A stretch of 55,959 nucleotides of DNA from Gracilibacteraceae bacterium. Lineage in GTDB: Bacteria > Bacillota > Desulfitobacteriia > Desulfitobacteriales > Syntrophobotulaceae. The stretch is taken from assembly GCA_031266805.1 (NCBI GenBank), contig JAISAH010000011.1:1-55959 (forward strand). The letters run 5' to 3'. The number at the start of each line of letters is the position of its first letter. Positions within the stretch are counted from its first letter, which is position 1. The position numbers were made by a program, and so were the translations under genes. Of this stretch, positions 1 through 55,959 are shown piece by piece. The notes below the pieces were generated by a model. The model ran no database searches. It had not been told where the DNA came from and worked only from the letters and a program-made list of their open reading frames with translations.

Positions 1-68
1 TCAACGATTTGGAGGTATCGGCGCTCAGAGCCGTCCTTATTTTTAGCGATTTTTATTCTTGCAAACAT
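1..68 (-). CDS. N-terminus of IS1634-like transposase, cut by window edge
   Basis: On the minus strand an ATG at 68 opens a frame reading MFARIKIAKNKDGSERRYLQ before the window ends. This matches the start of IS1634/IS4-group DDE transposases, which typically begin MF-x-R-x-K-x-x-K-N-x-x-G followed by an aromatic residue and LQ-[IL]-V. Only about 22 codons are visible, so the catalytic domain cannot be judged. A well-spaced sigma-A-like promoter lies just upstream. The call rests on the N-terminal pattern alone; another transposase of the same superfamily is possible. Confidence 0.6.
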   Translation of the reverse strand, partial: MFARIKIAKNKDGSERRYLQIV

Positions 69-77
69 AGCACTATC

Positions 78-106
78 ATTTTAGCATGGGCAGCGCCTAT
101 TGTCAA
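78..106 (-). promoter_or_regulatory. sigma-A-like promoter of the left-edge transposase
   Basis: On the minus strand TTGACA (106–101) and TAAAAT (83–78) are separated by 17 bases, close to consensus. The -10 box ends about 10 bases from the transposase ATG, so the transcript would be nearly leaderless. Confidence 0.6.
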
Positions 107-219
107 GGGAAATTTTTCATATACGCGGCACCACATTTCGCGGAATTTTTTCGTTTTCGGGCCAGGGACCCTTGGAAAGTCCGCATTGTTATACTAAAAA
201 ACCGTTTTTGCCGTCAAAG

Positions 220-312
220 TCAAGTTTGAAGTCAATCTTAGTCAATCAAGAATCCAGTAACTGCGCTTTTTTAAGGGTTTCGATTGACTTTGGATTGACT
301 TGAAGATTGACT
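220..312. repeat. clustered AGTCAATC octamers, two direct and three inverted
   Basis: AGTCAATC occurs at 230–237 and 240–247, and its complement GATTGACT at 282–289, 293–300 and 305–312. The two groups can pair into a long hairpin with a loop of about 35 bases. The array lies just beyond the stop codon of the decayed AlbA/HATPase gene, whose last codons also contain the motif. A role as an operator, or an origin as an expanded 3' end, is not resolved. Otherwise 107–317 shows nothing recognisable. Confidence 0.5.
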
Positions 313-317
313 AAAAA

Positions 318-1748
318 TCATTTCGCGGGATTTTTGTAGTCAATCGTCAGTACCCAATAGCCTGTCCTCTGGTTGCCGGCGGTGCGTTCGATTATGCCGT
401 CCTGTCTCATGTTGGTCAGGATGTTTCTCACCTTGTTCTCTTTCTGTTTTGCGTCGAGAACATCGGAAAGTTTGCTTGACAGTAGCTTTACAAAATCGCT
501 TTTCCTACCGCGCTGGTACTGGCGCAGATAATTGATTATCAGTTGCGTGTAATAGTCGTCGTCCAGCGCCTTGTTCTTGATGTACTGCGCCCGATCGTCC
601 ACGATGTCGGCTATCCCCGCAGACACAAAGACATTCGGCCGCCGGCCTTCAATAACGCCGAATCCAAATCGTCACGCCCGAACAGCAGGCGCGTGTAGTT
701 TTCGTCAAGCACTTTGCCATAGACCCTGACAGCGACTTCTTTTGGCTTTGACAGGTCGTAGTCAGGCATGGGGAAATAACGCTGGCGCTGTATGTTGAAT
801 ACCATCCTGATTCCCATCTGCTTGGTGTCAATCATGTTGAAGTTCATCATCGCGTCCGCAAGGAGCTGGTTCAGGTAGTAGGGCGCGGTATATCCGGGCT
901 TCAGCACTTCGCGGATGTCTCCGGGCAGAAACGTTCCGGCATTGGAGATAACAATCGTGTCCTCAAACTCGTCAAGGTAGATCCTGCGCCCGGCGGTGTA
1001 CTCTTGATGCGCGATACAATTGTTCAAAAGCTCACGAAGCAGCTTCGCGTCATATTGCTTCGTTTCTACCGGAAAAAGGGTCATCTGATTCGGCATATAG
1101 CGGTAGGTCAGGTTGCGGATTTTCTCGTAAGCCTTATCGATCACTGTGATAAATGGAATGCGAAACTCCTCGTAGTCCTTGTCCGCGCCGCTTTCGCTGT
1201 AAAGCCGCCACATCACGCGCGGTGACCAGTCGAGCAGGTAGTCAAAGTCGTGGTTGCCGAGCAGCACCATCGCGGCGTTGGTCAGCTTGCCGCCGATGAT
1301 GAGTTTCAGCTTCGTTAGGAACTGCTCATCCGTGAGGTTGTCGATTTCCGAGCCTGTGCGCTCGTTCTTTTCCTTGAACTGTTCCCGCGCAATGCGGATG
1401 GCTTCTGCGTCTAAATGCTCCATGCCGGAGCCGTCTATCAACTGCTTCGACCAGTCGCGGCGGGCTTGACCGCGCAGCCGCCCAAGTTCCTCCGGCGACA
1501 ACGCGCCAAGGGATTCGCCCTCGCGCCCGTACCAATGGCCTTTCCATGCGGTTGGCACATTGGGGACGGCGGCGGGAATTTTGAACATCACGAGACGGCG
1601 GCCTTCCTCGTCATAGACCTCGAATATGTCAATGAAGGTGATTCTGTCTGTGGTATTGTCGGCGATTTCATGTTTCAGGCTCTCCAGCCCCTGCTTGTCG
1701 CGGTAGTCGCTGCCCTCTATCCTGCGGGTCTTGTTGTTGACAGACGCC
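318..1748 (-). pseudogene. decayed AlbA_2/HATPase_c_4 ATP-binding transcriptional regulator
   Basis: Three parts of a single family (Schlafen AlbA_2, then GHKL ATPase, then winged helix) are present, but not as one frame. The AlbA_2 part has lost its beginning: coding similarity starts right after the nnr stop codon (about 1748), with no start codon until GTG at 1591. The ATPase part is clear, with ELLNNCIAHQEY (N-box) and ISNAG (G1 box). It ends LFGRDDLDSALL and then shifts frame. The C-terminal winged helix resumes in another frame as EGRRPNVFVSAGIAD and ends GYWVLTIDYKNPAK. About 30 codons that intact homologues carry between these parts are missing, so a small internal deletion with frameshift is inferred. 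Relatives are accessory regulators often found near mobile DNA. Expression of a useful product is unlikely. Confidence 0.75.
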
Positions 1749-1749
1749 G

Positions 1750-3753
1750 CTACACCCGCTCCAGTCTCCGGCGCGCCGCCGGCAGCGCGCCCGCGACTTC
1801 CAGGGCTGTGTAGCCGCTATCGCCGTGCGTCTCGCGTAGGCAGTCCCCGGCCGCTCCGTGCAGGTAAACGGCGCAGCAGGCCGCGGCCAGCGCCGGGAGC
1901 CCCTGGGCCAGATACGCCAGTATCGCGCCTGTGAGTACGTCGCCCGTGCCGCCCGTCCCCAGCCCGGCGTTGCCGGTGGGGTTGATAAAAGCCCGCCCGT
2001 CCGGCGCGGCCACTATCGTATTCGCCCCTTTCAAGACGACCACGGCTCCCCATTCTTCCGCCGCCCGGCGCGCCGCCGTCAGCCGCTCCGCTTGGATCTC
2101 CGCCGCGCCGCAGCCGCGGAGACGGGCCATCTCTCCCGGATGCGGCGTTAAAACCAGATTGTCCCGTTTACCCGGCCAAATATCCTTAAAACGGGCCAGA
2201 AGATTCAAGGCGTCGGCGTCCAGCACCGCGGGCAAAGCGCCCTCGCGGAGGATCCGCCCCAGCAGCGGCGCGAACGACTCCGTCTGGCCGAGGCCCGGCC
2301 CCACGGCGCAGGCGTCCGCCCCGGCCAGCCGCTCGGCGATCACCGGCCAGGCCTCGCCGCTCAGGCTGTCGCCCGCCGCCGGCCATACGGTCGCTTCCGT
2401 CACGCCCGCGTTCACCGCCGCCTCTGCCGCCTCCGCGGTCACGATCTGCAAAAGCCCGATCCCGCAGCGCAGCGCCGCCTGTCCGGCCAAAACCGCCGCC
2501 CCGCTCATGCCGCGGCTGCCGCCGATCAGCACCCCGCGCCCGTGCGTCCCCTTGTGCCCCGCCGGGTGGCGCGCCGGCAAGAGAGACCGCACATAGGCCG
2601 GCGTCAGCAAAAAAGTGTCGTAAGTTTCCGCCGCCAGCACCGTTTCCGGGAGGGAAATGCGGCTTAAAACCACCTCGCCGGCGCAGAGCGGTCCTTGTCC
2701 CGTGAAAAGTCCGATCTTGGGGAGTCCCAAGGTCACGGTGACTGCGGCCCGCGCCGCCAGATCCTCGGCCGTTCCCGTATCGGCGTTCAAACCGCTCGGA
2801 ATATCGACGGCCAGCACCGGCGCGGCGCAATCATCCGCGGCCTGCAGCCACGGCCGGACCGCCTCCGGCAGCCGCCCGTGAAAACCCGTGCCGTAAAGGG
2901 CGTCCACGACCAAAGCCGCGTGGCGCAGCGCGCGCTGCCAGAGCGCGAAAGCCCCCTCGTCGCCTTGGTAAGTGACTTGGCCGCCCATGCGCTGATAAAG
3001 CTGCAGGTTCAGCGCCGCGTCCCCGCGCGCGTCCTCCTCCCGCCCCATAAAAAACACCGCTGTTCTCCGTCCGCGCACCGCTAGCTGGCGAGCCGCGGCC
3101 AGTCCGTCCCCGCCGTTGTTGCCCTTGCCGGCCAGAATCACCGTCAGCCCGGCGTGGACAGCGGGAAACTTTTCCGCCGCCGCCGCGACGGCCAGCGCCG
3201 CGTTTTCCATCAGTACGGCGGACGGCAGACCAAAATCAGCGATAGCCCGGGCGTCAAGCCGCCTCATCTGCGCCGCCGTGACCAGACGGGAATCCATATT
3301 TTCCATGCCCCTCAACTCCCCACTCTCAACTCCCCACTCTCCCCACTCCCCACTCCCCACTCTCCACTCTCCACTCTCCACTCTCCACTCTCCACTCCCC
3401 AGGATCGCCATCGCTCCGGCCAGCTCCTTGGTGTGCGTCAGGCTGAGGCGCATGGTATCGCCGCCTCTGGCCGCCGCCACCCGCGCGGCTTTGTCGCTCA
3501 GCCGCACCAGCGGCTCCCCCGCTTCATTCGCCGTTATTTCCACATCATGCCAGCTAAGGCCGCCGCCGATACCGGTGCCCAGCGCTTTCAGCACGGCTTC
3601 TTTGCCCGCGAACCGCGCCGCCTTGCTCTCCCAGCTCCGGGCGCCGAGTTCCGCCAGCTCCGCGGGCGTGAACAGCCGCTCCAGCACCGCGGGCCGTTTT
3701 TTACATATGCGAGCGAAGCGCTCCACTTCGATCAGGTCAATTCCGGGAAACAC
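1750..3753 (-). CDS. acpS-nnr: fused holo-ACP synthase and NAD(P)HX epimerase/dehydratase
   Basis: The 667-codon frame starts at GTG 3753 behind a GGAGG-like site. Residues 1–118 are AcpS, which transfers 4'-phosphopantetheine from CoA to acyl carrier protein: GIDLIEVERF at the start, FAGKEAVLKALGTG, and LSLTHTKELAGAMA at its usual end. Residues 150–667 are a complete Nnr. The YjeF_N epimerase half has GNNGGDGL, and the ADP-dependent (S)-NAD(P)H-hydrate dehydratase half has GLGTGGTGDVLTG. The two are normally separate neighbours in Firmicutes. Here residues 119–149 are only the translation of a 7-bp tandem repeat (GEWRVESGEW type), so the fusion looks accidental. An internal ATG at 3306 could still start a separate Nnr. 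Whether one or two proteins are made is unknown. Both enzymatic halves look intact. Confidence 0.85.
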   Translation of the reverse strand: MFPGIDLIEVERFARICKKRPAVLERLFTPAELAELGARSWESKAARFAGKEAVLKALGTGIGGGLSWHDVEITANEAGEPLVRLSDKAARVAAARGGDTMRLSLTHTKELAGAMAILGSGEWRVESGEWRVGSGEWGEWGVESGELRGMENMDSRLVTAAQMRRLDARAIADFGLPSAVLMENAALAVAAAAEKFPAVHAGLTVILAGKGNNGGDGLAAARQLAVRGRRTAVFFMGREEDARGDAALNLQLYQRMGGQVTYQGDEGAFALWQRALRHAALVVDALYGTGFHGRLPEAVRPWLQAADDCAAPVLAVDIPSGLNADTGTAEDLAARAAVTVTLGLPKIGLFTGQGPLCAGEVVLSRISLPETVLAAETYDTFLLTPAYVRSLLPARHPAGHKGTHGRGVLIGGSRGMSGAAVLAGQAALRCGIGLLQIVTAEAAEAAVNAGVTEATVWPAAGDSLSGEAWPVIAERLAGADACAVGPGLGQTESFAPLLGRILREGALPAVLDADALNLLARFKDIWPGKRDNLVLTPHPGEMARLRGCGAAEIQAERLTAARRAAEEWGAVVVLKGANTIVAAPDGRAFINPTGNAGLGTGGTGDVLTGAILAYLAQGLPALAAACCAVYLHGAAGDCLRETHGDSGYTALEVAGALPAARRRLERV
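3307..3405. repeat. 7-bp tandem repeat joining acpS and nnr
   Basis: On the plus strand units of CTCCACT/CTCCCCA/CTCAACT are repeated about a dozen times. None of the three minus-strand frames of the unit contains a stop, so the tract is translated as the linker of the fused gene. Seven is not a multiple of three, so gain or loss of one unit would shift the frame between the two enzymes. A related tract sits at 54,121–54,167. Confidence 0.9.
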
Positions 3754-3793
3754 CGCCTCCGCCTTTCCGCCGCCGACCGCGGCCTGTTTTTCA

Positions 3794-4510
3794 TCAGAGA
3801 AATTCGCGCTGCGCCACGACGAGCGCTACCATGAGCCCGTTCCACACCCCGTGGGCGATGATCGAGGGCCAGAGACTTTGGCTGATTTCAAATAAACGGC
3901 AAAGCAGAAAACCGCCGATCAGCACCGGCAAAAATCTGGGCGCGTCAAAATGTATCAGGGCGAAAAACAAAGCGTTGCGCGTCATGCCGCCGAGCGGCCC
4001 GTACAGTTTGCGCAGCGGCTGATAGACGAGCCCGCGGAACAGCAGTTCTTCCTGCAGCGGCACGACGGCGCCGCCCAAAAGAGCCAGAGCCGCCAGCTGC
4101 CACCATGTATCGCTCCCTTCCACCGCCAGCGCGAAGTCCTGCAGAGCCGGCTCGCCGAAGATCAAGGTGATGAGATAGCCGAATGAGCCGGCCAGCAAAA
4201 AAAGGATCAACCCGGCGCCGCACCCGCTCGCCAAGTGGCTTAGGTGCAGCGGTCCCAGGCCGAGAAGGAGCGGCTGCCCTTTTTTCAGGCGCAAAAATAT
4301 GTTCAGCAGAAAAAAAGTGATCAGGGCCCCGCCAAAACCGCGGATCAAATATTCGAGCGCGCCGGCCCGCTCCCCCGGGTAAGGCTGCGGGCCCATCCAG
4401 CCGAGCAGAAATTGCAGCGAATAAATGATCAGGATCAAAAACAGCGCCTGCCAAAAATTCCATTTCGGCTCCGGCCATTCCCGGCCTGATTTGACGCCGC
4501 TCTCATCCAT
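3794..4510 (-). CDS. CPBP (CAAX/Abi-type) intramembrane metalloprotease
   Basis: This is a 238-residue polytopic membrane protein with the CPBP signature: EELLFRG (E154–E155 and R159), a later histidine in ALIHFDAP, and HGVWNG near the C-terminus. These residues bind zinc or activate water in the family. Hydrophobic segments occupy roughly residues 20–40, 60–75, 95–118, 138–152 and 175–235. It starts two bases after gatB ends and is followed 40 bases later by acpS, so it belongs to the gat transcript. Members process prenylated or small membrane peptides or act in bacteriocin immunity; the substrate here cannot be told. Confidence 0.88.
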   Translation of the reverse strand: MDESGVKSGREWPEPKWNFWQALFLILIIYSLQFLLGWMGPQPYPGERAGALEYLIRGFGGALITFFLLNIFLRLKKGQPLLLGLGPLHLSHLASGCGAGLILFLLAGSFGYLITLIFGEPALQDFALAVEGSDTWWQLAALALLGGAVVPLQEELLFRGLVYQPLRKLYGPLGGMTRNALFFALIHFDAPRFLPVLIGGFLLCRLFEISQSLWPSIIAHGVWNGLMVALVVAQREFL

Positions 4511-4512
4511 GA

Positions 4513-5967
4513 CTAATTGAGTTTTTCCTTCAAGATCCGGTTGACCAAAGCCGGGTTGGCCTGTCCCTTGGTGAGGCGCATCACCTGTCCGACCAGAAAA
4601 CCGAGCGCCTGTTCCTTGCCGCCGCGGTAATCGTCGGCCGACTTGGGGTTATTGGCCAGCACCTCGTCGACCAGCGCGCTCAGTTCGGCGGCGTCGCTGA
4701 TCTGGGTCATTTTTTCCGCCCGCACTATATCCTCGGGGTCGCGGCCGGTGCTCGCCATCATCTCCAGCACGGTCTTGCCCATCTTGCCGCTGATCGCCCC
4801 CTGTTTGATCAGATTGACCAAAGCCGCCAGCGCCGCCGGTTTGATCAGGCAGGCCGCTAAACTTTCGCCCCGCGCGTTCAGCAGGCCGTAGAGCTCGCTG
4901 GTCAGCCAGTTGGCCAGGGTTTTCACGTCGGGGCCGGTTTTCAGCGCTTCGTCAAAATACAGGGCCAGATCCTTATCGGCGATGATGACCCCGGCGTCAT
5001 AAGGGGAAAGCCCTAGACCGATCAGGCGCTCCCGCCTCGCTTCCGGGAGTTCCGGCAAGGCGCGCCGCATGGACTCTACCCAGGCGGGGCTGATACGCAG
5101 CGGCATCAGATCCGGTTCCGGAAAATACCGGTAATCGTGCGCTTCCTCTTTGCTGCGCAAGGAAAGGGTCATTTCCCGCCCCTCGTCCCAGGTGCGGGTC
5201 TCCTGGATGATTTGCCCGCCGCCGTCCAGCACGCCCGCCTGGCGCTCCGCCTCATATTCCAGACAGCGGCGCACGGCGCTCAGCGAGTTGAGATTCTTCA
5301 TTTCCGTGCGCGTGCCCAGATCCGCGCGGCCCTTCGGGCGTAAAGAAAGATTCACGTCAAAACGCACGGAGCCCTGTTCCAGTTTGCAGTCGGAAACGCC
5401 GGCGTAGTCGAGGATCCGCACCAGAGAAGTCAGATAAGCCAGCGCTTCCTCCGGCGAGCGCAGGTCCGGCTCGGAAACGATCTCCAGCAGCGGCACGCCG
5501 GCCCGGTTGTAATCCACGCTGGAACCGGCGGAAGAAGTAGTGATGGTCTCGCCGCTGTGGACGAGTTTTCCGGCGTCTTCCTCCATGTGGGCGCGGGTGA
5601 TGCCCACTCTTTTGCCGCCGCCGGCGTCCGTCGTTATTTCCAGCCAGCCGTTTTTGGCGATGGGCAGGTCGAACTGCGATGTCTGGTAATTTTTTGGCAA
5701 ATCTGGATAATAATAGTTTTTGCGGTCGAATTTGGAAACGGTGGCGATCTCGCAGTTGAGAGCCAGCCCGGCTTTGATGGCCAAATTCACGGCCTCGCGG
5801 TTCAGCACCGGCAGCGTGCCGGGCAGACCGAGACAGACCGGGCAGACATGCGTGTTTTGCTCGGCGCCGAATTCGGTGGAGCAGGCGCAAAAAATCTTGG
5901 TTTTGGTCGCCATTTCCGCGTGGGTCTCAATGCCGCAGACCATCTCGTATCTGTCGCCGTAGGCCAT
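4513..5967 (-). CDS. gatB: Asp-tRNA(Asn)/Glu-tRNA(Gln) amidotransferase subunit B
   Basis: GatB (484 residues, usual length about 475) binds mischarged tRNA and activates the acyl group in the GatCAB complex. The N-terminus shows CGIETHAEM, followed by the zinc-type cysteines of FCACSTEFG and CPVCLGLPG, then KNYYYPDLPKNYQTSQ, all hallmarks of the family. The C-terminal YqeY-like tail ends GQANPALVNRILKEKLN. GAGGTG, overlapping the last codons of gatA, serves as its ribosome binding site. The order gatC–gatA–gatB is kept on one transcript, implying use of the indirect amidation route for Gln- and/or Asn-tRNA. Confidence 0.97.
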   Translation of the reverse strand: MAYGDRYEMVCGIETHAEMATKTKIFCACSTEFGAEQNTHVCPVCLGLPGTLPVLNREAVNLAIKAGLALNCEIATVSKFDRKNYYYPDLPKNYQTSQFDLPIAKNGWLEITTDAGGGKRVGITRAHMEEDAGKLVHSGETITTSSAGSSVDYNRAGVPLLEIVSEPDLRSPEEALAYLTSLVRILDYAGVSDCKLEQGSVRFDVNLSLRPKGRADLGTRTEMKNLNSLSAVRRCLEYEAERQAGVLDGGGQIIQETRTWDEGREMTLSLRSKEEAHDYRYFPEPDLMPLRISPAWVESMRRALPELPEARRERLIGLGLSPYDAGVIIADKDLALYFDEALKTGPDVKTLANWLTSELYGLLNARGESLAACLIKPAALAALVNLIKQGAISGKMGKTVLEMMASTGRDPEDIVRAEKMTQISDAAELSALVDEVLANNPKSADDYRGGKEQALGFLVGQVMRLTKGQANPALVNRILKEKLN

Positions 5968-5968
5968 T

Positions 5969-7432
5969 TCAGTCCACCTCCGTCAGCGCCGGCCGCTCGG
6001 TAAAAGCGACGCTCTGTTCTAGGGCAAACGCGGCCTGGTACAGCAGCGCTTCCTCAAAATGCCGGCCGATAAACTGAACGCCGACCGGCATCCCGTCCGT
6101 CAGACCGGCCGGCAGCGAGATCGCCGGCAGCCCGGCCAGATTAACGGGAATAGTGTAAATATCTCCCATGTACATCGACAAGGGATCGGACATCTCCCCG
6201 AACCGGTAAGCCGCGGTCGGCGCGGTCGGCGAAAGGATCACGTCGTACTCGGCGAAAACGCGCTCGTAATCCTGCCGGATCAAGGTGCGCAGTTTTTGCG
6301 CCTGCAGATAATAGGCGTCATAATAACCGGCGCTCAAAGCGTAAGTGCCGAGCATGATCCGGCGTTTGACCTCGGGGCCAAACCCGGCCGAGCGGCTGGC
6401 CTGAAACATGTCGATCACGTCCGCGGCCGGCGCGCGCAAGCCGTAACGCACGCCGTCGTAGCGGGCCAGATTCGAGCTGCATTCCGCCGGCGCGATGAGG
6501 TAATAAGCCGCGATGGCGTGATCCATATGCGGCAGTGAGCACTCGCCGACTTCGGCGCCGAGGCTTTCCAGCCGCCGGGCGCTGTCGCGGATCACTTTTT
6601 CGACGCCCGGGGCCAGTCCCTCCCGGAAAAACTCCTTGGGCAGCCCTATTTTTAGGCCGCGCGCCCCTTCTTCCAGCCCGGCGCTGTAATCCCCCGGCTC
6701 ATTCGGGGCCGAGGTGGAATCTTTCGGATCGTGTCCGGCGATGGCCGTAAGTACCAGCGCGTTATCGGCCACCGTCCGCGTCAGCGGGCCTATCTGGTCC
6801 AGCGAGGAAGCGAAAGCGACGAGGCCGTAGCGGGACACCGCGCCGTAAGTCGGTTTCATGCCGACGACGCCGCAAAAAGAAGCCGGCTGGCGAATAGAGC
6901 CGCCCGTATCGGAACCGATGGCGTAAGGCGCCGTGCCGGCCGCCACCGCCGCCGCCGCCCCGCCGGAAGAACCGCCGGGCACGCGGGCCAGATCCCACGG
7001 GTTATGCGTGGGAAAAAAGGCGGAATATTCTGTACTTGATCCCATGGCAAATTCGTCCATATTCAGTTTGCCCAGAACGACCGCGCCGGCGTGCAAGAGT
7101 TTTTCCGCCGCGGTGGCGCTGTAGGGCGGGCGAAAATTCGCCAGCGCCTTGGAAGCGCAGGTGGTGACCGCGCCGGCCAAGCAGATATTGTCTTTTAACG
7201 CCGCCGGCACGCCCGTCAGCGGCCCGCCCGCCCCCGCGCTCAGGAGCGCGTCCATTTCGCGGGCCCGGATCCGGGCCTTATCCGCCAGCACGGAAATATA
7301 GGCGCGCACCGCCGGATCCAGACGCTCTATCCGCTCCAGATAATATTCCGTCAGCTCCGCCGCGCTCAGTTCCCGGCCGCGGAGCAAGCGGCCCAGTTCC
7401 GCGACGGAACACTCCGATAAACGTATGTCCAT
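5969..7432 (-). CDS. gatA: Asp-tRNA(Asn)/Glu-tRNA(Gln) amidotransferase subunit A
   Basis: GatA (487 residues) is the amidase subunit that releases ammonia from glutamine. The Ser-cisSer-Lys machinery is visible: ALKDNICLAG (catalytic Lys), the glycine/serine loop VPGGSSGGAAAAVA, and SDTGGSIRQPASFCG carrying the nucleophilic serine. The start codon lies one base after the gatC stop and has no strong ribosome binding site of its own, so translational coupling is likely. Length and motifs are normal. Confidence 0.97.
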   Translation of the reverse strand: MDIRLSECSVAELGRLLRGRELSAAELTEYYLERIERLDPAVRAYISVLADKARIRAREMDALLSAGAGGPLTGVPAALKDNICLAGAVTTCASKALANFRPPYSATAAEKLLHAGAVVLGKLNMDEFAMGSSTEYSAFFPTHNPWDLARVPGGSSGGAAAAVAAGTAPYAIGSDTGGSIRQPASFCGVVGMKPTYGAVSRYGLVAFASSLDQIGPLTRTVADNALVLTAIAGHDPKDSTSAPNEPGDYSAGLEEGARGLKIGLPKEFFREGLAPGVEKVIRDSARRLESLGAEVGECSLPHMDHAIAAYYLIAPAECSSNLARYDGVRYGLRAPAADVIDMFQASRSAGFGPEVKRRIMLGTYALSAGYYDAYYLQAQKLRTLIRQDYERVFAEYDVILSPTAPTAAYRFGEMSDPLSMYMGDIYTIPVNLAGLPAISLPAGLTDGMPVGVQFIGRHFEEALLYQAAFALEQSVAFTERPALTEVD

Positions 7433-7433
7433 A

Positions 7434-7718
7434 TCACACTATGCGCGGCACGGCGAAAAACCCGTCAATGGCCTCCGGGGCGTTCGCCAGCGCCAATTCC
7501 CTTTCCATCGATTCTCCGGGCGCGTCCTCGCGCAGCACGTTAAAAAGCGGCGTGGCGTGCGCCGTCGGCTCCACGGCGCTCAGATCCAACTCCCGCAGTC
7601 TGCCCGCGTAAGAGAGGACGGCGCCCAGCTGCCGGGCATAATCTTCTTTTTCGGCGGCCGTAAGATGCAGCCGCGCCAAAAACGCGACGCGCTCAACTTC
7701 CGCTGCGGAAATGCTCAT
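7434..7718 (-). CDS. gatC: Asp-tRNA(Asn)/Glu-tRNA(Gln) amidotransferase subunit C
   Basis: GatC is the small clamp that stabilises GatA–GatB. From ATG 7718 it is 94 residues, the normal size, starting MSISAAEVERVAFLARLHLT. The frame is open further upstream, but this start has a GAGGTGAG site at the right distance, and the extra 20 residues have no family similarity. It is the first gene of the operon and has a good promoter 30–60 bases upstream. Confidence 0.93.
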   Translation of the reverse strand: MSISAAEVERVAFLARLHLTAAEKEDYARQLGAVLSYAGRLRELDLSAVEPTAHATPLFNVLREDAPGESMERELALANAPEAIDGFFAVPRIV

Positions 7719-7749
7719 TTGCCTCACCTCTCGTCGGATTTTATGATTA

Positions 7750-7778
7750 ACTATAACAAATATTGCGCCGCCGGGCAA
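7750..7778 (-). promoter_or_regulatory. promoter of the gatCAB operon
   Basis: On the minus strand TTGCCC (7778–7773) and TATAGT (7755–7750) are spaced by 17 bases. The region lies between divergent gatC and the relB-like gene, and no terminator or other gene intervenes. Confidence 0.55.
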
Positions 7779-7812
7779 TAGGCAAAAAATATTTCGCAGA
7801 TTTTGATTTATG

Positions 7813-7841
7813 GTGACAACATCTTTATCATCAGGTAAAAT
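7813..7841 (+). promoter_or_regulatory. promoter of the relB-like gene
   Basis: GTGACA (7813–7818), 17 bases, then TAAAAT (7836–7841). It is followed by an AAAGGATG ribosome site and the ATG at 7865. Confidence 0.55.
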
Positions 7842-7864
7842 AAGACCGAAAGGATGTGAGACTA

Positions 7865-8134
7865 ATGGCTCAGGTACTGGTGAATATCCGCATGGATGAA
7901 GATTTGAAAAAATCTATGGAACACACTTGCCAGTCTTTAGGTATGAACATGACCACGGCGTTCACAATTTTCGCGAAAAAGATGAGCCGCGAACAGCGCA
8001 TACCGTTTGAAGTGTCGGTTGACCCGTTTTACAGCGGCGCCAATATGGCGGCCATAGCCGAAGCGGCCAGACAGGTCGAACGCGGCCAAGTCGTTGAGAA
8101 AACGCTTGAAGAATTAGAGGCTCTGGATATATAA
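7865..8134 (+). CDS. RelB/DinJ-family antitoxin, orphan
   Basis: This 89-residue protein begins MAQVLVNIRMDEDLKKSMEH and has LGMNMTTAFTIFAKKM, the ribbon-helix-helix pattern of RelB/DinJ antitoxins. The ATG at 7865 has a better-placed ribosome site than the GTG nine bases earlier. Antitoxins of this type neutralise a RelE/YafQ-like RNase toxin and repress their own promoter. No toxin gene follows; the next gene is a broken BRO/DinD-type gene. A 70-bp piece of this gene is repeated at 8749–8818, which suggests that the toxin was lost by rearrangement. Confidence 0.8.
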   Translation: MAQVLVNIRMDEDLKKSMEHTCQSLGMNMTTAFTIFAKKMSREQRIPFEVSVDPFYSGANMAAIAEAARQVERGQVVEKTLEELEALDI

Positions 8135-8165
8135 TTACACATGGTATGAGACGGAGGTAGATGCA

Positions 8166-8749
8166 GTGAGCGGAGATAATATTCAGTTATTTGAAGACAA
8201 ACGCATCCGTACCGCATGGGACGAGGAAAATGGGGAGTGGCTATTCTCTGTGGTCGATGTGGTCGCCGTTTTAACCGATCAGTCTACACAGCGGAATGCG
8301 AGTACTTATTGGGCAGTTATGAAAAAACGCTTGAACGAAGAGGGCGCAGATCAGTTGCTTACAAATTGTAAGCAACTGAAAATGAAAGCGGCGGACGGTA
8401 AACGGTATAATACGGATGTCGCAAATACAGAGCAACTTTTACGGATTATCCAGTCCATACCGTCTCCCAAAAAAAAGAGAATCTCCGCGATAATATGTCC
8501 ACACTTGAGTTGGTGCTGAATATGCTGGCTGAAGCAACCACGACCGCTATCTCCAAAAAACAGTTGCCGGAAACCTTTGAGCAGAACAAGTCTGTTGCCC
8601 GCGCTGGCGGCGAGGCGGCGGGTGAAGCGAGGGCAGCGGTAGAAAAACGAACGGGCGAACCTGTTATTACCGCCAAAAACTCTGTCGATTTCAGTCGATT
8701 GATCTCGGATGTCATTGAACCGCCCGGCACTGATAAGCAGTCTGAGTAG
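8166..8749 (+). pseudogene. internally deleted BRO-N / DinD-like gene
   Basis: The first frame (GTG 8166, GGAGG site 8 bases upstream) encodes a BRO-N-type domain: FEDKRIRTAWDEENGEWLFS and VVDVVAVLTDQS. It runs to SIPSPK, then goes out of frame at an A-rich tract near 8474. The family's C-terminus resumes in another frame as KENLRDNMSTLELVLNMLAE and ends at 8749. Intact DNA-damage-inducible protein D-like or phage antirepressor-like proteins carry roughly 100 residues between these two pieces, so an internal deletion is inferred. The remaining N-terminal 100 residues might still fold, but a normal product is not expected. Confidence 0.75.
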
Positions 8750-8818
8750 GTATAACATGACCACGGCGTTCACAATTTTCGCGAAAAAGATGAGCCGCGA
8801 ACAGTGTATACCGTTTGA
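8749..8818 (+). repeat. 70-bp partial duplicate of the relB-like gene
   Basis: This segment repeats 7940–8011 almost exactly; the central stretch from ATGACCACGGCG to GAGCCGCGAACAG is identical. It brackets the broken BRO/DinD gene as a direct repeat. A tandem duplication or an insertion followed by decay would both produce this. Confidence 0.85.
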
Positions 8819-8828
8819 GTCTTCTATT

Positions 8829-8952
8829 CTATAGCAACCGAGGAATGTCCCTTTTTGCATAGATAACACGATATACTTTTGCCTCGTGCATATCTTCATC
8901 CACGATGTAGAATAACGCGTGCCCCTCCAAGATCATACGACGATACTTAAAA
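8829..8952 (-). pseudogene. C-terminal remnant of a RelE/ParE-type toxin
   Basis: Directly after the stop of the antitoxin gene at 8953, one frame reads FKYRRMILEGHALFYIVDED and then KVYRVIYAKRDIPRLL before TAG at 8831–8829. This matches the last 40 residues of ParE/RelE toxins (pattern YRVIY-x-[KR]-RD). The first 50–60 residues, including any start codon, are gone. Confidence 0.75.
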
Positions 8953-9252
8953 TTAGAACCGTTCTCTGATCGGGGCAAAAACTTCGTCCTGCGTCAGCCA
9001 CTTGGTGTTCGGGTCGGCGGCCTCCTTCTCAGCTTCGGCCAGTTTAGCAAGGATGATTTGGTCGGAGATGTATTCTTCCGTTACCATGGCGAACGGAATT
9101 CTTCGCTCGCGCACCAGGGCTTTAAGACTTGACGCGATGTAGGTCGTCATGTTGAGGCCCATCTCATCCAGCATTTTTTCGGCCCGTTCTTTTGTTACGC
9201 CGTCCACGCGAATGGTTATTGCTTTGTCCGCCAGTGTTTTATTCGCCAACAT
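8953..9252 (-). CDS. RelB/DinJ-type antitoxin with decapitated toxin partner
   Basis: From ATG 9252 (AAGGAG six bases upstream) this encodes 99 residues: MLANKTLADKAITIRVDG, then MLDEMGLNMTTYIASSLKAL, a ribbon-helix-helix antitoxin pattern. An adjacent ATG at 9255 is also possible; the frame is open to 9303, but those residues have no ribosome site. The toxin that should follow survives only as a C-terminal fragment, so the antitoxin is now unneeded or may buffer a related toxin elsewhere. Confidence 0.8.
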   Translation of the reverse strand: MLANKTLADKAITIRVDGVTKERAEKMLDEMGLNMTTYIASSLKALVRERRIPFAMVTEEYISDQIILAKLAEAEKEAADPNTKWLTQDEVFAPIRERF

Positions 9253-9457
9253 CATCAACTCCTTTCTCATATGATGTATGCTATTATACAGCAAATAGCT
9301 CATTATTGCAATGCGCTTTTATCGCAGAATTCATTTCCGTCAACTCTTTAATTTCCCTCCGTAATTGCCGAAATAATATATGATTGCCGGAATAGCAGTA
9401 TTCTTGGGAATTGTCAAAAGTCGAAGCATTGGCTGAACGCGACCATCTCCCCCGTCA

Positions 9458-9649
9458 CTGTTGGCAAGACCGCCTAAGCGCCTGCGGCGCAAGGCGCTCT
9501 AGGCCCCGCTGCGGTCTCGACTATGCCGCTAAAGCGGCAGTCTCGTACCTGCACTGTTGGCAAGACCGCCTAAGCGCCTGCGGCGCAAGGCGCTCTAGGC
9601 CCCAGCACGGACTCGACTATGCCGCTAAAGCGGCAGTCTCGTACCTGCA
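9458..9649 (+). repeat. two tandem copies of a 96-bp dispersed repeat
   Basis: Units at 9458–9553 and 9554–9649 begin CTGTTGGCAAGACCGCC and end GTCTCGTACCTGCA. Each contains two self-complementary stretches, GCGCCTGCGGCGCAAGGCGC and GCCGCTAAAGCGGC. An inverted full copy lies at 11,421–11,516 and a truncated one at 53,994–54,027. No protein is encoded. The region 9304–9457 before it holds nothing recognisable. Confidence 0.92.
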
Positions 9650-9713
9650 TTCCGGGCTCGTCCCGGAATCCAAAAAATATGATGCAAGAATGGATTCCGG
9701 TTGACCACGGCGT

Positions 9714-9742
9714 TTGAAAACCTGACTTCGTTATGGTAAAAT
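9714..9742 (+). promoter_or_regulatory. promoter of a short RNA upstream of the dead TnpB
   Basis: TTGAAA (9714–9719), 17 bases, TAAAAT (9737–9742). Transcription would begin near 9749 and pass through the first palindrome into a terminator. Confidence 0.55.
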
Positions 9743-9748
9743 ATAGGC

Positions 9749-9827
9749 GATAATGTAACATTTTATCTAAAATGTTACATTGGCGCCGCGTTGCTGAGTT
9801 TATCAGGGTTTAGGCCCTGATTTTTTT
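9749..9827 (+). ncRNA. possible short terminated RNA
   Basis: Between the promoter and a textbook rho-independent terminator there is only about 80 bases and no frame with a ribosome site. The terminator has the stem ATCAGGG/CCCTGAT at 9802–9808 and 9815–9821 and then a run of T to 9827. The transcript would hold a long perfect hairpin (the palindrome at 9752–9781) plus the terminator stem. It could be an attenuated leader of the downstream tnpB-like gene or a separate small RNA. There is no expression evidence. Confidence 0.4.
9752..9781. promoter_or_regulatory. perfect 30-bp palindrome, copy 1
   Basis: Two 14-base arms, AATGTAACATTTTA and its exact complement, are separated by TC. It overlaps the predicted transcription start and could be an operator or an RNA hairpin. 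A second, nearly identical copy lies 145 bp downstream. Confidence 0.7.
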
Positions 9828-9897
9828 GTGCCCAAACGGCAAAAATCACGTCGCCGCCACCGGGGAAGATCCACGCAAACCGGGCGTTTTAGGCGTT

Positions 9898-9925
9898 ATG
9901 TAACATTTTAGATAAAGTGTTACAT
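9898..9925. promoter_or_regulatory. palindrome copy 2, in front of the dead TnpB start
   Basis: The arms ATGTAACATTTTA and TAAAGTGTTACAT around GA match copy 1 except at three positions. The shared bases continue as TTGGCG after both copies. It ends 30 bases before the ATG of the TnpB homologue, a position suited to repression of that gene. Confidence 0.7.
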
Positions 9926-9955
9926 TGGCGAACCTGATGAAACGCGGTGGCGGAC

Positions 9956-11092
9956 ATGGAAAAACGCTATAACTTTCGGCTTTATCCGACAAAAACGCAG
10001 GAAAAACAGATCCGGCGCAATTTTGGCTCCGTGCGGTTCGTCTACAACTATTTCCTGAACAAGCGCATAGAGCGCTTCAAGGCGGGCGGGAGTTTTTACA
10101 GCAACAGCGAGGCCTCGCGAGACCTGACGGCGCTGAAACAAACGGCGGGCTACGAGTGGCTCCGGGAAGCGGACTCCCATTCGTTGCAGAACGCGCTGAA
10201 AAAAATGGATCACGCCTATGCCGCCTTTTTCCGCCGGGTGAAGGAAAATCGCGGAGCGCCGGGGTTCCCGCGTTTTAAGCAGAAAAAACGGACTCGCCAG
10301 TCCTACACGAGCCAGTCTCAGGCGGGCCGAGCCTACATCGAACTCCGGGAGCGGGCGATAAAACTGCCGAAGCTGGGTCTGGTCAAATGCCGGGTGTCGC
10401 GGCAGGCGGAGGGCCGGATCGTCAACGCCAGCGTTTTTCAGGTCCCGAGCGGCAAATATTACGTCTCGGTCTGCTGCACCGATATCGAGCCGCGCGGGCT
10501 GCTGCGGACGGGTCAGGCGGTCGGGCTCCACCTCGGGATAAAGGATCTGGCTATCGCCTCCGACGGACGAACCTTTGCGAACGGCCGTTTTCTGGAAAAA
10601 GCGCAGAAGAAGATCTCCCGGCTGCAGCGGCGCCTGTCGCGAAAACCAAACGACGGCGCCAATCGGGAAAAAGCCCGGATAGCCTTGGCCAAAGCCCATG
10701 AGCGCGTGAAAAACCAGCGGACAGACGCCCTGCAGAAACTGACCACCCAAATGACGCGCGATTACGACCTGATCTGCGTCCGGGGCGAAGAACTGCGGAA
10801 GATGGCGCGAAAGAGACCGTTCGCCCGTTATCTGGCGGACGCCGCCTGGGGCGAGCTGGTCAGTCAGCTTCGGTACAAATGCGGCTGGTACGGCAAAACC
10901 CTCGCCGTGATCGACCCGAGTTACCCGAGTACGCGGATCTGCGGCGCCTGCGGCCACAAAAGCGGCGAGGCGGTCGCGGGAAAACAAACCGGAGTGTGGA
11001 CTTGCCCTGAGTGCGGGACGACGCACAACCGGGCGCGGAACGCGGCGGTGAACACCTTGGAGGAAGGGCGGCGGCTGCTCTCGACGGCCTGA
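9956..11092 (+). CDS. nuclease-dead TnpB homologue (TldR-like candidate)
   Basis: The 378-residue frame is an intact IS200/IS605-type OrfB: it starts MEKRYNFRLYPT, has the helix-turn-helix and WED-like N-terminus, a RuvC-like core, and a complete zinc ribbon (CGACG then CPECG). In active TnpB the RuvC centre is Asp in GIDLG, Glu in an IxxED-type strand, and Asp in HDRDxNAA. Here the first reads GLHLGIKDLA (Asp to His, codon CAC) and the third reads HNRARNAA (Asp to Ala, codon GCG). The second reads ICVRGEELRKM, where the aligned position is Arg, although a gapped alignment could place a Glu there. At least two of three catalytic residues are lost without any frameshift, as in TldR proteins, the RNA-guided repressors derived from TnpB. 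No tnpA lies nearby. Start: ATG 9956 with GGTGG upstream; GTG 9947 is possible. Confidence 0.85.
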   Translation: MEKRYNFRLYPTKTQEKQIRRNFGSVRFVYNYFLNKRIERFKAGGSFYSNSEASRDLTALKQTAGYEWLREADSHSLQNALKKMDHAYAAFFRRVKENRGAPGFPRFKQKKRTRQSYTSQSQAGRAYIELRERAIKLPKLGLVKCRVSRQAEGRIVNASVFQVPSGKYYVSVCCTDIEPRGLLRTGQAVGLHLGIKDLAIASDGRTFANGRFLEKAQKKISRLQRRLSRKPNDGANREKARIALAKAHERVKNQRTDALQKLTTQMTRDYDLICVRGEELRKMARKRPFARYLADAAWGELVSQLRYKCGWYGKTLAVIDPSYPSTRICGACGHKSGEAVAGKQTGVWTCPECGTTHNRARNAAVNTLEEGRRLLSTA

Positions 11093-11157
11093 CGGGAAAA
11101 GGGCGGCGGAGGGGCGATGAGTGAGTATTTAGAGGTGTCCATAATAGTACGGCCGGG

Positions 11158-11265
11158 CAGGCCGAAACTCAACGCCTGTGGAGAACGTGTCACTCGGCTT
11201 GCCGAGGCGTTCGGCGAAGCAGGAATTCCAATTACTGGGAACGCCAAATCCCGTATTTTGTCCTA
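11158..11265 (+). ncRNA. omegaRNA-like scaffold and possible guide
   Basis: About 65 bases after the tnpB-like stop the sequence has the motifs usual for the 3' end of IS605-family omegaRNA: CGCCTGTGGAG, a variable GC hairpin (CTCGGC/GCCGAG), then GCGAAGCAGGAAT and a short stem TTCC/GGAA. The guide would start after roughly 11,246, giving AAATCCCGTATTTTGTCC. The scaffold end is inferred by analogy and could be off by several bases. Confidence 0.5.
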
Positions 11266-11307
11266 AAAAACGCAATGATGAATCAAGGGCATTACAGCAA
11301 CCCTCCC

Positions 11308-11404
11308 TCGTCATTCCGGGCTTGTCCCGGAATCCAATGGCACCTTCTCTCCGTCATTCTGGGCTTGTCCCAGAATCCAAAAAACAACGGAGAGACATGG
11401 ATTC
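11308..11404. repeat. dispersed ATTCCGGG...CCCGGAAT hairpin repeats
   Basis: Units with arms ATTCCGGG/CCCGGAAT around CTTGT occur at 11,313–11,333 and, with compensated changes (ATTCTGGG/CCCAGAAT), at 11,357–11,377. A third, with loop CTCGT, follows the 96-bp repeats at 9649–9669. The compensatory changes indicate that the stem itself has been kept. All are intergenic and followed by short ATGGATTCCG pieces. Confidence 0.8.
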
Positions 11405-11420
11405 CGACATAAAGCCGGAA

Positions 11421-11516
11421 TGCAGGTACGAGACTGCCGCTTTAGCGGCATAGTCGAGACCGCAGCGTGGCCTAGAGCGCCTTGCGCCGCAGGCGCTTAG
11501 GCGGTCTTGCCAACAG
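11421..11516 (-). repeat. inverted full copy of the 96-bp repeat
   Basis: It is the reverse complement of the units at 9458–9649, with few differences. Together these copies flank the dead TnpB island in opposite orientation. The segment after it (11,534–11,569) carries a palindromic GC-rich piece also found at 51,676–51,710. Confidence 0.9.
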
Positions 11517-11641
11517 TGACGGATGGAATGGATGCGCGGGCGTAGGGGGCGGCGTCCTCGACGCCCCGCCTGACCCTGGGAGATGGATTCCGGCATAAAC
11601 CCGGAGTGACGTGAGAGGAATGGAGGCGAAAGGAGGGCAGC

Positions 11642-12679
11642 ATGAAAACCCGGAAAAACCATGTGATTCCAATATATATCATGGCAATCTTACTGCTCCT
11701 GCTGGCCGGATTACCCGCGTTGGCTGAGGACGAGGCGGCGAGCGCGCCGGCGCCCGCTGAAACGCCGGCAGTGGAAGAATCCGCGACCGAGCCGGGCGAA
11801 CAAACACCGGCAGCAGAAGAATCTGTAACCGAGCCAAGCGACCAGACGCCGCTGACGGAAGAACCCGCGACCGAGCCGGGCGAACAAACACCACTGGCGG
11901 AAGAACCGGCGACCGAGCCGGACGCACAAACACCGCTGGCGGAAGAACCGGCGACCGAACCGGATGAACAAGCGCCGGTGACGGAAGAACCAACGACCGA
12001 ACCGGACGAACAAATACCGCTGGCGGAAGAACCCGCGACCGAACCGGACGAACCAACACCGGCGACTGAAGAACCTGTAACCGAGCTAGGCGACCAGACG
12101 CCGGCGCCGGAAGAACCGGCGACCGGGACAGACGTACAAGCGCCAGTTGAAGGTGAACCCCTGACTGATCCGGAGGAAGAACTCGCGGCCCCGAACGGAC
12201 AAGCAGCGGAACCGCCGAATGTCATGGAAGTGCTGCTGCCTGACGAGATCCCGTTTGATATCGTGCTGTTCAACGGCCAAGGCTTCGTGACGTCGCCGGA
12301 ATTCCAGATCGTCAATCGCGGCCCGGACCCGATCCGGGCGGCCCTGCTGGACGCTCGCCTCACTCTTTCCGATCCGGAAGCCTTTTTCGTCCGGCCCGAT
12401 GAAAACCTGCCGAACGAGGGCAACAATATTCATCTGCGGCTGGTCTGCGTTTCCGGCGCGAAAACCGCGGCTGTCACACTGGGTACAGAGGGGAGCGGCG
12501 AGGTCTTCGCCTATGAGCTGGCCGGCGGAGAGTCCGGCTCCTTCCGGCTGGAGGGCGCCGTGAACGAGCGCGGGGACAAAGCCTGGGGCGATATTGACAT
12601 AAGCGTGTCCGTCCGCTTCGAATTGTCCGCGGCGGCGGTCGAAACAGAAGAAACAAAAGAAACAGACGAACCGAATTAA
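11642..12679 (+). CDS. secreted protein with Glu/Pro-rich 14-residue repeats
   Basis: The protein has 345 residues. A signal peptide (MKTRKNHVIPIYIMAILLLL, then ALA) is followed from about residue 45 to 170 by nine or so acidic repeats of the type EEPATEPDEQTPLA, which would form an extended stalk. Residues 185–330 form a beta-rich domain beginning VMEVLLPDEIPFDIVLFNGQ, a pattern seen in uncharacterised surface proteins that sit beside a second beta-rich secreted partner. There is no LPXTG motif or membrane anchor. It is the first of three surface genes in a row; the AGGAGG site lies seven bases upstream. Function unknown; a structural or adhesin-like surface component is the cautious guess. 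The repeat DNA is a 42-bp unit likely to vary in number between strains. Confidence 0.8.
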   Translation: MKTRKNHVIPIYIMAILLLLLAGLPALAEDEAASAPAPAETPAVEESATEPGEQTPAAEESVTEPSDQTPLTEEPATEPGEQTPLAEEPATEPDAQTPLAEEPATEPDEQAPVTEEPTTEPDEQIPLAEEPATEPDEPTPATEEPVTELGDQTPAPEEPATGTDVQAPVEGEPLTDPEEELAAPNGQAAEPPNVMEVLLPDEIPFDIVLFNGQGFVTSPEFQIVNRGPDPIRAALLDARLTLSDPEAFFVRPDENLPNEGNNIHLRLVCVSGAKTAAVTLGTEGSGEVFAYELAGGESGSFRLEGAVNERGDKAWGDIDISVSVRFELSAAAVETEETKETDEPN

Positions 12680-12693
12680 ACGGCAAAGGAGCG

Positions 12694-13218
12694 ATGATCA
12701 TGCCGGCAGGTAAAAACAAAATCATCATTATCGGGGCCGTCGCGGCGCTAGCAGTCATAGGGGCGCTGGTCGCCGTGATCATCCGCCTGACGGGCGCCCC
12801 GGCGGAACCGGTGGTCATAGGGGAGCGCAGCGCCGGGGTAGGGACGGTGGCCACGATCGAGAATATAGACGCCATCCGGCAGGCCCAAAGCGAGCCGGTG
12901 CAGGACGGCTACTACGCCAGCCGTATGAATGTGGAATGGTCGTTCCCTGACGGAACGCAGCCTTCACCGGACGCCTATGTGGCCAATTCAGAAAGCAATA
13001 CGCGCACGGTATATTTCACGGTGTTGCTGGACGAAACAGACGAATTGATCTATACCTCGCCGGACATACCCGTCGGCAGCCAGCTGACGGGCTTTGCCCT
13101 GGATAAAGCTTTGCCGAAGGGAGAATATCCCGCCGTGGCGGTGTATCACTTGCTGGACGACGACGGCAATGAATTGTCCACGGTTTCAGTTACGGTCAAG
13201 CTCTATATCATCAATTGA
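12694..13218 (+). CDS. membrane-anchored extracytoplasmic protein, unknown function
   Basis: The 174 residues have a short basic start, one transmembrane segment (IIIIGAVAALAVIGALVAVI, about 10–29), and an outside domain rich in beta strands that ends SVTVKLYIIN. It starts 14 bases after the preceding gene with AAAGGAG, so the two are co-transcribed. It has no lipobox, and the hydrophobic segment looks like an uncleaved anchor. I do not recognise the family; context suggests a partner or assembly factor for the secreted proteins on either side. Confidence 0.7.
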   Translation: MIMPAGKNKIIIIGAVAALAVIGALVAVIIRLTGAPAEPVVIGERSAGVGTVATIENIDAIRQAQSEPVQDGYYASRMNVEWSFPDGTQPSPDAYVANSESNTRTVYFTVLLDETDELIYTSPDIPVGSQLTGFALDKALPKGEYPAVAVYHLLDDDGNELSTVSVTVKLYIIN

Positions 13219-13303
13219 TATAGGTTGACATATACGCCGATACCGCAGCAGAGGAAGGAGAGCGGAACGGCATTATTATCATAGGAAGGAGGAGGCGAGC
13301 TGC

Positions 13304-13389
13304 CGGAGCGGGAAGCTCCGCTGGTTACCGGAACACGATCCGCAGTTATTTTGTAGCTGGGCGCGAGCGCAAATAATAAGCGCCGCGCG
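13304..13389 (+). promoter_or_regulatory. structured leader before the third surface gene
   Basis: The 192-base gap contains hairpin CGGAGC/GCTCCG (13,304–13,320) and a longer imperfect one pairing GCGCGAGCGC with GCGCCGCGCG (13,361–13,389). The second ends just before the AAAGGAG site of the next gene. No riboswitch class that I know matches. A TTGACA at 13,224 has no -10 box at the right distance. Confidence 0.35.
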
Positions 13390-13410
13390 AGAAGAAAGGA
13401 GAACTATTTC

Positions 13411-14529
13411 ATGAAACGTAAGTATATCGCGTTACTGCTGGCGGCGCTGATGCTGCTAAGTACGGCCCCGGCGGCTTTTGCCGCACCGCCGGAAACTCCC
13501 CCAGGCCCCACAGACCTTAATGGCAACGGCACCGTATTTTATATCGAATCAGAAATATACGAAGTTACTGTGCCAACAACCACTGCTTTAAATTTCACCA
13601 TTGATCCTCAAGGCGTTGCCTCAGTTGGATCAACTCCCGTACTTCTCAGCGAGCTACAGGGAGGCCGCATCATTCACAATACTCCGGCGATTGTCGTGAA
13701 CAATAGTTCTCGCTCGCTCAAAGTCACCGTTGCCCTTAAAGCGGCCACTGCCACCGGCAGTGGAGGAAATACCGCCACAGCGACGTTCATAGCGAAAGGC
13801 GCAAAAAGCGACGCAGATACCATCGCGGCTGTAACTACGGGTAGCGGTAATAACGTGCTGATTTATGCCGTGCCCTCCGCCGCGAATATCTCGGATGCCG
13901 GCGCCCCCTTTGCGCCGGCTGGCAAGGGGTATATACTCAAAGCGACTGATATCACTCTGGATTTCATCTTTGGACCCGCTGATTATCTCGTCACCAATGA
14001 CGGCACAATCGGGACCGAGCTTGTAGCAGGCACAGGGCACGGCACAGGCATTCAACTGGGCGGTTATGTGGACGAGACCGCGGACTGGACTCATTTCGCG
14101 GCCGAAGTGACTCCAAGCACTGTAAGCGTGGTAGCCAAGTTCACCTACGCTACGACTACTGCCACAGCCCCGGCGAGTCCTGAAAGCGGAATTTATGGAT
14201 TGGAAACGCCTTCGGGAGCTGAATCCTTGGAGCTGACCGTACCGGTCGGGTTCGCGGGGGGGCTTACCGGCTCGCTGTCCACAGCCAGTGGGGCCAACGT
14301 AAACCAAACAGTTCCCTTTAACTTTGACGGTAAAACTGTAAACACCGCCTATGTATATTATGACAGCACGAAACTGGCCGCGAATGCTATTAACGCCTCG
14401 CTTATATTTGACGACGCTCAAGGAACGGTTGGCATCAAGGGAAATTGGTCTACAGCCGGCACCGTTGATATCACGTTCAAACTTACCGGCAGCGACGTCG
14501 TTTACACTTTAACAGTCGAAACAACTTAA
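13411..14529 (+). CDS. secreted beta-rich surface protein
   Basis: The 372 residues begin with a clear signal peptide (KRKYIALLLAALMLLSTAPA, cleavage after AFA). The mature protein is rich in Thr, Ala, Gly and Val and reads as repeated beta strands; it has no cysteine, LPXTG or transmembrane anchor. The segment EIYEVTVPTTTALNFTIDPQ followed by VVNNSSRSLKVTVALKA resembles uncharacterised secreted proteins of Clostridia that accompany genes like its two upstream neighbours. Its AAAGGAG site and isolated leader, and the strong hairpin after it, suggest a highly expressed product. A fibre or surface-layer-like component is possible but unproven. Confidence 0.75.
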   Translation: MKRKYIALLLAALMLLSTAPAAFAAPPETPPGPTDLNGNGTVFYIESEIYEVTVPTTTALNFTIDPQGVASVGSTPVLLSELQGGRIIHNTPAIVVNNSSRSLKVTVALKAATATGSGGNTATATFIAKGAKSDADTIAAVTTGSGNNVLIYAVPSAANISDAGAPFAPAGKGYILKATDITLDFIFGPADYLVTNDGTIGTELVAGTGHGTGIQLGGYVDETADWTHFAAEVTPSTVSVVAKFTYATTTATAPASPESGIYGLETPSGAESLELTVPVGFAGGLTGSLSTASGANVNQTVPFNFDGKTVNTAYVYYDSTKLAANAINASLIFDDAQGTVGIKGNWSTAGTVDITFKLTGSDVVYTLTVETT

Positions 14530-14586
14530 CCGCCGTAATAGTGTGAGGGTTCCAGCGCATATCCTCGCGGACTATTCAGCGCCAAC

Positions 14587-14636
14587 GCGGGGCCGATGCT
14601 ACTCGCATCGGCCCCGCGCATAATATGTTTTTTGTG
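14587..14636 (+). terminator. terminator-like hairpin after the surface genes
   Basis: A perfect 13-base stem, GCGGGGCCGATGC with its complement, has a five-base loop (14,587–14,617). A T run follows after 12 bases (14,630–14,635), so termination is likely though the T tract is not adjacent. Confidence 0.65.
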
Positions 14637-14652
14637 TTTATACAGGTAAAAA

Positions 14653-17235
14653 ATGAGAAAAAATCAGTACGCGGAAATTCTGACTCTGCTCCAAACGCTC
14701 AGAGAAGCCCATACCGAACTGCGAAAGCAATCCGCTCGCGGGGCGACGGTTAATTTGCTGGCCGACTGCCAGGACTTTGCTTTGCGGGTTGGCCAATATA
14801 TAGAAGAAATTGAGGGCGAAGGCACGGAGACCGTCGCCTTGTTGATAGAATACTACAAACTCGTCTATCAGGCGAGCGCGGCGGGCGGCGGCGCGGATCA
14901 GGCTGGACGCTTGGAAGATCAACTGGCCAAAATTGAAAACGCGGTTCGGAGCGAGCTGAGGCCGAATAAATTGGAGATCGTGTTTTTCCCTTATAAATAC
15001 GCGATGGCGGACAGTTTGCGCAGCATTTGGGAGGCGGCGCTGGCCGACCCGCAATGCGACGTGTATATCTGCCCTATTCCGTATTACGAACGCCAGCCAA
15101 GCGGCGCCTTCGGACCCATGCGCTGCGAGGCGGATTTGTTTCCCCGTGATCTGCCGCTAGTGGACTGGCGGGAATATGACGCGGCAGCCCGGCGCCCGGA
15201 CATCATATACATCCACAACCCCTATGACGAAAACAACTATGTCACGAGCGTCCACCCGGCCTTTTACAGCGCGCGGCTGAAGCGTTGCACGGATCTGCTG
15301 GTATATTCCCCTTACTTTGTCAGTTATGACGATAGTATCCCGGAGCAATACGCGCTGACTGCCGGAGTAGTTAACGCCGCGAAAGTGGTGTTGCAGTCGG
15401 AAAAATTGCGGCAAAACTATATTCGGGCCAGCCGTCTCCTGGCGCGGGAATATGATCTTGGGGAGCAAGCCACAGATTGGGCGGAGAAATTCGTGGCGCT
15501 GGGTTCACCGAAATTTGACAGCCTGCTCGGCGCGGGATGGGGCGGCGTCAGTATACCCGAAGATTGGCGGCGCTTAACGACCGGGAAAAAAGTCGTTCTG
15601 TACAACACAAGCATCGGCGCGATCCTGTCCGGTGATCAAGACTATCTGCGCAAATTGCGCGATGTTCTCACCGTGTTCAGCCGGCGCGCGGATCTGGTCC
15701 TGCTGTGGCGGCCGCATCCCCTCAGCGAAGCCGCGTACCGCTCCATGCGCCCGCGCCTGCTCGCCGCGTATGAGCGGATCGTCACGGACTATCGGCGCGA
15801 AAGCTGGGGTATCTACGACGACAGCCCTGATCCGCGCCGGGCCGTACTGATCAGTGACGCTTATTACGGCGATCTTAGTTCGTTGGTGGCCCTGTACGCC
15901 GTTACGGGCAAACCGATGATGCTGCAAAATCGGTTCATCCGCTCCGATTCCGCCTGGGACGCCATTATGTTCAACGATCTTTATGACGACGGGCAGTACT
16001 TCTGGTTCACGCCCATTGATTTTAACGCGCTGTTCCGTATGGACAAACAAACCTGGCAGGCGGAATACCGCGGGAGTATTCCGCTGGAACATGGTGATGG
16101 CGCCTATCTGTTCGGCGCCATCACCCAATGCGAGGGCAAACTGTACTTGCCTCCGGGCACCGCCCGGAGGCTGGGTGAATATGATATTAAGACCGGCGCG
16201 ATCAGAGCGGTCGACCTCGGTCTGGACGAATCCAAGAAATACAGTATAAAATTTGCGGACAGCGTCGTCTACGGATCATCCCTGTTTTTAATCGGTTGCG
16301 CCTATCCGGCCATCGTCGAATATGATACCCGAACAGGAAAAACTCATCAATATGACGATTGGCTGAAACCGCTGGCGCATATGGACGCCAATACGCATAG
16401 CGCTTATTTTGCTTACGGGCGGGCGGTAAAGAATGAGATCATTATCGGAACATGCCGCGCCGGCGCCGTTCTCGTATTTAATATGGACGACGGTAATTCT
16501 AAAATTTTCCAAACAGACGCTCATAAAGACGGTTTTTACGATGTTTGCTGGGACGGCGATAAATACTGGTTCGCGCCGCTGGCGGATCCCAGCTGCGTGA
16601 TCAGTTGGGATAAAGAAACTCGAGAGTATACAGAATACGCGAATTTCCCGCCTGGTTTCGCCGCCGATCCTTACGCGCGCATATGCCGCGCCGGCGGCTT
16701 TATCTGGTTTTTCCCCTTGAATTCCAATATGACGCTGAGGATCGATCCGTGCAGCGGAAAGACCGAAACCGCGGCGCCGTTCATGCGCGAGTGCGAACGA
16801 GGAGAAGACGAACCCCGCTCGTACAGTTTGAACTATTTGTTTGCCGCCGCTATGGACGGCGTCGTCTATGCGCACACAGGCAAGAGCAACACTTTTATTT
16901 CCTACGATACCGAGACTGGTTTGCGGCGGGAGACGCCAATTTTGCTCTCTGCGGAGGATCGGGAGAAATGCATGGACTATTGCCTGCGCAGCCGCCGCGA
17001 TCAGGATTTGCCCGTCAGCATTGGTGATTGCGCTTTCCGGGAGAACACAGTTTTCCATCTGACGGATTTTCTGGATCGGCTGCTCGGCGGTTCGCCGGAG
17101 ATAAAAGGCGACATTCGCGCCGCGCAGCTCCGGATCTGCCGCGATAATATAGTTCATGCCGACGGCACGGCCGGCGCCGCCATTCACGCTGAGATGAAAC
17201 GCTTGGTCCTAGCCGGCGCGGAGATGTCATCGTGA
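14653..17235 (+). CDS. CDP-glycerol transferase-like protein with C-terminal beta-propeller
   Basis: The 860 residues are not a standard single enzyme. Residues 1–95 are helical. About 105–470 form a GT-B-like domain akin to CDP-glycerol:glycerophosphotransferases (TagF/TagB type), with LLWRPHPLSE and DAYYGDLSSLVALYAVTGKP, the usual phosphate- and nucleotide-site patterns. About 480–800 consist of repeated 45–55-residue blades with Trp/Tyr-rich strands (KYWFAPLADP, GFIWFFPLNS), a likely beta-propeller. It is the first gene of the glycan locus and overlaps gmhA by four bases. A transferase adding (glycero)phosphate or a sugar to a surface polymer, with a carbohydrate-binding propeller, fits, but the substrate is unknown. 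Confidence 0.65.
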   Translation: MRKNQYAEILTLLQTLREAHTELRKQSARGATVNLLADCQDFALRVGQYIEEIEGEGTETVALLIEYYKLVYQASAAGGGADQAGRLEDQLAKIENAVRSELRPNKLEIVFFPYKYAMADSLRSIWEAALADPQCDVYICPIPYYERQPSGAFGPMRCEADLFPRDLPLVDWREYDAAARRPDIIYIHNPYDENNYVTSVHPAFYSARLKRCTDLLVYSPYFVSYDDSIPEQYALTAGVVNAAKVVLQSEKLRQNYIRASRLLAREYDLGEQATDWAEKFVALGSPKFDSLLGAGWGGVSIPEDWRRLTTGKKVVLYNTSIGAILSGDQDYLRKLRDVLTVFSRRADLVLLWRPHPLSEAAYRSMRPRLLAAYERIVTDYRRESWGIYDDSPDPRRAVLISDAYYGDLSSLVALYAVTGKPMMLQNRFIRSDSAWDAIMFNDLYDDGQYFWFTPIDFNALFRMDKQTWQAEYRGSIPLEHGDGAYLFGAITQCEGKLYLPPGTARRLGEYDIKTGAIRAVDLGLDESKKYSIKFADSVVYGSSLFLIGCAYPAIVEYDTRTGKTHQYDDWLKPLAHMDANTHSAYFAYGRAVKNEIIIGTCRAGAVLVFNMDDGNSKIFQTDAHKDGFYDVCWDGDKYWFAPLADPSCVISWDKETREYTEYANFPPGFAADPYARICRAGGFIWFFPLNSNMTLRIDPCSGKTETAAPFMRECERGEDEPRSYSLNYLFAAAMDGVVYAHTGKSNTFISYDTETGLRRETPILLSAEDREKCMDYCLRSRRDQDLPVSIGDCAFRENTVFHLTDFLDRLLGGSPEIKGDIRAAQLRICRDNIVHADGTAGAAIHAEMKRLVLAGAEMSS

Positions 17236-17822
17236 ACTACGAGCAGGCGATAAAAAACTATTTGGACGCGGCGCGGGCCATGCTGGAAAAGATCGACGCC
17301 GCGGCGGTCAGCGCCGTGATGAACGCCCTTAACGCGGCCAGACGGCGCGAAGCGGCGATCTATATATTCGGCAACGGCGGCAGCGCGGCCACCGCTTCGC
17401 ATTTCGCGAGCGATTTCAACAAGGGCGTATCGGAGCATTTGGCGCAGCCGTTCCGCTTTATCTGCCTGAACGACAATATCGCTACTGTTATGGCCATCGC
17501 CAATGACATCGGCTATGACGCGGTGTTTGAGTTTCAGCTGCGCGGAAGGATCACCGGCCGCGATCTCGTGATTGGCATTTCCGGGAGCGGCAACTCCGCA
17601 AACGTGCTGAAGGCGGTCGAACTGGCAAAAGCGTCGGGCGCCGCAACTATCGGCCTGACGGGATATGACGGCGGCAAGCTGGCAAAACTAGTGGATCTGT
17701 CGCTGCACATTCCCGTGATGAGTATGCAGATCACGGAAGACGCGCATATGATTTTTGATCACCTGATGATGGCGGTGTTCTGTAAAACTCTGTGCGGGAT
17801 CGACCATATTAAAGAGGAATAG
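17232..17822 (+). CDS. gmhA: phosphoheptose isomerase
   Basis: GmhA converts sedoheptulose 7-phosphate into D-glycero-D-manno-heptose 7-phosphate. The 196-residue SIS-domain protein has the family motifs FGNGGSAATASHFASDFNKG, GISGSGNSANVLKA and MQITEDAHMIFDHLMM, with the zinc or phosphate ligands in place. It starts at GTG inside the stop of the previous gene (GTGA overlap) and is followed directly by hddA. The context with kinase, phosphatase and guanylyltransferase makes heptose synthesis the clear role, rather than another SIS reaction. Confidence 0.93.
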   Translation: MNYEQAIKNYLDAARAMLEKIDAAAVSAVMNALNAARRREAAIYIFGNGGSAATASHFASDFNKGVSEHLAQPFRFICLNDNIATVMAIANDIGYDAVFEFQLRGRITGRDLVIGISGSGNSANVLKAVELAKASGAATIGLTGYDGGKLAKLVDLSLHIPVMSMQITEDAHMIFDHLMMAVFCKTLCGIDHIKEE

Positions 17823-17823
17823 G

Positions 17824-18819
17824 ATGATAATCACGCGCACCCCCACGCGGGTCAGCTTTTGCGGCGGCGGCAGCGATTTGCCCGCCTTTTACAAAAAACA
17901 TGGCGGCGTGGTGCTGTCAGCCGGTCTGAATAGATATGTCTATCTGTCCGTCCACCCATACTTTTACCCGGACAGGCTGATTTGCAAATATTCGCGGAAC
18001 GAACCCGTCAATGATCCCTCCGAACTGGAGCATCCCATTTTCCGCGTTTTGCTGGAGCGCTTCGGGCTAAACGGAGTGGAGATCACCAGCACGGCTGACG
18101 TCCCCGCCGGAACAGGGCTTGGCTCATCCAGCTCCTTCACGGTCGGGCTTTTGCATATCCTTTACGCCTATACCGGCAAATATGTCTCGGCTGAGACTCT
18201 GGCCGCCGAAGCCTGCCATACGGAAATAGACGTGCTCGGCGAGCCGGTCGGCAAGCAAGACCAATACGCGGCGGCGTTCGGCGGCCTCAATGTCTACCGT
18301 TTCAACAAAGACGGCGGCGTCGCGGTAGAACCCGTGATCATGTCGCCGGAGGCCAAAGAGCGCATGGAGGGCAATCTACTGATGTTCTACACGGGCGATC
18401 TGCGCTCGGCTTCGCGTATTCTCTCCGAGCAAAGCCAAAACATCGCCATTGACAGCGACAAGGAAAAGGCCCAGCTGGAAATCTGCCGGCTGACCGATGA
18501 GCTTCACCGGGAATTGATCAAAGACAATATCGACGCGCTCGGCCCGATACTGCACGCGGGCTGGGAACAGAAGCGCCAACTGGCCGGCGGGATCACGAAT
18601 CCGCTGATCGACAAAGCATACGAAGCCGCGCTTGCTACGGGCGCGACCGGCGGCAAACTGCTCGGCGCGGGCGGCGGCGGGTTTCTTTTGTTTTATGTGC
18701 CGGAGCATAGGCACAATTCTGTGAAAAACGCGCTTTCGGATCTGGCCTATATGGATTTCGGTTTCAGCCGCGGCGGCTCGGCTGTGATATATGTGGGCGA
18801 CAAGCCGAAAAGGAGTTGA
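17824..18819 (+). CDS. hddA: D-glycero-D-manno-heptose 7-phosphate kinase
   Basis: HddA is a GHMP kinase phosphorylating C1 of heptose 7-phosphate. The 331-residue sequence starts MIITRTPTRVSFCGGGSDLP, the N-terminal pattern of HddA, and has the ATP loop PAGTGLGSSSSF and the C-terminal GGKLLGAGGGGFLLFY. The start is one base after the gmhA stop, with GAGG upstream. The related LPS enzyme HldE is of another fold, so the route here is to a GDP-activated alpha-heptose. Confidence 0.92.
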   Translation: MIITRTPTRVSFCGGGSDLPAFYKKHGGVVLSAGLNRYVYLSVHPYFYPDRLICKYSRNEPVNDPSELEHPIFRVLLERFGLNGVEITSTADVPAGTGLGSSSSFTVGLLHILYAYTGKYVSAETLAAEACHTEIDVLGEPVGKQDQYAAAFGGLNVYRFNKDGGVAVEPVIMSPEAKERMEGNLLMFYTGDLRSASRILSEQSQNIAIDSDKEKAQLEICRLTDELHRELIKDNIDALGPILHAGWEQKRQLAGGITNPLIDKAYEAALATGATGGKLLGAGGGGFLLFYVPEHRHNSVKNALSDLAYMDFGFSRGGSAVIYVGDKPKRS

Positions 18820-18821
18820 GG

Positions 18822-19751
18822 ATGAAAATCTTAGTGACCGGGGGCGCGGGCTTTATCGGCAGTCATTTGGCTGAGGCCTTGCTTGAGCGCGGTGGTCATG
18901 TAGTGTGTGTCGACAATCTCCGTCTGGGGAGCAAGGATCTGATACGGCATTGTTTTGACGATCCCCGTTTTGAGTTTTATGAGTTTGACGTCTGCGACAC
19001 GGAAAAACTTGGCGCCCTGTTCGCCGAGCGCGCCTTTGACCGCGTGTACCATCTCGCGGCAAACTCGGATATCCAGAAAAGCGGCGCAGACCCGGCTATC
19101 GATTATCACGACACTTTTCTCACCACGGTGGCAATCCTTGACGCAATGAGAAAGCATAATGTTAAAGAACTGTTGTTCGCCTCCACTTCCGCGGTGTACG
19201 GTGACAAGAGGACCTTATTGCGGGAGGACGCAGGGGCCTTAAGCCCCATTTCCTACTACGGCGCGGCCAAGCTGGCGTCGGAGGCCTTTATCTCCGCCTA
19301 CGCGGCGATGAACGGTCTGGCGGTAAATATTATTCGTTTTCCAAATGTAGTGGGAGAAAGGCTGACGCACGGGGCGATATTTGATTTTATCGCCAAACTG
19401 AAAGCGAACCCGCGGGAATTGGAAATTCTTGGTAACGGCAGGCAAGATAAGCCGTATATCTATGTCGCGGATCTGGTCGCCGCGATGCTGGCGATGGAAT
19501 ATACCGCAGGGGTGGAGATTTTCAACGCCGGGGTCGAGACGTCGACGACAGTCACGCGTATTGCCGACATCGTATGTGAGGAAATGGGTTTAAAAAACGT
19601 GGAGTATAAATTTACCGGCGGAGAGGTCGGGTGGGCCGGCGACGTGCCGAGATTTCAGTATGATTTGGCAAAAATCCACGCGTTCGGCTGGACGGCTGGG
19701 CACACGTCCGACGAGGCTGTACGGCTGGCGGTCAGGGGTTCAATAAGATGA
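18822..19751 (+). CDS. NAD-dependent sugar epimerase/dehydratase
   Basis: This extended SDR of 309 residues starts MKILVTGGAGFIGSHLAEAL (NAD-binding GxxGxxG). It has FASTSAVYG (the Thr/Ser of the active site) and the catalytic YYGAAK (Tyr-x-x-x-Lys). ATG 18,822 has AAAGGAG eight bases upstream; the TTG at 18,816 is less likely. Its position between hddA and hddC suggests that it acts on the heptose nucleotide (C4 or C6 epimerisation), but UDP-glucose 4-epimerase-type activity on a hexose cannot be excluded. Confidence 0.85.
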   Translation: MKILVTGGAGFIGSHLAEALLERGGHVVCVDNLRLGSKDLIRHCFDDPRFEFYEFDVCDTEKLGALFAERAFDRVYHLAANSDIQKSGADPAIDYHDTFLTTVAILDAMRKHNVKELLFASTSAVYGDKRTLLREDAGALSPISYYGAAKLASEAFISAYAAMNGLAVNIIRFPNVVGERLTHGAIFDFIAKLKANPRELEILGNGRQDKPYIYVADLVAAMLAMEYTAGVEIFNAGVETSTTVTRIADIVCEEMGLKNVEYKFTGGEVGWAGDVPRFQYDLAKIHAFGWTAGHTSDEAVRLAVRGSIR

Positions 19752-21100
19752 GAGCGGTAATTCTCGCGGGCGGCAAGGGAACGCGAATAGGGTGTCTTTA
19801 CTCTGAGATGCCGAAACCGATGATACCGGTTTGCGGTAAGCCGATTTTGCAGCATCAGGTTGAGACGTTGACGAAGCAGGGCATTACCGATATTACATTG
19901 ATTGTCGGCTACAAAGCGGAGGTTATCCAAAGGCATTTTGGCAATGGCGCGGCGTTCGGCGCAAGGATCGACTATATTGCCGAGGATGAACCTCTCGGTA
20001 CAGGCGGCGCGCTCACGCTGCTGCCGCGCGAGGATACACTGGCGCTGTTCGGAGATCTGTACTGCGAGGTTGATTTCGAGCGGCTGATCCGTTTTCACAG
20101 AGAGAAACAAGCTTATATAACCTTGTTCGTTCACCCGAACAGCCATCCGCGGGACAGCGATATTGTCGCGGTCGACGGGGAAAACCGCGTGACCGCTTGG
20201 TACTCGAAGAACGAGAGCCGCGGCGAACTGCGGAACCTTGTCAGCGCGGGGATCTATGTTTTCAGCGGCGACGCTCTGCCCGCGGGCAAGGCGGTTAAGC
20301 GGGATTTGGAGCGCGATTTGATTTTGCCCGCGCTGCCGGAGGGAAAGGTTTATGCCTACCGTTCGGCGGAGTATGTGAAGGATATGGGGACGCCGGAGCG
20401 GCTGACCGCCGTGGAAAGGGATATAATGGGCGGCGTGGCCGCGGCGCGGAGTTTGTGCGGCAAGCAGCGGGCGGTGTTTCTCGACCGCGACGGCACGATC
20501 AACGAACGGCGCGGTCTGATCAATTCGCCGGAGCAGGTCGAGCTGATACCGGGCGCCGCCCGGGCGATCGCGGCGCTCAACAATTCGCCGTTTCTGGCGA
20601 TTTGCGTGACGAATCAGCCCGTTGTGGCGCGGGGAATGGTTACGCTTCCGCGGCTGGACGCGATCCACGCCCGGCTGGACAGTTTGCTCGGCGGCGAGGG
20701 AGCGTATCTGGACGACTTGTTTTTCTGTCCGCATCATCCAGACGGGGGATATCCGGAGGAAGCGCCGGAGTATAAAGTCGAATGCGGCTGCCGCAAGCCC
20801 AAGCCCGGCCTGTTGATCGAGGCCGCTAACCGATACAATATTGATTTGAGCCGCTCGTATATGATCGGCGACAGCGCGGCGGACGTCGCGGCAGGCAAGG
20901 CGGCGAGGTGCGCGACAGTTGGGGTGCGGACAGGCGAGGGACTGGCAGACGGCAAATATCAGGCCGTTCCTGATTTTGTTTGCGATAACCTGACAGAAGC
21001 GGTGGAACAAATTCAGCAACAAGATGTGAATGTCTCAAGAGTGAAAACTATCGGCGACGGCGCGATCATCGAAGGCGAGACGGGAGGCGACAAACATTAA
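19748..21100 (+). CDS. hddC-gmhB: heptose-1-P guanylyltransferase fused to heptose bisphosphate phosphatase
   Basis: The 450-residue frame joins two steps of the pathway. Residues 1–230 are a sugar-1-phosphate nucleotidyltransferase (MRAVILAGGKGTRIG, then LGTGGALTLLP) matching HddC, which makes GDP-D-glycero-D-manno-heptose. Residues 240–430 are a HAD phosphatase of the GmhB type: FLDRDGTIN (nucleophile Asp), the zinc loop CPHHPDGG...ECGCRKPKPG, and IGDSAADV. GmhB acts before HddC, so the fusion couples consecutive reactions. The last 20 residues (SRVKTIGDGAIIEGE) do not belong to the phosphatase and copy part of a downstream acetyltransferase gene. Overlaps the epimerase by four bases. Confidence 0.88.
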   Translation: MRAVILAGGKGTRIGCLYSEMPKPMIPVCGKPILQHQVETLTKQGITDITLIVGYKAEVIQRHFGNGAAFGARIDYIAEDEPLGTGGALTLLPREDTLALFGDLYCEVDFERLIRFHREKQAYITLFVHPNSHPRDSDIVAVDGENRVTAWYSKNESRGELRNLVSAGIYVFSGDALPAGKAVKRDLERDLILPALPEGKVYAYRSAEYVKDMGTPERLTAVERDIMGGVAAARSLCGKQRAVFLDRDGTINERRGLINSPEQVELIPGAARAIAALNNSPFLAICVTNQPVVARGMVTLPRLDAIHARLDSLLGGEGAYLDDLFFCPHHPDGGYPEEAPEYKVECGCRKPKPGLLIEAANRYNIDLSRSYMIGDSAADVAAGKAARCATVGVRTGEGLADGKYQAVPDFVCDNLTEAVEQIQQQDVNVSRVKTIGDGAIIEGETGGDKH

Positions 21101-22070
21101 AAACATTATTTATGGACTTGGCAGCTATTTTTGGCGGCATATTGAATTTTTTGACGATGTTATTAAAGATACAGTCGCGTTTTGCGACGCTAACAAAAAC
21201 AGTTTTGAATTTGGGAAAATATTGGAACGCCCGTTGATTTCGCCCAGCCAGTTGCCGGGGATGATGGAAGAAGCGGGGGGAGGTATTTGTTTATACATTG
21301 CGGCTCCGAATTTCTATGCCGAAATATTTGATTTTTTAACCAATGATCTGAACATCAGCGCGGAAATTATAGAACCACTCAACGCGCCCGCGGTATCAGG
21401 CGAATTGCTGGACGTGAAGCGAAAGTTTTACGCGGGCGCGGACATCGCAAATCCGATAAGAGCGGAGGCGATTCAAGGCGCGCTTCTTTTGCCGGATCGG
21501 ATCACGGCCTTGCGGTATTTGCCGCGGGGTGGGATCGCCGCCGAAGTCGGGGTAGCTTACGGAGACTTCAGCGAAAGGATCCTTGCCCTAATGAAACCGG
21601 CGAAATTTTACGCCGTAGACTATTTTTCTCAAGCCGACCCGTTTGCCAAATTTTGGGGTCGAGATGATTTTAGGCGTGACAATATGCCGCATCAGCAATG
21701 GTATGAGCGTAAGTTCAAAAAAGAAATAGAGAACGGGATACTTGAAACCCGGCAGGGGCTGTCCTGGGAATGTATGGCTGATTTTCCGGATGATTATTTT
21801 GATTATGTTTATCTTGACGCGGCGCATGATTTTTACAGCGTAAAAAAAGATATTTCTGTTCTGATCAACAAGGTCAAAGACGGCGGATATATTCAATTTA
21901 ACGATTACTGTTGTGGGCCGCTGCTCGCCGCCTGGGGGTACGGAGTGCTCGCGAATGTCAACACTTTTATCAACAACGGATCGCATAAGGTCAAATATTT
22001 TTGTCTCAGCCCGATCGGACATTACGATATTGTGACAGAAGTGCGTAAAAATATTGCGAAAGGGCGGTAA
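21096..22070 (+). CDS. class I methyltransferase with N-terminal Rossmann module, probable AUU start
   Basis: The frame is open from inside the end of hddC-gmhB and reads KNIIYGLGSYFWRHIEFFDD from the very start, the shared glycan-locus module, but contains no ATG, GTG or TTG until TTG 21,222. An ATT at 21,096 lies eight bases after GGGAGG and aligns with where the Met should be, so an AUU start (or a recent ATG-to-ATT change) is proposed, giving 324 residues. Residues 145–310 are a Methyltransf_24-type domain: GGIAAEVGVAYGDFSERIL (motif I) and DYVYLDAAHDFYSVKKDI. It probably methylates a sugar hydroxyl; the substrate is unknown. Confidence 0.7.
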   Translation: MKNIIYGLGSYFWRHIEFFDDVIKDTVAFCDANKNSFEFGKILERPLISPSQLPGMMEEAGGGICLYIAAPNFYAEIFDFLTNDLNISAEIIEPLNAPAVSGELLDVKRKFYAGADIANPIRAEAIQGALLLPDRITALRYLPRGGIAAEVGVAYGDFSERILALMKPAKFYAVDYFSQADPFAKFWGRDDFRRDNMPHQQWYERKFKKEIENGILETRQGLSWECMADFPDDYFDYVYLDAAHDFYSVKKDISVLINKVKDGGYIQFNDYCCGPLLAAWGYGVLANVNTFINNGSHKVKYFCLSPIGHYDIVTEVRKNIAKGR

Positions 22071-22077
22071 TCCGATT

Positions 22078-22938
22078 ATGTATGGCAGAACCCGCTGGCA
22101 TTTAGCGCAGGCCCGCGACCGGGAAATCGTCATTTGGGGAACAGGGCGGGATGTGAGAGTGTCTGACCATATGAGGAGTTTTCGGCCTTCTCCTTCGTTT
22201 TATGTATCAAAAGAATATAAAGAATTGCGCTCATTCAACGGATTACCCGTAAAATCCAAAGAAGTATTGCGACCCGAGAAGCATTACGTTCTGATAGGAT
22301 CGTCTCTGTACAGTGAGGGGATTGCGGCGGAAGAACTGTGCCAGTCGGGTTTCAAAGAGGGGGTGGATTTCTATAACTGTATGGCTGTTGTACTGCCGTA
22401 CAGGATAAAGGCGGGTAGCCATTTAGATATTCCGTTGGGTCGCAACACTTATTACTCTCGTAATGAATCAGTATATGACACATTTGTTAGCGAAATCGGC
22501 TCATTTACATCTATCTCCCATACGGCGCAATTCGTGGATGACCACTCTTTAAGCCGTTTGTCAACGGCGAATCTTACGGGCATAAGCCCTGAATATTTCC
22601 CCAATCCGGCATCTAATGCCGCTACAGCCGGCGGGAAATACAAAATAAAAATAGGAAACGACGTATGGATCGGCGCCAACGCCGTTGTGAACGCTTCAAG
22701 GGTGAAAATTATCGGCGACGGCGCGATCATCGGCACGGGGGCGGTCGTGCTTGAAGACGTGCCCCCTTTCGCCGTGATGGTCGGTATTCCCGCAAGAGTG
22801 AAAAAGTATCGTTTTTCGGAACGAGAGATTGAAATCCTTCTCAAAGTTAAATGGTGGGATTGGGATGACAAGACACTTGCGGAAAACACAGAACTGATCG
22901 AAAACCCACGGGCGTTCTTTGAGCGGTTCGGGGCATAG
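22078..22938 (+). CDS. CatB-type O-acetyltransferase with N-terminal Rossmann module
   Basis: The protein has 286 residues from ATG 22,078; a TTG 24 bases upstream would add eight residues with no support. Residues 10–105 are the small Rossmann-like module (DREIVIWGTGRDVRVSDHMR, then HYVLIGSSLYSEGI). Residues 120–260 are a left-handed beta-helix of hexapeptide repeats with KIGNDVWIGANAVV and IGTGAVVLEDVPPFAVMVGI. The C-terminal LLKVKWWDWD is typical of xenobiotic/CatB acyltransferases. It likely acetylates a sugar of the surface glycan with acetyl-CoA. A 37-base piece of this gene is duplicated at the end of hddC-gmhB. Confidence 0.82.
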   Translation: MYGRTRWHLAQARDREIVIWGTGRDVRVSDHMRSFRPSPSFYVSKEYKELRSFNGLPVKSKEVLRPEKHYVLIGSSLYSEGIAAEELCQSGFKEGVDFYNCMAVVLPYRIKAGSHLDIPLGRNTYYSRNESVYDTFVSEIGSFTSISHTAQFVDDHSLSRLSTANLTGISPEYFPNPASNAATAGGKYKIKIGNDVWIGANAVVNASRVKIIGDGAIIGTGAVVLEDVPPFAVMVGIPARVKKYRFSEREIEILLKVKWWDWDDKTLAENTELIENPRAFFERFGA

Positions 22939-22959
22939 CGGTTATTTGTGAGGCGGTGT

Positions 22960-23673
22960 ATGAAACACAAAGCTATCTTAATGGCGGCGGGCAGAGGTAC
23001 GCGGATCAGCCGCACGATAGGGGATTCTTGCAAATGCACGCTTGATATAGGCGGGATCCCGCTCATCCGGCACACGGTCGCCATGCTGTTAAAACACGGC
23101 ATAGAAACCCATCTGGTGGTCGGTTTTCATAAAGAGCTGATTTTCGCGGCTTTGGCCGGTCTGCCCGTGACCTTCCATGAGAATGTGTTTTACTCTGTGA
23201 CTAATTCCCTCGCCTCGCTGTGGTGGGCCAAAGAGGAACTCACGGGAGACTCTGTCATTCTCGGCAACGCCGACGTGTTCTGGGAGGAAGATATTCTTTC
23301 CGTCTTGCTGCGTGAAACGCGCGATTGCGTCATGCTCAGCGATTCCAGTCGCGTGGAGCAGGGTGATTACCTTTTCCATGTGCGGGAGGGCAGGATCACC
23401 GCCTTCGGCAAGGGACTGGACTGCCACCGGGCCAACTGCGAATATGTGGGGCTGGCGCATATACAGGGCGAATTAATCTCCAAGTGCAAAGCGCGGTTGG
23501 AAGCCATGATCGCCGCCCAGCGCCACGGAAGCTGGTGGGAGCAGATTTTGTATGATATGATCGCCGAGCGCCCTGTCTGGGCCGTCGATATTGCCGGGCA
23601 ATTCTGGGCGGAGATCGACTTTATTGAGGACTATAACCGCATTTTGGAATATGTGAAAAAGAGGGGCGCATGA
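22960..23673 (+). CDS. sugar/choline-phosphate nucleotidyltransferase
   Basis: The 237-residue protein has MAAGRGTRISRTIGDSCKCT, the nucleotide-binding N-terminus of the NTP_transferase family. SVILGNADVFWEED (metal-binding Asp) and FWAEIDFIEDYNRI near the end resemble LicC/PntC-like cytidylyltransferases more than RmlA. The start ATG 22,960 follows GAGGCGG; GTG 22,948 is an alternative. It would supply a CDP-activated small group (phosphocholine, a phosphonate or glycerol-like) for decoration by the CDP-glycerol-transferase-like enzymes in the locus. That link is inference. Confidence 0.75.
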   Translation: MKHKAILMAAGRGTRISRTIGDSCKCTLDIGGIPLIRHTVAMLLKHGIETHLVVGFHKELIFAALAGLPVTFHENVFYSVTNSLASLWWAKEELTGDSVILGNADVFWEEDILSVLLRETRDCVMLSDSSRVEQGDYLFHVREGRITAFGKGLDCHRANCEYVGLAHIQGELISKCKARLEAMIAAQRHGSWWEQILYDMIAERPVWAVDIAGQFWAEIDFIEDYNRILEYVKKRGA

Positions 23674-24701
23674 AAATCAGCGTTATAATGCCGACGCTTA
23701 ATTCAGCGAAGCACCTCAAATCATCGCTAGACGGTTTGGCGTCGCAAACATTCCGAAATATGGAGCTCATAGTGATCGACTCCGGCTCGGCGGATGGTAC
23801 GCTTGATATTTTGCGCTCGTACAGCGCCGGGAGTTTTCCTGTGAAGGTAATTTCCGCCCCGAATTGCTCCCCCGGGCCGGCTCGCAATCGCGGGCTGGAA
23901 AACGCGGCGGGCGACTATATATCGTTCTGCGATTCCGATGATGTGATGAAACCGGATATGCTGAAGACGCTGCACGCAAAAGCCGCGGCGGAGAAGACTG
24001 ATATCGCGGTCTGCGATTTCGATATAGTATACCCGCAGCAAACAGTTGAGAGTTTTGCCCGGTTGTCGGACGATGTGTTCCAGATATCAGCGAAAAACGT
24101 CGCCGACTATTATTACCGGTTTAGCGCGGCGCCGAAACCGAACAATTACGTTTGGTCGCGTTTGTACAGGCGTGAGTTTTTGGCCGGTAACGGTATACGT
24201 TTTCCCGAAACGCGGTACAGCGAAGACCATCTGCTCAATCTATCAGCGCTGCTCAAAACTCCGCGCATCGTTCATGTCAGGCAGTCGCTGTATCAATATG
24301 TTCAGCGTGACGATTCAGCGATGCGGGAGCATATCCGAAGGGGGAACCATGGATTGCTGTTTTTAGATAGCTTTAACAAGGCGGTGGCGACGCTCAACGC
24401 GGAGAATGAACGCGTTGCGAAGCCGATATTAGCGATCTATGCCTATACACGGCTCAGGAGTATCATGTTCTACGCTTGGCAGGCAAAACTGCCGGAAGCG
24501 GAAATAAAAAACGCGGTGACCGCGTTCGCTGTGGATGAGGCGGTAAAAAAGAGCCTTGTAATGTGCCTGGAAGGTGATTATATCGGTCACTACTGCCGGT
24601 TACACAGTTTTTCCGCCGAAGGGGAAGATGCGGCGCGCGCTATGCTGCGGGCTTGCGCGGATGGCGCGGCGCTGCCGGATATGAGCGAGGTGTTTGCGTG
24701 A
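23670..24701 (+). CDS. family 2 glycosyltransferase
   Basis: The protein has 343 residues; the first 100 are a GT-A domain: MKISVIMPTLNSAKHLKSSL, then the nucleotide-binding IVIDSGSADGT and the metal-binding CDSDD. The C-terminal half is helical and includes YSEDHLLNLS, the ED of the inverting catalytic site. It has a four-base overlap with the preceding gene and a GAGGGG ribosome site. It adds one sugar to the growing surface glycan; donor and acceptor cannot be predicted. Confidence 0.9.
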   Translation: MKISVIMPTLNSAKHLKSSLDGLASQTFRNMELIVIDSGSADGTLDILRSYSAGSFPVKVISAPNCSPGPARNRGLENAAGDYISFCDSDDVMKPDMLKTLHAKAAAEKTDIAVCDFDIVYPQQTVESFARLSDDVFQISAKNVADYYYRFSAAPKPNNYVWSRLYRREFLAGNGIRFPETRYSEDHLLNLSALLKTPRIVHVRQSLYQYVQRDDSAMREHIRRGNHGLLFLDSFNKAVATLNAENERVAKPILAIYAYTRLRSIMFYAWQAKLPEAEIKNAVTAFAVDEAVKKSLVMCLEGDYIGHYCRLHSFSAEGEDAARAMLRACADGAALPDMSEVFA

Positions 24702-25771
24702 CGAGGGATTTACAGACAATGCCAAAACTCAGCGTGATAGTGCTTGTGTACAATGTCGAACCATATATCGCCAGATGCCTTGACTCCATACTCTCTCAGG
24801 ATTTGGATGATTTCGAAGTCCTGCTCGTCGCGGAATCGCAGTCGGCAGACAAAAGCGTTGAGGTCTGTCAAAATTACGCGGACGCGGATAGGCGGGTCAA
24901 ACTTTTTTGCGAGGATGGCACAGGTTTTCCAGCCGCCCGCAATCGCGGGCTGGACGAGGCGCAAGGCGCGTATATGACCTTCGTGGACGCGGACGATTAT
25001 ATCCTGCCGGGGATGTTCAGCGCGATGCACGCGGCGGCGGCGAATCAGAAACTGGATATATTGTGCTGCGGCGGGAAAAAGGACGCGGGCGGTCAGCGGG
25101 TCGGAGAGATGAGCGATTATGTCAAGTTCGGCGACGAGTTTTTTGCCGTCGATCAGCAAAATCAGCGGGATTATATGTACAAGCTCGCGGTCAGCGGACG
25201 GACGATCACCGTTTGGGGCAAATTCTATGAGCGCGGATTCTTAGCGCGGAACAAACTGCGCTTTCATCCCGAGGTCTACGCGGATGATTTTGCTTTTAAT
25301 TTCGCCTGTTATACCGCGGCGGAACGCGTCGGCACGATCTCGGCCGCGTTTTACGTCTACTGCGACCGCCGCGATTCCCGGCTGTATTCCTCCTCGACCG
25401 CGGATATCGAGCGCAGCGCGGATATCCTCTGGGAACTGTACAGCGGTTATGCCGGCGCCGCTCCCGCGGATGTGCGAGCTTACGCGGCGGTAAGAATAAT
25501 CAGTTCGGCGCTGTTTAATCTGAAGCTGAAGCCGATTTCCATAGAAAGGATATGCGCTACCGTGTGGGCGATAATCGAAAAATCAGGCATGCAGCCACAC
25601 TTGCTCCGCGCCGCCGACGAGGCTAAGTTCAGCGAATACGCGCGCGCGACCGCGATGAGCGGCGCCGCCGCCGACAACTTCCTCCGTTTTATCCGCTCTC
25701 TGCAAAGCCGCGACGCTCTGCTCGCCTGGCAAAAACGCTATGCCGCGGCGGAAAAGGAGGACCGCCGATGA
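24698..25771 (+). CDS. family 2 glycosyltransferase
   Basis: From GTG 24,698 (GTGA overlap with the previous stop, GAGG nine bases upstream) this is 357 residues. The GT-A core starts PKLSVIVLVYNVEPYIARCL, has LLVAESQSADKS and the metal-binding FVDADDY, and later VYADDFAFN at the catalytic-base position. It resembles the preceding gene in architecture but is clearly diverged, so the two likely add different sugars. ATG 24,719 would also be an acceptable start. Confidence 0.88.
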   Translation: MTRDLQTMPKLSVIVLVYNVEPYIARCLDSILSQDLDDFEVLLVAESQSADKSVEVCQNYADADRRVKLFCEDGTGFPAARNRGLDEAQGAYMTFVDADDYILPGMFSAMHAAAANQKLDILCCGGKKDAGGQRVGEMSDYVKFGDEFFAVDQQNQRDYMYKLAVSGRTITVWGKFYERGFLARNKLRFHPEVYADDFAFNFACYTAAERVGTISAAFYVYCDRRDSRLYSSSTADIERSADILWELYSGYAGAAPADVRAYAAVRIISSALFNLKLKPISIERICATVWAIIEKSGMQPHLLRAADEAKFSEYARATAMSGAAADNFLRFIRSLQSRDALLAWQKRYAAAEKEDRR

Positions 25772-26490
25772 AATACGCGCTGGTGACCGGGGCCACGTCC
25801 GGGATCGGCCTGGCGATAGCGGAAGCCTTGCTGCAAGACGGCTGTTTCGTCTTCCTGAACTACGCCCATGACGCGGCCCGTGTCGGAAATGTTCGCGCTC
25901 AGTTGGCCGAGTACGGTGAGCGGATGGGATTTATCCGCGCCGACTTGGCCGAGTACGCGGGGGCGGACGCTGTTGCGGCGGCCTTGCCGGCAGCGGGCCT
26001 GACTTACCTCGTTTTGAACGTCGGCCTGACCGACAGGACCGCCTTCGGCGCGGTAACCGCCGAAAACTGGGAACGGGTGATGCGCGCCAATGTGAATGTG
26101 CCGTTTTTCCTGATCCAGGGCCTGTATAAAGCTGAGTTGTTTGCGCCGGGCGCGTCGGTTCTGTGTGTAAGCTCCTTGCTGGCAAGCGTCCCTCACTCGG
26201 TATCCGTAAGCTACGGCGTGTCGAAAGCGGCGCTGTCCGCCTTGAGCGGGAACTTGGTCAAATTTCTCGCGCCCGCGGGGATTCGGATCAACGCGGTAGA
26301 ACCGGGATTTGTGGACACGTCGTGGCAAAAGGAAAAACCGCCGGATCAGCGGGCGCGGATCGAGGCGCGAACCGCGCTGGGCCGCCTAGCCGAGCCGGCG
26401 GAAGTCGCGGCTGTTTGTCTGGCGGCGCTCAAAAGCACTTATCTCACCGGTGCGGTCATACCGATAAGCGGCGGGTACGGGTTGAAATGA
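25768..26490 (+). CDS. short-chain dehydrogenase/reductase
   Basis: A classical 240-residue SDR: TGATSGIG cofactor loop (residues 8–15), LNVGLTD in place of the usual NNAG, active-site Ser in VSSLLA, Tyr-x-x-x-Lys in YGVSK, and a C-terminal LTGAVIPISGGYG. Such FabG-like enzymes reduce or oxidise sugar or acyl ketones with NAD(P)H. The four-base overlap with the glycosyltransferase ties it to the glycan locus, so a nucleotide-sugar or polyol precursor is a more likely substrate than a fatty-acyl chain, but this is inference. Confidence 0.85.
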   Translation: MKYALVTGATSGIGLAIAEALLQDGCFVFLNYAHDAARVGNVRAQLAEYGERMGFIRADLAEYAGADAVAAALPAAGLTYLVLNVGLTDRTAFGAVTAENWERVMRANVNVPFFLIQGLYKAELFAPGASVLCVSSLLASVPHSVSVSYGVSKAALSALSGNLVKFLAPAGIRINAVEPGFVDTSWQKEKPPDQRARIEARTALGRLAEPAEVAAVCLAALKSTYLTGAVIPISGGYGLK

Positions 26491-26513
26491 ATCTGCAATA
26501 GAGGTGTTGTTAT

Positions 26514-27377
26514 ATGCTAATCGATAAGGAGATTATACAGGAGTGCGTCAGGAATATCAACGGCAGAATGGCAGCGGTATGGGGCGCCGGTCAAAATGCG
26601 CCGCGCGTAGTCAGCCAACTTATAGCAAACGGTGTTGACATTGATTTGTTTTTTGACATGAATCATGAAAACCAGACTATGTTTTTAGGGAAACCTGTAC
26701 TCCCTCCTTCCGCGTGGGATAAAGCAGCTCATTATGTATTTATAGGCACAAGCCGCTTTCAAACAGAGATAAAAAGATTTCTGCTTAACAATGGCGGAAA
26801 AGGAGATAAGAGGGATTTTTGTTCAGCTTTTAAAACCGGAAATCACTCCGGTTCTATAAATCAAACGGTTAAAAAAACCTTAAACATCCCTGATTTTGGC
26901 GATCAATATATTGAAAGTATTGGAAATTATACCTCAATAAATATTACGGCTGTTTGCTGGGGAAACGGACTTCATCATTCCGCCGGAATCATGGCAACCC
27001 AGTATTGTTTTGAGGAAATTCTTGGCCAAGAAAGATATGCCGCGTTGAGTTCCGCTCCCATTCATAAAAATCCGACAGAAAAAGTTATTATCGGCAATGA
27101 CGTCTGGATTGGAGCTCACGCTTATATTAATCCGTCCAGTGTGCGATATGTGGGCGACGGCGCGATGATAGGCGCGGGCGCAGTTGTTACGCGCGACGTA
27201 CCTCCCTATGCCGTGGTCGCCGGGGTTCCGGCCAGAATCATCAAGTATCGCTATGCTCCAGAGGAGATCGTGTGCTTGCTGCGTGTGAAATGGTGGGATT
27301 GGACATTCGATGAGATACGCGAGAGGGCGGAATTATTGTTTGACCCAAAATTATTTTTTGAAAAATATATGCGGTAA
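26514..27377 (+). CDS. CatB-type O-acetyltransferase with N-terminal Rossmann module
   Basis: The protein has 287 residues. The N-terminal module reads MAAVWGAGQNAPRVVSQL and HYVFIGTSRFQTEIKRFL. The hexapeptide beta-helix has VIIGNDVWIGAHAYI and GDGAMIGAGAVVTRDVPPYA, and the end LLRVKWWDWTF matches the other CatB-type gene at 22,078. The catalytic His lies in the HHSAGIM segment. It is more AT-rich than the genes just upstream, and so are the next three genes, which suggests that this part of the locus was acquired separately. Probably acetylates a surface sugar. Confidence 0.82.
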   Translation: MLIDKEIIQECVRNINGRMAAVWGAGQNAPRVVSQLIANGVDIDLFFDMNHENQTMFLGKPVLPPSAWDKAAHYVFIGTSRFQTEIKRFLLNNGGKGDKRDFCSAFKTGNHSGSINQTVKKTLNIPDFGDQYIESIGNYTSINITAVCWGNGLHHSAGIMATQYCFEEILGQERYAALSSAPIHKNPTEKVIIGNDVWIGAHAYINPSSVRYVGDGAMIGAGAVVTRDVPPYAVVAGVPARIIKYRYAPEEIVCLLRVKWWDWTFDEIRERAELLFDPKLFFEKYMR

Positions 27378-27424
27378 GCGTGAGCAGTGCAAGCGCGCTG
27401 GCATAAACATGAGGGTATATAAAT

Positions 27425-28612
27425 ATGAAGTTCGCAAATTTAGACAAGATGTCACAATCGGATTTTGAGTTGTTTGACAGTTTTTTTCTAAAATGGATTC
27501 CGGCGTACCAGGAAATATGGGTGTTTGGCATGGGCGATTATGGGAAAGCCATACGGAATTTCCTTAAAGAATGTGGTTTTGTGATCTCCGGCTTCGTTGT
27601 CTCCGCGCCGGAAAAAAATTATGCTGAAGACAGTGATCCGGTTATGAGTATAAGCGAATTTAAAGCGCATCATCATTCCGCAAAAGGCAAGCGCGGCTTG
27701 ATTATGGGTGTTTCGTCTTTGTATTACGCCGAAATTCTGCCAAAACTGTATTTCGCTTATGACGACATGTACTTTTTTGACGAAACGTACAAAGAACTGA
27801 TCTCAAGTCACTGCGGAGCAAGGAAAGGCATGAAAATAAGCTGGCATTTGACGAGCCACTGCAATTTGTCCTGCTATTCATGTCAGATCGCCGCGCCCAT
27901 TGCCCCAAAACGATTCTATGATTTGGCACAGTATAAAAAGGAGCTTCGCCGCGTTTATGATCTGCTTGGCGAACGCCTTATTTACATCGGTTTGACCGCG
28001 GCGGAACCGCTGCTGCACCCGGAATTTTTGGAATTTGTTGTTTGCACCCGCCAAATATCATCCGCCGCGAGAATACACGTTATTACGAACGGACTGTTGC
28101 TTGGCAATCAAAGCGACACTTTTTGGAGCGTACTATCGGCCAATCAGGTGAAACTGTCATGGACCAAATATCCTGTAAAATATCCATTTGACGTCAAAGA
28201 TGTTTTCGCTAAAGCGGAGCAATTCGGCGCGCTTCTTGAATATGTGGGAGATTCAAGTTATATGGCGGACAAAGAATCATGGGAAATGAGGGCTGCCACA
28301 AAGGGAGGGGAAAATCCGTGGGACTATATCTTTTGCTTCATGCACAATAATTGCATAGCCGTGAACAACAGGCGGCTCTATACTTGCCATAAAAAATTCT
28401 CGTGGGAATATTGCGCGGCAAAATTCAACATTGACAATCCCGTTTGCAACGACGATGGGCTGGACATTTTCCAGGCGGAAACAGGTGATGAATTGTTGGA
28501 GTTTGTTTCGCAAAGACCGCGAATGTGTGCTTATTGCAAAGTGAGAGATTTCCGCTGCATAGGTTCGTGGCTCCCGAGTAAGCGTGAACGCGGAGAATGG
28601 TTTTGTGATTAA
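27425..28612 (+). CDS. radical SAM enzyme with N-terminal Rossmann module
   Basis: The protein has 395 residues. The first 115 carry the shared module (EIWVFGMGDYGKAIRNFL, then GVSSLYYAEILPKL). Next comes a radical SAM domain with the cluster motif HCNLSCYSC (CxxxCxxC), and GLTAAEPLLHPEF in the position of the SAM-binding GGEPL. Additional cysteines near the C-terminus (FCFMHNNC, YTCHKK, CAYCKVRDFRC) could bind an auxiliary Fe-S cluster as in SPASM proteins. A radical enzyme in a sugar locus could do C-epimerisation, dehydration or C-methylation of a nucleotide sugar. The exact reaction is unknown. Confidence 0.8.
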   Translation: MKFANLDKMSQSDFELFDSFFLKWIPAYQEIWVFGMGDYGKAIRNFLKECGFVISGFVVSAPEKNYAEDSDPVMSISEFKAHHHSAKGKRGLIMGVSSLYYAEILPKLYFAYDDMYFFDETYKELISSHCGARKGMKISWHLTSHCNLSCYSCQIAAPIAPKRFYDLAQYKKELRRVYDLLGERLIYIGLTAAEPLLHPEFLEFVVCTRQISSAARIHVITNGLLLGNQSDTFWSVLSANQVKLSWTKYPVKYPFDVKDVFAKAEQFGALLEYVGDSSYMADKESWEMRAATKGGENPWDYIFCFMHNNCIAVNNRRLYTCHKKFSWEYCAAKFNIDNPVCNDDGLDIFQAETGDELLEFVSQRPRMCAYCKVRDFRCIGSWLPSKRERGEWFCD

Positions 28613-28638
28613 TTAAATTAACAGGATGTGTGAGTAAT

Positions 28639-29664
28639 ATGTCGTCTTTAGACAGTTTGGCAAAATGGCTCCAAAAATATCAGAACATCTGGTTATTCGG
28701 AACGGGTGCGTATGGCCAAGCGCTTCGTGAGTGCTTGTGTGAACGGAATGTCGGCGTCCGCGGATTTATCGTGTCCTCGCCGGAGTTTGACCACATGCAG
28801 GCAGGAGAACCCATTATTTCTATTGATGAATTCAAGAACACGTTTTTTTTGCAAAACACGGGTGTGGTGCTGGCCGTTGATTGTAAATATTACAATGATA
28901 TTATACCCAAGCTGTCTTTCGCGCTGGATAACTTGTATTTTCTTGACGAAGAATTCAAACAAGCATGCTGGGATTGGTATTACGAAAAGTACGGGCCGAA
29001 CAATCCTTATGATTCGGAATTTTACGAGAAAAATCTTAAAACCCAGGCGGCGAGTGCCAATGGACTACTGCAGGTCATAACGACGTTTATAAATCCGCGC
29101 TCAGTCATCGATGTAGGATGTGGTATAGGTTTGATTGTCCGGAAATTTAAGGAATATGGAGCAAAAGAAGTATTCGGCTTGGACGGCGCCTATGTGGACA
29201 GAACAAGACTGCGGTTGGAGGATGAGTGTTTCATCCCGCACGATCTGACGAAGCCGTACAAATCAGAGAGACGCTATGATTTGGCGCTCAGTCTGGAAGT
29301 GGCCGAACATCTCGGCGAAAATCACGCCCGGCAGTTTGTTGCCACGCTGTGCGGACTGAGTGATACTATTGTTTTCTCCGCCGCCGTTCCGGGGCAGGGC
29401 GGAGATCAGCATATCAACGAAAAACCGCAGAGTTATTGGGCTAATTTGTTCGCGGACAACGGTTACAAAGCAGTGGACTGCATACGCCCGTTGATATGGG
29501 ATAATCCTGAGGTAAGTGATTATTACAAGCAGAACATTATTCTGTATATAAAACGTAGCGCGAAAGGTTGCGGTGCAATCGACGAATATGTTCAAAAACC
29601 TATTTTAGACATAATTCATCCTGATTTGTTCGGCCGGATTGCCGCTGGGCGGAAGAACAAGTAA
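28639..29664 (+). CDS. class I methyltransferase with N-terminal Rossmann module
   Basis: The protein has 341 residues from ATG 28,639. Residues 15–115 carry the module NIWLFGTGAYGQALRECL and VDCKYYNDIIPKLSFALDNL, very close in sequence to the module of the preceding radical SAM gene, which suggests recent shared origin. Residues 140–310 are a SAM methyltransferase (SVIDVGCGIGLIVRKF motif I, LSLEVAEHLG motif II). It likely methylates a sugar or lipid-linked intermediate. Confidence 0.82.
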   Translation: MSSLDSLAKWLQKYQNIWLFGTGAYGQALRECLCERNVGVRGFIVSSPEFDHMQAGEPIISIDEFKNTFFLQNTGVVLAVDCKYYNDIIPKLSFALDNLYFLDEEFKQACWDWYYEKYGPNNPYDSEFYEKNLKTQAASANGLLQVITTFINPRSVIDVGCGIGLIVRKFKEYGAKEVFGLDGAYVDRTRLRLEDECFIPHDLTKPYKSERRYDLALSLEVAEHLGENHARQFVATLCGLSDTIVFSAAVPGQGGDQHINEKPQSYWANLFADNGYKAVDCIRPLIWDNPEVSDYYKQNIILYIKRSAKGCGAIDEYVQKPILDIIHPDLFGRIAAGRKNK

Positions 29665-29705
29665 AGAATCGTCAAGAGAATGTCTAATAAGAGGAGATAA
29701 AGCGG

Positions 29706-30914
29706 ATGAAAACAACCAAGTTGAGTGGGCTCACTATTGTTCCTGAAAACTACGAAACGCAACGCTGTAACCAAATAAACTGGGCGCAAATACACAGTGA
29801 GATGACTGGCGCCGAGCGTCGTTTTATCAACGGCCTGATCACGTACTATCAGCCGGGCAAAATACTGGAAATCGGCGTCTGTGCCGGCGGCGGCACAGTC
29901 AATATCCTTAACGCTATCGGCGCGTACGGCGGCGAAGCTCAGGTCATCTCCGTCGATCACGCGGTAAGCGGCAGTTACGGTTATGACCCGGAAATATCTT
30001 ACAGCGGCATGCGGATCGGCTATGAAGTTCAAAAACACGCCGCCAAATTGCCGCTCAGTCGGTGGCGCCTTATGACCGGGCAAGACCCGGCGGAAGTTAT
30101 GGAGGAAATAGGAGGTGACGTTGATTTTGCCGTCATAGATACCGCCCATTACCACCCCGTGGAGAGTCTGAACTTTCTCTGCGTCCTGCCTTTCCTCTCG
30201 GACGGGGCCATTGTCGTCATCCATGACGTGATGGGGGTCAATAACGTCGTTTCGAGCGGTTTTTTAGCCCCGCGCGTCCTCATGAGCGTTCTGGCGGCTG
30301 ATAAGTTATTGCTCGCGGAAGATTCGGAGAGGGTGAATTTCAATTCAAATATTGCTGCGGTCCAAGTGAGCGCCGACACGAGGAAATACATTCAAAATGT
30401 ATTTGACGCTCTGTTCATTCCGTGGGGCAAAATGCCGACGGAAACTGATTTGCAGAATATCAGGCGTCTGCTCGCACGTCATTATCTCGCCCGCCAACTT
30501 CGCGTTTTTGATAAAGCCGTCATGAACAACAGGGATTTATGCGTTGCCGGCAAACTGAATTTCACTTTGGCGGAAGCAAGAAAGTATCATTTGTTGAATA
30601 TGCTTAAAAGCAATGGGGAAAACCCGATCACTTTTTACGGCGCCGGCTTCTTAATGCAACGTTTTTTGGACTCCGTTTCTGTTTTTGAATTTTCCCTGCA
30701 GGCTCGCGTCTGGGATCTGAACGCTGAAAACATTGGCGAAATAGGCGGGCTGAAAGTAACGGCCCCTGATTTTCAAACCGTGGTCAGCGGTTGGATCGTA
30801 ATCATCATGATCAGTGATCGCGATCTGGCCCGCGGTGTCCGCGCCAAATTAGAACCGCTTGGGTATACGGTGTTTCACGGGATAAAAGAATATTTGCTGG
30901 ACGGAGGTCAGTAA
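29706..30914 (+). CDS. class I methyltransferase with C-terminal Rossmann module
   Basis: The protein has 402 residues. The N-terminal domain is of the Methyltransf_24/cephalosporin-hydroxylase type: ILEIGVCAGGGTVNILNAIG (SAM site), DFAVIDTAHYHPVESLNFL, and IVVIHDVMG. The last 100 residues are the shared module, here at the C-terminus (ITFYGAGFLMQRFL). GAGGAG lies ten bases before the ATG. Expected to modify a sugar in the glycan; whether it methylates or hydroxylates cannot be told from motifs alone. Confidence 0.78.
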   Translation: MKTTKLSGLTIVPENYETQRCNQINWAQIHSEMTGAERRFINGLITYYQPGKILEIGVCAGGGTVNILNAIGAYGGEAQVISVDHAVSGSYGYDPEISYSGMRIGYEVQKHAAKLPLSRWRLMTGQDPAEVMEEIGGDVDFAVIDTAHYHPVESLNFLCVLPFLSDGAIVVIHDVMGVNNVVSSGFLAPRVLMSVLAADKLLLAEDSERVNFNSNIAAVQVSADTRKYIQNVFDALFIPWGKMPTETDLQNIRRLLARHYLARQLRVFDKAVMNNRDLCVAGKLNFTLAEARKYHLLNMLKSNGENPITFYGAGFLMQRFLDSVSVFEFSLQARVWDLNAENIGEIGGLKVTAPDFQTVVSGWIVIIMISDRDLARGVRAKLEPLGYTVFHGIKEYLLDGGQ

Positions 30915-32431
30915 TGTCGTTCGGAAAGCCGTCATATACTCCGTTATCACGCGGAGAAAAAATACGCGTAATTTTCCTGTTTCAGATCCCATCCTTCTGG
31001 CCGAGCTGGGAGAGTGTATATCGCGCTGGCACTGAGGATGAACGCTTTGAAGTAAAACTGCTTTGGCTGGACGAACTCGCTTTCAGCAAGGCGCAGATGA
31101 TCGGGGCCGAGGAATTCCTTACGGAAAATCAATTAGCCTACGCAAAATTCAATGAGTTCAATTTAACGGATTATAAACCGCATATCGTCGTATTGCAATC
31201 GCCTTATGACACGACGCACCGGCCCGTCCAAGCGCTCTCGCTTAATTTCACGGCGCTCGGCGCCCGCGTGGTCTATATCCCCTACGGAATTGAAATATCC
31301 GATACCCCTCTCTCGCGGATCAATCATTTTTACACTTTCACTGTTTTGAACGCCTGGAGAATTTATGTAATGTCTTCGGAAATGGCTGGGCATTATAAAG
31401 AGCATTGCCCGAACAGAGCGGCGGTTCGCGTGTGCGGGCATCCGAAATTTGATTCTTACGCGGACAAAGGAAGGTTTGAGTTTCCCGATGAATTGAGGCG
31501 GCTAATAGGTAATCGCCGGACAGTTCTCTGGAAGATGCACTTTCCCAAAATGGAGGCCGGCAATACCCTCATTACGCCGAATATTGACGAATATGTGAAG
31601 TTCGCGGATAAAGTTTCAGATTTTCCCGATTTGTTTTTCATTTTTACGCCACATCCGCTGATGTTGGCCGAGTCCGACGAACTGGAAACGGCGGCCCGGG
31701 AGAAATCCCAAATCTTGCTTGCCATGCTTGCGACGAAAGAAAATGTGTACGTATACGGCGCCTCTGATTATCGCGCGGCTTTGTCATGCGCGGAAGCGGT
31801 AATTATAGATCGGAGCGCCCTGATGATTGAGGCGGCGCTCACGGGGGCGCCGATTCTATATATGTATAACGCTGATAACATTGAGAAAATGACGGACGCG
31901 ATTGCTCCGTTGCTGGAGTCATTTTACCAAGGCACGACCGCGGACGATATGGTGCATTTTCTTGAGCGGTTCCGCAATGGATTTGACCCGAAAAAAGAAC
32001 AGCGGGCCAAAGCGTTTAACGCCTGTGTGCCATACACGGACGGCAGATGCGGAGAGCGGATTGTAAACGATATGGCCGATTCTATCCTTCGCGAGGCGCA
32101 GTCCGCGCCAAAACCCAAAATTGCGATCTTCGGCCTTGGCGGGCTGTTCAGATATTATTGGGAAGACACCGATATTTTTTCACATGACCGCTTCGATATT
32201 ATTGTGTTCAGCGACAATGATGCTTCGCGCTGGGGCGAACGTTTCCACGGGATTCCGGTTGTCAAACCTGAGGGGCTGCGCGATTTTTCTTTTGATAAAA
32301 TAGTTGTTTTCAGCGAGCGATACTTTATGGAGATTTTTAGGCAATTAGTATATGATGTTCGGATAGATATTGATCGTATTTATAGATTGGATAAATTTTT
32401 GTTTGAAATAATCAGTGAGGCGGATAATTAG
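30914..32431 (+). CDS. CDP-glycerol transferase-like protein with C-terminal Rossmann module
   Basis: The 505 residues start with TAATG coupling to the previous gene. Residues 15–385 form a GT-B-like domain resembling CDP-glycerol glycerophosphotransferases: IFTPHPLMLAE and VIIDRSALMIEAALTGAPIL match the family's HP and DRSS-like motifs. The remainder is the shared module (PKIAIFGLGGLFRYYWED, FSDNDASRWGERFHGIPVV). It may transfer a glycerol-phosphate-like unit or a sugar to the surface polymer. It differs from the 14,653 gene, which has a propeller instead of the module. Confidence 0.72.
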   Translation: MSFGKPSYTPLSRGEKIRVIFLFQIPSFWPSWESVYRAGTEDERFEVKLLWLDELAFSKAQMIGAEEFLTENQLAYAKFNEFNLTDYKPHIVVLQSPYDTTHRPVQALSLNFTALGARVVYIPYGIEISDTPLSRINHFYTFTVLNAWRIYVMSSEMAGHYKEHCPNRAAVRVCGHPKFDSYADKGRFEFPDELRRLIGNRRTVLWKMHFPKMEAGNTLITPNIDEYVKFADKVSDFPDLFFIFTPHPLMLAESDELETAAREKSQILLAMLATKENVYVYGASDYRAALSCAEAVIIDRSALMIEAALTGAPILYMYNADNIEKMTDAIAPLLESFYQGTTADDMVHFLERFRNGFDPKKEQRAKAFNACVPYTDGRCGERIVNDMADSILREAQSAPKPKIAIFGLGGLFRYYWEDTDIFSHDRFDIIVFSDNDASRWGERFHGIPVVKPEGLRDFSFDKIVVFSERYFMEIFRQLVYDVRIDIDRIYRLDKFLFEIISEADN

Positions 32432-33871
32432 ATGGATAATCCTGTAACTGTCACCGCGATCCTGCCGGTTTGGACAGGGGCAGAATATATTGAAGAAACG
32501 ATTCGGAGCATTCAGGCGCAGACGTTCAGCGACTGGGAAATGTTTATCATGGGAGAGCCGGACGGTCCCGGCATATTCAAAGAAATCGCGCTGCGCTATT
32601 CCGCGGCGGATAAACGCATCCGCTGGATCGAAAACGAGACCCATCTTGGTTTGGCGGCTACCTTGAACAAGGGGATCAAGCTGGCGCAAGGCAAGTATAT
32701 CGCGCGGGTGGACGCCGACGATCCGGCTTATCCGATCCGCTTTGAGAAACAGGCGCGCTACTTGGAAGAACATCCCGCAGTTGGAATACTAGGCTCCCAA
32801 TGTAGAAAAATATACTCTATTTTTTGCGAAATTACTGCTTACCCTATCCGTTCAGAAGATATCGCAGCAAATATGCTTTTCTTTTGTGCGAATTGTCATT
32901 CCAGTCTGATGCTGCGTCGAAAATTATTTATGAAAAACAATTGGCGTTACCCTGTCAATCAACCGCAGGAAGATTACGCGCTTTGGTTGAGTTTATTGAA
33001 TGAAACAATCTTTGTAAATCTTGAAGAGGTTCTACTTGACAGACATTTTGATTTGGATATAGGGATTTCGGCGAGAAAAAAGCGTGAGATAGCTGATGCT
33101 TCAAACAATCTATTTGCGGCGGCCGTCAAAAAATATTTTCATATTGATATTAAAAAATATACCAGATACCGTTTCTTGTCTGTATACAATTACCATCTTG
33201 GAATACTGATCGCCTTGAACTGCCCTTCAATATACGAACTTGCCGAATGGATAATAGACACTGTGCGCCTTTATATTGACATGGAAGCGGCAAATCACAA
33301 GCACCGTGTTTTTGAAAATGCTGCTTTCGCAAGAGCTTTGAGCAAACATTGGAATTGGATCCTGGACAATCTTTTGATTTTTGATGGCGTTTACAGTTTC
33401 GCCTGCGGATTGTCGCACCTGAAGGAGAATACTTCTCGGAGTTTTAACGAAGAACTTCGTGATACATTGTTAAACAATGATGTTGATGGCAGACTTGTTT
33501 TAGATATCGCTGCTAATTATGCCAATTCCTATGTCAAAAAAGTGGGTGCAATAATTTTCAGCAAACCGCGAGTGGTAATTTTTGGTACAGGTTATTATTG
33601 CAGGGAATTTTTTGAAGAAATAGGGAACCATGAGGAATTATTTGAGATCATTGCTTTATGCGATAATGATAAAAACAAACTCGGAGAAACTATATTTGGC
33701 CAACTTATCCTTGCGCCGGATTCACTAAACAATTTGGCCTATGATTACATTCTGATCGCGACCCATGATTATTATAACGATGTCTACGCTCAGCTTATCG
33801 GCATGGGTATCCCGCAGGAGAAACTGCTCCCTCTGGATCTGTTTCGTCTCTCTGTCGGTGCGCAATCGTAA
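32432..33871 (+). CDS. family 2 glycosyltransferase with C-terminal Rossmann module
   Basis: The 479 residues begin with a GT-A domain, TAILPVWTGAEYIEETIRSI and VDADDPAYP (metal site), and continue with a helical middle. The C-terminal module PRVVIFGTGYYCREFFEE and LCDNDKNKLGETIFGQLIL is the best-preserved copy, with a GxGxxx nucleotide-loop pattern and a DNDxxKxG strand end. The gene starts directly after the previous stop. From about 32,780 to 33,790 base composition becomes AT-rich, unlike the first 350 bases, so the gene may be a mosaic. It is the last intact gene of the glycan locus. Confidence 0.85.
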   Translation: MDNPVTVTAILPVWTGAEYIEETIRSIQAQTFSDWEMFIMGEPDGPGIFKEIALRYSAADKRIRWIENETHLGLAATLNKGIKLAQGKYIARVDADDPAYPIRFEKQARYLEEHPAVGILGSQCRKIYSIFCEITAYPIRSEDIAANMLFFCANCHSSLMLRRKLFMKNNWRYPVNQPQEDYALWLSLLNETIFVNLEEVLLDRHFDLDIGISARKKREIADASNNLFAAAVKKYFHIDIKKYTRYRFLSVYNYHLGILIALNCPSIYELAEWIIDTVRLYIDMEAANHKHRVFENAAFARALSKHWNWILDNLLIFDGVYSFACGLSHLKENTSRSFNEELRDTLLNNDVDGRLVLDIAANYANSYVKKVGAIIFSKPRVVIFGTGYYCREFFEEIGNHEELFEIIALCDNDKNKLGETIFGQLILAPDSLNNLAYDYILIATHDYYNDVYAQLIGMGIPQEKLLPLDLFRLSVGAQS

Positions 33872-33925
33872 TGAGCCGGACAAAGGTCTCCCTACCGCAA
33901 ACCCCGCAACCTGCTGAAAAGCGGC

Positions 33926-33979
33926 GCCGCCACGGAGGACGAACTGATTGGCGACGTGATTTTAGGCGCGCTTGGGTAA
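33926..33979 (+). repeat. coding-like fragment repeated at 35,910–35,974
   Basis: The plus-strand text reads GAATEDELIGDVILGALG and then stop. The same 50-base tail recurs at 35,910–35,974 with an internal 11-bp tandem duplication. It looks like the 3' end of a lost gene, left on both sides of the decayed Rpn/toxin patch. Confidence 0.75.
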
Positions 33980-33985
33980 AAAGCT

Positions 33986-34365
33986 TTACCGCAAGCCCTC
34001 CGCTTCCTCGCGGGTCAGTCCGGTCGCCGCGATAACCTGTTCCAGCGAAATGTTCATAGCAAAAAGGTTTTTCGCTATGGCAAACGCTTTTAAGGTTTCG
34101 CCTTTTTCCATGCCTTTTTCTATACCCTTCTCTATGCCTTCCTCTACGCCTTCTTCTCGCCATATCCTCTTGGCGTCGCTTAAGTTGAATTCCGTAAACA
34201 GCATATTCGTCACCTCCGATGCGTGTGAATTGAGAAAATCTTTCATGATCCCGTTGTTGATGCAATAAGCGACAGCTTCTTTGACCGCCTCGTGCCGTTG
34301 TAGAGGACGATGAAGTCAGGTTTCGGTATCCTGATGAGCCTGTCCCGGTAGATGTTCTCGCACGT
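33986..34365 (-). pseudogene. remnant of a PD-(D/E)XK (Rpn/transposase-like) nuclease gene
   Basis: Next to the toxin stop, one frame reads ENIYRDRLIRIPKPDFIVLY then NGT. A second frame continues EAVKEAVAYCINNGIMKDFL and runs to TGLTREEAEGLR at 33,986. Intact Rpn-type proteins hold about 100 further residues between these pieces and a nuclease domain before them, so 5' truncation plus internal deletion is inferred. The helical tail has EEGIEKGIEKGMEKGE repeats usual for this family. Confidence 0.75.
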
Positions 34366-34662
34366 CTATTCAAACAAATCGGAATGTGACCCTGTTCTGA
34401 CCAGTAGCAACTGACACTCGTCATCTTCAAGTGTTTCATCTTCAAGCGTTTCATAGCCGTAAATCAAAAGCCAATCTGGTTCAATATGGCATTCCCGGTA
34501 TCCTTTGTAATCCCCTTTGAGCGGGTGATCTTGGTATTGTTCAGGCAATGGGTTCTGTGCAGCCAATTCCTCAACCACATAGTCCAGTTGGGCTATGTCC
34601 TTGCCCTGTCTCATCATCAGCTTGTAGTCTTTTTTGAACTGGCCGCGCCATCGCACATTCAT
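34366..34662 (-). CDS. yafQ: YafQ-family type II toxin (mRNA interferase)
   Basis: The protein has 98 residues, with the YafQ signature HPLKGDYKGYRECHIEPDWL and a C-terminal LLLVRTGSHSDLFE. The histidines and Arg/Phe needed for ribosome-dependent mRNA cleavage are in place. It begins inside the antitoxin stop (ATGA overlap). A small tandem duplication gives TLEDETLEDDE in the loop before the last strand, which may or may not affect activity. Together with dinJ it appears to be the one complete RelE-superfamily pair in the window. Confidence 0.9.
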   Translation of the reverse strand: MNVRWRGQFKKDYKLMMRQGKDIAQLDYVVEELAAQNPLPEQYQDHPLKGDYKGYRECHIEPDWLLIYGYETLEDETLEDDECQLLLVRTGSHSDLFE

Positions 34663-34937
34663 TCGTTGTCGCCATCCTCCGCTTTCAAATCGGCAAGAGC
34701 GGCGCTGACAGACTTGCCGCGAACACCTTTGCCCTTGCTCCGCTCCATGTCGGCAAGCGCGGCAAGCGTAATTTTGTTGTATCTTGGTATTTTAAGCTCA
34801 AATGGCAGACCGCCGTGCAAAATCGACTGACGCAGGAACATATTGATCGCGTCAGACATGGTGATCCCAAGTTGCTGGAAAATAGCGCTGGACTGAACTT
34901 TGGTCAGTTCATCCGTCCGGAACTGAATAGTTGGCAT
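34659..34937 (-). CDS. dinJ: DinJ/RelB-family antitoxin
   Basis: The 92-residue antitoxin has an N-terminal ribbon-helix-helix (MPTIQFRTDELTKVQSSAIF, then LGITMSDAINMFLRQSI) that would bind the operator and dimerise. Its C-terminal tail would mask YafQ. GAGGAGA lies about seven bases before the ATG. It overlaps the toxin by four bases, the usual coupling that keeps antitoxin in excess. Confidence 0.88.
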   Translation of the reverse strand: MPTIQFRTDELTKVQSSAIFQQLGITMSDAINMFLRQSILHGGLPFELKIPRYNKITLAALADMERSKGKGVRGKSVSAALADLKAEDGDNE

Positions 34938-35012
34938 CGGATCATCTCCTCTCAGATAATAGGATACCCAAAAATTCGCGTTTTGTCAATACAATGTAAC
35001 TACAAATTAGCT

Positions 35013-35861
35013 TTACCGCAAGCCCTCCGCTTCCTCGCGGGTCAACCCCGTATCTTCAATCACTTCATCAATATGTCTGCCGCGTTTGAGCATATTTTTC
35101 GCTATATCCAATTTTTCTTCGACTCTGCCTTCGGTTCTGCCCTCGGCCCTGCCCTCGGCCCTGCCCGCGGCTTCACCGCGCCTTTCCGCGTCGCGCAAAA
35201 ACATGGCTGTATCGCGCCGCTCTTTCTCGCGGCGCTCATATAAGTCGCGGGCACGTTCGTCAGCGGACAACTCCTTGAGTTTCACAACCGCCCGACTGAC
35301 CGTCTGGTTCCTATCTGCTATCACTTTCAATTCCCCCTCACTGTTGGCGGCGATAAAACTCACCCAATCGTACAATGCCGTGCCGTCTGCGGTTGTGGGC
35401 AGTTTCGTGAGCTCCAGCGTGTGAACTTCCAGCAAATCGGTGAATTCCACATCCGCTACCCGGTCATAAAGGGTAAAACGGTGGTGGTAGCGCGGGTTTT
35501 CCTTATCCTTATCCTTGATCAGTTTCCCGTCGGCTATGACGATGCTGACGACCCGATTCACAGCGGCGTAACTGTCGCCGCTCCCTATTTGCTCCGTGAT
35601 CAGCTTTGCCTCGTAGAAAACAATGCGGTTTTTCAGTTCCGGCGTGACCGCAAGCTGTATTTCGATGTGGATGATTTTTTTGCTTTTAGTTTTAAGTTTT
35701 ACGTCTATGATCCCCAGCTTGTCGCCGGGGTATTCCCGCAGCAGATGGGGATCGACTATCTCAATCTCGTCGTAATCGTCCGCCGGCAGGTCAAGCGCCG
35801 ATTGGAGGAAACCATCTTTGCAGGCTGAATTTTTCGCGCCGAAATATCTCTTTCCCGCAAA
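35013..35861 (-). pseudogene. 5'-truncated PD-(D/E)XK nuclease family transposase (Rpn-like)
   Basis: The frame is open from 35,861 to 35,013 but has no start codon until GTG 35,561. The nuclease part lies upstream of that GTG: FLQSALDLPADDYDEIEIVD, then GIIDVKLKTKSKKIIHIEIQ, which carries the family's D...ExQ core. The first 20–25 residues (usually with DxxFK-x-x-FG) are missing after an in-frame TGA. The C-terminal helices include RAEGRAEGRTEGRVEEK repeats and end TGLTREEAEGLR, identical to the remnant at 33,986. A shortened product from GTG 35,561 would lack the nuclease site. Confidence 0.78.
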
Positions 35862-36069
35862 TCATAGCATGAGTCCTGTATTTTGTCCATAGCAGGCAAA
35901 ATTTTGCTTGCCGCCACGGAGGACCCACGGAGGACGAACTGATTGGCGACGTGATTTTAGGCGCGCTGGGCTGAAAAACTTTTTATCCCCGCCGCCGCTA
36001 AAAGGGAAAGGCGATTTCCGTGTAGAATAACCTACTTATAATTGTAGAAATATGAAAGGGATGAGACTC

Positions 36070-36765
36070 ATGAACGAGCAAACGCTGCCTTTCGCGCATT
36101 TTTTACCCGGCAGTCACCTGATCCTCGGAGAAGCCGGCTCCGGCAAGTCAAAACTTATCTGGTCCGCCCTGCAAACCCCTGAGTTCAGCCGCAATAACGC
36201 CGTAAACATCGTCCTTTCCGACGCCTCGCAGCGCATACCGTCCGATGAGGCGATCCGCAACCCCGTGCGGGACGTGGAACCTTATAACACCGATATAACA
36301 TGGATAACGCGGCCGTCCGTCCCAGGCGTCTACTATTGCTCCTGCGACTACGCGCCGCGTGTTATTACTTTTCTGGAGTGTTTCGCCACCTGGGCCCTGC
36401 AAGCGCCGGAGGAGGGCGGTTCGCCGGTCAGGCTTTTCCTGGATTTTTCCGCTAAATGCTGGAGCCGGCCGGAGTTCGTCGAGCAGCTGGCGCGCCTGTA
36501 CTATATCGCCACGAACCGGGAGAATATCGAGATCTGGGCCGTTATCGGCGCTTATAAAAAAGTTTCCCCGCTGGCCCGGGCCCTGTTTGAAAAAACCAGT
36601 CTCGTCTTCCTCAATCCTTTCCCCGCTGGTCTCATCGATGAAATATGCGACGCCCTGGGCCTGAAACGCGAGACTTTGCCGGGGCTGGCGCTCGTGACCT
36701 TTGAGCGCAAAACCGGGTTTTATTATATTCCTTACAACGAAGAAGCCGCGTACTGGAAACAATGA
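36070..36765 (+). CDS. small P-loop NTPase of unknown role
   Basis: The 231 residues (ATG 36,070, AAAGGGATGAG upstream, TATAAT at 36,037–36,042) have Walker A GEAGSGKS at about residues 20–27 and a possible Walker B RLFLDF near residue 125. The rest, including YYCSCDYAPRVITFLECF, resembles no family I can name; it is vaguely like VirD4/FtsK-type or phage packaging P-loops, but far shorter. It stands alone between decayed nuclease genes and the giant proteases, with its own promoter. Confidence 0.6.
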   Translation: MNEQTLPFAHFLPGSHLILGEAGSGKSKLIWSALQTPEFSRNNAVNIVLSDASQRIPSDEAIRNPVRDVEPYNTDITWITRPSVPGVYYCSCDYAPRVITFLECFATWALQAPEEGGSPVRLFLDFSAKCWSRPEFVEQLARLYYIATNRENIEIWAVIGAYKKVSPLARALFEKTSLVFLNPFPAGLIDEICDALGLKRETLPGLALVTFERKTGFYYIPYNEEAAYWKQ

Positions 36766-36817
36766 CGCGGCGAAAATCTGTGCCTTGAAAGGGGGAGGCG
36801 CGCACTAGCCGCGCTGT

Positions 36818-39800
36818 TTGAAATTGAATAAGAAAAACCCGAAAATCCTGAGCGTATTGCTCGCGCTGCTCCTGCTCGCTTTCTTGCCCGCCCCGCTTGG
36901 GGCGGCGCCGGTCTATGACTACATCACCTCTTTTGACGAAGACGTCGTTCGCTCTTTGACGGAAACACTGCGCTTCGACCGCGGCGACCGCGCCGTCGTC
37001 TGGAGCGACCTGTCCGACAAGGCGGCGGACGAGCTGCTGGTGAAACTCACGCCGGGCGGCTCTATGCCGAGTTTGGACGCCGTGCAGTCGGCGGCAGCGA
37101 TTTTTACGATGGCGGCGGCGGACGCGGCGGCTATGACTGACGAAACCTACGACGGCGGCGGCCCCGGCGATTGGTATCAGGTCGTTTTGGCGGACGGCAG
37201 CCGGCTGGCGGAAGCGGCGAGCGAACTGCTGACCCATCCGCAAGTGCTTTGCGTCGAGCCTAATTATGTGATCTATCTGGACGCGGACGAACCGGCGGAC
37301 ACGGAGGAGACCGTCCGGGCCGCCGCCGCTGATTTGCCGACTTCCGAGCCTTATCAGTGGGTCAGAGCGGATCTGCCGACTTACGGCTACGGCGTTCAGG
37401 CGGGACTCGCGCGCGCTTCCTCCCGCGGTGAAGGCGTGGTCGTCGCCGTTTTGGATTCGGGCCTGGACCTCCTCCATCCGGAGATGGAGGGCAACATATA
37501 TGATTCGTCCGCGCACAGGAATTTCGCCGGCAGCGAGCTACATGACGTGAGTGACGACTACGGGCACGGCACGGCGATGGCGGGAATCATCGCCGGCAAA
37601 AACACCGGCCTGGCCACTTCCGCCCTGATCCTGCCGATCAAAATAATTGACGCTTACGGCAGCGTCCGCATGAGTTCCTACCTGAGGGGCTTGGACTATA
37701 TATCCGAATTGAACGCCGATGAGAATGACCGCGTGGTGGATATAGCCAGCATGAGTTTCGGCGGTTTCGGCTATTCCCGGGCGGAGGAGGAGGCCTTGGC
37801 CAAGGCCTGGCAGCGCGAGATTTTCCTCGTCGCCGCCGCCGGCAACGAATCCACGCCGAATGAGAACGTATACGACCGCTATGGCTACCCGTCCTATCCG
37901 GGCGCCCATACGAACGTCGTCGGCGTCATGGCCTCGGCGAAGGCGCCGGACGCCGACGGCAATATTTTGACAAGTTTTTCCAACTGGGATGTAAACCCCG
38001 ACAACGACGTTGAATACGAAGTCATGGCCCCGGGCGCGGACATCTGGAGCCTGGAGGTTGGCGGCGGCTACGCGGCGGGCAGCGGCACCTCGCACGCGGC
38101 GGCGGTCGTCAGCGGTATGGCCGCCGTGCTCAAGTCCTACCTTGAAAATTCTAATTTAGACGCCGACAATTCGGTCTTATGGGATCGCGTCACCGCCAAC
38201 ACGGATCGGCTCTACGGCCGCGGCGGCGGAAGCAGCGATGATCCGAGATTGTCTTTTCGTCAGGTCAATCTGAATAAAATGCTCGACGAGATGCCCCCCA
38301 GCGAGGCCAAGATCCGCATCCAGGAAAACAGCCTCCGCGGCCGGCTGGTGCGCAACCGGGTCAATCCGCTCACGATTTCCGTGCAAAGCGTGCGCGGGCA
38401 TTTTACCGATGTGGAGCTGCACGCGACCGCGTCGGCCCCCGGCCCTACCAGCTTCGCCCCGACCGTGACGCTGGACCCGGAGGACGCTGATTTGCGCGGC
38501 GCGGATATAATCGCCTGGCGCGTCAATTTGGATCTGCCGGAGGATTATGAATACTCGACCGTCAAACTGGATTTGTCCCTGAGCGGCAATTTGGCCGATG
38601 AAACCGGCTCTACGGTCGTCAGCCCGATCAATAGCGCCGCCACCGAAATAAGCATGACTTTGGACGTGCTGACGCTCACCGTCCTGCGCCAGGAGATACT
38701 GGACACGGCGTACATGTCGGGTGGTAACAACTTCACCTTGACCCCGGATCGCAACGTCTGGATACTGACGGAACCGGTGACGATTCCCGCCGGCAAGACG
38801 CTGACGGTTCAGCCCGGCGTCCGCCTGCTGTTCGACACGCGGAGCGCGATCGTCAATGAAGGCGCGGTCACGATCGGCGGAGGGGGCAGCGATAAAAACT
38901 ACGCTATTTTACAGCCTTTCGACCTAGACGATAACGGCGCGGGCTTCGTCACCATCACGGACGCAGCCGGCGGCCGCACGAATATTGATTATTCCGCCAT
39001 AGAAAGACCGCTGATCAGCGTCAACGAGATAAAACACGGCTTTTTCAGCGGCGCCAGCCCCCGCTCTGTGACCGAGGACACTGATTTCCTAGATACTCCC
39101 CAGCGCGTCGCCGCGCAAAACATGAGTTACACCGAGATTTACAATATGCGGGACGCGGTGATAGACGCGCCGACCGACAAATCCCTTTTTGACGGGATAT
39201 ACAGCGTCGATTTCTATGACGGCCAGATCACCAATTCCCTCTTCCTCAACGCGAGCGGGCCCGGGGCCAGCCAGAGCGTCGTCTATAACTACGGGTTCGG
39301 GGTCGATTTGGAACAGCTGCGCCCGGGCGGGGACGGGAGTTTTGTTTATACGACAAAAAACAACCGCAATTACGCTGATTTCGGCGGCAACCAGGAGTTC
39401 CGCGCTTTTCTGGCCGCGTACCTCGGTTTATACGGCGCGAATCTGTCGCCGGCCGACATAACCTATACAGTGAACCCCGCCGCTGACAGCGAAAATATTT
39501 CCGGCGACGTATACGGAACATTCACCGGCCAGCTGCCAGCCGGCGCGGACGCCCTGTACCCGCAGATCATCGGCGGCGCTCAGTTTAAGGCGCTCCTGGC
39601 TGATCTGCAGAAAGTCGCGCCTTTTCATCATAACGCCATCATGACGCCGGTGTGTTTCGCGACGGAACCCGGACTGACCTTCCGCATCAGCGATAATTAC
39701 CATAATTTGGCAAGCGAGCTGGCCAACGCTTTGCTGTGGGGGTATACGCTCGGCAACATGGCGACGGCGCCCGGCTCCACTTTGCTCTATGACGCTTATC

Positions 39801-41116
39801 CCAGCGTCGCTCTGGCCGCCGGCTGCCCGCCTTTTGTCACCCGGATCGAGTCGGCGAGCAATATCGGCGCTTCCCTGCAGGGCAGGTCGTATATGCGTAA
39901 AAACGTCACCTTGTTTTTCAACTCTTATCTGGCCGTCTCCAATTCCGAAGCGGACGTGGCCGTGTTAAACCAGCCGTACTATTACCCCTCCGGCAAGACC
40001 GAGCGGGGGACCTGGCGGCATGTGACCGCCACCGGCGCCGCGTCCAATGAGTGGGAAGTCCCGCTGACCTTAGTGCGCCAGAACGAGCCGGTGGAGTATA
40101 ATATCTTTATCACCGCCGCCGGTCTCAACTGGGCGGAAGACACTTGGCTTACCACGGCCTGGGATCTGCGCCGGTATATCTTCGCCTCCAAGGCCCCCAG
40201 CAGCGGCATCGGCAGCGGTTTTGCCACTGGCGGCGGTGGTGGCGGAGGCGGCGGGGGAGGTGGCGGCGGCAGCGGTACAGCCGTGCCGCCCGGCGGTTTT
40301 CAGGCATTCCCGGTCGTGTCCAATCTGCCCCGCATCTCCGGCATCGACCGCGTGGAGACTTCCGTCGCCATTTCGCATTACGGCTGGAAAAACAGCGATA
40401 CGGTCATTTTGGTCTCCGGCAATCAGGAAAATCTGATCGACGCGCTGACCGCCTCCTCGCTGGCGGGTCAGGAGGCCTGCCCCATCCTCTACGTCACGAA
40501 CGGCAAATTGAGCGTGTCCGTGCGGGATGAGATAAAATGGCTGGGGGCGAAAAAAATCTATGTCATCGGCGCTTTGCCGGCTTCGGTGCCGGACGAGCTG
40601 AACCGAAATTTCGCCGAGAGCGACGTCATAGTGCTGAAAGGGCGCACGCGGCTGGAAACGAGCAATTTGGTGAACAGCGAGATCAAAAACCCCAGCGGCG
40701 CTTTCATCATCGGCTATAACGCCGTGCCCGACGCGCTTTCCGCCGCCTCATTCGCCGCCGCGAACGGATTCGTTTTCCATCTGGCCGATCCGAGCGGTAA
40801 CGTGAGCGGCGTGCCGGAAAACAAAGGCTATATTCTGGGCGGATCGGCTCTGGTCAAAGACTATGGGGATTTTACCCGGTTGGCCGGCCAGGACCGCTAC
40901 GCCACCAACGCCGTGATTTGCGACACTTTGCCTTTTAAATATGATAAAGTATTCACCGCGAACGGCGTATCGCTCGTCGACGCCCTGCCCGGCGCTTCTT
41001 TGGCCGCGATGACGGAATCGCCTATCTTCCTCACGCCCGGCGCGGCCAACTATAATGTTTCCAACCGCTATGTCTCCAGCGATACGGAAATCGTCGCCTT
41101 CGGCGGCGGCGGCTGA
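36818..41116 (+). CDS. giant wall-anchored subtilisin-like protease, copy 1
   Basis: The 1432-residue protein is exported and cell-wall bound. It has a signal peptide (to about residue 30), a propeptide, and an S8 catalytic domain: Asp213 in VAVLDSGLDLLHP, His250 in YGHGTAMAGIIAG, oxyanion Asn343 in AAGNES and Ser425 in GSGTSHAAAVVSGMA. A long beta-rich middle (about 490–1130, with a parallel beta-helix-like stretch near 660–720) follows, then a 16-glycine hinge near residue 1140, and three CWB2-type repeats (RISGIDRVETSVAIS onward) that bind wall polymers. All catalytic residues are present. The only usable start is TTG 36,818, with GGGGGAGG unusually far upstream (about 20 bases). Paralogue of the next gene. 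Confidence 0.88.
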   Translation: MKLNKKNPKILSVLLALLLLAFLPAPLGAAPVYDYITSFDEDVVRSLTETLRFDRGDRAVVWSDLSDKAADELLVKLTPGGSMPSLDAVQSAAAIFTMAAADAAAMTDETYDGGGPGDWYQVVLADGSRLAEAASELLTHPQVLCVEPNYVIYLDADEPADTEETVRAAAADLPTSEPYQWVRADLPTYGYGVQAGLARASSRGEGVVVAVLDSGLDLLHPEMEGNIYDSSAHRNFAGSELHDVSDDYGHGTAMAGIIAGKNTGLATSALILPIKIIDAYGSVRMSSYLRGLDYISELNADENDRVVDIASMSFGGFGYSRAEEEALAKAWQREIFLVAAAGNESTPNENVYDRYGYPSYPGAHTNVVGVMASAKAPDADGNILTSFSNWDVNPDNDVEYEVMAPGADIWSLEVGGGYAAGSGTSHAAAVVSGMAAVLKSYLENSNLDADNSVLWDRVTANTDRLYGRGGGSSDDPRLSFRQVNLNKMLDEMPPSEAKIRIQENSLRGRLVRNRVNPLTISVQSVRGHFTDVELHATASAPGPTSFAPTVTLDPEDADLRGADIIAWRVNLDLPEDYEYSTVKLDLSLSGNLADETGSTVVSPINSAATEISMTLDVLTLTVLRQEILDTAYMSGGNNFTLTPDRNVWILTEPVTIPAGKTLTVQPGVRLLFDTRSAIVNEGAVTIGGGGSDKNYAILQPFDLDDNGAGFVTITDAAGGRTNIDYSAIERPLISVNEIKHGFFSGASPRSVTEDTDFLDTPQRVAAQNMSYTEIYNMRDAVIDAPTDKSLFDGIYSVDFYDGQITNSLFLNASGPGASQSVVYNYGFGVDLEQLRPGGDGSFVYTTKNNRNYADFGGNQEFRAFLAAYLGLYGANLSPADITYTVNPAADSENISGDVYGTFTGQLPAGADALYPQIIGGAQFKALLADLQKVAPFHHNAIMTPVCFATEPGLTFRISDNYHNLASELANALLWGYTLGNMATAPGSTLLYDAYPSVALAAGCPPFVTRIESASNIGASLQGRSYMRKNVTLFFNSYLAVSNSEADVAVLNQPYYYPSGKTERGTWRHVTATGAASNEWEVPLTLVRQNEPVEYNIFITAAGLNWAEDTWLTTAWDLRRYIFASKAPSSGIGSGFATGGGGGGGGGGGGGGSGTAVPPGGFQAFPVVSNLPRISGIDRVETSVAISHYGWKNSDTVILVSGNQENLIDALTASSLAGQEACPILYVTNGKLSVSVRDEIKWLGAKKIYVIGALPASVPDELNRNFAESDVIVLKGRTRLETSNLVNSEIKNPSGAFIIGYNAVPDALSAASFAAANGFVFHLADPSGNVSGVPENKGYILGGSALVKDYGDFTRLAGQDRYATNAVICDTLPFKYDKVFTANGVSLVDALPGASLAAMTESPIFLTPGAANYNVSNRYVSSDTEIVAFGGGG

Positions 41117-41238
41117 GCGGGGCACGGATTCGTAGGCCCCTACGGAAATCCGTTTCAAATATGGTGCGGGGCGGGTCGTAACCTGCCCTACGGTGTTTGG
41201 CTGTAGGCATTGATTCTGAATGTTTAGAGGTATCCTTG

Positions 41239-44200
41239 ATGAACCCCCGAAAATTTATCCGGCCGCTGGTCTTTTCCCTCATCATCCTGTTACTCGCCAT
41301 CCCGACCGCTCCGTCGCTGTCGGTTTCCGCGGCCGCGCCTGAACCGGCGCGGCTCTCTTTGGCGGAAGAAGACGCGGCGGAGTTTTTATTGACCGCGCCG
41401 CACGCCCCCGACTCCTTGCTGGTCAAACTGCCCGCGGCCGGATCCGCCGCCATAACAGCCCATTCCCTTCGCGTCTGGCCCCAGGGCGTGCTCTCCGCCT
41501 CCCTCCTGCTGCGCGCGGCGGAGACCAGCCCCGCAAAGGCCGCGCTCTCGCCGCTTTACGGCGTCGCCTCTGACACGGCGGGGACGGATCATTATGCCGT
41601 TTTCCCTGATGTCGCCGCCTACTCGCTCTCCGGCTCCGATGCGGGCCTTGAGACCGGCACTGAGGCGGGGGACTGGTATGTTTTGCAAGTGGAGGAAGGC
41701 AGCGCCGGTCGGATTTTGGCCGACTTGCTCGCCGACCCGGCTGTGCTGGCCGCCGAACCGGATTATTTGGTCAGCGCCGCGCCTTTCGCCCAAGGCGAGC
41801 TGCAAGCGGCGGCCGCTTTTACCCAATACCATCTGGAGGATTACGGGATCCCGGAGGGCCTCAGCCAGATAAGTTCGCCCGGCCACGGCGTGCGGGTCGC
41901 GGTGCTAGACAGCGGCGTGGATATAACTCATCCTGATCTGGCCATGAATATCGACTCCTCTTATCCCGGCCGCCGCAACTTCACGGGCAGCGGCAATTTA
42001 AGCGATGTGAGCGACGGCTACGATCACGGCACCATGGTGGCCGGCCTCATCGCCGCGAAGGGTCAAGCCCGGGGCGTCGCGCCCGAAGCGAAAATCATCC
42101 CCGTCAAAGTGCTGGATAACAGCGGCAGCGGCAATACCAGCAATTTGATCGCCGCCATGGGCGCGGTGCAGAGATACGCCGATATAATAAATCTGAGCCT
42201 CGGCAGCACGGCGCGTAGCGCGGCTCTGGACGCCGCCGTGCTGAGCGCCTGGCAGGCGGGCTGTCTCGTCGTCTGTTCCGCCGGAAACGAAGGTCTGCCT
42301 AACGGGCCGGCGGACGGTTCCGGGGCCTGGGCCGCGATATATCCGGCCGCCAGCCTAGGCGCCATCGGGGTGATGGCCGCCGCTCAGGAACCGGCGGCGA
42401 ACGGCGATCGTCTGGCAACGTTTTCCAATTGGGATGTGCTACCCAACGACCGCGTCGAATACCATGTGCTGGCCCCCGGTTCCTCGCTGCAAAGCACCGC
42501 GCGGGGCGGCGGTTACAGAACCAACAGCGGCACCTCTTTTGCCACGCCGGTAGTGAGCGGCATGGCCGCCGCGCTGCTTTCCGCGCTGCGCGACGCCAGC
42601 CCGAGCCAAACGATCACGAACGCCGAGCTTTTCAGCCGCGTCGTCGCCGGCACGGAGAACGTCCGGGGCAAGACCGTCGCGGGCAAATCCTACACCCTGC
42701 GCCAGGTCCGTCTGGACAATATGTTGAAAAACCAGCCCGCCCCCGCGTTTATTATAGACGATTCATCTTTGCGCGGCGATTTGCTCGCCGGCGGGGCGGC
42801 CAACCCCCTTTCCGTGGAAATATTTACCTTGCGGGGCTGGGCGGCGGCCGCGACGCTGAGAGTGACGTCGCACACCGCCGGCGTGCGTTTTGCCGGAGAC
42901 GCCTCTTCCTTGGATATCAATCTTGGCGCCCTAGCCGCCAACAGCAGCGCGGCGGCGCAGTTTAACGTTTTTGTCAGCCCGTCGCTCGCCAATGGCGCGG
43001 AAGCGAAGTTCACCTTCACCGTCGGCGCCTCCGTCTTCACGCTGAGCAAGCCCGTGACGCGCCTCACGCATATCGGCGGCGACCTTACCGCCGGACGCAG
43101 CCTGCTGGATCCTTCTTCCGTTTGGGTCGTCGACTCCGCGGCCTCCATTCCGGCCGGGAAAACGCTGACTGTCGCCCCGGGGACGGAAGTGCGCTTTGAG
43201 GCCCCTCTCGTCAACTCCGGCGTCCTTAACATCGCGGGGACGGCGGCGCGTCCGGTCACGCTGCGGCCGGGGAGCCAATGGGACAGGGCGATGATCATGA
43301 ACAGCGGCGAGAGCGCCCGTTCCGTCCTGAATTATGTCGCCGTGACCAATCCGGATCTGCGGGTGACTTCGATCGACCACGCCTATTGGAGCGGGCATGG
43401 CGCGCCGGACCGGCCCCTGCGGGTGGAGGCCGATTCCGTCGCTCACTCGCAGGCCTTTGACTTCCGGCAGGCGGTGATAAAAGCCGACCTGAACGCCTGT
43501 TCTTTCAGCTACCTGGCCGGGGTGGAGATCAGCGGCGGCAGCGTCACCAACTGCACTTTCATGAACAATAGCATGCCGTCCGAATCCAATTTGCCTTTGA
43601 CCAGCCTGGATTTGACCGGCGGCCTGCTTTTCCGGCAGAACGCGGTCCTGACGCCGCTGCGTTTTACCGGTTCCGCCGGCGCCGTCTATGATCTGCGCTC
43701 TAATTATTTTGATTTGCGGCACTCCGTCTCCGCTTCCGCTCCGGATTTCAGCCAATGGGACGAACCGGCGGAACTGGCCTCCGGCTGCACTCTGCGCGTC
43801 GATTCCTCGCCGAATCCCGCGCTGACCGCCGATTGTCCGCCTTTTATCCTGTACGCCGAGTCCCTCCCGGCCGCCGAGGAAATCCGCGGTTATTACTCCA
43901 ACCGCCTCATTCTGACTTTTAACACGGATATGGCCCAGGGCCAGCCGGTGCTGGAATTGCTGTCCAGGCAAAACGCTTCGCTGACCCCGGTTTCCTTTTA
44001 CGACAAACGGGCGGTGAGCGGCGAATGGATCGGCCCTCGCACCTGGCAGCTGAAAGTCCAGACCGATTTTTCCTCCGCTTTCGTGTCGGCGGCCGGCCTG
44101 CGCGGCGCTAAAGACGGCTGGCTTTACACCGCGGACGGGGAACGGCGCCTGCAGGTCGCTCTCAGCGTCACTCGCGTCACGCAGAGCATCGCCCTCCAAG

Positions 44201-45366
44201 CGGAAACAAGCGCCGCCGGCGTCGCCTTAAGCTGGGATAACGCCGCCGGATCAAGCGCCTGTGTCGTTTACCGCCAGCCGGACGGCCAAGCGCCGCAAAA
44301 CATGGGCGCGCAAAAATCGCCTTGGCGCGACGACCCGTCAGGCAGCGCCGCGATTTATCATTACTATATCCGCGCCGGCAACGTCGCTTCCAATATCGTG
44401 ACGGTGAACGGCGGCGGCTCTGGCAGCGGGGGTGGTTCTGGTGGTGGAGGCGGCGGTTCTGGCGGCGGAGGCGGCTCGGGCGGCGGTGGTTCTGGCGGTG
44501 GAGGCGCGGGCGCTGGCGCTTTGCCGGCCGCGCCTGCTCCGGCCCCGCCGGTAGCTCCCTCTGATCCCAAAATAGTCGCCCATATCAGCGGCGCCGACCG
44601 GGTGCAGACATCCGTGCTTATTTCACAGCGCGGCTGGGAGAGCGCCGATACCGTCGTTATCGCCCCCGGCGCGCAGGCCAATCTGATCGACGCTTTAGCC
44701 GCCGCGCCGCTCGCCGGCCAGGAAAACGCCCCTGTTTTACTCAGCGTGAACGGCGGCGTATCGGCGGAAGTGACGGCGGAAATCAGGCGGCTTGGCGCCA
44801 AAAAGATCTACATGATCGGCGCGCTGGCCCCCTCCGTCGCCGAGGCCTTGACCACCGCCCTGCCCGCGGCGGAGATCACGGTCCTGCGCGGCCAGACCCG
44901 TATGGAAACCCTCCAAATAATAAACGCGCAAATAAAAGAACCGCGAGGCGTGTTCCTCGTCGGTTATAACGGACTGCCCGACGCTCTGTCCGTCGCCTCT
45001 TACGCCGCCGCGCACGGCTATGTCCTGCAACTGGCCGCTCCGGACGGGACACCGCCCGCCGCCTCCTATCCGGGGCTGCCCGGCTATATTCTGGGCGGAC
45101 CGGCTTTGGTGCGCGACGTGCCCGGCTATACGCGCCTTTACGGCGCCGACCGCTATGCCACCAACGCCGCGGTGCTGGGCGCTTTACCCTTCGATACCGG
45201 GATAGTCTACACCGCCAACGGCCAAACCCTGGTGGACGCGCTGACCGGTTCGGCTCTGGCGGCGCAAACCAACTCGCCTGTCGTCCTCACCCCCGGCTGG
45301 GAACCCTCCGCCCTGCCCGCGGGCCTGAGCGAAGCGGACACTCAGATCTACGCTTTCGGCGGCTGA
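41239..45366 (+). CDS. giant wall-anchored subtilisin-like protease, copy 2
   Basis: From ATG 41,239 (AGAGGT upstream) it has 1375 residues; an upstream GTG would add 14 residues before the signal peptide. The catalytic set is Asp224 in VAVLDSGVDITHP, His263 in DHGTMVAGLIA, Asn350 in SAGNEG and Ser433 in NSGTSFATPVVSGMA. The middle has a beta-helix-like segment (IPAGKTLTVAPGTEVRFEAP) and an FN3-like domain (residues about 980–1055). A Gly/Ser hinge of about 38 residues replaces the pure glycine hinge of copy 1, and three CWB2-type repeats end the protein. It shares domain order with copy 1 but is well diverged, so the duplication is old. Probable role: processing of surface proteins or external substrates. 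Confidence 0.88.
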   Translation: MNPRKFIRPLVFSLIILLLAIPTAPSLSVSAAAPEPARLSLAEEDAAEFLLTAPHAPDSLLVKLPAAGSAAITAHSLRVWPQGVLSASLLLRAAETSPAKAALSPLYGVASDTAGTDHYAVFPDVAAYSLSGSDAGLETGTEAGDWYVLQVEEGSAGRILADLLADPAVLAAEPDYLVSAAPFAQGELQAAAAFTQYHLEDYGIPEGLSQISSPGHGVRVAVLDSGVDITHPDLAMNIDSSYPGRRNFTGSGNLSDVSDGYDHGTMVAGLIAAKGQARGVAPEAKIIPVKVLDNSGSGNTSNLIAAMGAVQRYADIINLSLGSTARSAALDAAVLSAWQAGCLVVCSAGNEGLPNGPADGSGAWAAIYPAASLGAIGVMAAAQEPAANGDRLATFSNWDVLPNDRVEYHVLAPGSSLQSTARGGGYRTNSGTSFATPVVSGMAAALLSALRDASPSQTITNAELFSRVVAGTENVRGKTVAGKSYTLRQVRLDNMLKNQPAPAFIIDDSSLRGDLLAGGAANPLSVEIFTLRGWAAAATLRVTSHTAGVRFAGDASSLDINLGALAANSSAAAQFNVFVSPSLANGAEAKFTFTVGASVFTLSKPVTRLTHIGGDLTAGRSLLDPSSVWVVDSAASIPAGKTLTVAPGTEVRFEAPLVNSGVLNIAGTAARPVTLRPGSQWDRAMIMNSGESARSVLNYVAVTNPDLRVTSIDHAYWSGHGAPDRPLRVEADSVAHSQAFDFRQAVIKADLNACSFSYLAGVEISGGSVTNCTFMNNSMPSESNLPLTSLDLTGGLLFRQNAVLTPLRFTGSAGAVYDLRSNYFDLRHSVSASAPDFSQWDEPAELASGCTLRVDSSPNPALTADCPPFILYAESLPAAEEIRGYYSNRLILTFNTDMAQGQPVLELLSRQNASLTPVSFYDKRAVSGEWIGPRTWQLKVQTDFSSAFVSAAGLRGAKDGWLYTADGERRLQVALSVTRVTQSIALQAETSAAGVALSWDNAAGSSACVVYRQPDGQAPQNMGAQKSPWRDDPSGSAAIYHYYIRAGNVASNIVTVNGGGSGSGGGSGGGGGGSGGGGGSGGGGSGGGGAGAGALPAAPAPAPPVAPSDPKIVAHISGADRVQTSVLISQRGWESADTVVIAPGAQANLIDALAAAPLAGQENAPVLLSVNGGVSAEVTAEIRRLGAKKIYMIGALAPSVAEALTTALPAAEITVLRGQTRMETLQIINAQIKEPRGVFLVGYNGLPDALSVASYAAAHGYVLQLAAPDGTPPAASYPGLPGYILGGPALVRDVPGYTRLYGADRYATNAAVLGALPFDTGIVYTANGQTLVDALTGSALAAQTNSPVVLTPGWEPSALPAGLSEADTQIYAFGG

Positions 45367-45396
45367 CTCCGTTTAAATGATGGGAAGGGATATAAT

Positions 45397-45870
45397 GTGA
45401 AGGTTGATTTCCGTTTAATGAAGAAGGGATTCGCGGTGGTGTTTTATCGTCCCGCAGACCATACCAATGTTGATGATGAACAGGTTAATGAGACAAGTGC
45501 TGCGTTTGGAGCGGCACGGGATGTCTCATTAAATGTCCGGATAAATGACGAGGATGTCCAGATAAATTATGGAAATGTCCAGACAAATGACGAGGATGTC
45601 CAGATAAATGACGAAAATGTCCAGATAAATCATGGAAATGTCCAGATAAATGTCCAGATAAATGATATGGAGCGCCGGGTGCTTACCATTATAGCGGAGC
45701 GCCCGAATCTCACGCTTAATGAAATCGCCATGCAAATATCAAGAACTGCCAAGACTGCGCAACGGTATCTGGAAAAACTGCGAAGCAAAAGCATTATAAA
45801 CCGCGTCGGCTCTAAGAAAGACGGGTATTGGGAGATCATCGCGCCCGTTGGAAAAAAGGATCGCTCATGA
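45397..45870 (+). CDS. C-terminal piece of an AlbA/HATPase-type winged-helix regulator
   Basis: The 157 residues start at GTG behind GGGAAGGG. The opening KVDFRLMKKGFAVVFYRP is what normally closes the GHKL ATPase part of such regulators, so the AlbA_2 and ATPase domains are missing. The frame upstream is open back to the protease stop. Residues 45–88 are a tandem [DN]-x-[DN]-VQIN repeat. Residues 90–150 are a winged helix (LTIIAERPNLTLNEIAMQIS) ending GYWEIIAPVG. It may survive as a small DNA-binding protein or be a silent remnant. Confidence 0.6.
   Translation: MKVDFRLMKKGFAVVFYRPADHTNVDDEQVNETSAAFGAARDVSLNVRINDEDVQINYGNVQTNDEDVQINDENVQINHGNVQINVQINDMERRVLTIIAERPNLTLNEIAMQISRTAKTAQRYLEKLRSKSIINRVGSKKDGYWEIIAPVGKKDRS
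45532..45666 (+). repeat. 18-bp in-frame tandem repeat in the regulator piece
   Basis: About seven imperfect units built around AATGTCCAGATAAAT encode [DN]VQIN steps. Units are multiples of three, so copy-number changes would alter linker length and leave the frame intact. Confidence 0.8.
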
Positions 45871-45920
45871 ACATCACGGAAGTCAAAAAATACGGTCAAT
45901 TTTTGAGTTCAAACTTATAG
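45867..45920 (+). pseudogene. possible 5' stub of the gene that followed the regulator
   Basis: An ATG overlapping the regulator stop (ATGA) opens MNITEVKKYGQFLSSNL and then stops at TAG 45,918. The ATGA coupling looks genuine, and the sequence turns AT-rich at about the same point, which suggests that the original gene was cut by the AT-rich insert carrying the lipoprotein. The family cannot be named from 17 residues. Confidence 0.3.
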
Positions 45921-47062
45921 TAACGAGGAGCCCTTTCTAAATCTCTAAAACTTTGCATAATCACACCAACTTCGCGCCCCGGCGCCCAATAATATTGGGT
46001 CTTGCCGGGTAATTCTGAGATTCGAACAAAACAATCTTTGCTGATTAAGTATAAATAAGGCCTAATGTCTCGCCAAATAGACCAAGTTACAAAATTTTCG
46101 CTAACATGCAGATTGCCCACATTGCTAAAAGAGGAAAATAACTCCTGATCATCAGTCAAGTTGTAAAGAGCAAAAACTGTTACCAATTTTTCTTCTTCGG
46201 TCGGTTTGTTAATAATGGCATAAACATGAGTGGCGGCAGCTATATCCATCGATCTGTCTAATGTTAAAAACGGCGAGCCTTCCAGATCGGCCAACAGGTC
46301 AAAGCGTTCGTTTTCGCTTTTAATTACCGCTGCAACAAGACCGTTGAGCATCAATGGATTTTGGGCGTCAGCCAGAACTAATTTTTTCTCTTTAGTTTTT
46401 GCGTTAAAAGAGAAAAGATCCCGAGTGAAACCGTGGTTATATTCTCTAATATTGTCATAATAAACTAAATCGTCTAGCAAAAGAACTTTGTTATTAAAAA
46501 CATTTTCAAGGTAGTCTTCGCTAAAACTGTCGATATACTGGGGTATTCCCGTTTTTCTGTCTAATAGCATTAAGTCATATGTTTGCCAGTGATCTTTAGT
46601 CAGGTTATAGATCATATAATCGCCGTTTGCCGCGACCACCCGACACTCCTCTGATTTCGCCGGAACAAGCAGGATTTGATAATCAGATGTATTGATATCA
46701 ATGATCCCGATTTCTTCGACTTTAGCAGGCAATGACGAGGACATTAAGTAAAGAATCATTTCTTCGTCGGTTGGCATGAATTCCATTTCCAGTGCGGCTT
46801 GCTTTCCTTCAAAGAACAATTTGTCCATGTTTATTTCGGTTATATCCAGAAAAGTGTCGGATTCATACACAGGCCTGTTAAATTCGTAATATATGGGTAT
46901 GGAATCCGCCGGCACAGGCACAGGAACAGGAACTAAATCGACGGATTCTATATCCTGATGTTCAGAAATCAGGAAACAACCGGCCAAAACCGAACAAAAC
47001 CCTAAGACGAATAAGAGAATGACCGTATTTCGTGTGATTTTATTCTGTAGAGTGAGCTTCAT
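45896..47062 (-). CDS. lipoprotein, beta-propeller-like, unknown function
   Basis: The protein has 388 residues with a lipoprotein signal: a basic start, a hydrophobic stretch ILLFVLGFCSV, and the lipobox LAGC (Cys28). After a short VPVPVPVPAD spacer come repeated blocks of 45–55 residues alternating strands and loops (YMIYNLTKDHWQTYDLMLLD, LVYYDNIREYNHG), compatible with a beta-propeller. It is preceded 45 bases upstream by the polyferredoxin gene, so the two probably share a transcript. It may be an outer-face partner of the membrane redox protein, but nothing in the sequence shows this directly. Base composition is AT-richer than the neighbours on both sides. Confidence 0.75.
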   Translation of the reverse strand: MKLTLQNKITRNTVILLFVLGFCSVLAGCFLISEHQDIESVDLVPVPVPVPADSIPIYYEFNRPVYESDTFLDITEINMDKLFFEGKQAALEMEFMPTDEEMILYLMSSSLPAKVEEIGIIDINTSDYQILLVPAKSEECRVVAANGDYMIYNLTKDHWQTYDLMLLDRKTGIPQYIDSFSEDYLENVFNNKVLLLDDLVYYDNIREYNHGFTRDLFSFNAKTKEKKLVLADAQNPLMLNGLVAAVIKSENERFDLLADLEGSPFLTLDRSMDIAAATHVYAIINKPTEEEKLVTVFALYNLTDDQELFSSFSNVGNLHVSENFVTWSIWRDIRPYLYLISKDCFVRISELPGKTQYYWAPGREVGVIMQSFRDLERAPRYYKFELKN

Positions 47063-47107
47063 GAAAACCTCTTAAAGCGGTTCAGGTCTCTACCGAACCT
47101 ATTTTTT

Positions 47108-47923
47108 TTAGTTATGCAATGCTTTTTGGGGGCATTCATCTATACAATTAAAACAAAGAATACATTCTGTTCCATTAAGGCGGGTTCTGGCATTATTCGT
47201 CATGTCTACATTCATGGGACACACTTTTTTGCATCTGTTACATGAAATGCATTTGTCTGTATTTATTTTTATGCGAAGTAATGCAAAATAACTTGCGGGT
47301 TTTAGAAAAACAGTGATCGGGCAAATATATTTGCAAAATGCCCTGTTGTCCTTAAAAACAAAGGCCAGCGCGATCCCTGTTGCATAATATAAAATGTTGC
47401 CTAAAATAAAACTCCAAAACATAATGTTTCCCTTATAAGGAACTTGCTTTGAAAATAGAATGGCGCCAAAAATTAATGATCCAATAAAAACGATATACCT
47501 AATATAGCCAATATGTTTCCTTGGGTCTTGTGGTATTTTATAGGGTAATAATTCAAGTATCATTGCAGTCCAACAGGCATAGCCGCACCAACCTCTGCCA
47601 AAAAGTACAGGGCCGAAAATTTTTGCAATTAAATAATGAAGAACAGAGGCGTAAAATACTCCGTTAAATAAAAGTATCCAAAATCCTTCTATTTGCATGT
47701 TTTCGTTTGATATTATCCCAAGATAACCAAACATATATAAACCAACAGCAAACAACACTATAAGCCGCGCATATTTAAATTTTCGCGTTTTCAAAAAGAT
47801 ACCGCCGGCGACGCATGTGCCTATATATGTAAAATTAAACAAGTAGAATAAATGGATTGTTAAACCGAGTGATAACGCAATGATTATAAAAAATAACCAG
47901 ATTATAAAATAAATGCCACGCAT
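47108..47923 (-). CDS. NapH/NosR-like membrane polyferredoxin
   Basis: The 271-residue protein has six or so membrane helices. It carries the NapH/NosR/CcoG-type cysteine pairs GRGWCGYACW and FCKYICPI facing one side, and two C-terminal 4Fe-4S motifs CISCNRCKKVCP and CILCFNCIDECP. Such proteins pass electrons between quinone or flavoproteins and outside or cytoplasmic reductases. There are no nap, nos or rnf genes nearby, so the partner is unknown; the lipoprotein downstream is the only candidate. GGGGAGA lies about 13 bases before the ATG. AT-rich like the lipoprotein gene. Confidence 0.85.
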   Translation of the reverse strand: MRGIYFIIWLFFIIIALSLGLTIHLFYLFNFTYIGTCVAGGIFLKTRKFKYARLIVLFAVGLYMFGYLGIISNENMQIEGFWILLFNGVFYASVLHYLIAKIFGPVLFGRGWCGYACWTAMILELLPYKIPQDPRKHIGYIRYIVFIGSLIFGAILFSKQVPYKGNIMFWSFILGNILYYATGIALAFVFKDNRAFCKYICPITVFLKPASYFALLRIKINTDKCISCNRCKKVCPMNVDMTNNARTRLNGTECILCFNCIDECPQKALHN

Positions 47924-47962
47924 TTCTTTTTTTGTCTCCCCAGAATAAGCGAACAGTAAATC

Positions 47963-47992
47963 GCCGCACTTCAGACGAGTTGATTGTGCGGC
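47963..47992. promoter_or_regulatory. hairpin in the leader of the polyferredoxin gene
   Basis: GCCGCAC and GTGCGGC enclose a 16-base loop, about 40 bases before the start codon on the minus strand. The 208-base gap 47,924–48,131 has no convincing gene; a 78-codon frame there is not supported. A regulatory RNA structure is possible. Confidence 0.3.
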
Positions 47993-48131
47993 AATCTGCG
48001 GTGTTATTCGCCGCGAGATACTGTCTCACAGCTTTCTGTGTCTGAATCATATGAGTGCGTATCGACAACACAAATAGCCGGTTCCCGCTTATGTACCCGC
48101 GGGAGGCGAAACAGCGAACAGAAAAAGCCGC

Positions 48132-48611
48132 CTAAATTTTCTCGTATTCGTCAAAATTATACTTTACCTGATGCCGGCGGCTCCATTCTTTCAGATCCTG
48201 CACCAGCTCGTCAAACGGGGCGTAAAAATCGGCGGGCAGCAGATAAGTTTTGTTGTCCGCCCGGAGTCTGATCACGCTCTCATCTCTGCGCCAGCCGCGC
48301 CGGCGGCGGCAGACGACGCGCCTGATGTCCGCGGGTTCCAAGATCTCCCGGCTCAGCAAGGAGGAAAAAGTCAGGGTGCCTGATTCGATCAGCAGTTTTT
48401 GCGACTTGGCAAAAACAAGAGTGACCGCCAGCGCGATAAGAGTCACAAAGTAGATCACCATGAAAATCTGTCCGTATCGCGCCGGCAGTTTGCTCAAATT
48501 GTAAAACGGCAGGAGCAGCGCGGGGTAAAGGACCATGAACAACACCATCGGTTGCACCAGTTTCTTTTTTATCTGAAAAGAATAACCTTTGCCCCGCATC
48601 TCATTCTGCAT
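48132..48611 (-). CDS. small membrane protein with PH-like (YcxB-type) C-terminal domain
   Basis: From ATG 48,611 (GGAGG five bases upstream) it is 159 residues. Two hydrophobic segments (VLFMVLYPALLLPFY and MVIYFVTLIALAVTLVF) are followed by a cytoplasmic beta domain (LLIESGTLTFSSLLSREILE, then SVIRLRADNKTYLLPADFYA) of the YcxB/bacterial-PH kind. It lies 31 bases after codY and probably uses the same transcript. Function unknown. Confidence 0.7.
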   Translation of the reverse strand: MQNEMRGKGYSFQIKKKLVQPMVLFMVLYPALLLPFYNLSKLPARYGQIFMVIYFVTLIALAVTLVFAKSQKLLIESGTLTFSSLLSREILEPADIRRVVCRRRRGWRRDESVIRLRADNKTYLLPADFYAPFDELVQDLKEWSRRHQVKYNFDEYEKI

Positions 48612-48642
48612 ATCGTCCTCCGCGAATTCACGCAAGTTCGAA

Positions 48643-49467
48643 TCAACGCTTGGTTATTCTGTTCAGCTCATCCAGAAGGTACTCGTTCAGCACCCGGATG
48701 TAAGTGCCCTTCATGCCGAGGGATTTGGACTCGATCACGCCGGCGGACTCGAATTTGCGCAGCGCGTTCACGATGACGGAGCGGGTGATGCCCACGCGGT
48801 CGGCGATCTTGCTGGCCACGAGATGGCCTTCCGTGCCGCCCAGCTCGGCGAAAATATGCTCCACCGCCTCCAGTTCCGAATAGGACAGCGTGCCGACCGC
48901 GATCTGCACCGCCGCTTTTTTCCGGGCTTCCACTTCCGCTCGTTCCGCCCGTTCCCGCAAAATCTCCATGCCGATGATGGTGGCGCCATATTCCGCCACG
49001 ATCAGGTCCCCCGCCGTAAAACGCACGCCGAACTTGGCCAGCACGAGCGTGCCCACCCGTTCCGAGCCGCCCAGCACGGGGATGATGGTGGAAATCTTGT
49101 CATTATAAACACATTCGTCGTCGGGGCTGAACACACAGCCGTTATCCTTCTGGGAAAAATTGGATTTAGTATTGCCGACGCTCAAAAGCTCGGAGTTATA
49201 TGCTTCCGGGAACTGCTCCGTATCCTGAATGATCTTGTCAATGCTGGTGCAGGTGAAGCCCGGCACGCATTGATAGCCCAGAAGATTGCCCTTGTTGTTC
49301 AGGATATAGCAGTTGGACTCGGTCTTGTTGCTGATGACGACGGCCATCTCGGCAAAATCCACCGGATTGCCGGCCGACCGCTGAATGAGTTTGCCGATGC
49401 CTCTCGTTTTTTCCAGCACCACGCTCAGTTCATTGGAATAGTTGGCGTCAGTATTCGTATCTATCAT
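48643..49467 (-). CDS. codY: GTP- and branched-chain-amino-acid-sensing repressor
   Basis: CodY (274 residues; usual about 259) binds GTP and Ile/Leu/Val through an N-terminal GAF domain and represses nutrient-adaptation genes in Gram-positive bacteria. The GAF part shows ELSVVLEKTRGIGKLIQ and the ligand-loop stretch NLLGYQCVPGF. The C-terminal winged helix has GHLVASKIADRVGITRSVIV and NALRKFESAGVIESKSLGMK, the most conserved part of the family. GGGAG precedes the ATG. It lies 49 bases after hslU, the order found across Bacilli and Clostridia. Confidence 0.97.
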   Translation of the reverse strand: MIDTNTDANYSNELSVVLEKTRGIGKLIQRSAGNPVDFAEMAVVISNKTESNCYILNNKGNLLGYQCVPGFTCTSIDKIIQDTEQFPEAYNSELLSVGNTKSNFSQKDNGCVFSPDDECVYNDKISTIIPVLGGSERVGTLVLAKFGVRFTAGDLIVAEYGATIIGMEILRERAERAEVEARKKAAVQIAVGTLSYSELEAVEHIFAELGGTEGHLVASKIADRVGITRSVIVNALRKFESAGVIESKSLGMKGTYIRVLNEYLLDELNRITKR

Positions 49468-49516
49468 GATAAATCTCCCTTCTATATATAAGAAGCGTTG
49501 GAATTTGTTTACTCAG

Positions 49517-50923
49517 TTATAAAATATATTTGGAAAGGTCCTGACTGCGGGCGATATCGCCTACCCGGCGCTGCACATATTCCCGGTTTATCTCCAGCTC
49601 AAAATCAGGCGGCAGCTCCGAAGCCTCGAAAGAGAGTTCCTCCAGCACTTTTTCCACAATAGTGTGCAGGCGGCGCGCCCCGATGTTTTCCGTCGCGGCG
49701 TTGACGTCGAACGCCATTTGCGCGATCTCCCCGATAGCTTCTTCCGCGAAACTGAGGCGGACGCCTTCGGTGGAAAGCAGGGCTTCATACTGTTTGAGGA
49801 TCGAAGCGTTGGGCTCGGTGAGAATACGGCGAAAATCCTCGATGCTGAGCGAGCGTAATTCCACTCGGATAGGAAAACGCCCCTGCAGTTCCGGAATGAG
49901 GTCGGAAGGTTTGGAGACATGGAAAGCGCCGGCGGCGATAAAAAGGATATGGTCGGTTTTGACGGGGCCGTATTTCGTGACTACGGTCGCCCCCTCCACG
50001 ATGGGAAGGATATCGCGCTGCACGCCGCCGCGGGAGACGTCCGGGCCGCTGCTCCCTTCCCGGCCGGCGATCTTGTCTATCTCATCCAGAAAAACGATGC
50101 CTTCCTGTTCCGTGCGGCGGATGGCCTCCTGCACAGCCGCCGTCTGATCGACGAGATTCTGCGCTTCCTCCTGCGTGAGGATGCGCCGCGCTTCCTTTAC
50201 CGGGACCTTGCGTTTCTTTTTCCGTTTCGGCAGCATATCCAGCATATCCTGCATATTGCTTTGCAGACCGGACATGCCCATATCGATCAGAGAGCCGCCC
50301 ATCATATCGGAAAAAGGGCTGTCTTCCATTTCCACCTCTATGAGGTAATCTTCCAGCTCACCGTTTTTCAGCCGCCGCTCGATCAGATCCCGCTCTTTTT
50401 CGATCTCCGGCGCCACGGGTTCCGGCTCCGGCGGCTCTTTTTTATCTTCCTGCATGAACATCTGAAAAGGATTGAGCGACGGGGTTTCCCGGCGCCGGCC
50501 CGGGGCGAGCAGGACGAGCAGCCGTTTTTCCGCGTTCACCCGCGCGGCGGCTTCCACTTCCTTCATCTTTTCCGCCTTTACCATGCGCAGGGCGAATTCC
50601 ACCAAATCGCGGATGATGGATTCCACGTCGCGGCCCACATAACCGACTTCCGTAAATTTCGTCGCTTCCACCTTGTGAAACGGCGCCTTGACTAATTTGG
50701 CCAGCCTCCGGGCGATCTCCGTCTTGCCTACGCCGGTCGGGCCGATCATCAGGATATTTTTCGGCAAAACGTCTTCCTGCAAACCGGCCGGGAGGAGCGA
50801 ACGGCGATAGCGGTTGCGCAGAGCCACGGCCACGGCTTTTTTGGCTTCGTCCTGCCCGATGATATACCGATCCAGTTCGGCTACGATCTCTTTGGGCGTT
50901 AGTTGTTCCAATGTGCTGACCAT
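49517..50923 (-). CDS. hslU: HslUV protease ATPase subunit
   Basis: HslU (468 residues) is the hexameric AAA+ unfoldase that feeds proteins to HslV. It has Walker A GPTGVGKT, the pore motif GYVGRD, Walker [13 protein letters not shown], sensor [12 protein letters not shown], and the C-terminal YIL tail that docks into HslV. The intermediate domain (about 130–250) is present. The ribosome site AAAGGA touches ATG 50,923, so the TTG 12 bases later, which has standard spacing, may be the true start. Confidence 0.97.
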
Positions 50924-50944
50924 TCCTTTCCGCTTAGTTCCCGC

Positions 50945-51478
50945 TCAGACGATTTCCTCGATCACGATCTGATCGTTGGTAAAAACGCAGATGGAGGCCG
51001 CGATCAGCATCGCTTCCATCGCGACGGCCCCCGCGCTCATATCCGTATGCCGCATCAGGGCGCGCGCCGCCGCTAGGGCGTAATTGCCGCCCGAGCCGAT
51101 GGCCGCTATCCCGTCGTCCGGTTCGATCACCTCGCCGGAACCGGAGATGACGAGCAGATTTTCCTTATCCGCCACGATGAGCAGAGCCTCCAGATGCCGG
51201 AGCATACGATCTGTGCGCCATTCTTTCGCCAACTCCACCGCGGAGCGGGTCAGATTCCCGTGGTATTCTTCCAATTTATTTTCAAATTTGTCAAACAAAG
51301 TAAAGGCGTCGGCCACAGAACCGGCGAATCCGGCCACCACCTGATCATGGTAAAGCCGCCGCACCTTGCGCGCGCTGTTTTTCATGATGACGGACTGACC
51401 GAGCGTCACCTGGCCGTCGCCGCCCACGGCCACGCGGCCTTCTTTTTTGATCGCCACAATAGTCGTTCCCTGAAACAT
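50945..51478 (-). CDS. hslV: HslUV protease peptidase subunit
   Basis: HslV is the proteasome-like threonine peptidase. The catalytic Thr opens [20 protein letters not shown] and is exposed by removal of MFQG. Lys and [14 protein letters not shown] complete the family pattern. The frame also has an ATG three codons earlier, but the AAAGGA site spaces better with ATG 51,478, giving 177 residues. It is followed 21 bases later by hslU. A near-consensus promoter lies about 75–110 bases upstream. Confidence 0.96.
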
Positions 51479-51509
51479 TTTTGACATTCCTTTCCAAGAG
51501 GACCCGTAG

Positions 51510-51533
51510 GGTTCAAAATTTTTGAACCTTTTT
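51510..51533. terminator. palindrome in the hslV leader, terminator-like on the plus strand
   Basis: GGTTCAAAA and TTTTGAACC flank a single base (51,510–51,528) and are followed by five T on the plus strand. On the minus strand the same hairpin sits in the hslV leader between promoter and ribosome site. No plus-strand gene ends here, so a role in the leader or as a protein binding site is equally possible. Confidence 0.4.
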
Positions 51534-51560
51534 CCTTCCGTAACAGCGGGTCGCTATTTT

Positions 51561-51589
51561 ATTATAATCTAAAATGTCTGTAAAGTCAA
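51561..51589 (-). promoter_or_regulatory. promoter of hslV–hslU–codY
   Basis: On the minus strand TTGACT (51,589–51,584), 17 bases, TATAAT (51,566–51,561). This is the strongest promoter match in the conserved block and separates hslV from xerC. Confidence 0.75.
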
Positions 51590-51675
51590 GGCAATTATTC
51601 ACAATTGTATATACTTTTATGAATTATCGTTACTGTTTCACACCGTGTTCACCCCGCCGTCATACTTCGGCATTC

Positions 51676-51710
51676 TCGGGGCGTCGAGGACGCCGCCCCT
51701 ACGCTCACGC
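51676..51710. repeat. GC-rich palindromic repeat shared with 11,534–11,569
   Basis: GGGGCGTCGAGGACGCCGCC followed by CCTACGC is the reverse complement of the piece at 11,534–11,569. A partial match (GGTGCGTCGAG) ends the window. It lies beside ATTCCGT text that runs into the stop codon of xerC. Confidence 0.75.
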
Positions 51711-51721
51711 GTTCATTCCCG

Positions 51722-52633
51722 TCATTCCGTGGGTTCGAGTTTGGCGCGGGGATGGGCGTTCATATAGACCGCGCGGATTTTTTCCCGCGTGAGATGCGTA
51801 TAGATCTGGGTGGAGGAAAGGCGCCGGTGCCCCAATAATTCCTGGACGCTGCGCAGATCCGCCCCGCCGTCCAGCAGATGCGTGGCAAAGGTGTGGCGGA
51901 GCATATGCGGGTGCACATGCTGGTGCAGCGCGGCCGTTTCGGCCAGCCGCGCCAGATCGCGCCGCACGGAACGGGCGCTCAGGCGGCTGCCGCTCCGGTT
52001 CAAGAGGAGCGCTTTCTTCTTCCCGCCCGGTGGCCGCCCGGCCAGATAATCCCGCAGCGCGCTCACGGCCGGGTCGGTCAGCGGAACGACGCGCTGGCGG
52101 CGCCCTTTGCCCATCACACGCAGGATCTGCCCGTCCAGGTCGGCGTCCCCGGTGTTCAGCCCCACGAGTTCGCTCACCCGCAGGCCGGAACCGTATAAAA
52201 GCTCCAGGATCACCCGGTCCCGCCGCCAGCCCGGCCGCTCTTCGTCCGGCGCGGTCATCAGTTTTTCCGTGTGTTCGCGGTAGAGAAAACGCGGCAGTTT
52301 TTTGGCCTGTTTGGGGATCAGCAGTTTTTGCGCCGGGTTGCGGGTGATGATCCCTTCGCGGCAGAGGTATTTGCAAAACGAGCGGATGGCCGCCACATGC
52401 CGGGCGACGGATTTTTTCGCCATACCGCCCGTCGCCAGGCTCCGCGGGTAATAACGCGTCGCCGCCGGCGTGATCTTCTCCGTCGCCAGCTCCGGGCGGG
52501 CCAGTCCCTCCTCCGCGGCGCAGTACGCGAGAAAACGGCGCAAATCGGCGGTATACGCCATGACGGTCAATTCGGAAAAACCGCGCGCTTCCATATAAGC
52601 GGTAAACCGCGCTAGAGCTGCGTCGGCAAGCAT
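51722..52633 (-). CDS. xerC: tyrosine recombinase XerC
   Basis: This 303-residue recombinase resolves chromosome dimers with a XerD partner at dif. The catalytic set is visible: Arg in LLYGSGLRVSELVGL, Lys in VMGKGRRQRVVPL, His-x-x-Arg in HMLRHTFATHLL, His in ELLGHRRLSSTQ and the nucleophile Tyr in IYTHL. The N-terminal SAM-like core-binding domain is complete. It starts inside trmFO (22-base overlap), the standard Firmicute trmFO–xerC–hslV order, so a host Xer is more likely than an integrase. Confidence 0.93.
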   Translation of the reverse strand: MLADAALARFTAYMEARGFSELTVMAYTADLRRFLAYCAAEEGLARPELATEKITPAATRYYPRSLATGGMAKKSVARHVAAIRSFCKYLCREGIITRNPAQKLLIPKQAKKLPRFLYREHTEKLMTAPDEERPGWRRDRVILELLYGSGLRVSELVGLNTGDADLDGQILRVMGKGRRQRVVPLTDPAVSALRDYLAGRPPGGKKKALLLNRSGSRLSARSVRRDLARLAETAALHQHVHPHMLRHTFATHLLDGGADLRSVQELLGHRRLSSTQIYTHLTREKIRAVYMNAHPRAKLEPTE

Positions 52634-53970
52634 GGCTGCTCCGGATCGCCCTCGTTCAGAGCGCAGTCCAGAATAAAATCATCCAGTGCCGCCAGAGACC
52701 GCGTCGCCAGCGCCAGTTTTTTCTCTTTTTTGCCGCGCTTCTTCCGGTTGTCCGGCGGCAGGAGGCCGAAATTGACGTTCATCGGCTGGTAATCGGCGCT
52801 GGGCGAGGCGGTGACGTGAGCGGCCAACCCTCCTAGCGCGGTTTCCGCCGGAAAAGCGAAGACCGGCCGGCCGCGCCGCCGAGCGAGCAAGGCCAGCGCC
52901 GTCATCAGACCGGAAGCGGCGGATTCGACATAACCTTCCACCCCGGTGATCTGCCCGGCAAAAAAGACGTCGGGCCGGGCCTTGGCGCTGAAATCGAGGT
53001 TTAACACGGCGGGGCCGCGGATGAAGGTGTTGCGGTGCATGACGCCATAGCGGACAAATTCCGCTTTTTCCAGACCGGGGATCAGGCGGAAGACCCTCTC
53101 CTGCTCTCCCCGGCGCAAATGGGTCTGAAAGCCGACAAGGTTCAGCAAAGTGCCGGCCAGGTTTTCTTTCCGCAGTTGAACGACGGCGAACGGCTGGCGC
53201 CCCGTGCGCGGGTCGATGAGACCGACGGGTTTCAGCGGGCCGAAAGCCAGCGTCCGCTGGCCCCGCCCGGCCATGACCTCGACCGGCATACAGCCCTCAA
53301 AAACCATATGCCGCTCGAATCCATGTACTTCCGCCGTCTGCGCCGTCAAGAGCGCGGCATGGAAACGCTGGTATTCTTCTTCGTCCATCGGGCAGTTCAA
53401 ATAATCCCGGCCGCCCCGCCCATAGCGGGAAGCCCAGAAAGCGCGGCTCTGATCCACGGATTCCAAGGTGATGATCGGCGCGGCCGCGTCAAAAAAATAC
53501 AGCGCTTCCCGGCCCGTAAGCTCCCGGATCGCGGCGGCCATGGCCTCGGAGGTCAGCGGGCCCGTGGCGATGACGACCGGCCCCGGCGGTATGCTGACCG
53601 CCTCCGCGCGGCAAACACTCACTAGCGGATGGCCCAGCAGGCGTTCGGTCACCGCAGCGCTGAAACGGGCGCGATCCACGGCTAAGGCGCCGCCGGCCGG
53701 GACCGCCGCCGCGCGGGCCGCCGCGATGATCAGCGACCCCAACCGCTCCATCTCCGCTTTTAATAAACCGGCCGCGTTGGCCGGATCGTCCGCGTGCAAA
53801 GAGTTGCTGCAAACTAATTCGGCAAAATCGCCCGTGACATGGGCCGGGGTCGTCCGGAGTGGGCGCATCTCGCGCAGGGCGACCCGCACGCCGCGGCGCG
53901 CCAGCTGCCAGGCCGCTTCCGCCCCGGCCAGACCGGCGCCGATCACTGTGACTTCTGTTTCACCATCCAA
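52612..53970 (-). CDS. trmFO: methylenetetrahydrofolate-dependent tRNA (uracil-54-C5)-methyltransferase
   Basis: TrmFO (452 residues) makes m5U54 in the tRNA T-loop with FAD and methylene-THF. It shows the FAD site VTVIGAGLAGAEAAWQLARR, the family stretch LREMRPLRTTPAHVTGDFAE followed by LVCSNSLHADD (flavin-binding and catalytic Cys), and FAGQITGVEGYVESAASGL near the end. The start is TTG 53,970, with GAGGA nine bases upstream. The leader contains a truncated copy of the 96-bp repeat between promoter and gene. Confidence 0.95.
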   Translation of the reverse strand: MDGETEVTVIGAGLAGAEAAWQLARRGVRVALREMRPLRTTPAHVTGDFAELVCSNSLHADDPANAAGLLKAEMERLGSLIIAAARAAAVPAGGALAVDRARFSAAVTERLLGHPLVSVCRAEAVSIPPGPVVIATGPLTSEAMAAAIRELTGREALYFFDAAAPIITLESVDQSRAFWASRYGRGGRDYLNCPMDEEEYQRFHAALLTAQTAEVHGFERHMVFEGCMPVEVMAGRGQRTLAFGPLKPVGLIDPRTGRQPFAVVQLRKENLAGTLLNLVGFQTHLRRGEQERVFRLIPGLEKAEFVRYGVMHRNTFIRGPAVLNLDFSAKARPDVFFAGQITGVEGYVESAASGLMTALALLARRRGRPVFAFPAETALGGLAAHVTASPSADYQPMNVNFGLLPPDNRKKRGKKEKKLALATRSLAALDDFILDCALNEGDPEQPCLPTQL

Positions 53971-53993
53971 TTGCTTCGATCCTCATTTTGATA

Positions 53994-54027
53994 CTGTTGG
54001 CAAGACCGCCTAAGCGCCTGCGGCGCT
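53994..54027 (+). repeat. truncated copy of the 96-bp repeat in the trmFO leader
   Basis: CTGTTGGCAAGACCGCC and the following GCGCCTGCGGCGC match the first third of the full unit at 9458, then the match ends. It sits in the transcribed leader of trmFO. Confidence 0.85.
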
Positions 54028-54036
54028 GACTAGTTT

Positions 54037-54065
54037 ATTCTATGAGGAAAATCACGATTTGGCAA
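54037..54065 (-). promoter_or_regulatory. promoter of trmFO–xerC
   Basis: On the minus strand TTGCCA (54,065–54,060), 17 bases, TAGAAT (54,042–54,037). It lies about 70 bases before the trmFO start. Confidence 0.55.
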
Positions 54066-54120
54066 GAAAAATTTGTTCTTTTTCTGAAAAAAGTTTGATT
54101 TTAGGGACGGTGGCCTGAAG

Positions 54121-54167
54121 ACGGGCCTCAACTCTCCTCTCCCCTCTCCCCTCTCTCAACTCTCAAC
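54121..54167. repeat. second 7-bp-type tandem repeat tract
   Basis: Units of CTCCCCT and CTCAACT, related to the acpS–nnr tract at 3,307–3,405, run into the 3' end of the methyltransferase gene and supply its last two codons and stop. Confidence 0.8.
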
Positions 54168-55004
54168 TTTTCGTAATACATACATTAAACCTGGGGTCAA
54201 TTTTAACCCGGTGATTTCGCAAATATACGGAAATAACCCGTATCCTATTTTTAACAGCAGTTCTTTCCTTGGGGGTTTTTCTTCGCGGTAAATTGTTTTT
54301 TCGATCTTGAACCCGGTCCTTTGCGCTAACATTCTTATGCTTTTATCATTAAAACTGATCATACAGTCCCCGAATTCCTGGGGGCTTATTTTTTTTCTGA
54401 ACAACTCCTTGGTTTTTATATAATTCACCCTGTTTGTTATTCTGAACAACAATATACCGTCGGTATTTAGTATTCTGGAAAACTGTTTCATCGCCTCATA
54501 TGGCTCGCGCACATAATATAAGCTGTCAATGCTGGTTATCACATCGGCGCTGTTATCTTTTACCGAATCCAATGTTTTATATGTTTCGTATTTCCCGGCA
54601 AGTTTTTCTCGTAAATAGTCGACAGTTTCGATCCCGATGCATTTGTAACCGGCGTTATTCGCCATATCCATAAAATGACCGTAACTGCAGCCAAAATCCA
54701 ACAACACTTTAGAATGAACTTCGGGTCCGGGATCATATTTTCCCAGCAAACCTACTATTTGAGTGAAAAATTTAAACCGTTTCTCTTTCCAGCTGTCTTC
54801 TTGTTTTAAGTCCGTGTAGCCGGCGATTTGAAAATGGTTATCTACGATCGCCGCGTCCGGAAATTCACGCCAATAGATCCCGCAATTTCTGCAATAATAA
54901 ACGCTCGTGTTTATGGCGCCGTTTTTCGAATAATACTCCAATGAAAAATGTTTCCCGCCCAGGGAATTGCAAATAGGGCATTGTTTCCCGCTGTCATTCA
55001 TCAT
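54156..55004 (-). CDS. class I methyltransferase with N-terminal zinc ribbon
   Basis: The 282 residues start with a zinc-ribbon-like pair CPICNSLGG and YYCRNCGIYW. A Methyltransf_23 domain follows, with LLDFGCSYGHFMDMA (SAM site) and ITSIDSLYYVREPYEAMKQF. The C-terminal helices end YVLRKVES, of which the last residues come from a tandem repeat. The architecture is common in surface-glycan or lipid-modifying methyltransferases. The gene is AT-rich relative to trmFO and is followed by a toxin–antitoxin pair, so acquisition by transfer is likely. Substrate unknown. Confidence 0.78.
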   Translation of the reverse strand: MMNDSGKQCPICNSLGGKHFSLEYYSKNGAINTSVYYCRNCGIYWREFPDAAIVDNHFQIAGYTDLKQEDSWKEKRFKFFTQIVGLLGKYDPGPEVHSKVLLDFGCSYGHFMDMANNAGYKCIGIETVDYLREKLAGKYETYKTLDSVKDNSADVITSIDSLYYVREPYEAMKQFSRILNTDGILLFRITNRVNYIKTKELFRKKISPQEFGDCMISFNDKSIRMLAQRTGFKIEKTIYREEKPPRKELLLKIGYGLFPYICEITGLKLTPGLMYVLRKVES

Positions 55005-55163
55005 TACAGCCTTCCTTCACTCGGCGGCATTCGTTCAGATCATCCTAGACTCTGTTCCATTATACAGGGAAACGCCGTTCAGCGCCAGACGGACAAGATT
55101 GTTTTTGCCGGCGTTTATCAAAGGCACATTTTCGCAAATATTGGGCGGTTTTTCGCGCTGACA

Positions 55164-55192
55164 TTGTTTTCCGCTCTTAGAAGTGCTAAAAT
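55164..55192 (+). promoter_or_regulatory. promoter of the PIN toxin–antitoxin pair
   Basis: TTGTTT (55,164–55,169), 17 bases, TAAAAT (55,187–55,192). Confidence 0.5.
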
Positions 55193-55222
55193 ATCTATGT
55201 CGGTGATCGCGACGGGGAGGCG

Positions 55223-55300
55223 ATGCTGCCAATGCCAAGCGAAATGACTCTGCTGCGCGGAAAAACGCAATATGACGGAGATTTAAATTATGGAGGATAG
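55223..55300 (+). CDS. possible 25-residue leader peptide
   Basis: ATG 55,223 with a strong GGGGAGG site opens MLPMPSEMTLLRGKTQYDGD and stops at TAG 55,298. Its end overlaps the GGAGG site of the next gene, as in translational coupling. It could be a leader peptide or the worn start of a longer antitoxin. Apart from this and the promoter, 55,005–55,305 shows nothing clear. Confidence 0.35.
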   Translation: MLPMPSEMTLLRGKTQYDGDLNYGG

Positions 55301-55305
55301 AAAAT

Positions 55306-55503
55306 ATGCTTGAAGTAATTTCCTTAGATCCTAAAACAATGATAATAAAGTCCGATGAAGAAACAGATTTTTCCGAAATAATAAAATTCGTTATACAAAA
55401 AGATAAAAATAAGGATGTGGCATCTTTTTTGAAATTTGCCGCTCAAAACAGAATAGTAGATAAAGATTTTAGATTTAGTCGAGATGAGTGCTATGATCGA
55501 TAA
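55306..55503 (+). CDS. small antitoxin-like partner of the PIN protein
   Basis: The 65-residue, charged, helical protein (MLEVISLDPKTMIIKSDEET) lies directly upstream of, and overlaps, a PIN-domain gene, the usual place of a VapB-like antitoxin. It ends KDFRFSRDECYDR, a pattern seen in uncharacterised antitoxins paired with PIN toxins. It has no recognisable DNA-binding motif. GGAGG is eight bases before the ATG. Confidence 0.6.
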   Translation: MLEVISLDPKTMIIKSDEETDFSEIIKFVIQKDKNKDVASFLKFAAQNRIVDKDFRFSRDECYDR

Positions 55504-55906
55504 AGTATTTATTGATAGTAATGTGTGGTGTTATCTGTTTATTAAGGATGAATATGAAAAGTACAAAATCGCTGAAAAATTTCTTTCTGAACGAACGAAT
55601 GATTCTATATTTATTATATCCTACCAGGTTATTAATGAAGTAACAAATAAACTTATACAAAAGAAAATAGAAAGCACAATAGCCAAGGAAAACGTGCAAT
55701 ATATGTGCAAAATTTGTACAATACAAAATTTTTCAAATGATATAATAATGTTGGCTTTTACTCTGAGAGAAAAATATTCATTATCATTCTGGGACAGTAT
55801 TATAGTTTCAAGTGCCCTTAATGCAAATTGTAATATTTTAGCAAGTGAAGATATGCAAGATGGTTTGAAAATAAATAATATGATTATCAATAATATTTTT
55901 AAATAA
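55493..55906 (+). CDS. PIN-domain (VapC-like) ribonuclease toxin
   Basis: From ATG 55,493 it is 137 residues. The PIN acidic residues are visible: Asp in KVFIDSNVWCYLF, Glu in YQVINEVTNKL, and Asp in LSFWDSIIVSSAL, with a final ILASEDMQDG. These bind the Mg that cleaves RNA in VapC toxins. It overlaps the antitoxin by 11 bases (ATGATCGATAA), so translation is coupled. Very AT-rich, like the antitoxin. The start at 55,484 would only add three residues. Confidence 0.85.
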   Translation: MIDKVFIDSNVWCYLFIKDEYEKYKIAEKFLSERTNDSIFIISYQVINEVTNKLIQKKIESTIAKENVQYMCKICTIQNFSNDIIMLAFTLREKYSLSFWDSIIVSSALNANCNILASEDMQDGLKINNMIINNIFK

Positions 55907-55959
55907 AAATTCGAACCGTTTCTCTTTCCAATCGGCGGCGACGGGGGCGGTGCGTCGAG
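55905..55959 (-). pseudogene. fragment of a second zinc-ribbon methyltransferase copy
   Basis: Bases 55,905–55,930 match 54,766–54,791 inside the methyltransferase gene at 24 of 26 positions and encode the same WKEKRFEF on the minus strand. The copy is cut at its 3' side by the PIN pair and continues beyond the window or ends in repeat sequence. Confidence 0.6.

What the first reader, a model, noticed from the sequence alone, without database searches (positions are those of the whole stretch)
9956..11092. Full-length TnpB with a dismantled RuvC active site: a TldR-like RNA-guided repressor candidate
Seen: a 378-residue uninterrupted OrfB/TnpB with intact zinc ribbon (CGACG, CPECG), but GLHLG instead of GIDLG and HNRARNAA instead of HDRDxNAA; the middle Glu position reads ICVRGEELRKM. 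Known: TnpB-like nuclease-dead repressors (TldRs) keep RNA-guided DNA binding and silence surface genes such as flagellin in enterobacteria or act beside oppF in enterococci. Inference: a frame with selective loss of catalytic residues, no tnpA, and a surface-protein operon directly downstream fits an independent exaptation in Clostridia. A dead TnpB in this context would be new to me.
Basis: partly seen in the sequence, partly recalled or inferred. Interest (0 to 1): 0.88.

Follow-up and report, generated by a model that had tools for sequence, protein, structure and literature searches.

The report
Dead TnpB silencing rival glycan genes
A transposon-derived RNA-guided nuclease that has lost all of its cutting residues appears to have been kept by gut-type Clostridia as an RNA-guided off-switch: it sits at the head of a sugar-coat operon and carries guide RNAs that match a conserved stretch inside the sister genes of rival operons, several of which lie next to flagellin.

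Summary
Window 9956-11092 is an intact 378-aa TnpB with all three RuvC residues lost (ISDra2 D191->H192, E278->R276, D361->A360). It belongs to a monophyletic dead clade of 7 members in 5 genomes (tree support 100/100), and the intact pairs are under purifying selection (dN/dS 0.11-0.19). In every other member the next gene after a structurally conserved omegaRNA is a homologue of window gene 14653-17235, a roughly 860-aa protein that opens a surface-glycan operon. The omegaRNA 3' ends match, in sense and in frame, codons for HNPYDN or IPYF in paralogues of that gene elsewhere in the same genome: 15-17 nt exact in two Lachnospiraceae and 12 nt in the window's genome. Each site follows TACAT/TATAT/TTCAT. 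The non-tldR target genes of three genomes lie in flagellin loci. An invertible promoter lies upstream in three Lachnospiraceae loci. Best reading: a TldR-type RNA-guided repressor that silences rival glycan loci. Published csrA-linked TldRs already show hin invertons and targeting inside fliC ORFs, so this is a new variant of a known kind. Weak points: one guide also matches its own neighbour, two members are degenerate, and one prediction was not confirmed.

The parts
9714..9742 (+). sigma-70-like promoter (TTGAAA-17-TAAAAT, extended TG) reading towards the dead tnpB
   Evidence: 10 of 12 consensus matches; inference
9753..9780 (.). left palindromic site ATGTAACATTTTATCTAAAATGTTACAT of a switch module (core TC)
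9802..9827 (+). intrinsic terminator between the two sites (ATCAGGG-TTTA-GGCCCTGAT-TTTTTT)
9898..9925 (.). right palindromic site in inverted orientation (core GA); with the left site it brackets a putative invertible terminator
9956..11092 (+). nuclease-dead TnpB (TldR-like), 378 aa; H192/R276/A360 in place of D/E/D
11146..11249 (+). omegaRNA scaffold; three helices with compensatory changes in relatives
11250..11268 (+). putative guide CCCGTATTTTGTCCTAAAA; seed 11251-11262 CCGTATTTTGTC (codons P-Y-F-V) matches paralogues on contigs C128 and C73. The exact 5' boundary of the guide is inferred.
11642..12679 (+). secreted repeat-rich protein gene; together with 12694-13218 and 13411-14529 lies between the tldR and its conserved partner only in this copy
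   Evidence: absent between dead tnpB and partner in C128, L005, L006, L065, L008, L083
14653..17235 (+). conserved partner gene, 860 aa (no Pfam or NCBIfam family; WRPHPL motif reminiscent of CDP-glycerol transferases); first gene of the glycan operon
15308..15321 (+). the equivalent of the target site in the window's own partner gene, CCCCTTACTTTGTC: seed mismatches and a changed TAM position, so not matched by the window's own guide
17232..33871 (+). surface-glycan operon: SIS isomerase, GHMP kinase, epimerase, nucleotidyltransferase-HAD fusion, GT2 glycosyltransferases, methyltransferases, CDP-glycerol transferase-like gene

Best explanation
The gene encodes a TldR-type protein: a TnpB that lost nuclease activity but kept its omegaRNA and its RNA-guided DNA binding. 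The omegaRNA made from its 3' end carries a guide for a conserved codon stretch in paralogues of the operon's first glycan gene. When the phase-variable locus is on, TldR-omegaRNA binds next to a TWYAT-like TAM about 550-620 nt into the first gene of rival glycan operons, pairs with the template strand, and blocks RNA polymerase as dCas12a does. Only one glycan programme is then expressed. Shown by sequence: dead active site, conserved fold and family, selection, omegaRNA covariation, conserved neighbour, guide-target matches, promoter inversion between loci. Inferred: RNA production, binding, repression, the roadblock mechanism and the exclusivity of expression.
For: The seven dead proteins form one clade (100/100 support), with dN/dS 0.11-0.19 for four pairs of intact copies. 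The omegaRNA has 20 predicted pairs, 7 with compensatory changes. The partner gene follows the omegaRNA directly in C128, L005, L006, L065, L008 and L083. Guide-target matches: L005 to G074 C129, 17/17; L006 to G075 C2a and C2b, 15/15; L065 to G075 C3 (the L006 partner gene), 17/17; window to C128 and C73, 12/12. All are sense and in codon phase 0, at two different motifs but always after TACAT/TATAT/TTCAT; dinucleotide shuffles reached these lengths in 0-2 of 2000 cases. In G074 and G075, no hit to the 20-mer within 3 mismatches lies outside dead-tnpB omegaRNAs and this gene family, and the reversed pattern gave none. Guide and target change together: guides with A at position 6 match targets with A, and the L065 guide with G matches the target with G. 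The cis gene is mismatched for the window, L005, L006 and L065. Target genes without a tldR in G074, G075 and G076 are in flagellin loci. Inverted repeats around 84 bp lie upstream of L005, L006 and L065, and the segment is inverted between L006 and the other two.
Against: No expression, binding or repression data exist. The C128 copy's guide matches its own cis gene 12/12, so strict trans-only silencing fails there; autoregulation or a young duplication is needed. L008 lacks the N-terminus and is frameshifted, and L083 lacks the zinc ribbon, which looks like decay in those lineages. L008's two guides have one mismatch to the only full-length paralogue found, and their match is not significant. 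A prediction written down beforehand for G222 was not confirmed: no second paralogue was found in that 1.6-Mb assembly. In G000 the genome-wide 18-mer search alone is near background; its weight comes from the hit falling on the homologous codons.
Confidence: 0.72

Rival explanations
1. Dying transposon gene: an IS605-type tnpB that lost its nuclease and is eroding, with omegaRNA tails that merely retain flanking sequence of an old insertion site.
For: Two of seven members (L008, L083) are truncated or frameshifted. No tnpA is nearby. The window's genome holds two copies, and the duplicated block includes flanking repeats.
Against: Five full-length members with the same three lesions and dN/dS 0.11-0.19; one clade; covarying omegaRNA; guide allele tracks target allele; an old insertion flank would continue into the rest of the gene, yet the match stops after 12-17 nt.
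Confidence: 0.12
2. TldR-type repressor acting mainly as a feedback regulator of its own operon rather than in trans.
For: The C128 guide matches its own cis gene 12/12; the L006 guide has only one mismatch to its cis gene.
Against: The window, L005 and L065 guides match trans paralogues far better than their cis gene.
Confidence: 0.1
3. The omegaRNA or the dead TnpB acts on the transcripts (antisense or RNA-binding) rather than on DNA.
For: None specific; RNA-level regulation was not tested.
Against: The guide has the sense of the mRNA, so it cannot pair with it; it can pair only with the template DNA strand. Sites carry a constant TAM-like flank.
Confidence: 0.03
4. A nuclease with alternative catalytic residues that still cleaves.
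For: His, Arg or Gln at the RuvC-I position are polar.
Against: The RuvC-I position varies between members (H/R/Q), RuvC-II is Arg, RuvC-III is Ala, and one member lacks RuvC-III entirely; self- and paralogue-matching guides would cut the chromosome.
Confidence: 0.02

Closest known systems
csrA-associated TldRs of Clostridia (Oscillibacter, Flavonifractor; PMC13418256, doi 10.1038/s41564-026-02355-x)
   Same: Chromosomal nuclease-dead TnpB with gRNA; hin-type invertase and a ~120-bp inverton upstream; target sites inside ORFs; several loci predicted to cross-target homologous surface genes.
   Different: Here no csrA and no fliC was found next to the tldR (pattern search). The partner and target is an 860-aa glycan-operon gene, not flagellin. 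Guides match two conserved codon motifs.
fliC-associated TldR of Enterobacter prophages
   Same: Dead TnpB next to a gene whose homologue elsewhere is silenced through a TAM-adjacent guide match.
   Different: No close relative was found in phage or viral contigs; target lies in the coding sequence, not the promoter.
Active IS200/IS605 TnpB (ISDra2; here L007 of Lacrimispora)
   Same: Fold, domain order, omegaRNA at the 3' end.
   Different: All RuvC residues lost; fixed association with a non-transposon gene; no tnpA seen.
UpxZ-type cross-inhibition of phase-variable capsule loci in Bacteroides (from memory)
   Same: Locus-encoded regulator at the head of a phase-variable polysaccharide operon that would silence rival loci; L008 also carries a NusG/LoaP-like gene just upstream.
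   Different: UpxZ is a protein inhibitor of antitermination; here the proposed agent is RNA-guided DNA binding.

Membership tests
TldR (TnpB-like nuclease-dead repressor) | TnpB homologue with inactivated RuvC triad | tested here: met
   H192, R276, A360; same positions lost in all clade members
TldR (TnpB-like nuclease-dead repressor) | retained omegaRNA/gRNA scaffold downstream | tested here: met
   conserved structure, 7 of 20 pairs with compensatory change
TldR (TnpB-like nuclease-dead repressor) | guide complementary to a host genomic site next to a TAM | tested here: met
   for G074, G075, G000; weak for G076, none for G222; TAM TWYAT is inferred
TldR (TnpB-like nuclease-dead repressor) | stable association with a non-transposon gene, no tnpA or transposon ends | tested here: met
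   partner gene next to it in 6 other loci; no tnpA-like ORF among neighbours; transposon ends not mapped
TldR (TnpB-like nuclease-dead repressor) | RNA-guided DNA binding and transcriptional repression | not testable with these tools
   needs RIP-seq, ChIP-seq or a reporter
csrA-associated TldR subgroup | csrA and/or fliC within 3 kb of the tldR | tested here: not met
   no CsrA-like or flagellin ORF near any tldR locus held (pattern searches); flagellin is near the targets instead
csrA-associated TldR subgroup | hin invertase and promoter inverton upstream | tested here: inconclusive
   L005 and L006: serine recombinase plus inverted repeats around 84 bp; L065: repeats and inverted segment only; segment inverted between L006 and L005/L065. 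Window: terminator module between inverted sites instead, no recombinase nearby
csrA-associated TldR subgroup | phylogenetic membership of the published csrA-TldR clade | not tested
active IS200/IS605 TnpB | intact D/E/D triad | tested here: not met

The most novel reading that the evidence does not exclude
RNA-guided mutual exclusion of phase-variable surface or flagellar glycan operons: each switchable operon carries a dead TnpB whose guide silences the first gene of rival operons, so a DNA inversion at one locus resets which sugar coat the cell shows. In G075 this forms a chain (L065 locus -> L006 locus -> two flagellin-linked loci).
Probability: 0.5. Interest if true: 0.88.

Novelty: new variant of a known kind. 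Interest (0 to 1): 0.76.

Why it matters
If true, RNA-guided repression descended from transposon nucleases controls glycan choice as well as flagellin identity, and joins DNA inversion to guide-RNA silencing in one circuit. The guides match conserved codon motifs of a whole paralogue family, which explains how one RNA can silence several rival loci. Because guide, TAM and targets are all defined, the idea can be tested directly in laboratory E. coli.

Tried and rejected
First guess of the guide (AATTACTGGGAACGCCAAAT, too far 5') found only the two copies themselves; comparing omegaRNA ends across relatives moved the boundary. The idea that the guide targets the shared promoter motif near the palindromes (TTGCGTTTTGTGACC) rested on about 10 nt and was dropped. 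The 174-bp palindrome pair was first read as a MITE; its recurrent promoter-outside, terminator-inside layout and inverted cores suggest switch modules instead. Phage, plasmid and viral-contig searches gave only active or distant TnpBs. Rfam had no match. The structure model of the partner gene was too poor (pLDDT 55) to search with, and profile search against PDB sequences found nothing. An early tree with some wrongly framed rows was redone with the same result. The G222 prediction was not confirmed.

Full report
Observation. The ORF at 9956-11092 is real, intact and full length. It carries the three Pfam parts of TnpB and aligns to solved ISDra2 TnpB over 368 residues. The predicted model (mean pLDDT 82) finds TnpB structures first in the PDB; the global superposition is poor (rmsd about 19, so domain arrangement is not reliable), but a 174-column match to 8ex9 fits at 2.5 A. 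All three catalytic positions are lost: H192 for D191, R276 for E278, A360 for D361.

A dead clade, not one dead gene. The window's genome has a second copy on contig C128 (92% aa). Related genomes give L005 and L006 (two Lachnospiraceae), L065 (a second copy in the L006 genome), L008 (a Clostridiales MAG) and L083 (G222). All have the RuvC-I Asp replaced (H, Q or R) and the RuvC-II Glu replaced by Arg; RuvC-III Asp is Ala or the region is deleted. Other relatives in the same tree are intact. The dead seven form one side of a branch with 100/100 support. Among intact members dN/dS is 0.19 (window/C128), 0.13 (L005/L006), 0.16 (L006/L065) and 0.11 (L005/L065); the last two have near-saturated dS. 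L008 and L083 are degenerate.

Conserved partner. After the omegaRNA, the next gene in C128, L005, L006, L065, L008 and L083 is a homologue of window gene 14653-17235. In the window three secreted-protein genes lie in between. The partner has no Pfam or NCBIfam family and starts a run of sugar-nucleotide, glycosyltransferase and methyltransferase genes. Two sampled genomes without a dead TnpB (G130, G345) had no partner homologue.

OmegaRNA and guide. The 3' regions align and fold into three helices with compensatory changes at 7 of 20 pairs. What follows differs by lineage: CCGTATTTTGT (or CCGTATTTTAT in L083) in the window, C128, L008 (two tandem copies) and L083; AATCCRTATGATAAT in L005, L006 and L065. 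These strings are codons of the partner family: P-Y-F-V/I and N-P-Y-D-N.

Targets. In G074 and G075 every hit to the guide 20-mer within three mismatches falls either in a dead-tnpB omegaRNA or in this gene family, and reversed patterns give none. Exact matches: L005 guide to G074 C129, 17 nt; L006 guide to G075 C2a and C2b, 15 nt; L065 guide to the L006 partner gene, 17 nt; window guide to the C128 and C73 paralogues, 12 nt. All are sense, in codon phase 0, and follow TACAT, TATAT or TTCAT, even though the two motifs lie about 31 codons apart. In dinucleotide shuffles, 0 of 2000 reach the L005, L065-to-C3 and L006-to-C2a values, 2 of 2000 the C2b value and 1 of 2000 the window values. The window, L005, L006 and L065 guides are mismatched to their own cis gene; the C128 guide is not. 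The guide has mRNA sense, so it would pair with the template strand, the orientation in which dCas12a blocks elongation best (general knowledge).

Flagellar link. The target genes without their own tldR in G074 (C129) and G075 (C2a, C2b) lie downstream of flagellin (Pfam), and in G076 a flagellin motif lies upstream on the same strand of the target contig. The targets thus look like flagellin-linked glycosylation loci. No flagellin motif was found in the window or in contig C73.

Phase variation. L005, L006 and L065 have ~30-bp inverted repeats around 84 bp just upstream, and L005 and L006 have a serine recombinase. The 84-bp segment, with promoter TTGCAA-17-TATGAT, faces the dead tnpB in L006 and is inverted in L005 and L065. 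The window instead has a promoter, then a terminator between palindromic sites with inverted cores. About 17 such sites or pairs occur in the genome.

Known work. The 2024 TldR paper itself could not be read here. The 2026 paper PMC13418256 summarises it and reports csrA-linked TldRs with hin, ~120-bp inversions, sites inside fliC ORFs and cross-targeting of fliC homologues. The present system shares this architecture but has another partner and target and no csrA found nearby. It is a TldR by every feature that could be tested; membership of the csrA subgroup is not met on gene content and untested on phylogeny.

Verdict. New variant of a known kind, with a specific, testable model. The main doubts are the self-matching C128 guide, degenerate members, the short 12-nt match in the window's own genome, fragmented assemblies, and the absence of any wet evidence.

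Noticed in passing
window 9753-9925; G000 contigs C12, C14, C30, C59, C69, C93, C102, C108 (two), C115, C128, C136, C149 and others: About 17 copies of a ~174-bp module: two palindromic 28-bp sites with inverted 2-bp cores, often a promoter outside and a GC-rich terminator inside, in several cases next to genes that start with a signal peptide. One copy (C14, L032) has the terminator flipped relative to the promoter. Looks like a genome-wide set of invertible terminators.
   Followed up: partly
L008:3746-4010: Two tandem omegaRNA 3' ends with different guides after one degenerate dead tnpB, both reading the I-P-Y-F-V codons; a small natural multi-guide array.
   Followed up: partly
L008:2283-2918: A NusG/KOW (LoaP-like) antiterminator gene lies directly upstream of the degenerate dead tnpB.
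   Followed up: no
window 9438-9672 and 11398-11536: A ~96-120-nt dispersed intergenic repeat (CACTGTTGGCAAGACCGCC...) in inverted orientation on both sides of the dead tnpB block.
   Followed up: no
window 36818-45366: Two large subtilase proteins in tandem (1432 and 1389 aa), the first with CWB2 cell-wall domains, the second matching S8 protease and SlpA-type S-layer models, downstream of the glycan operon.
   Followed up: no
window 7856-8134 and 8953-9303: Two RelB-type antitoxin genes without an obvious toxin; part of the second is also present beside the C128 copy of the dead tnpB.
   Followed up: no
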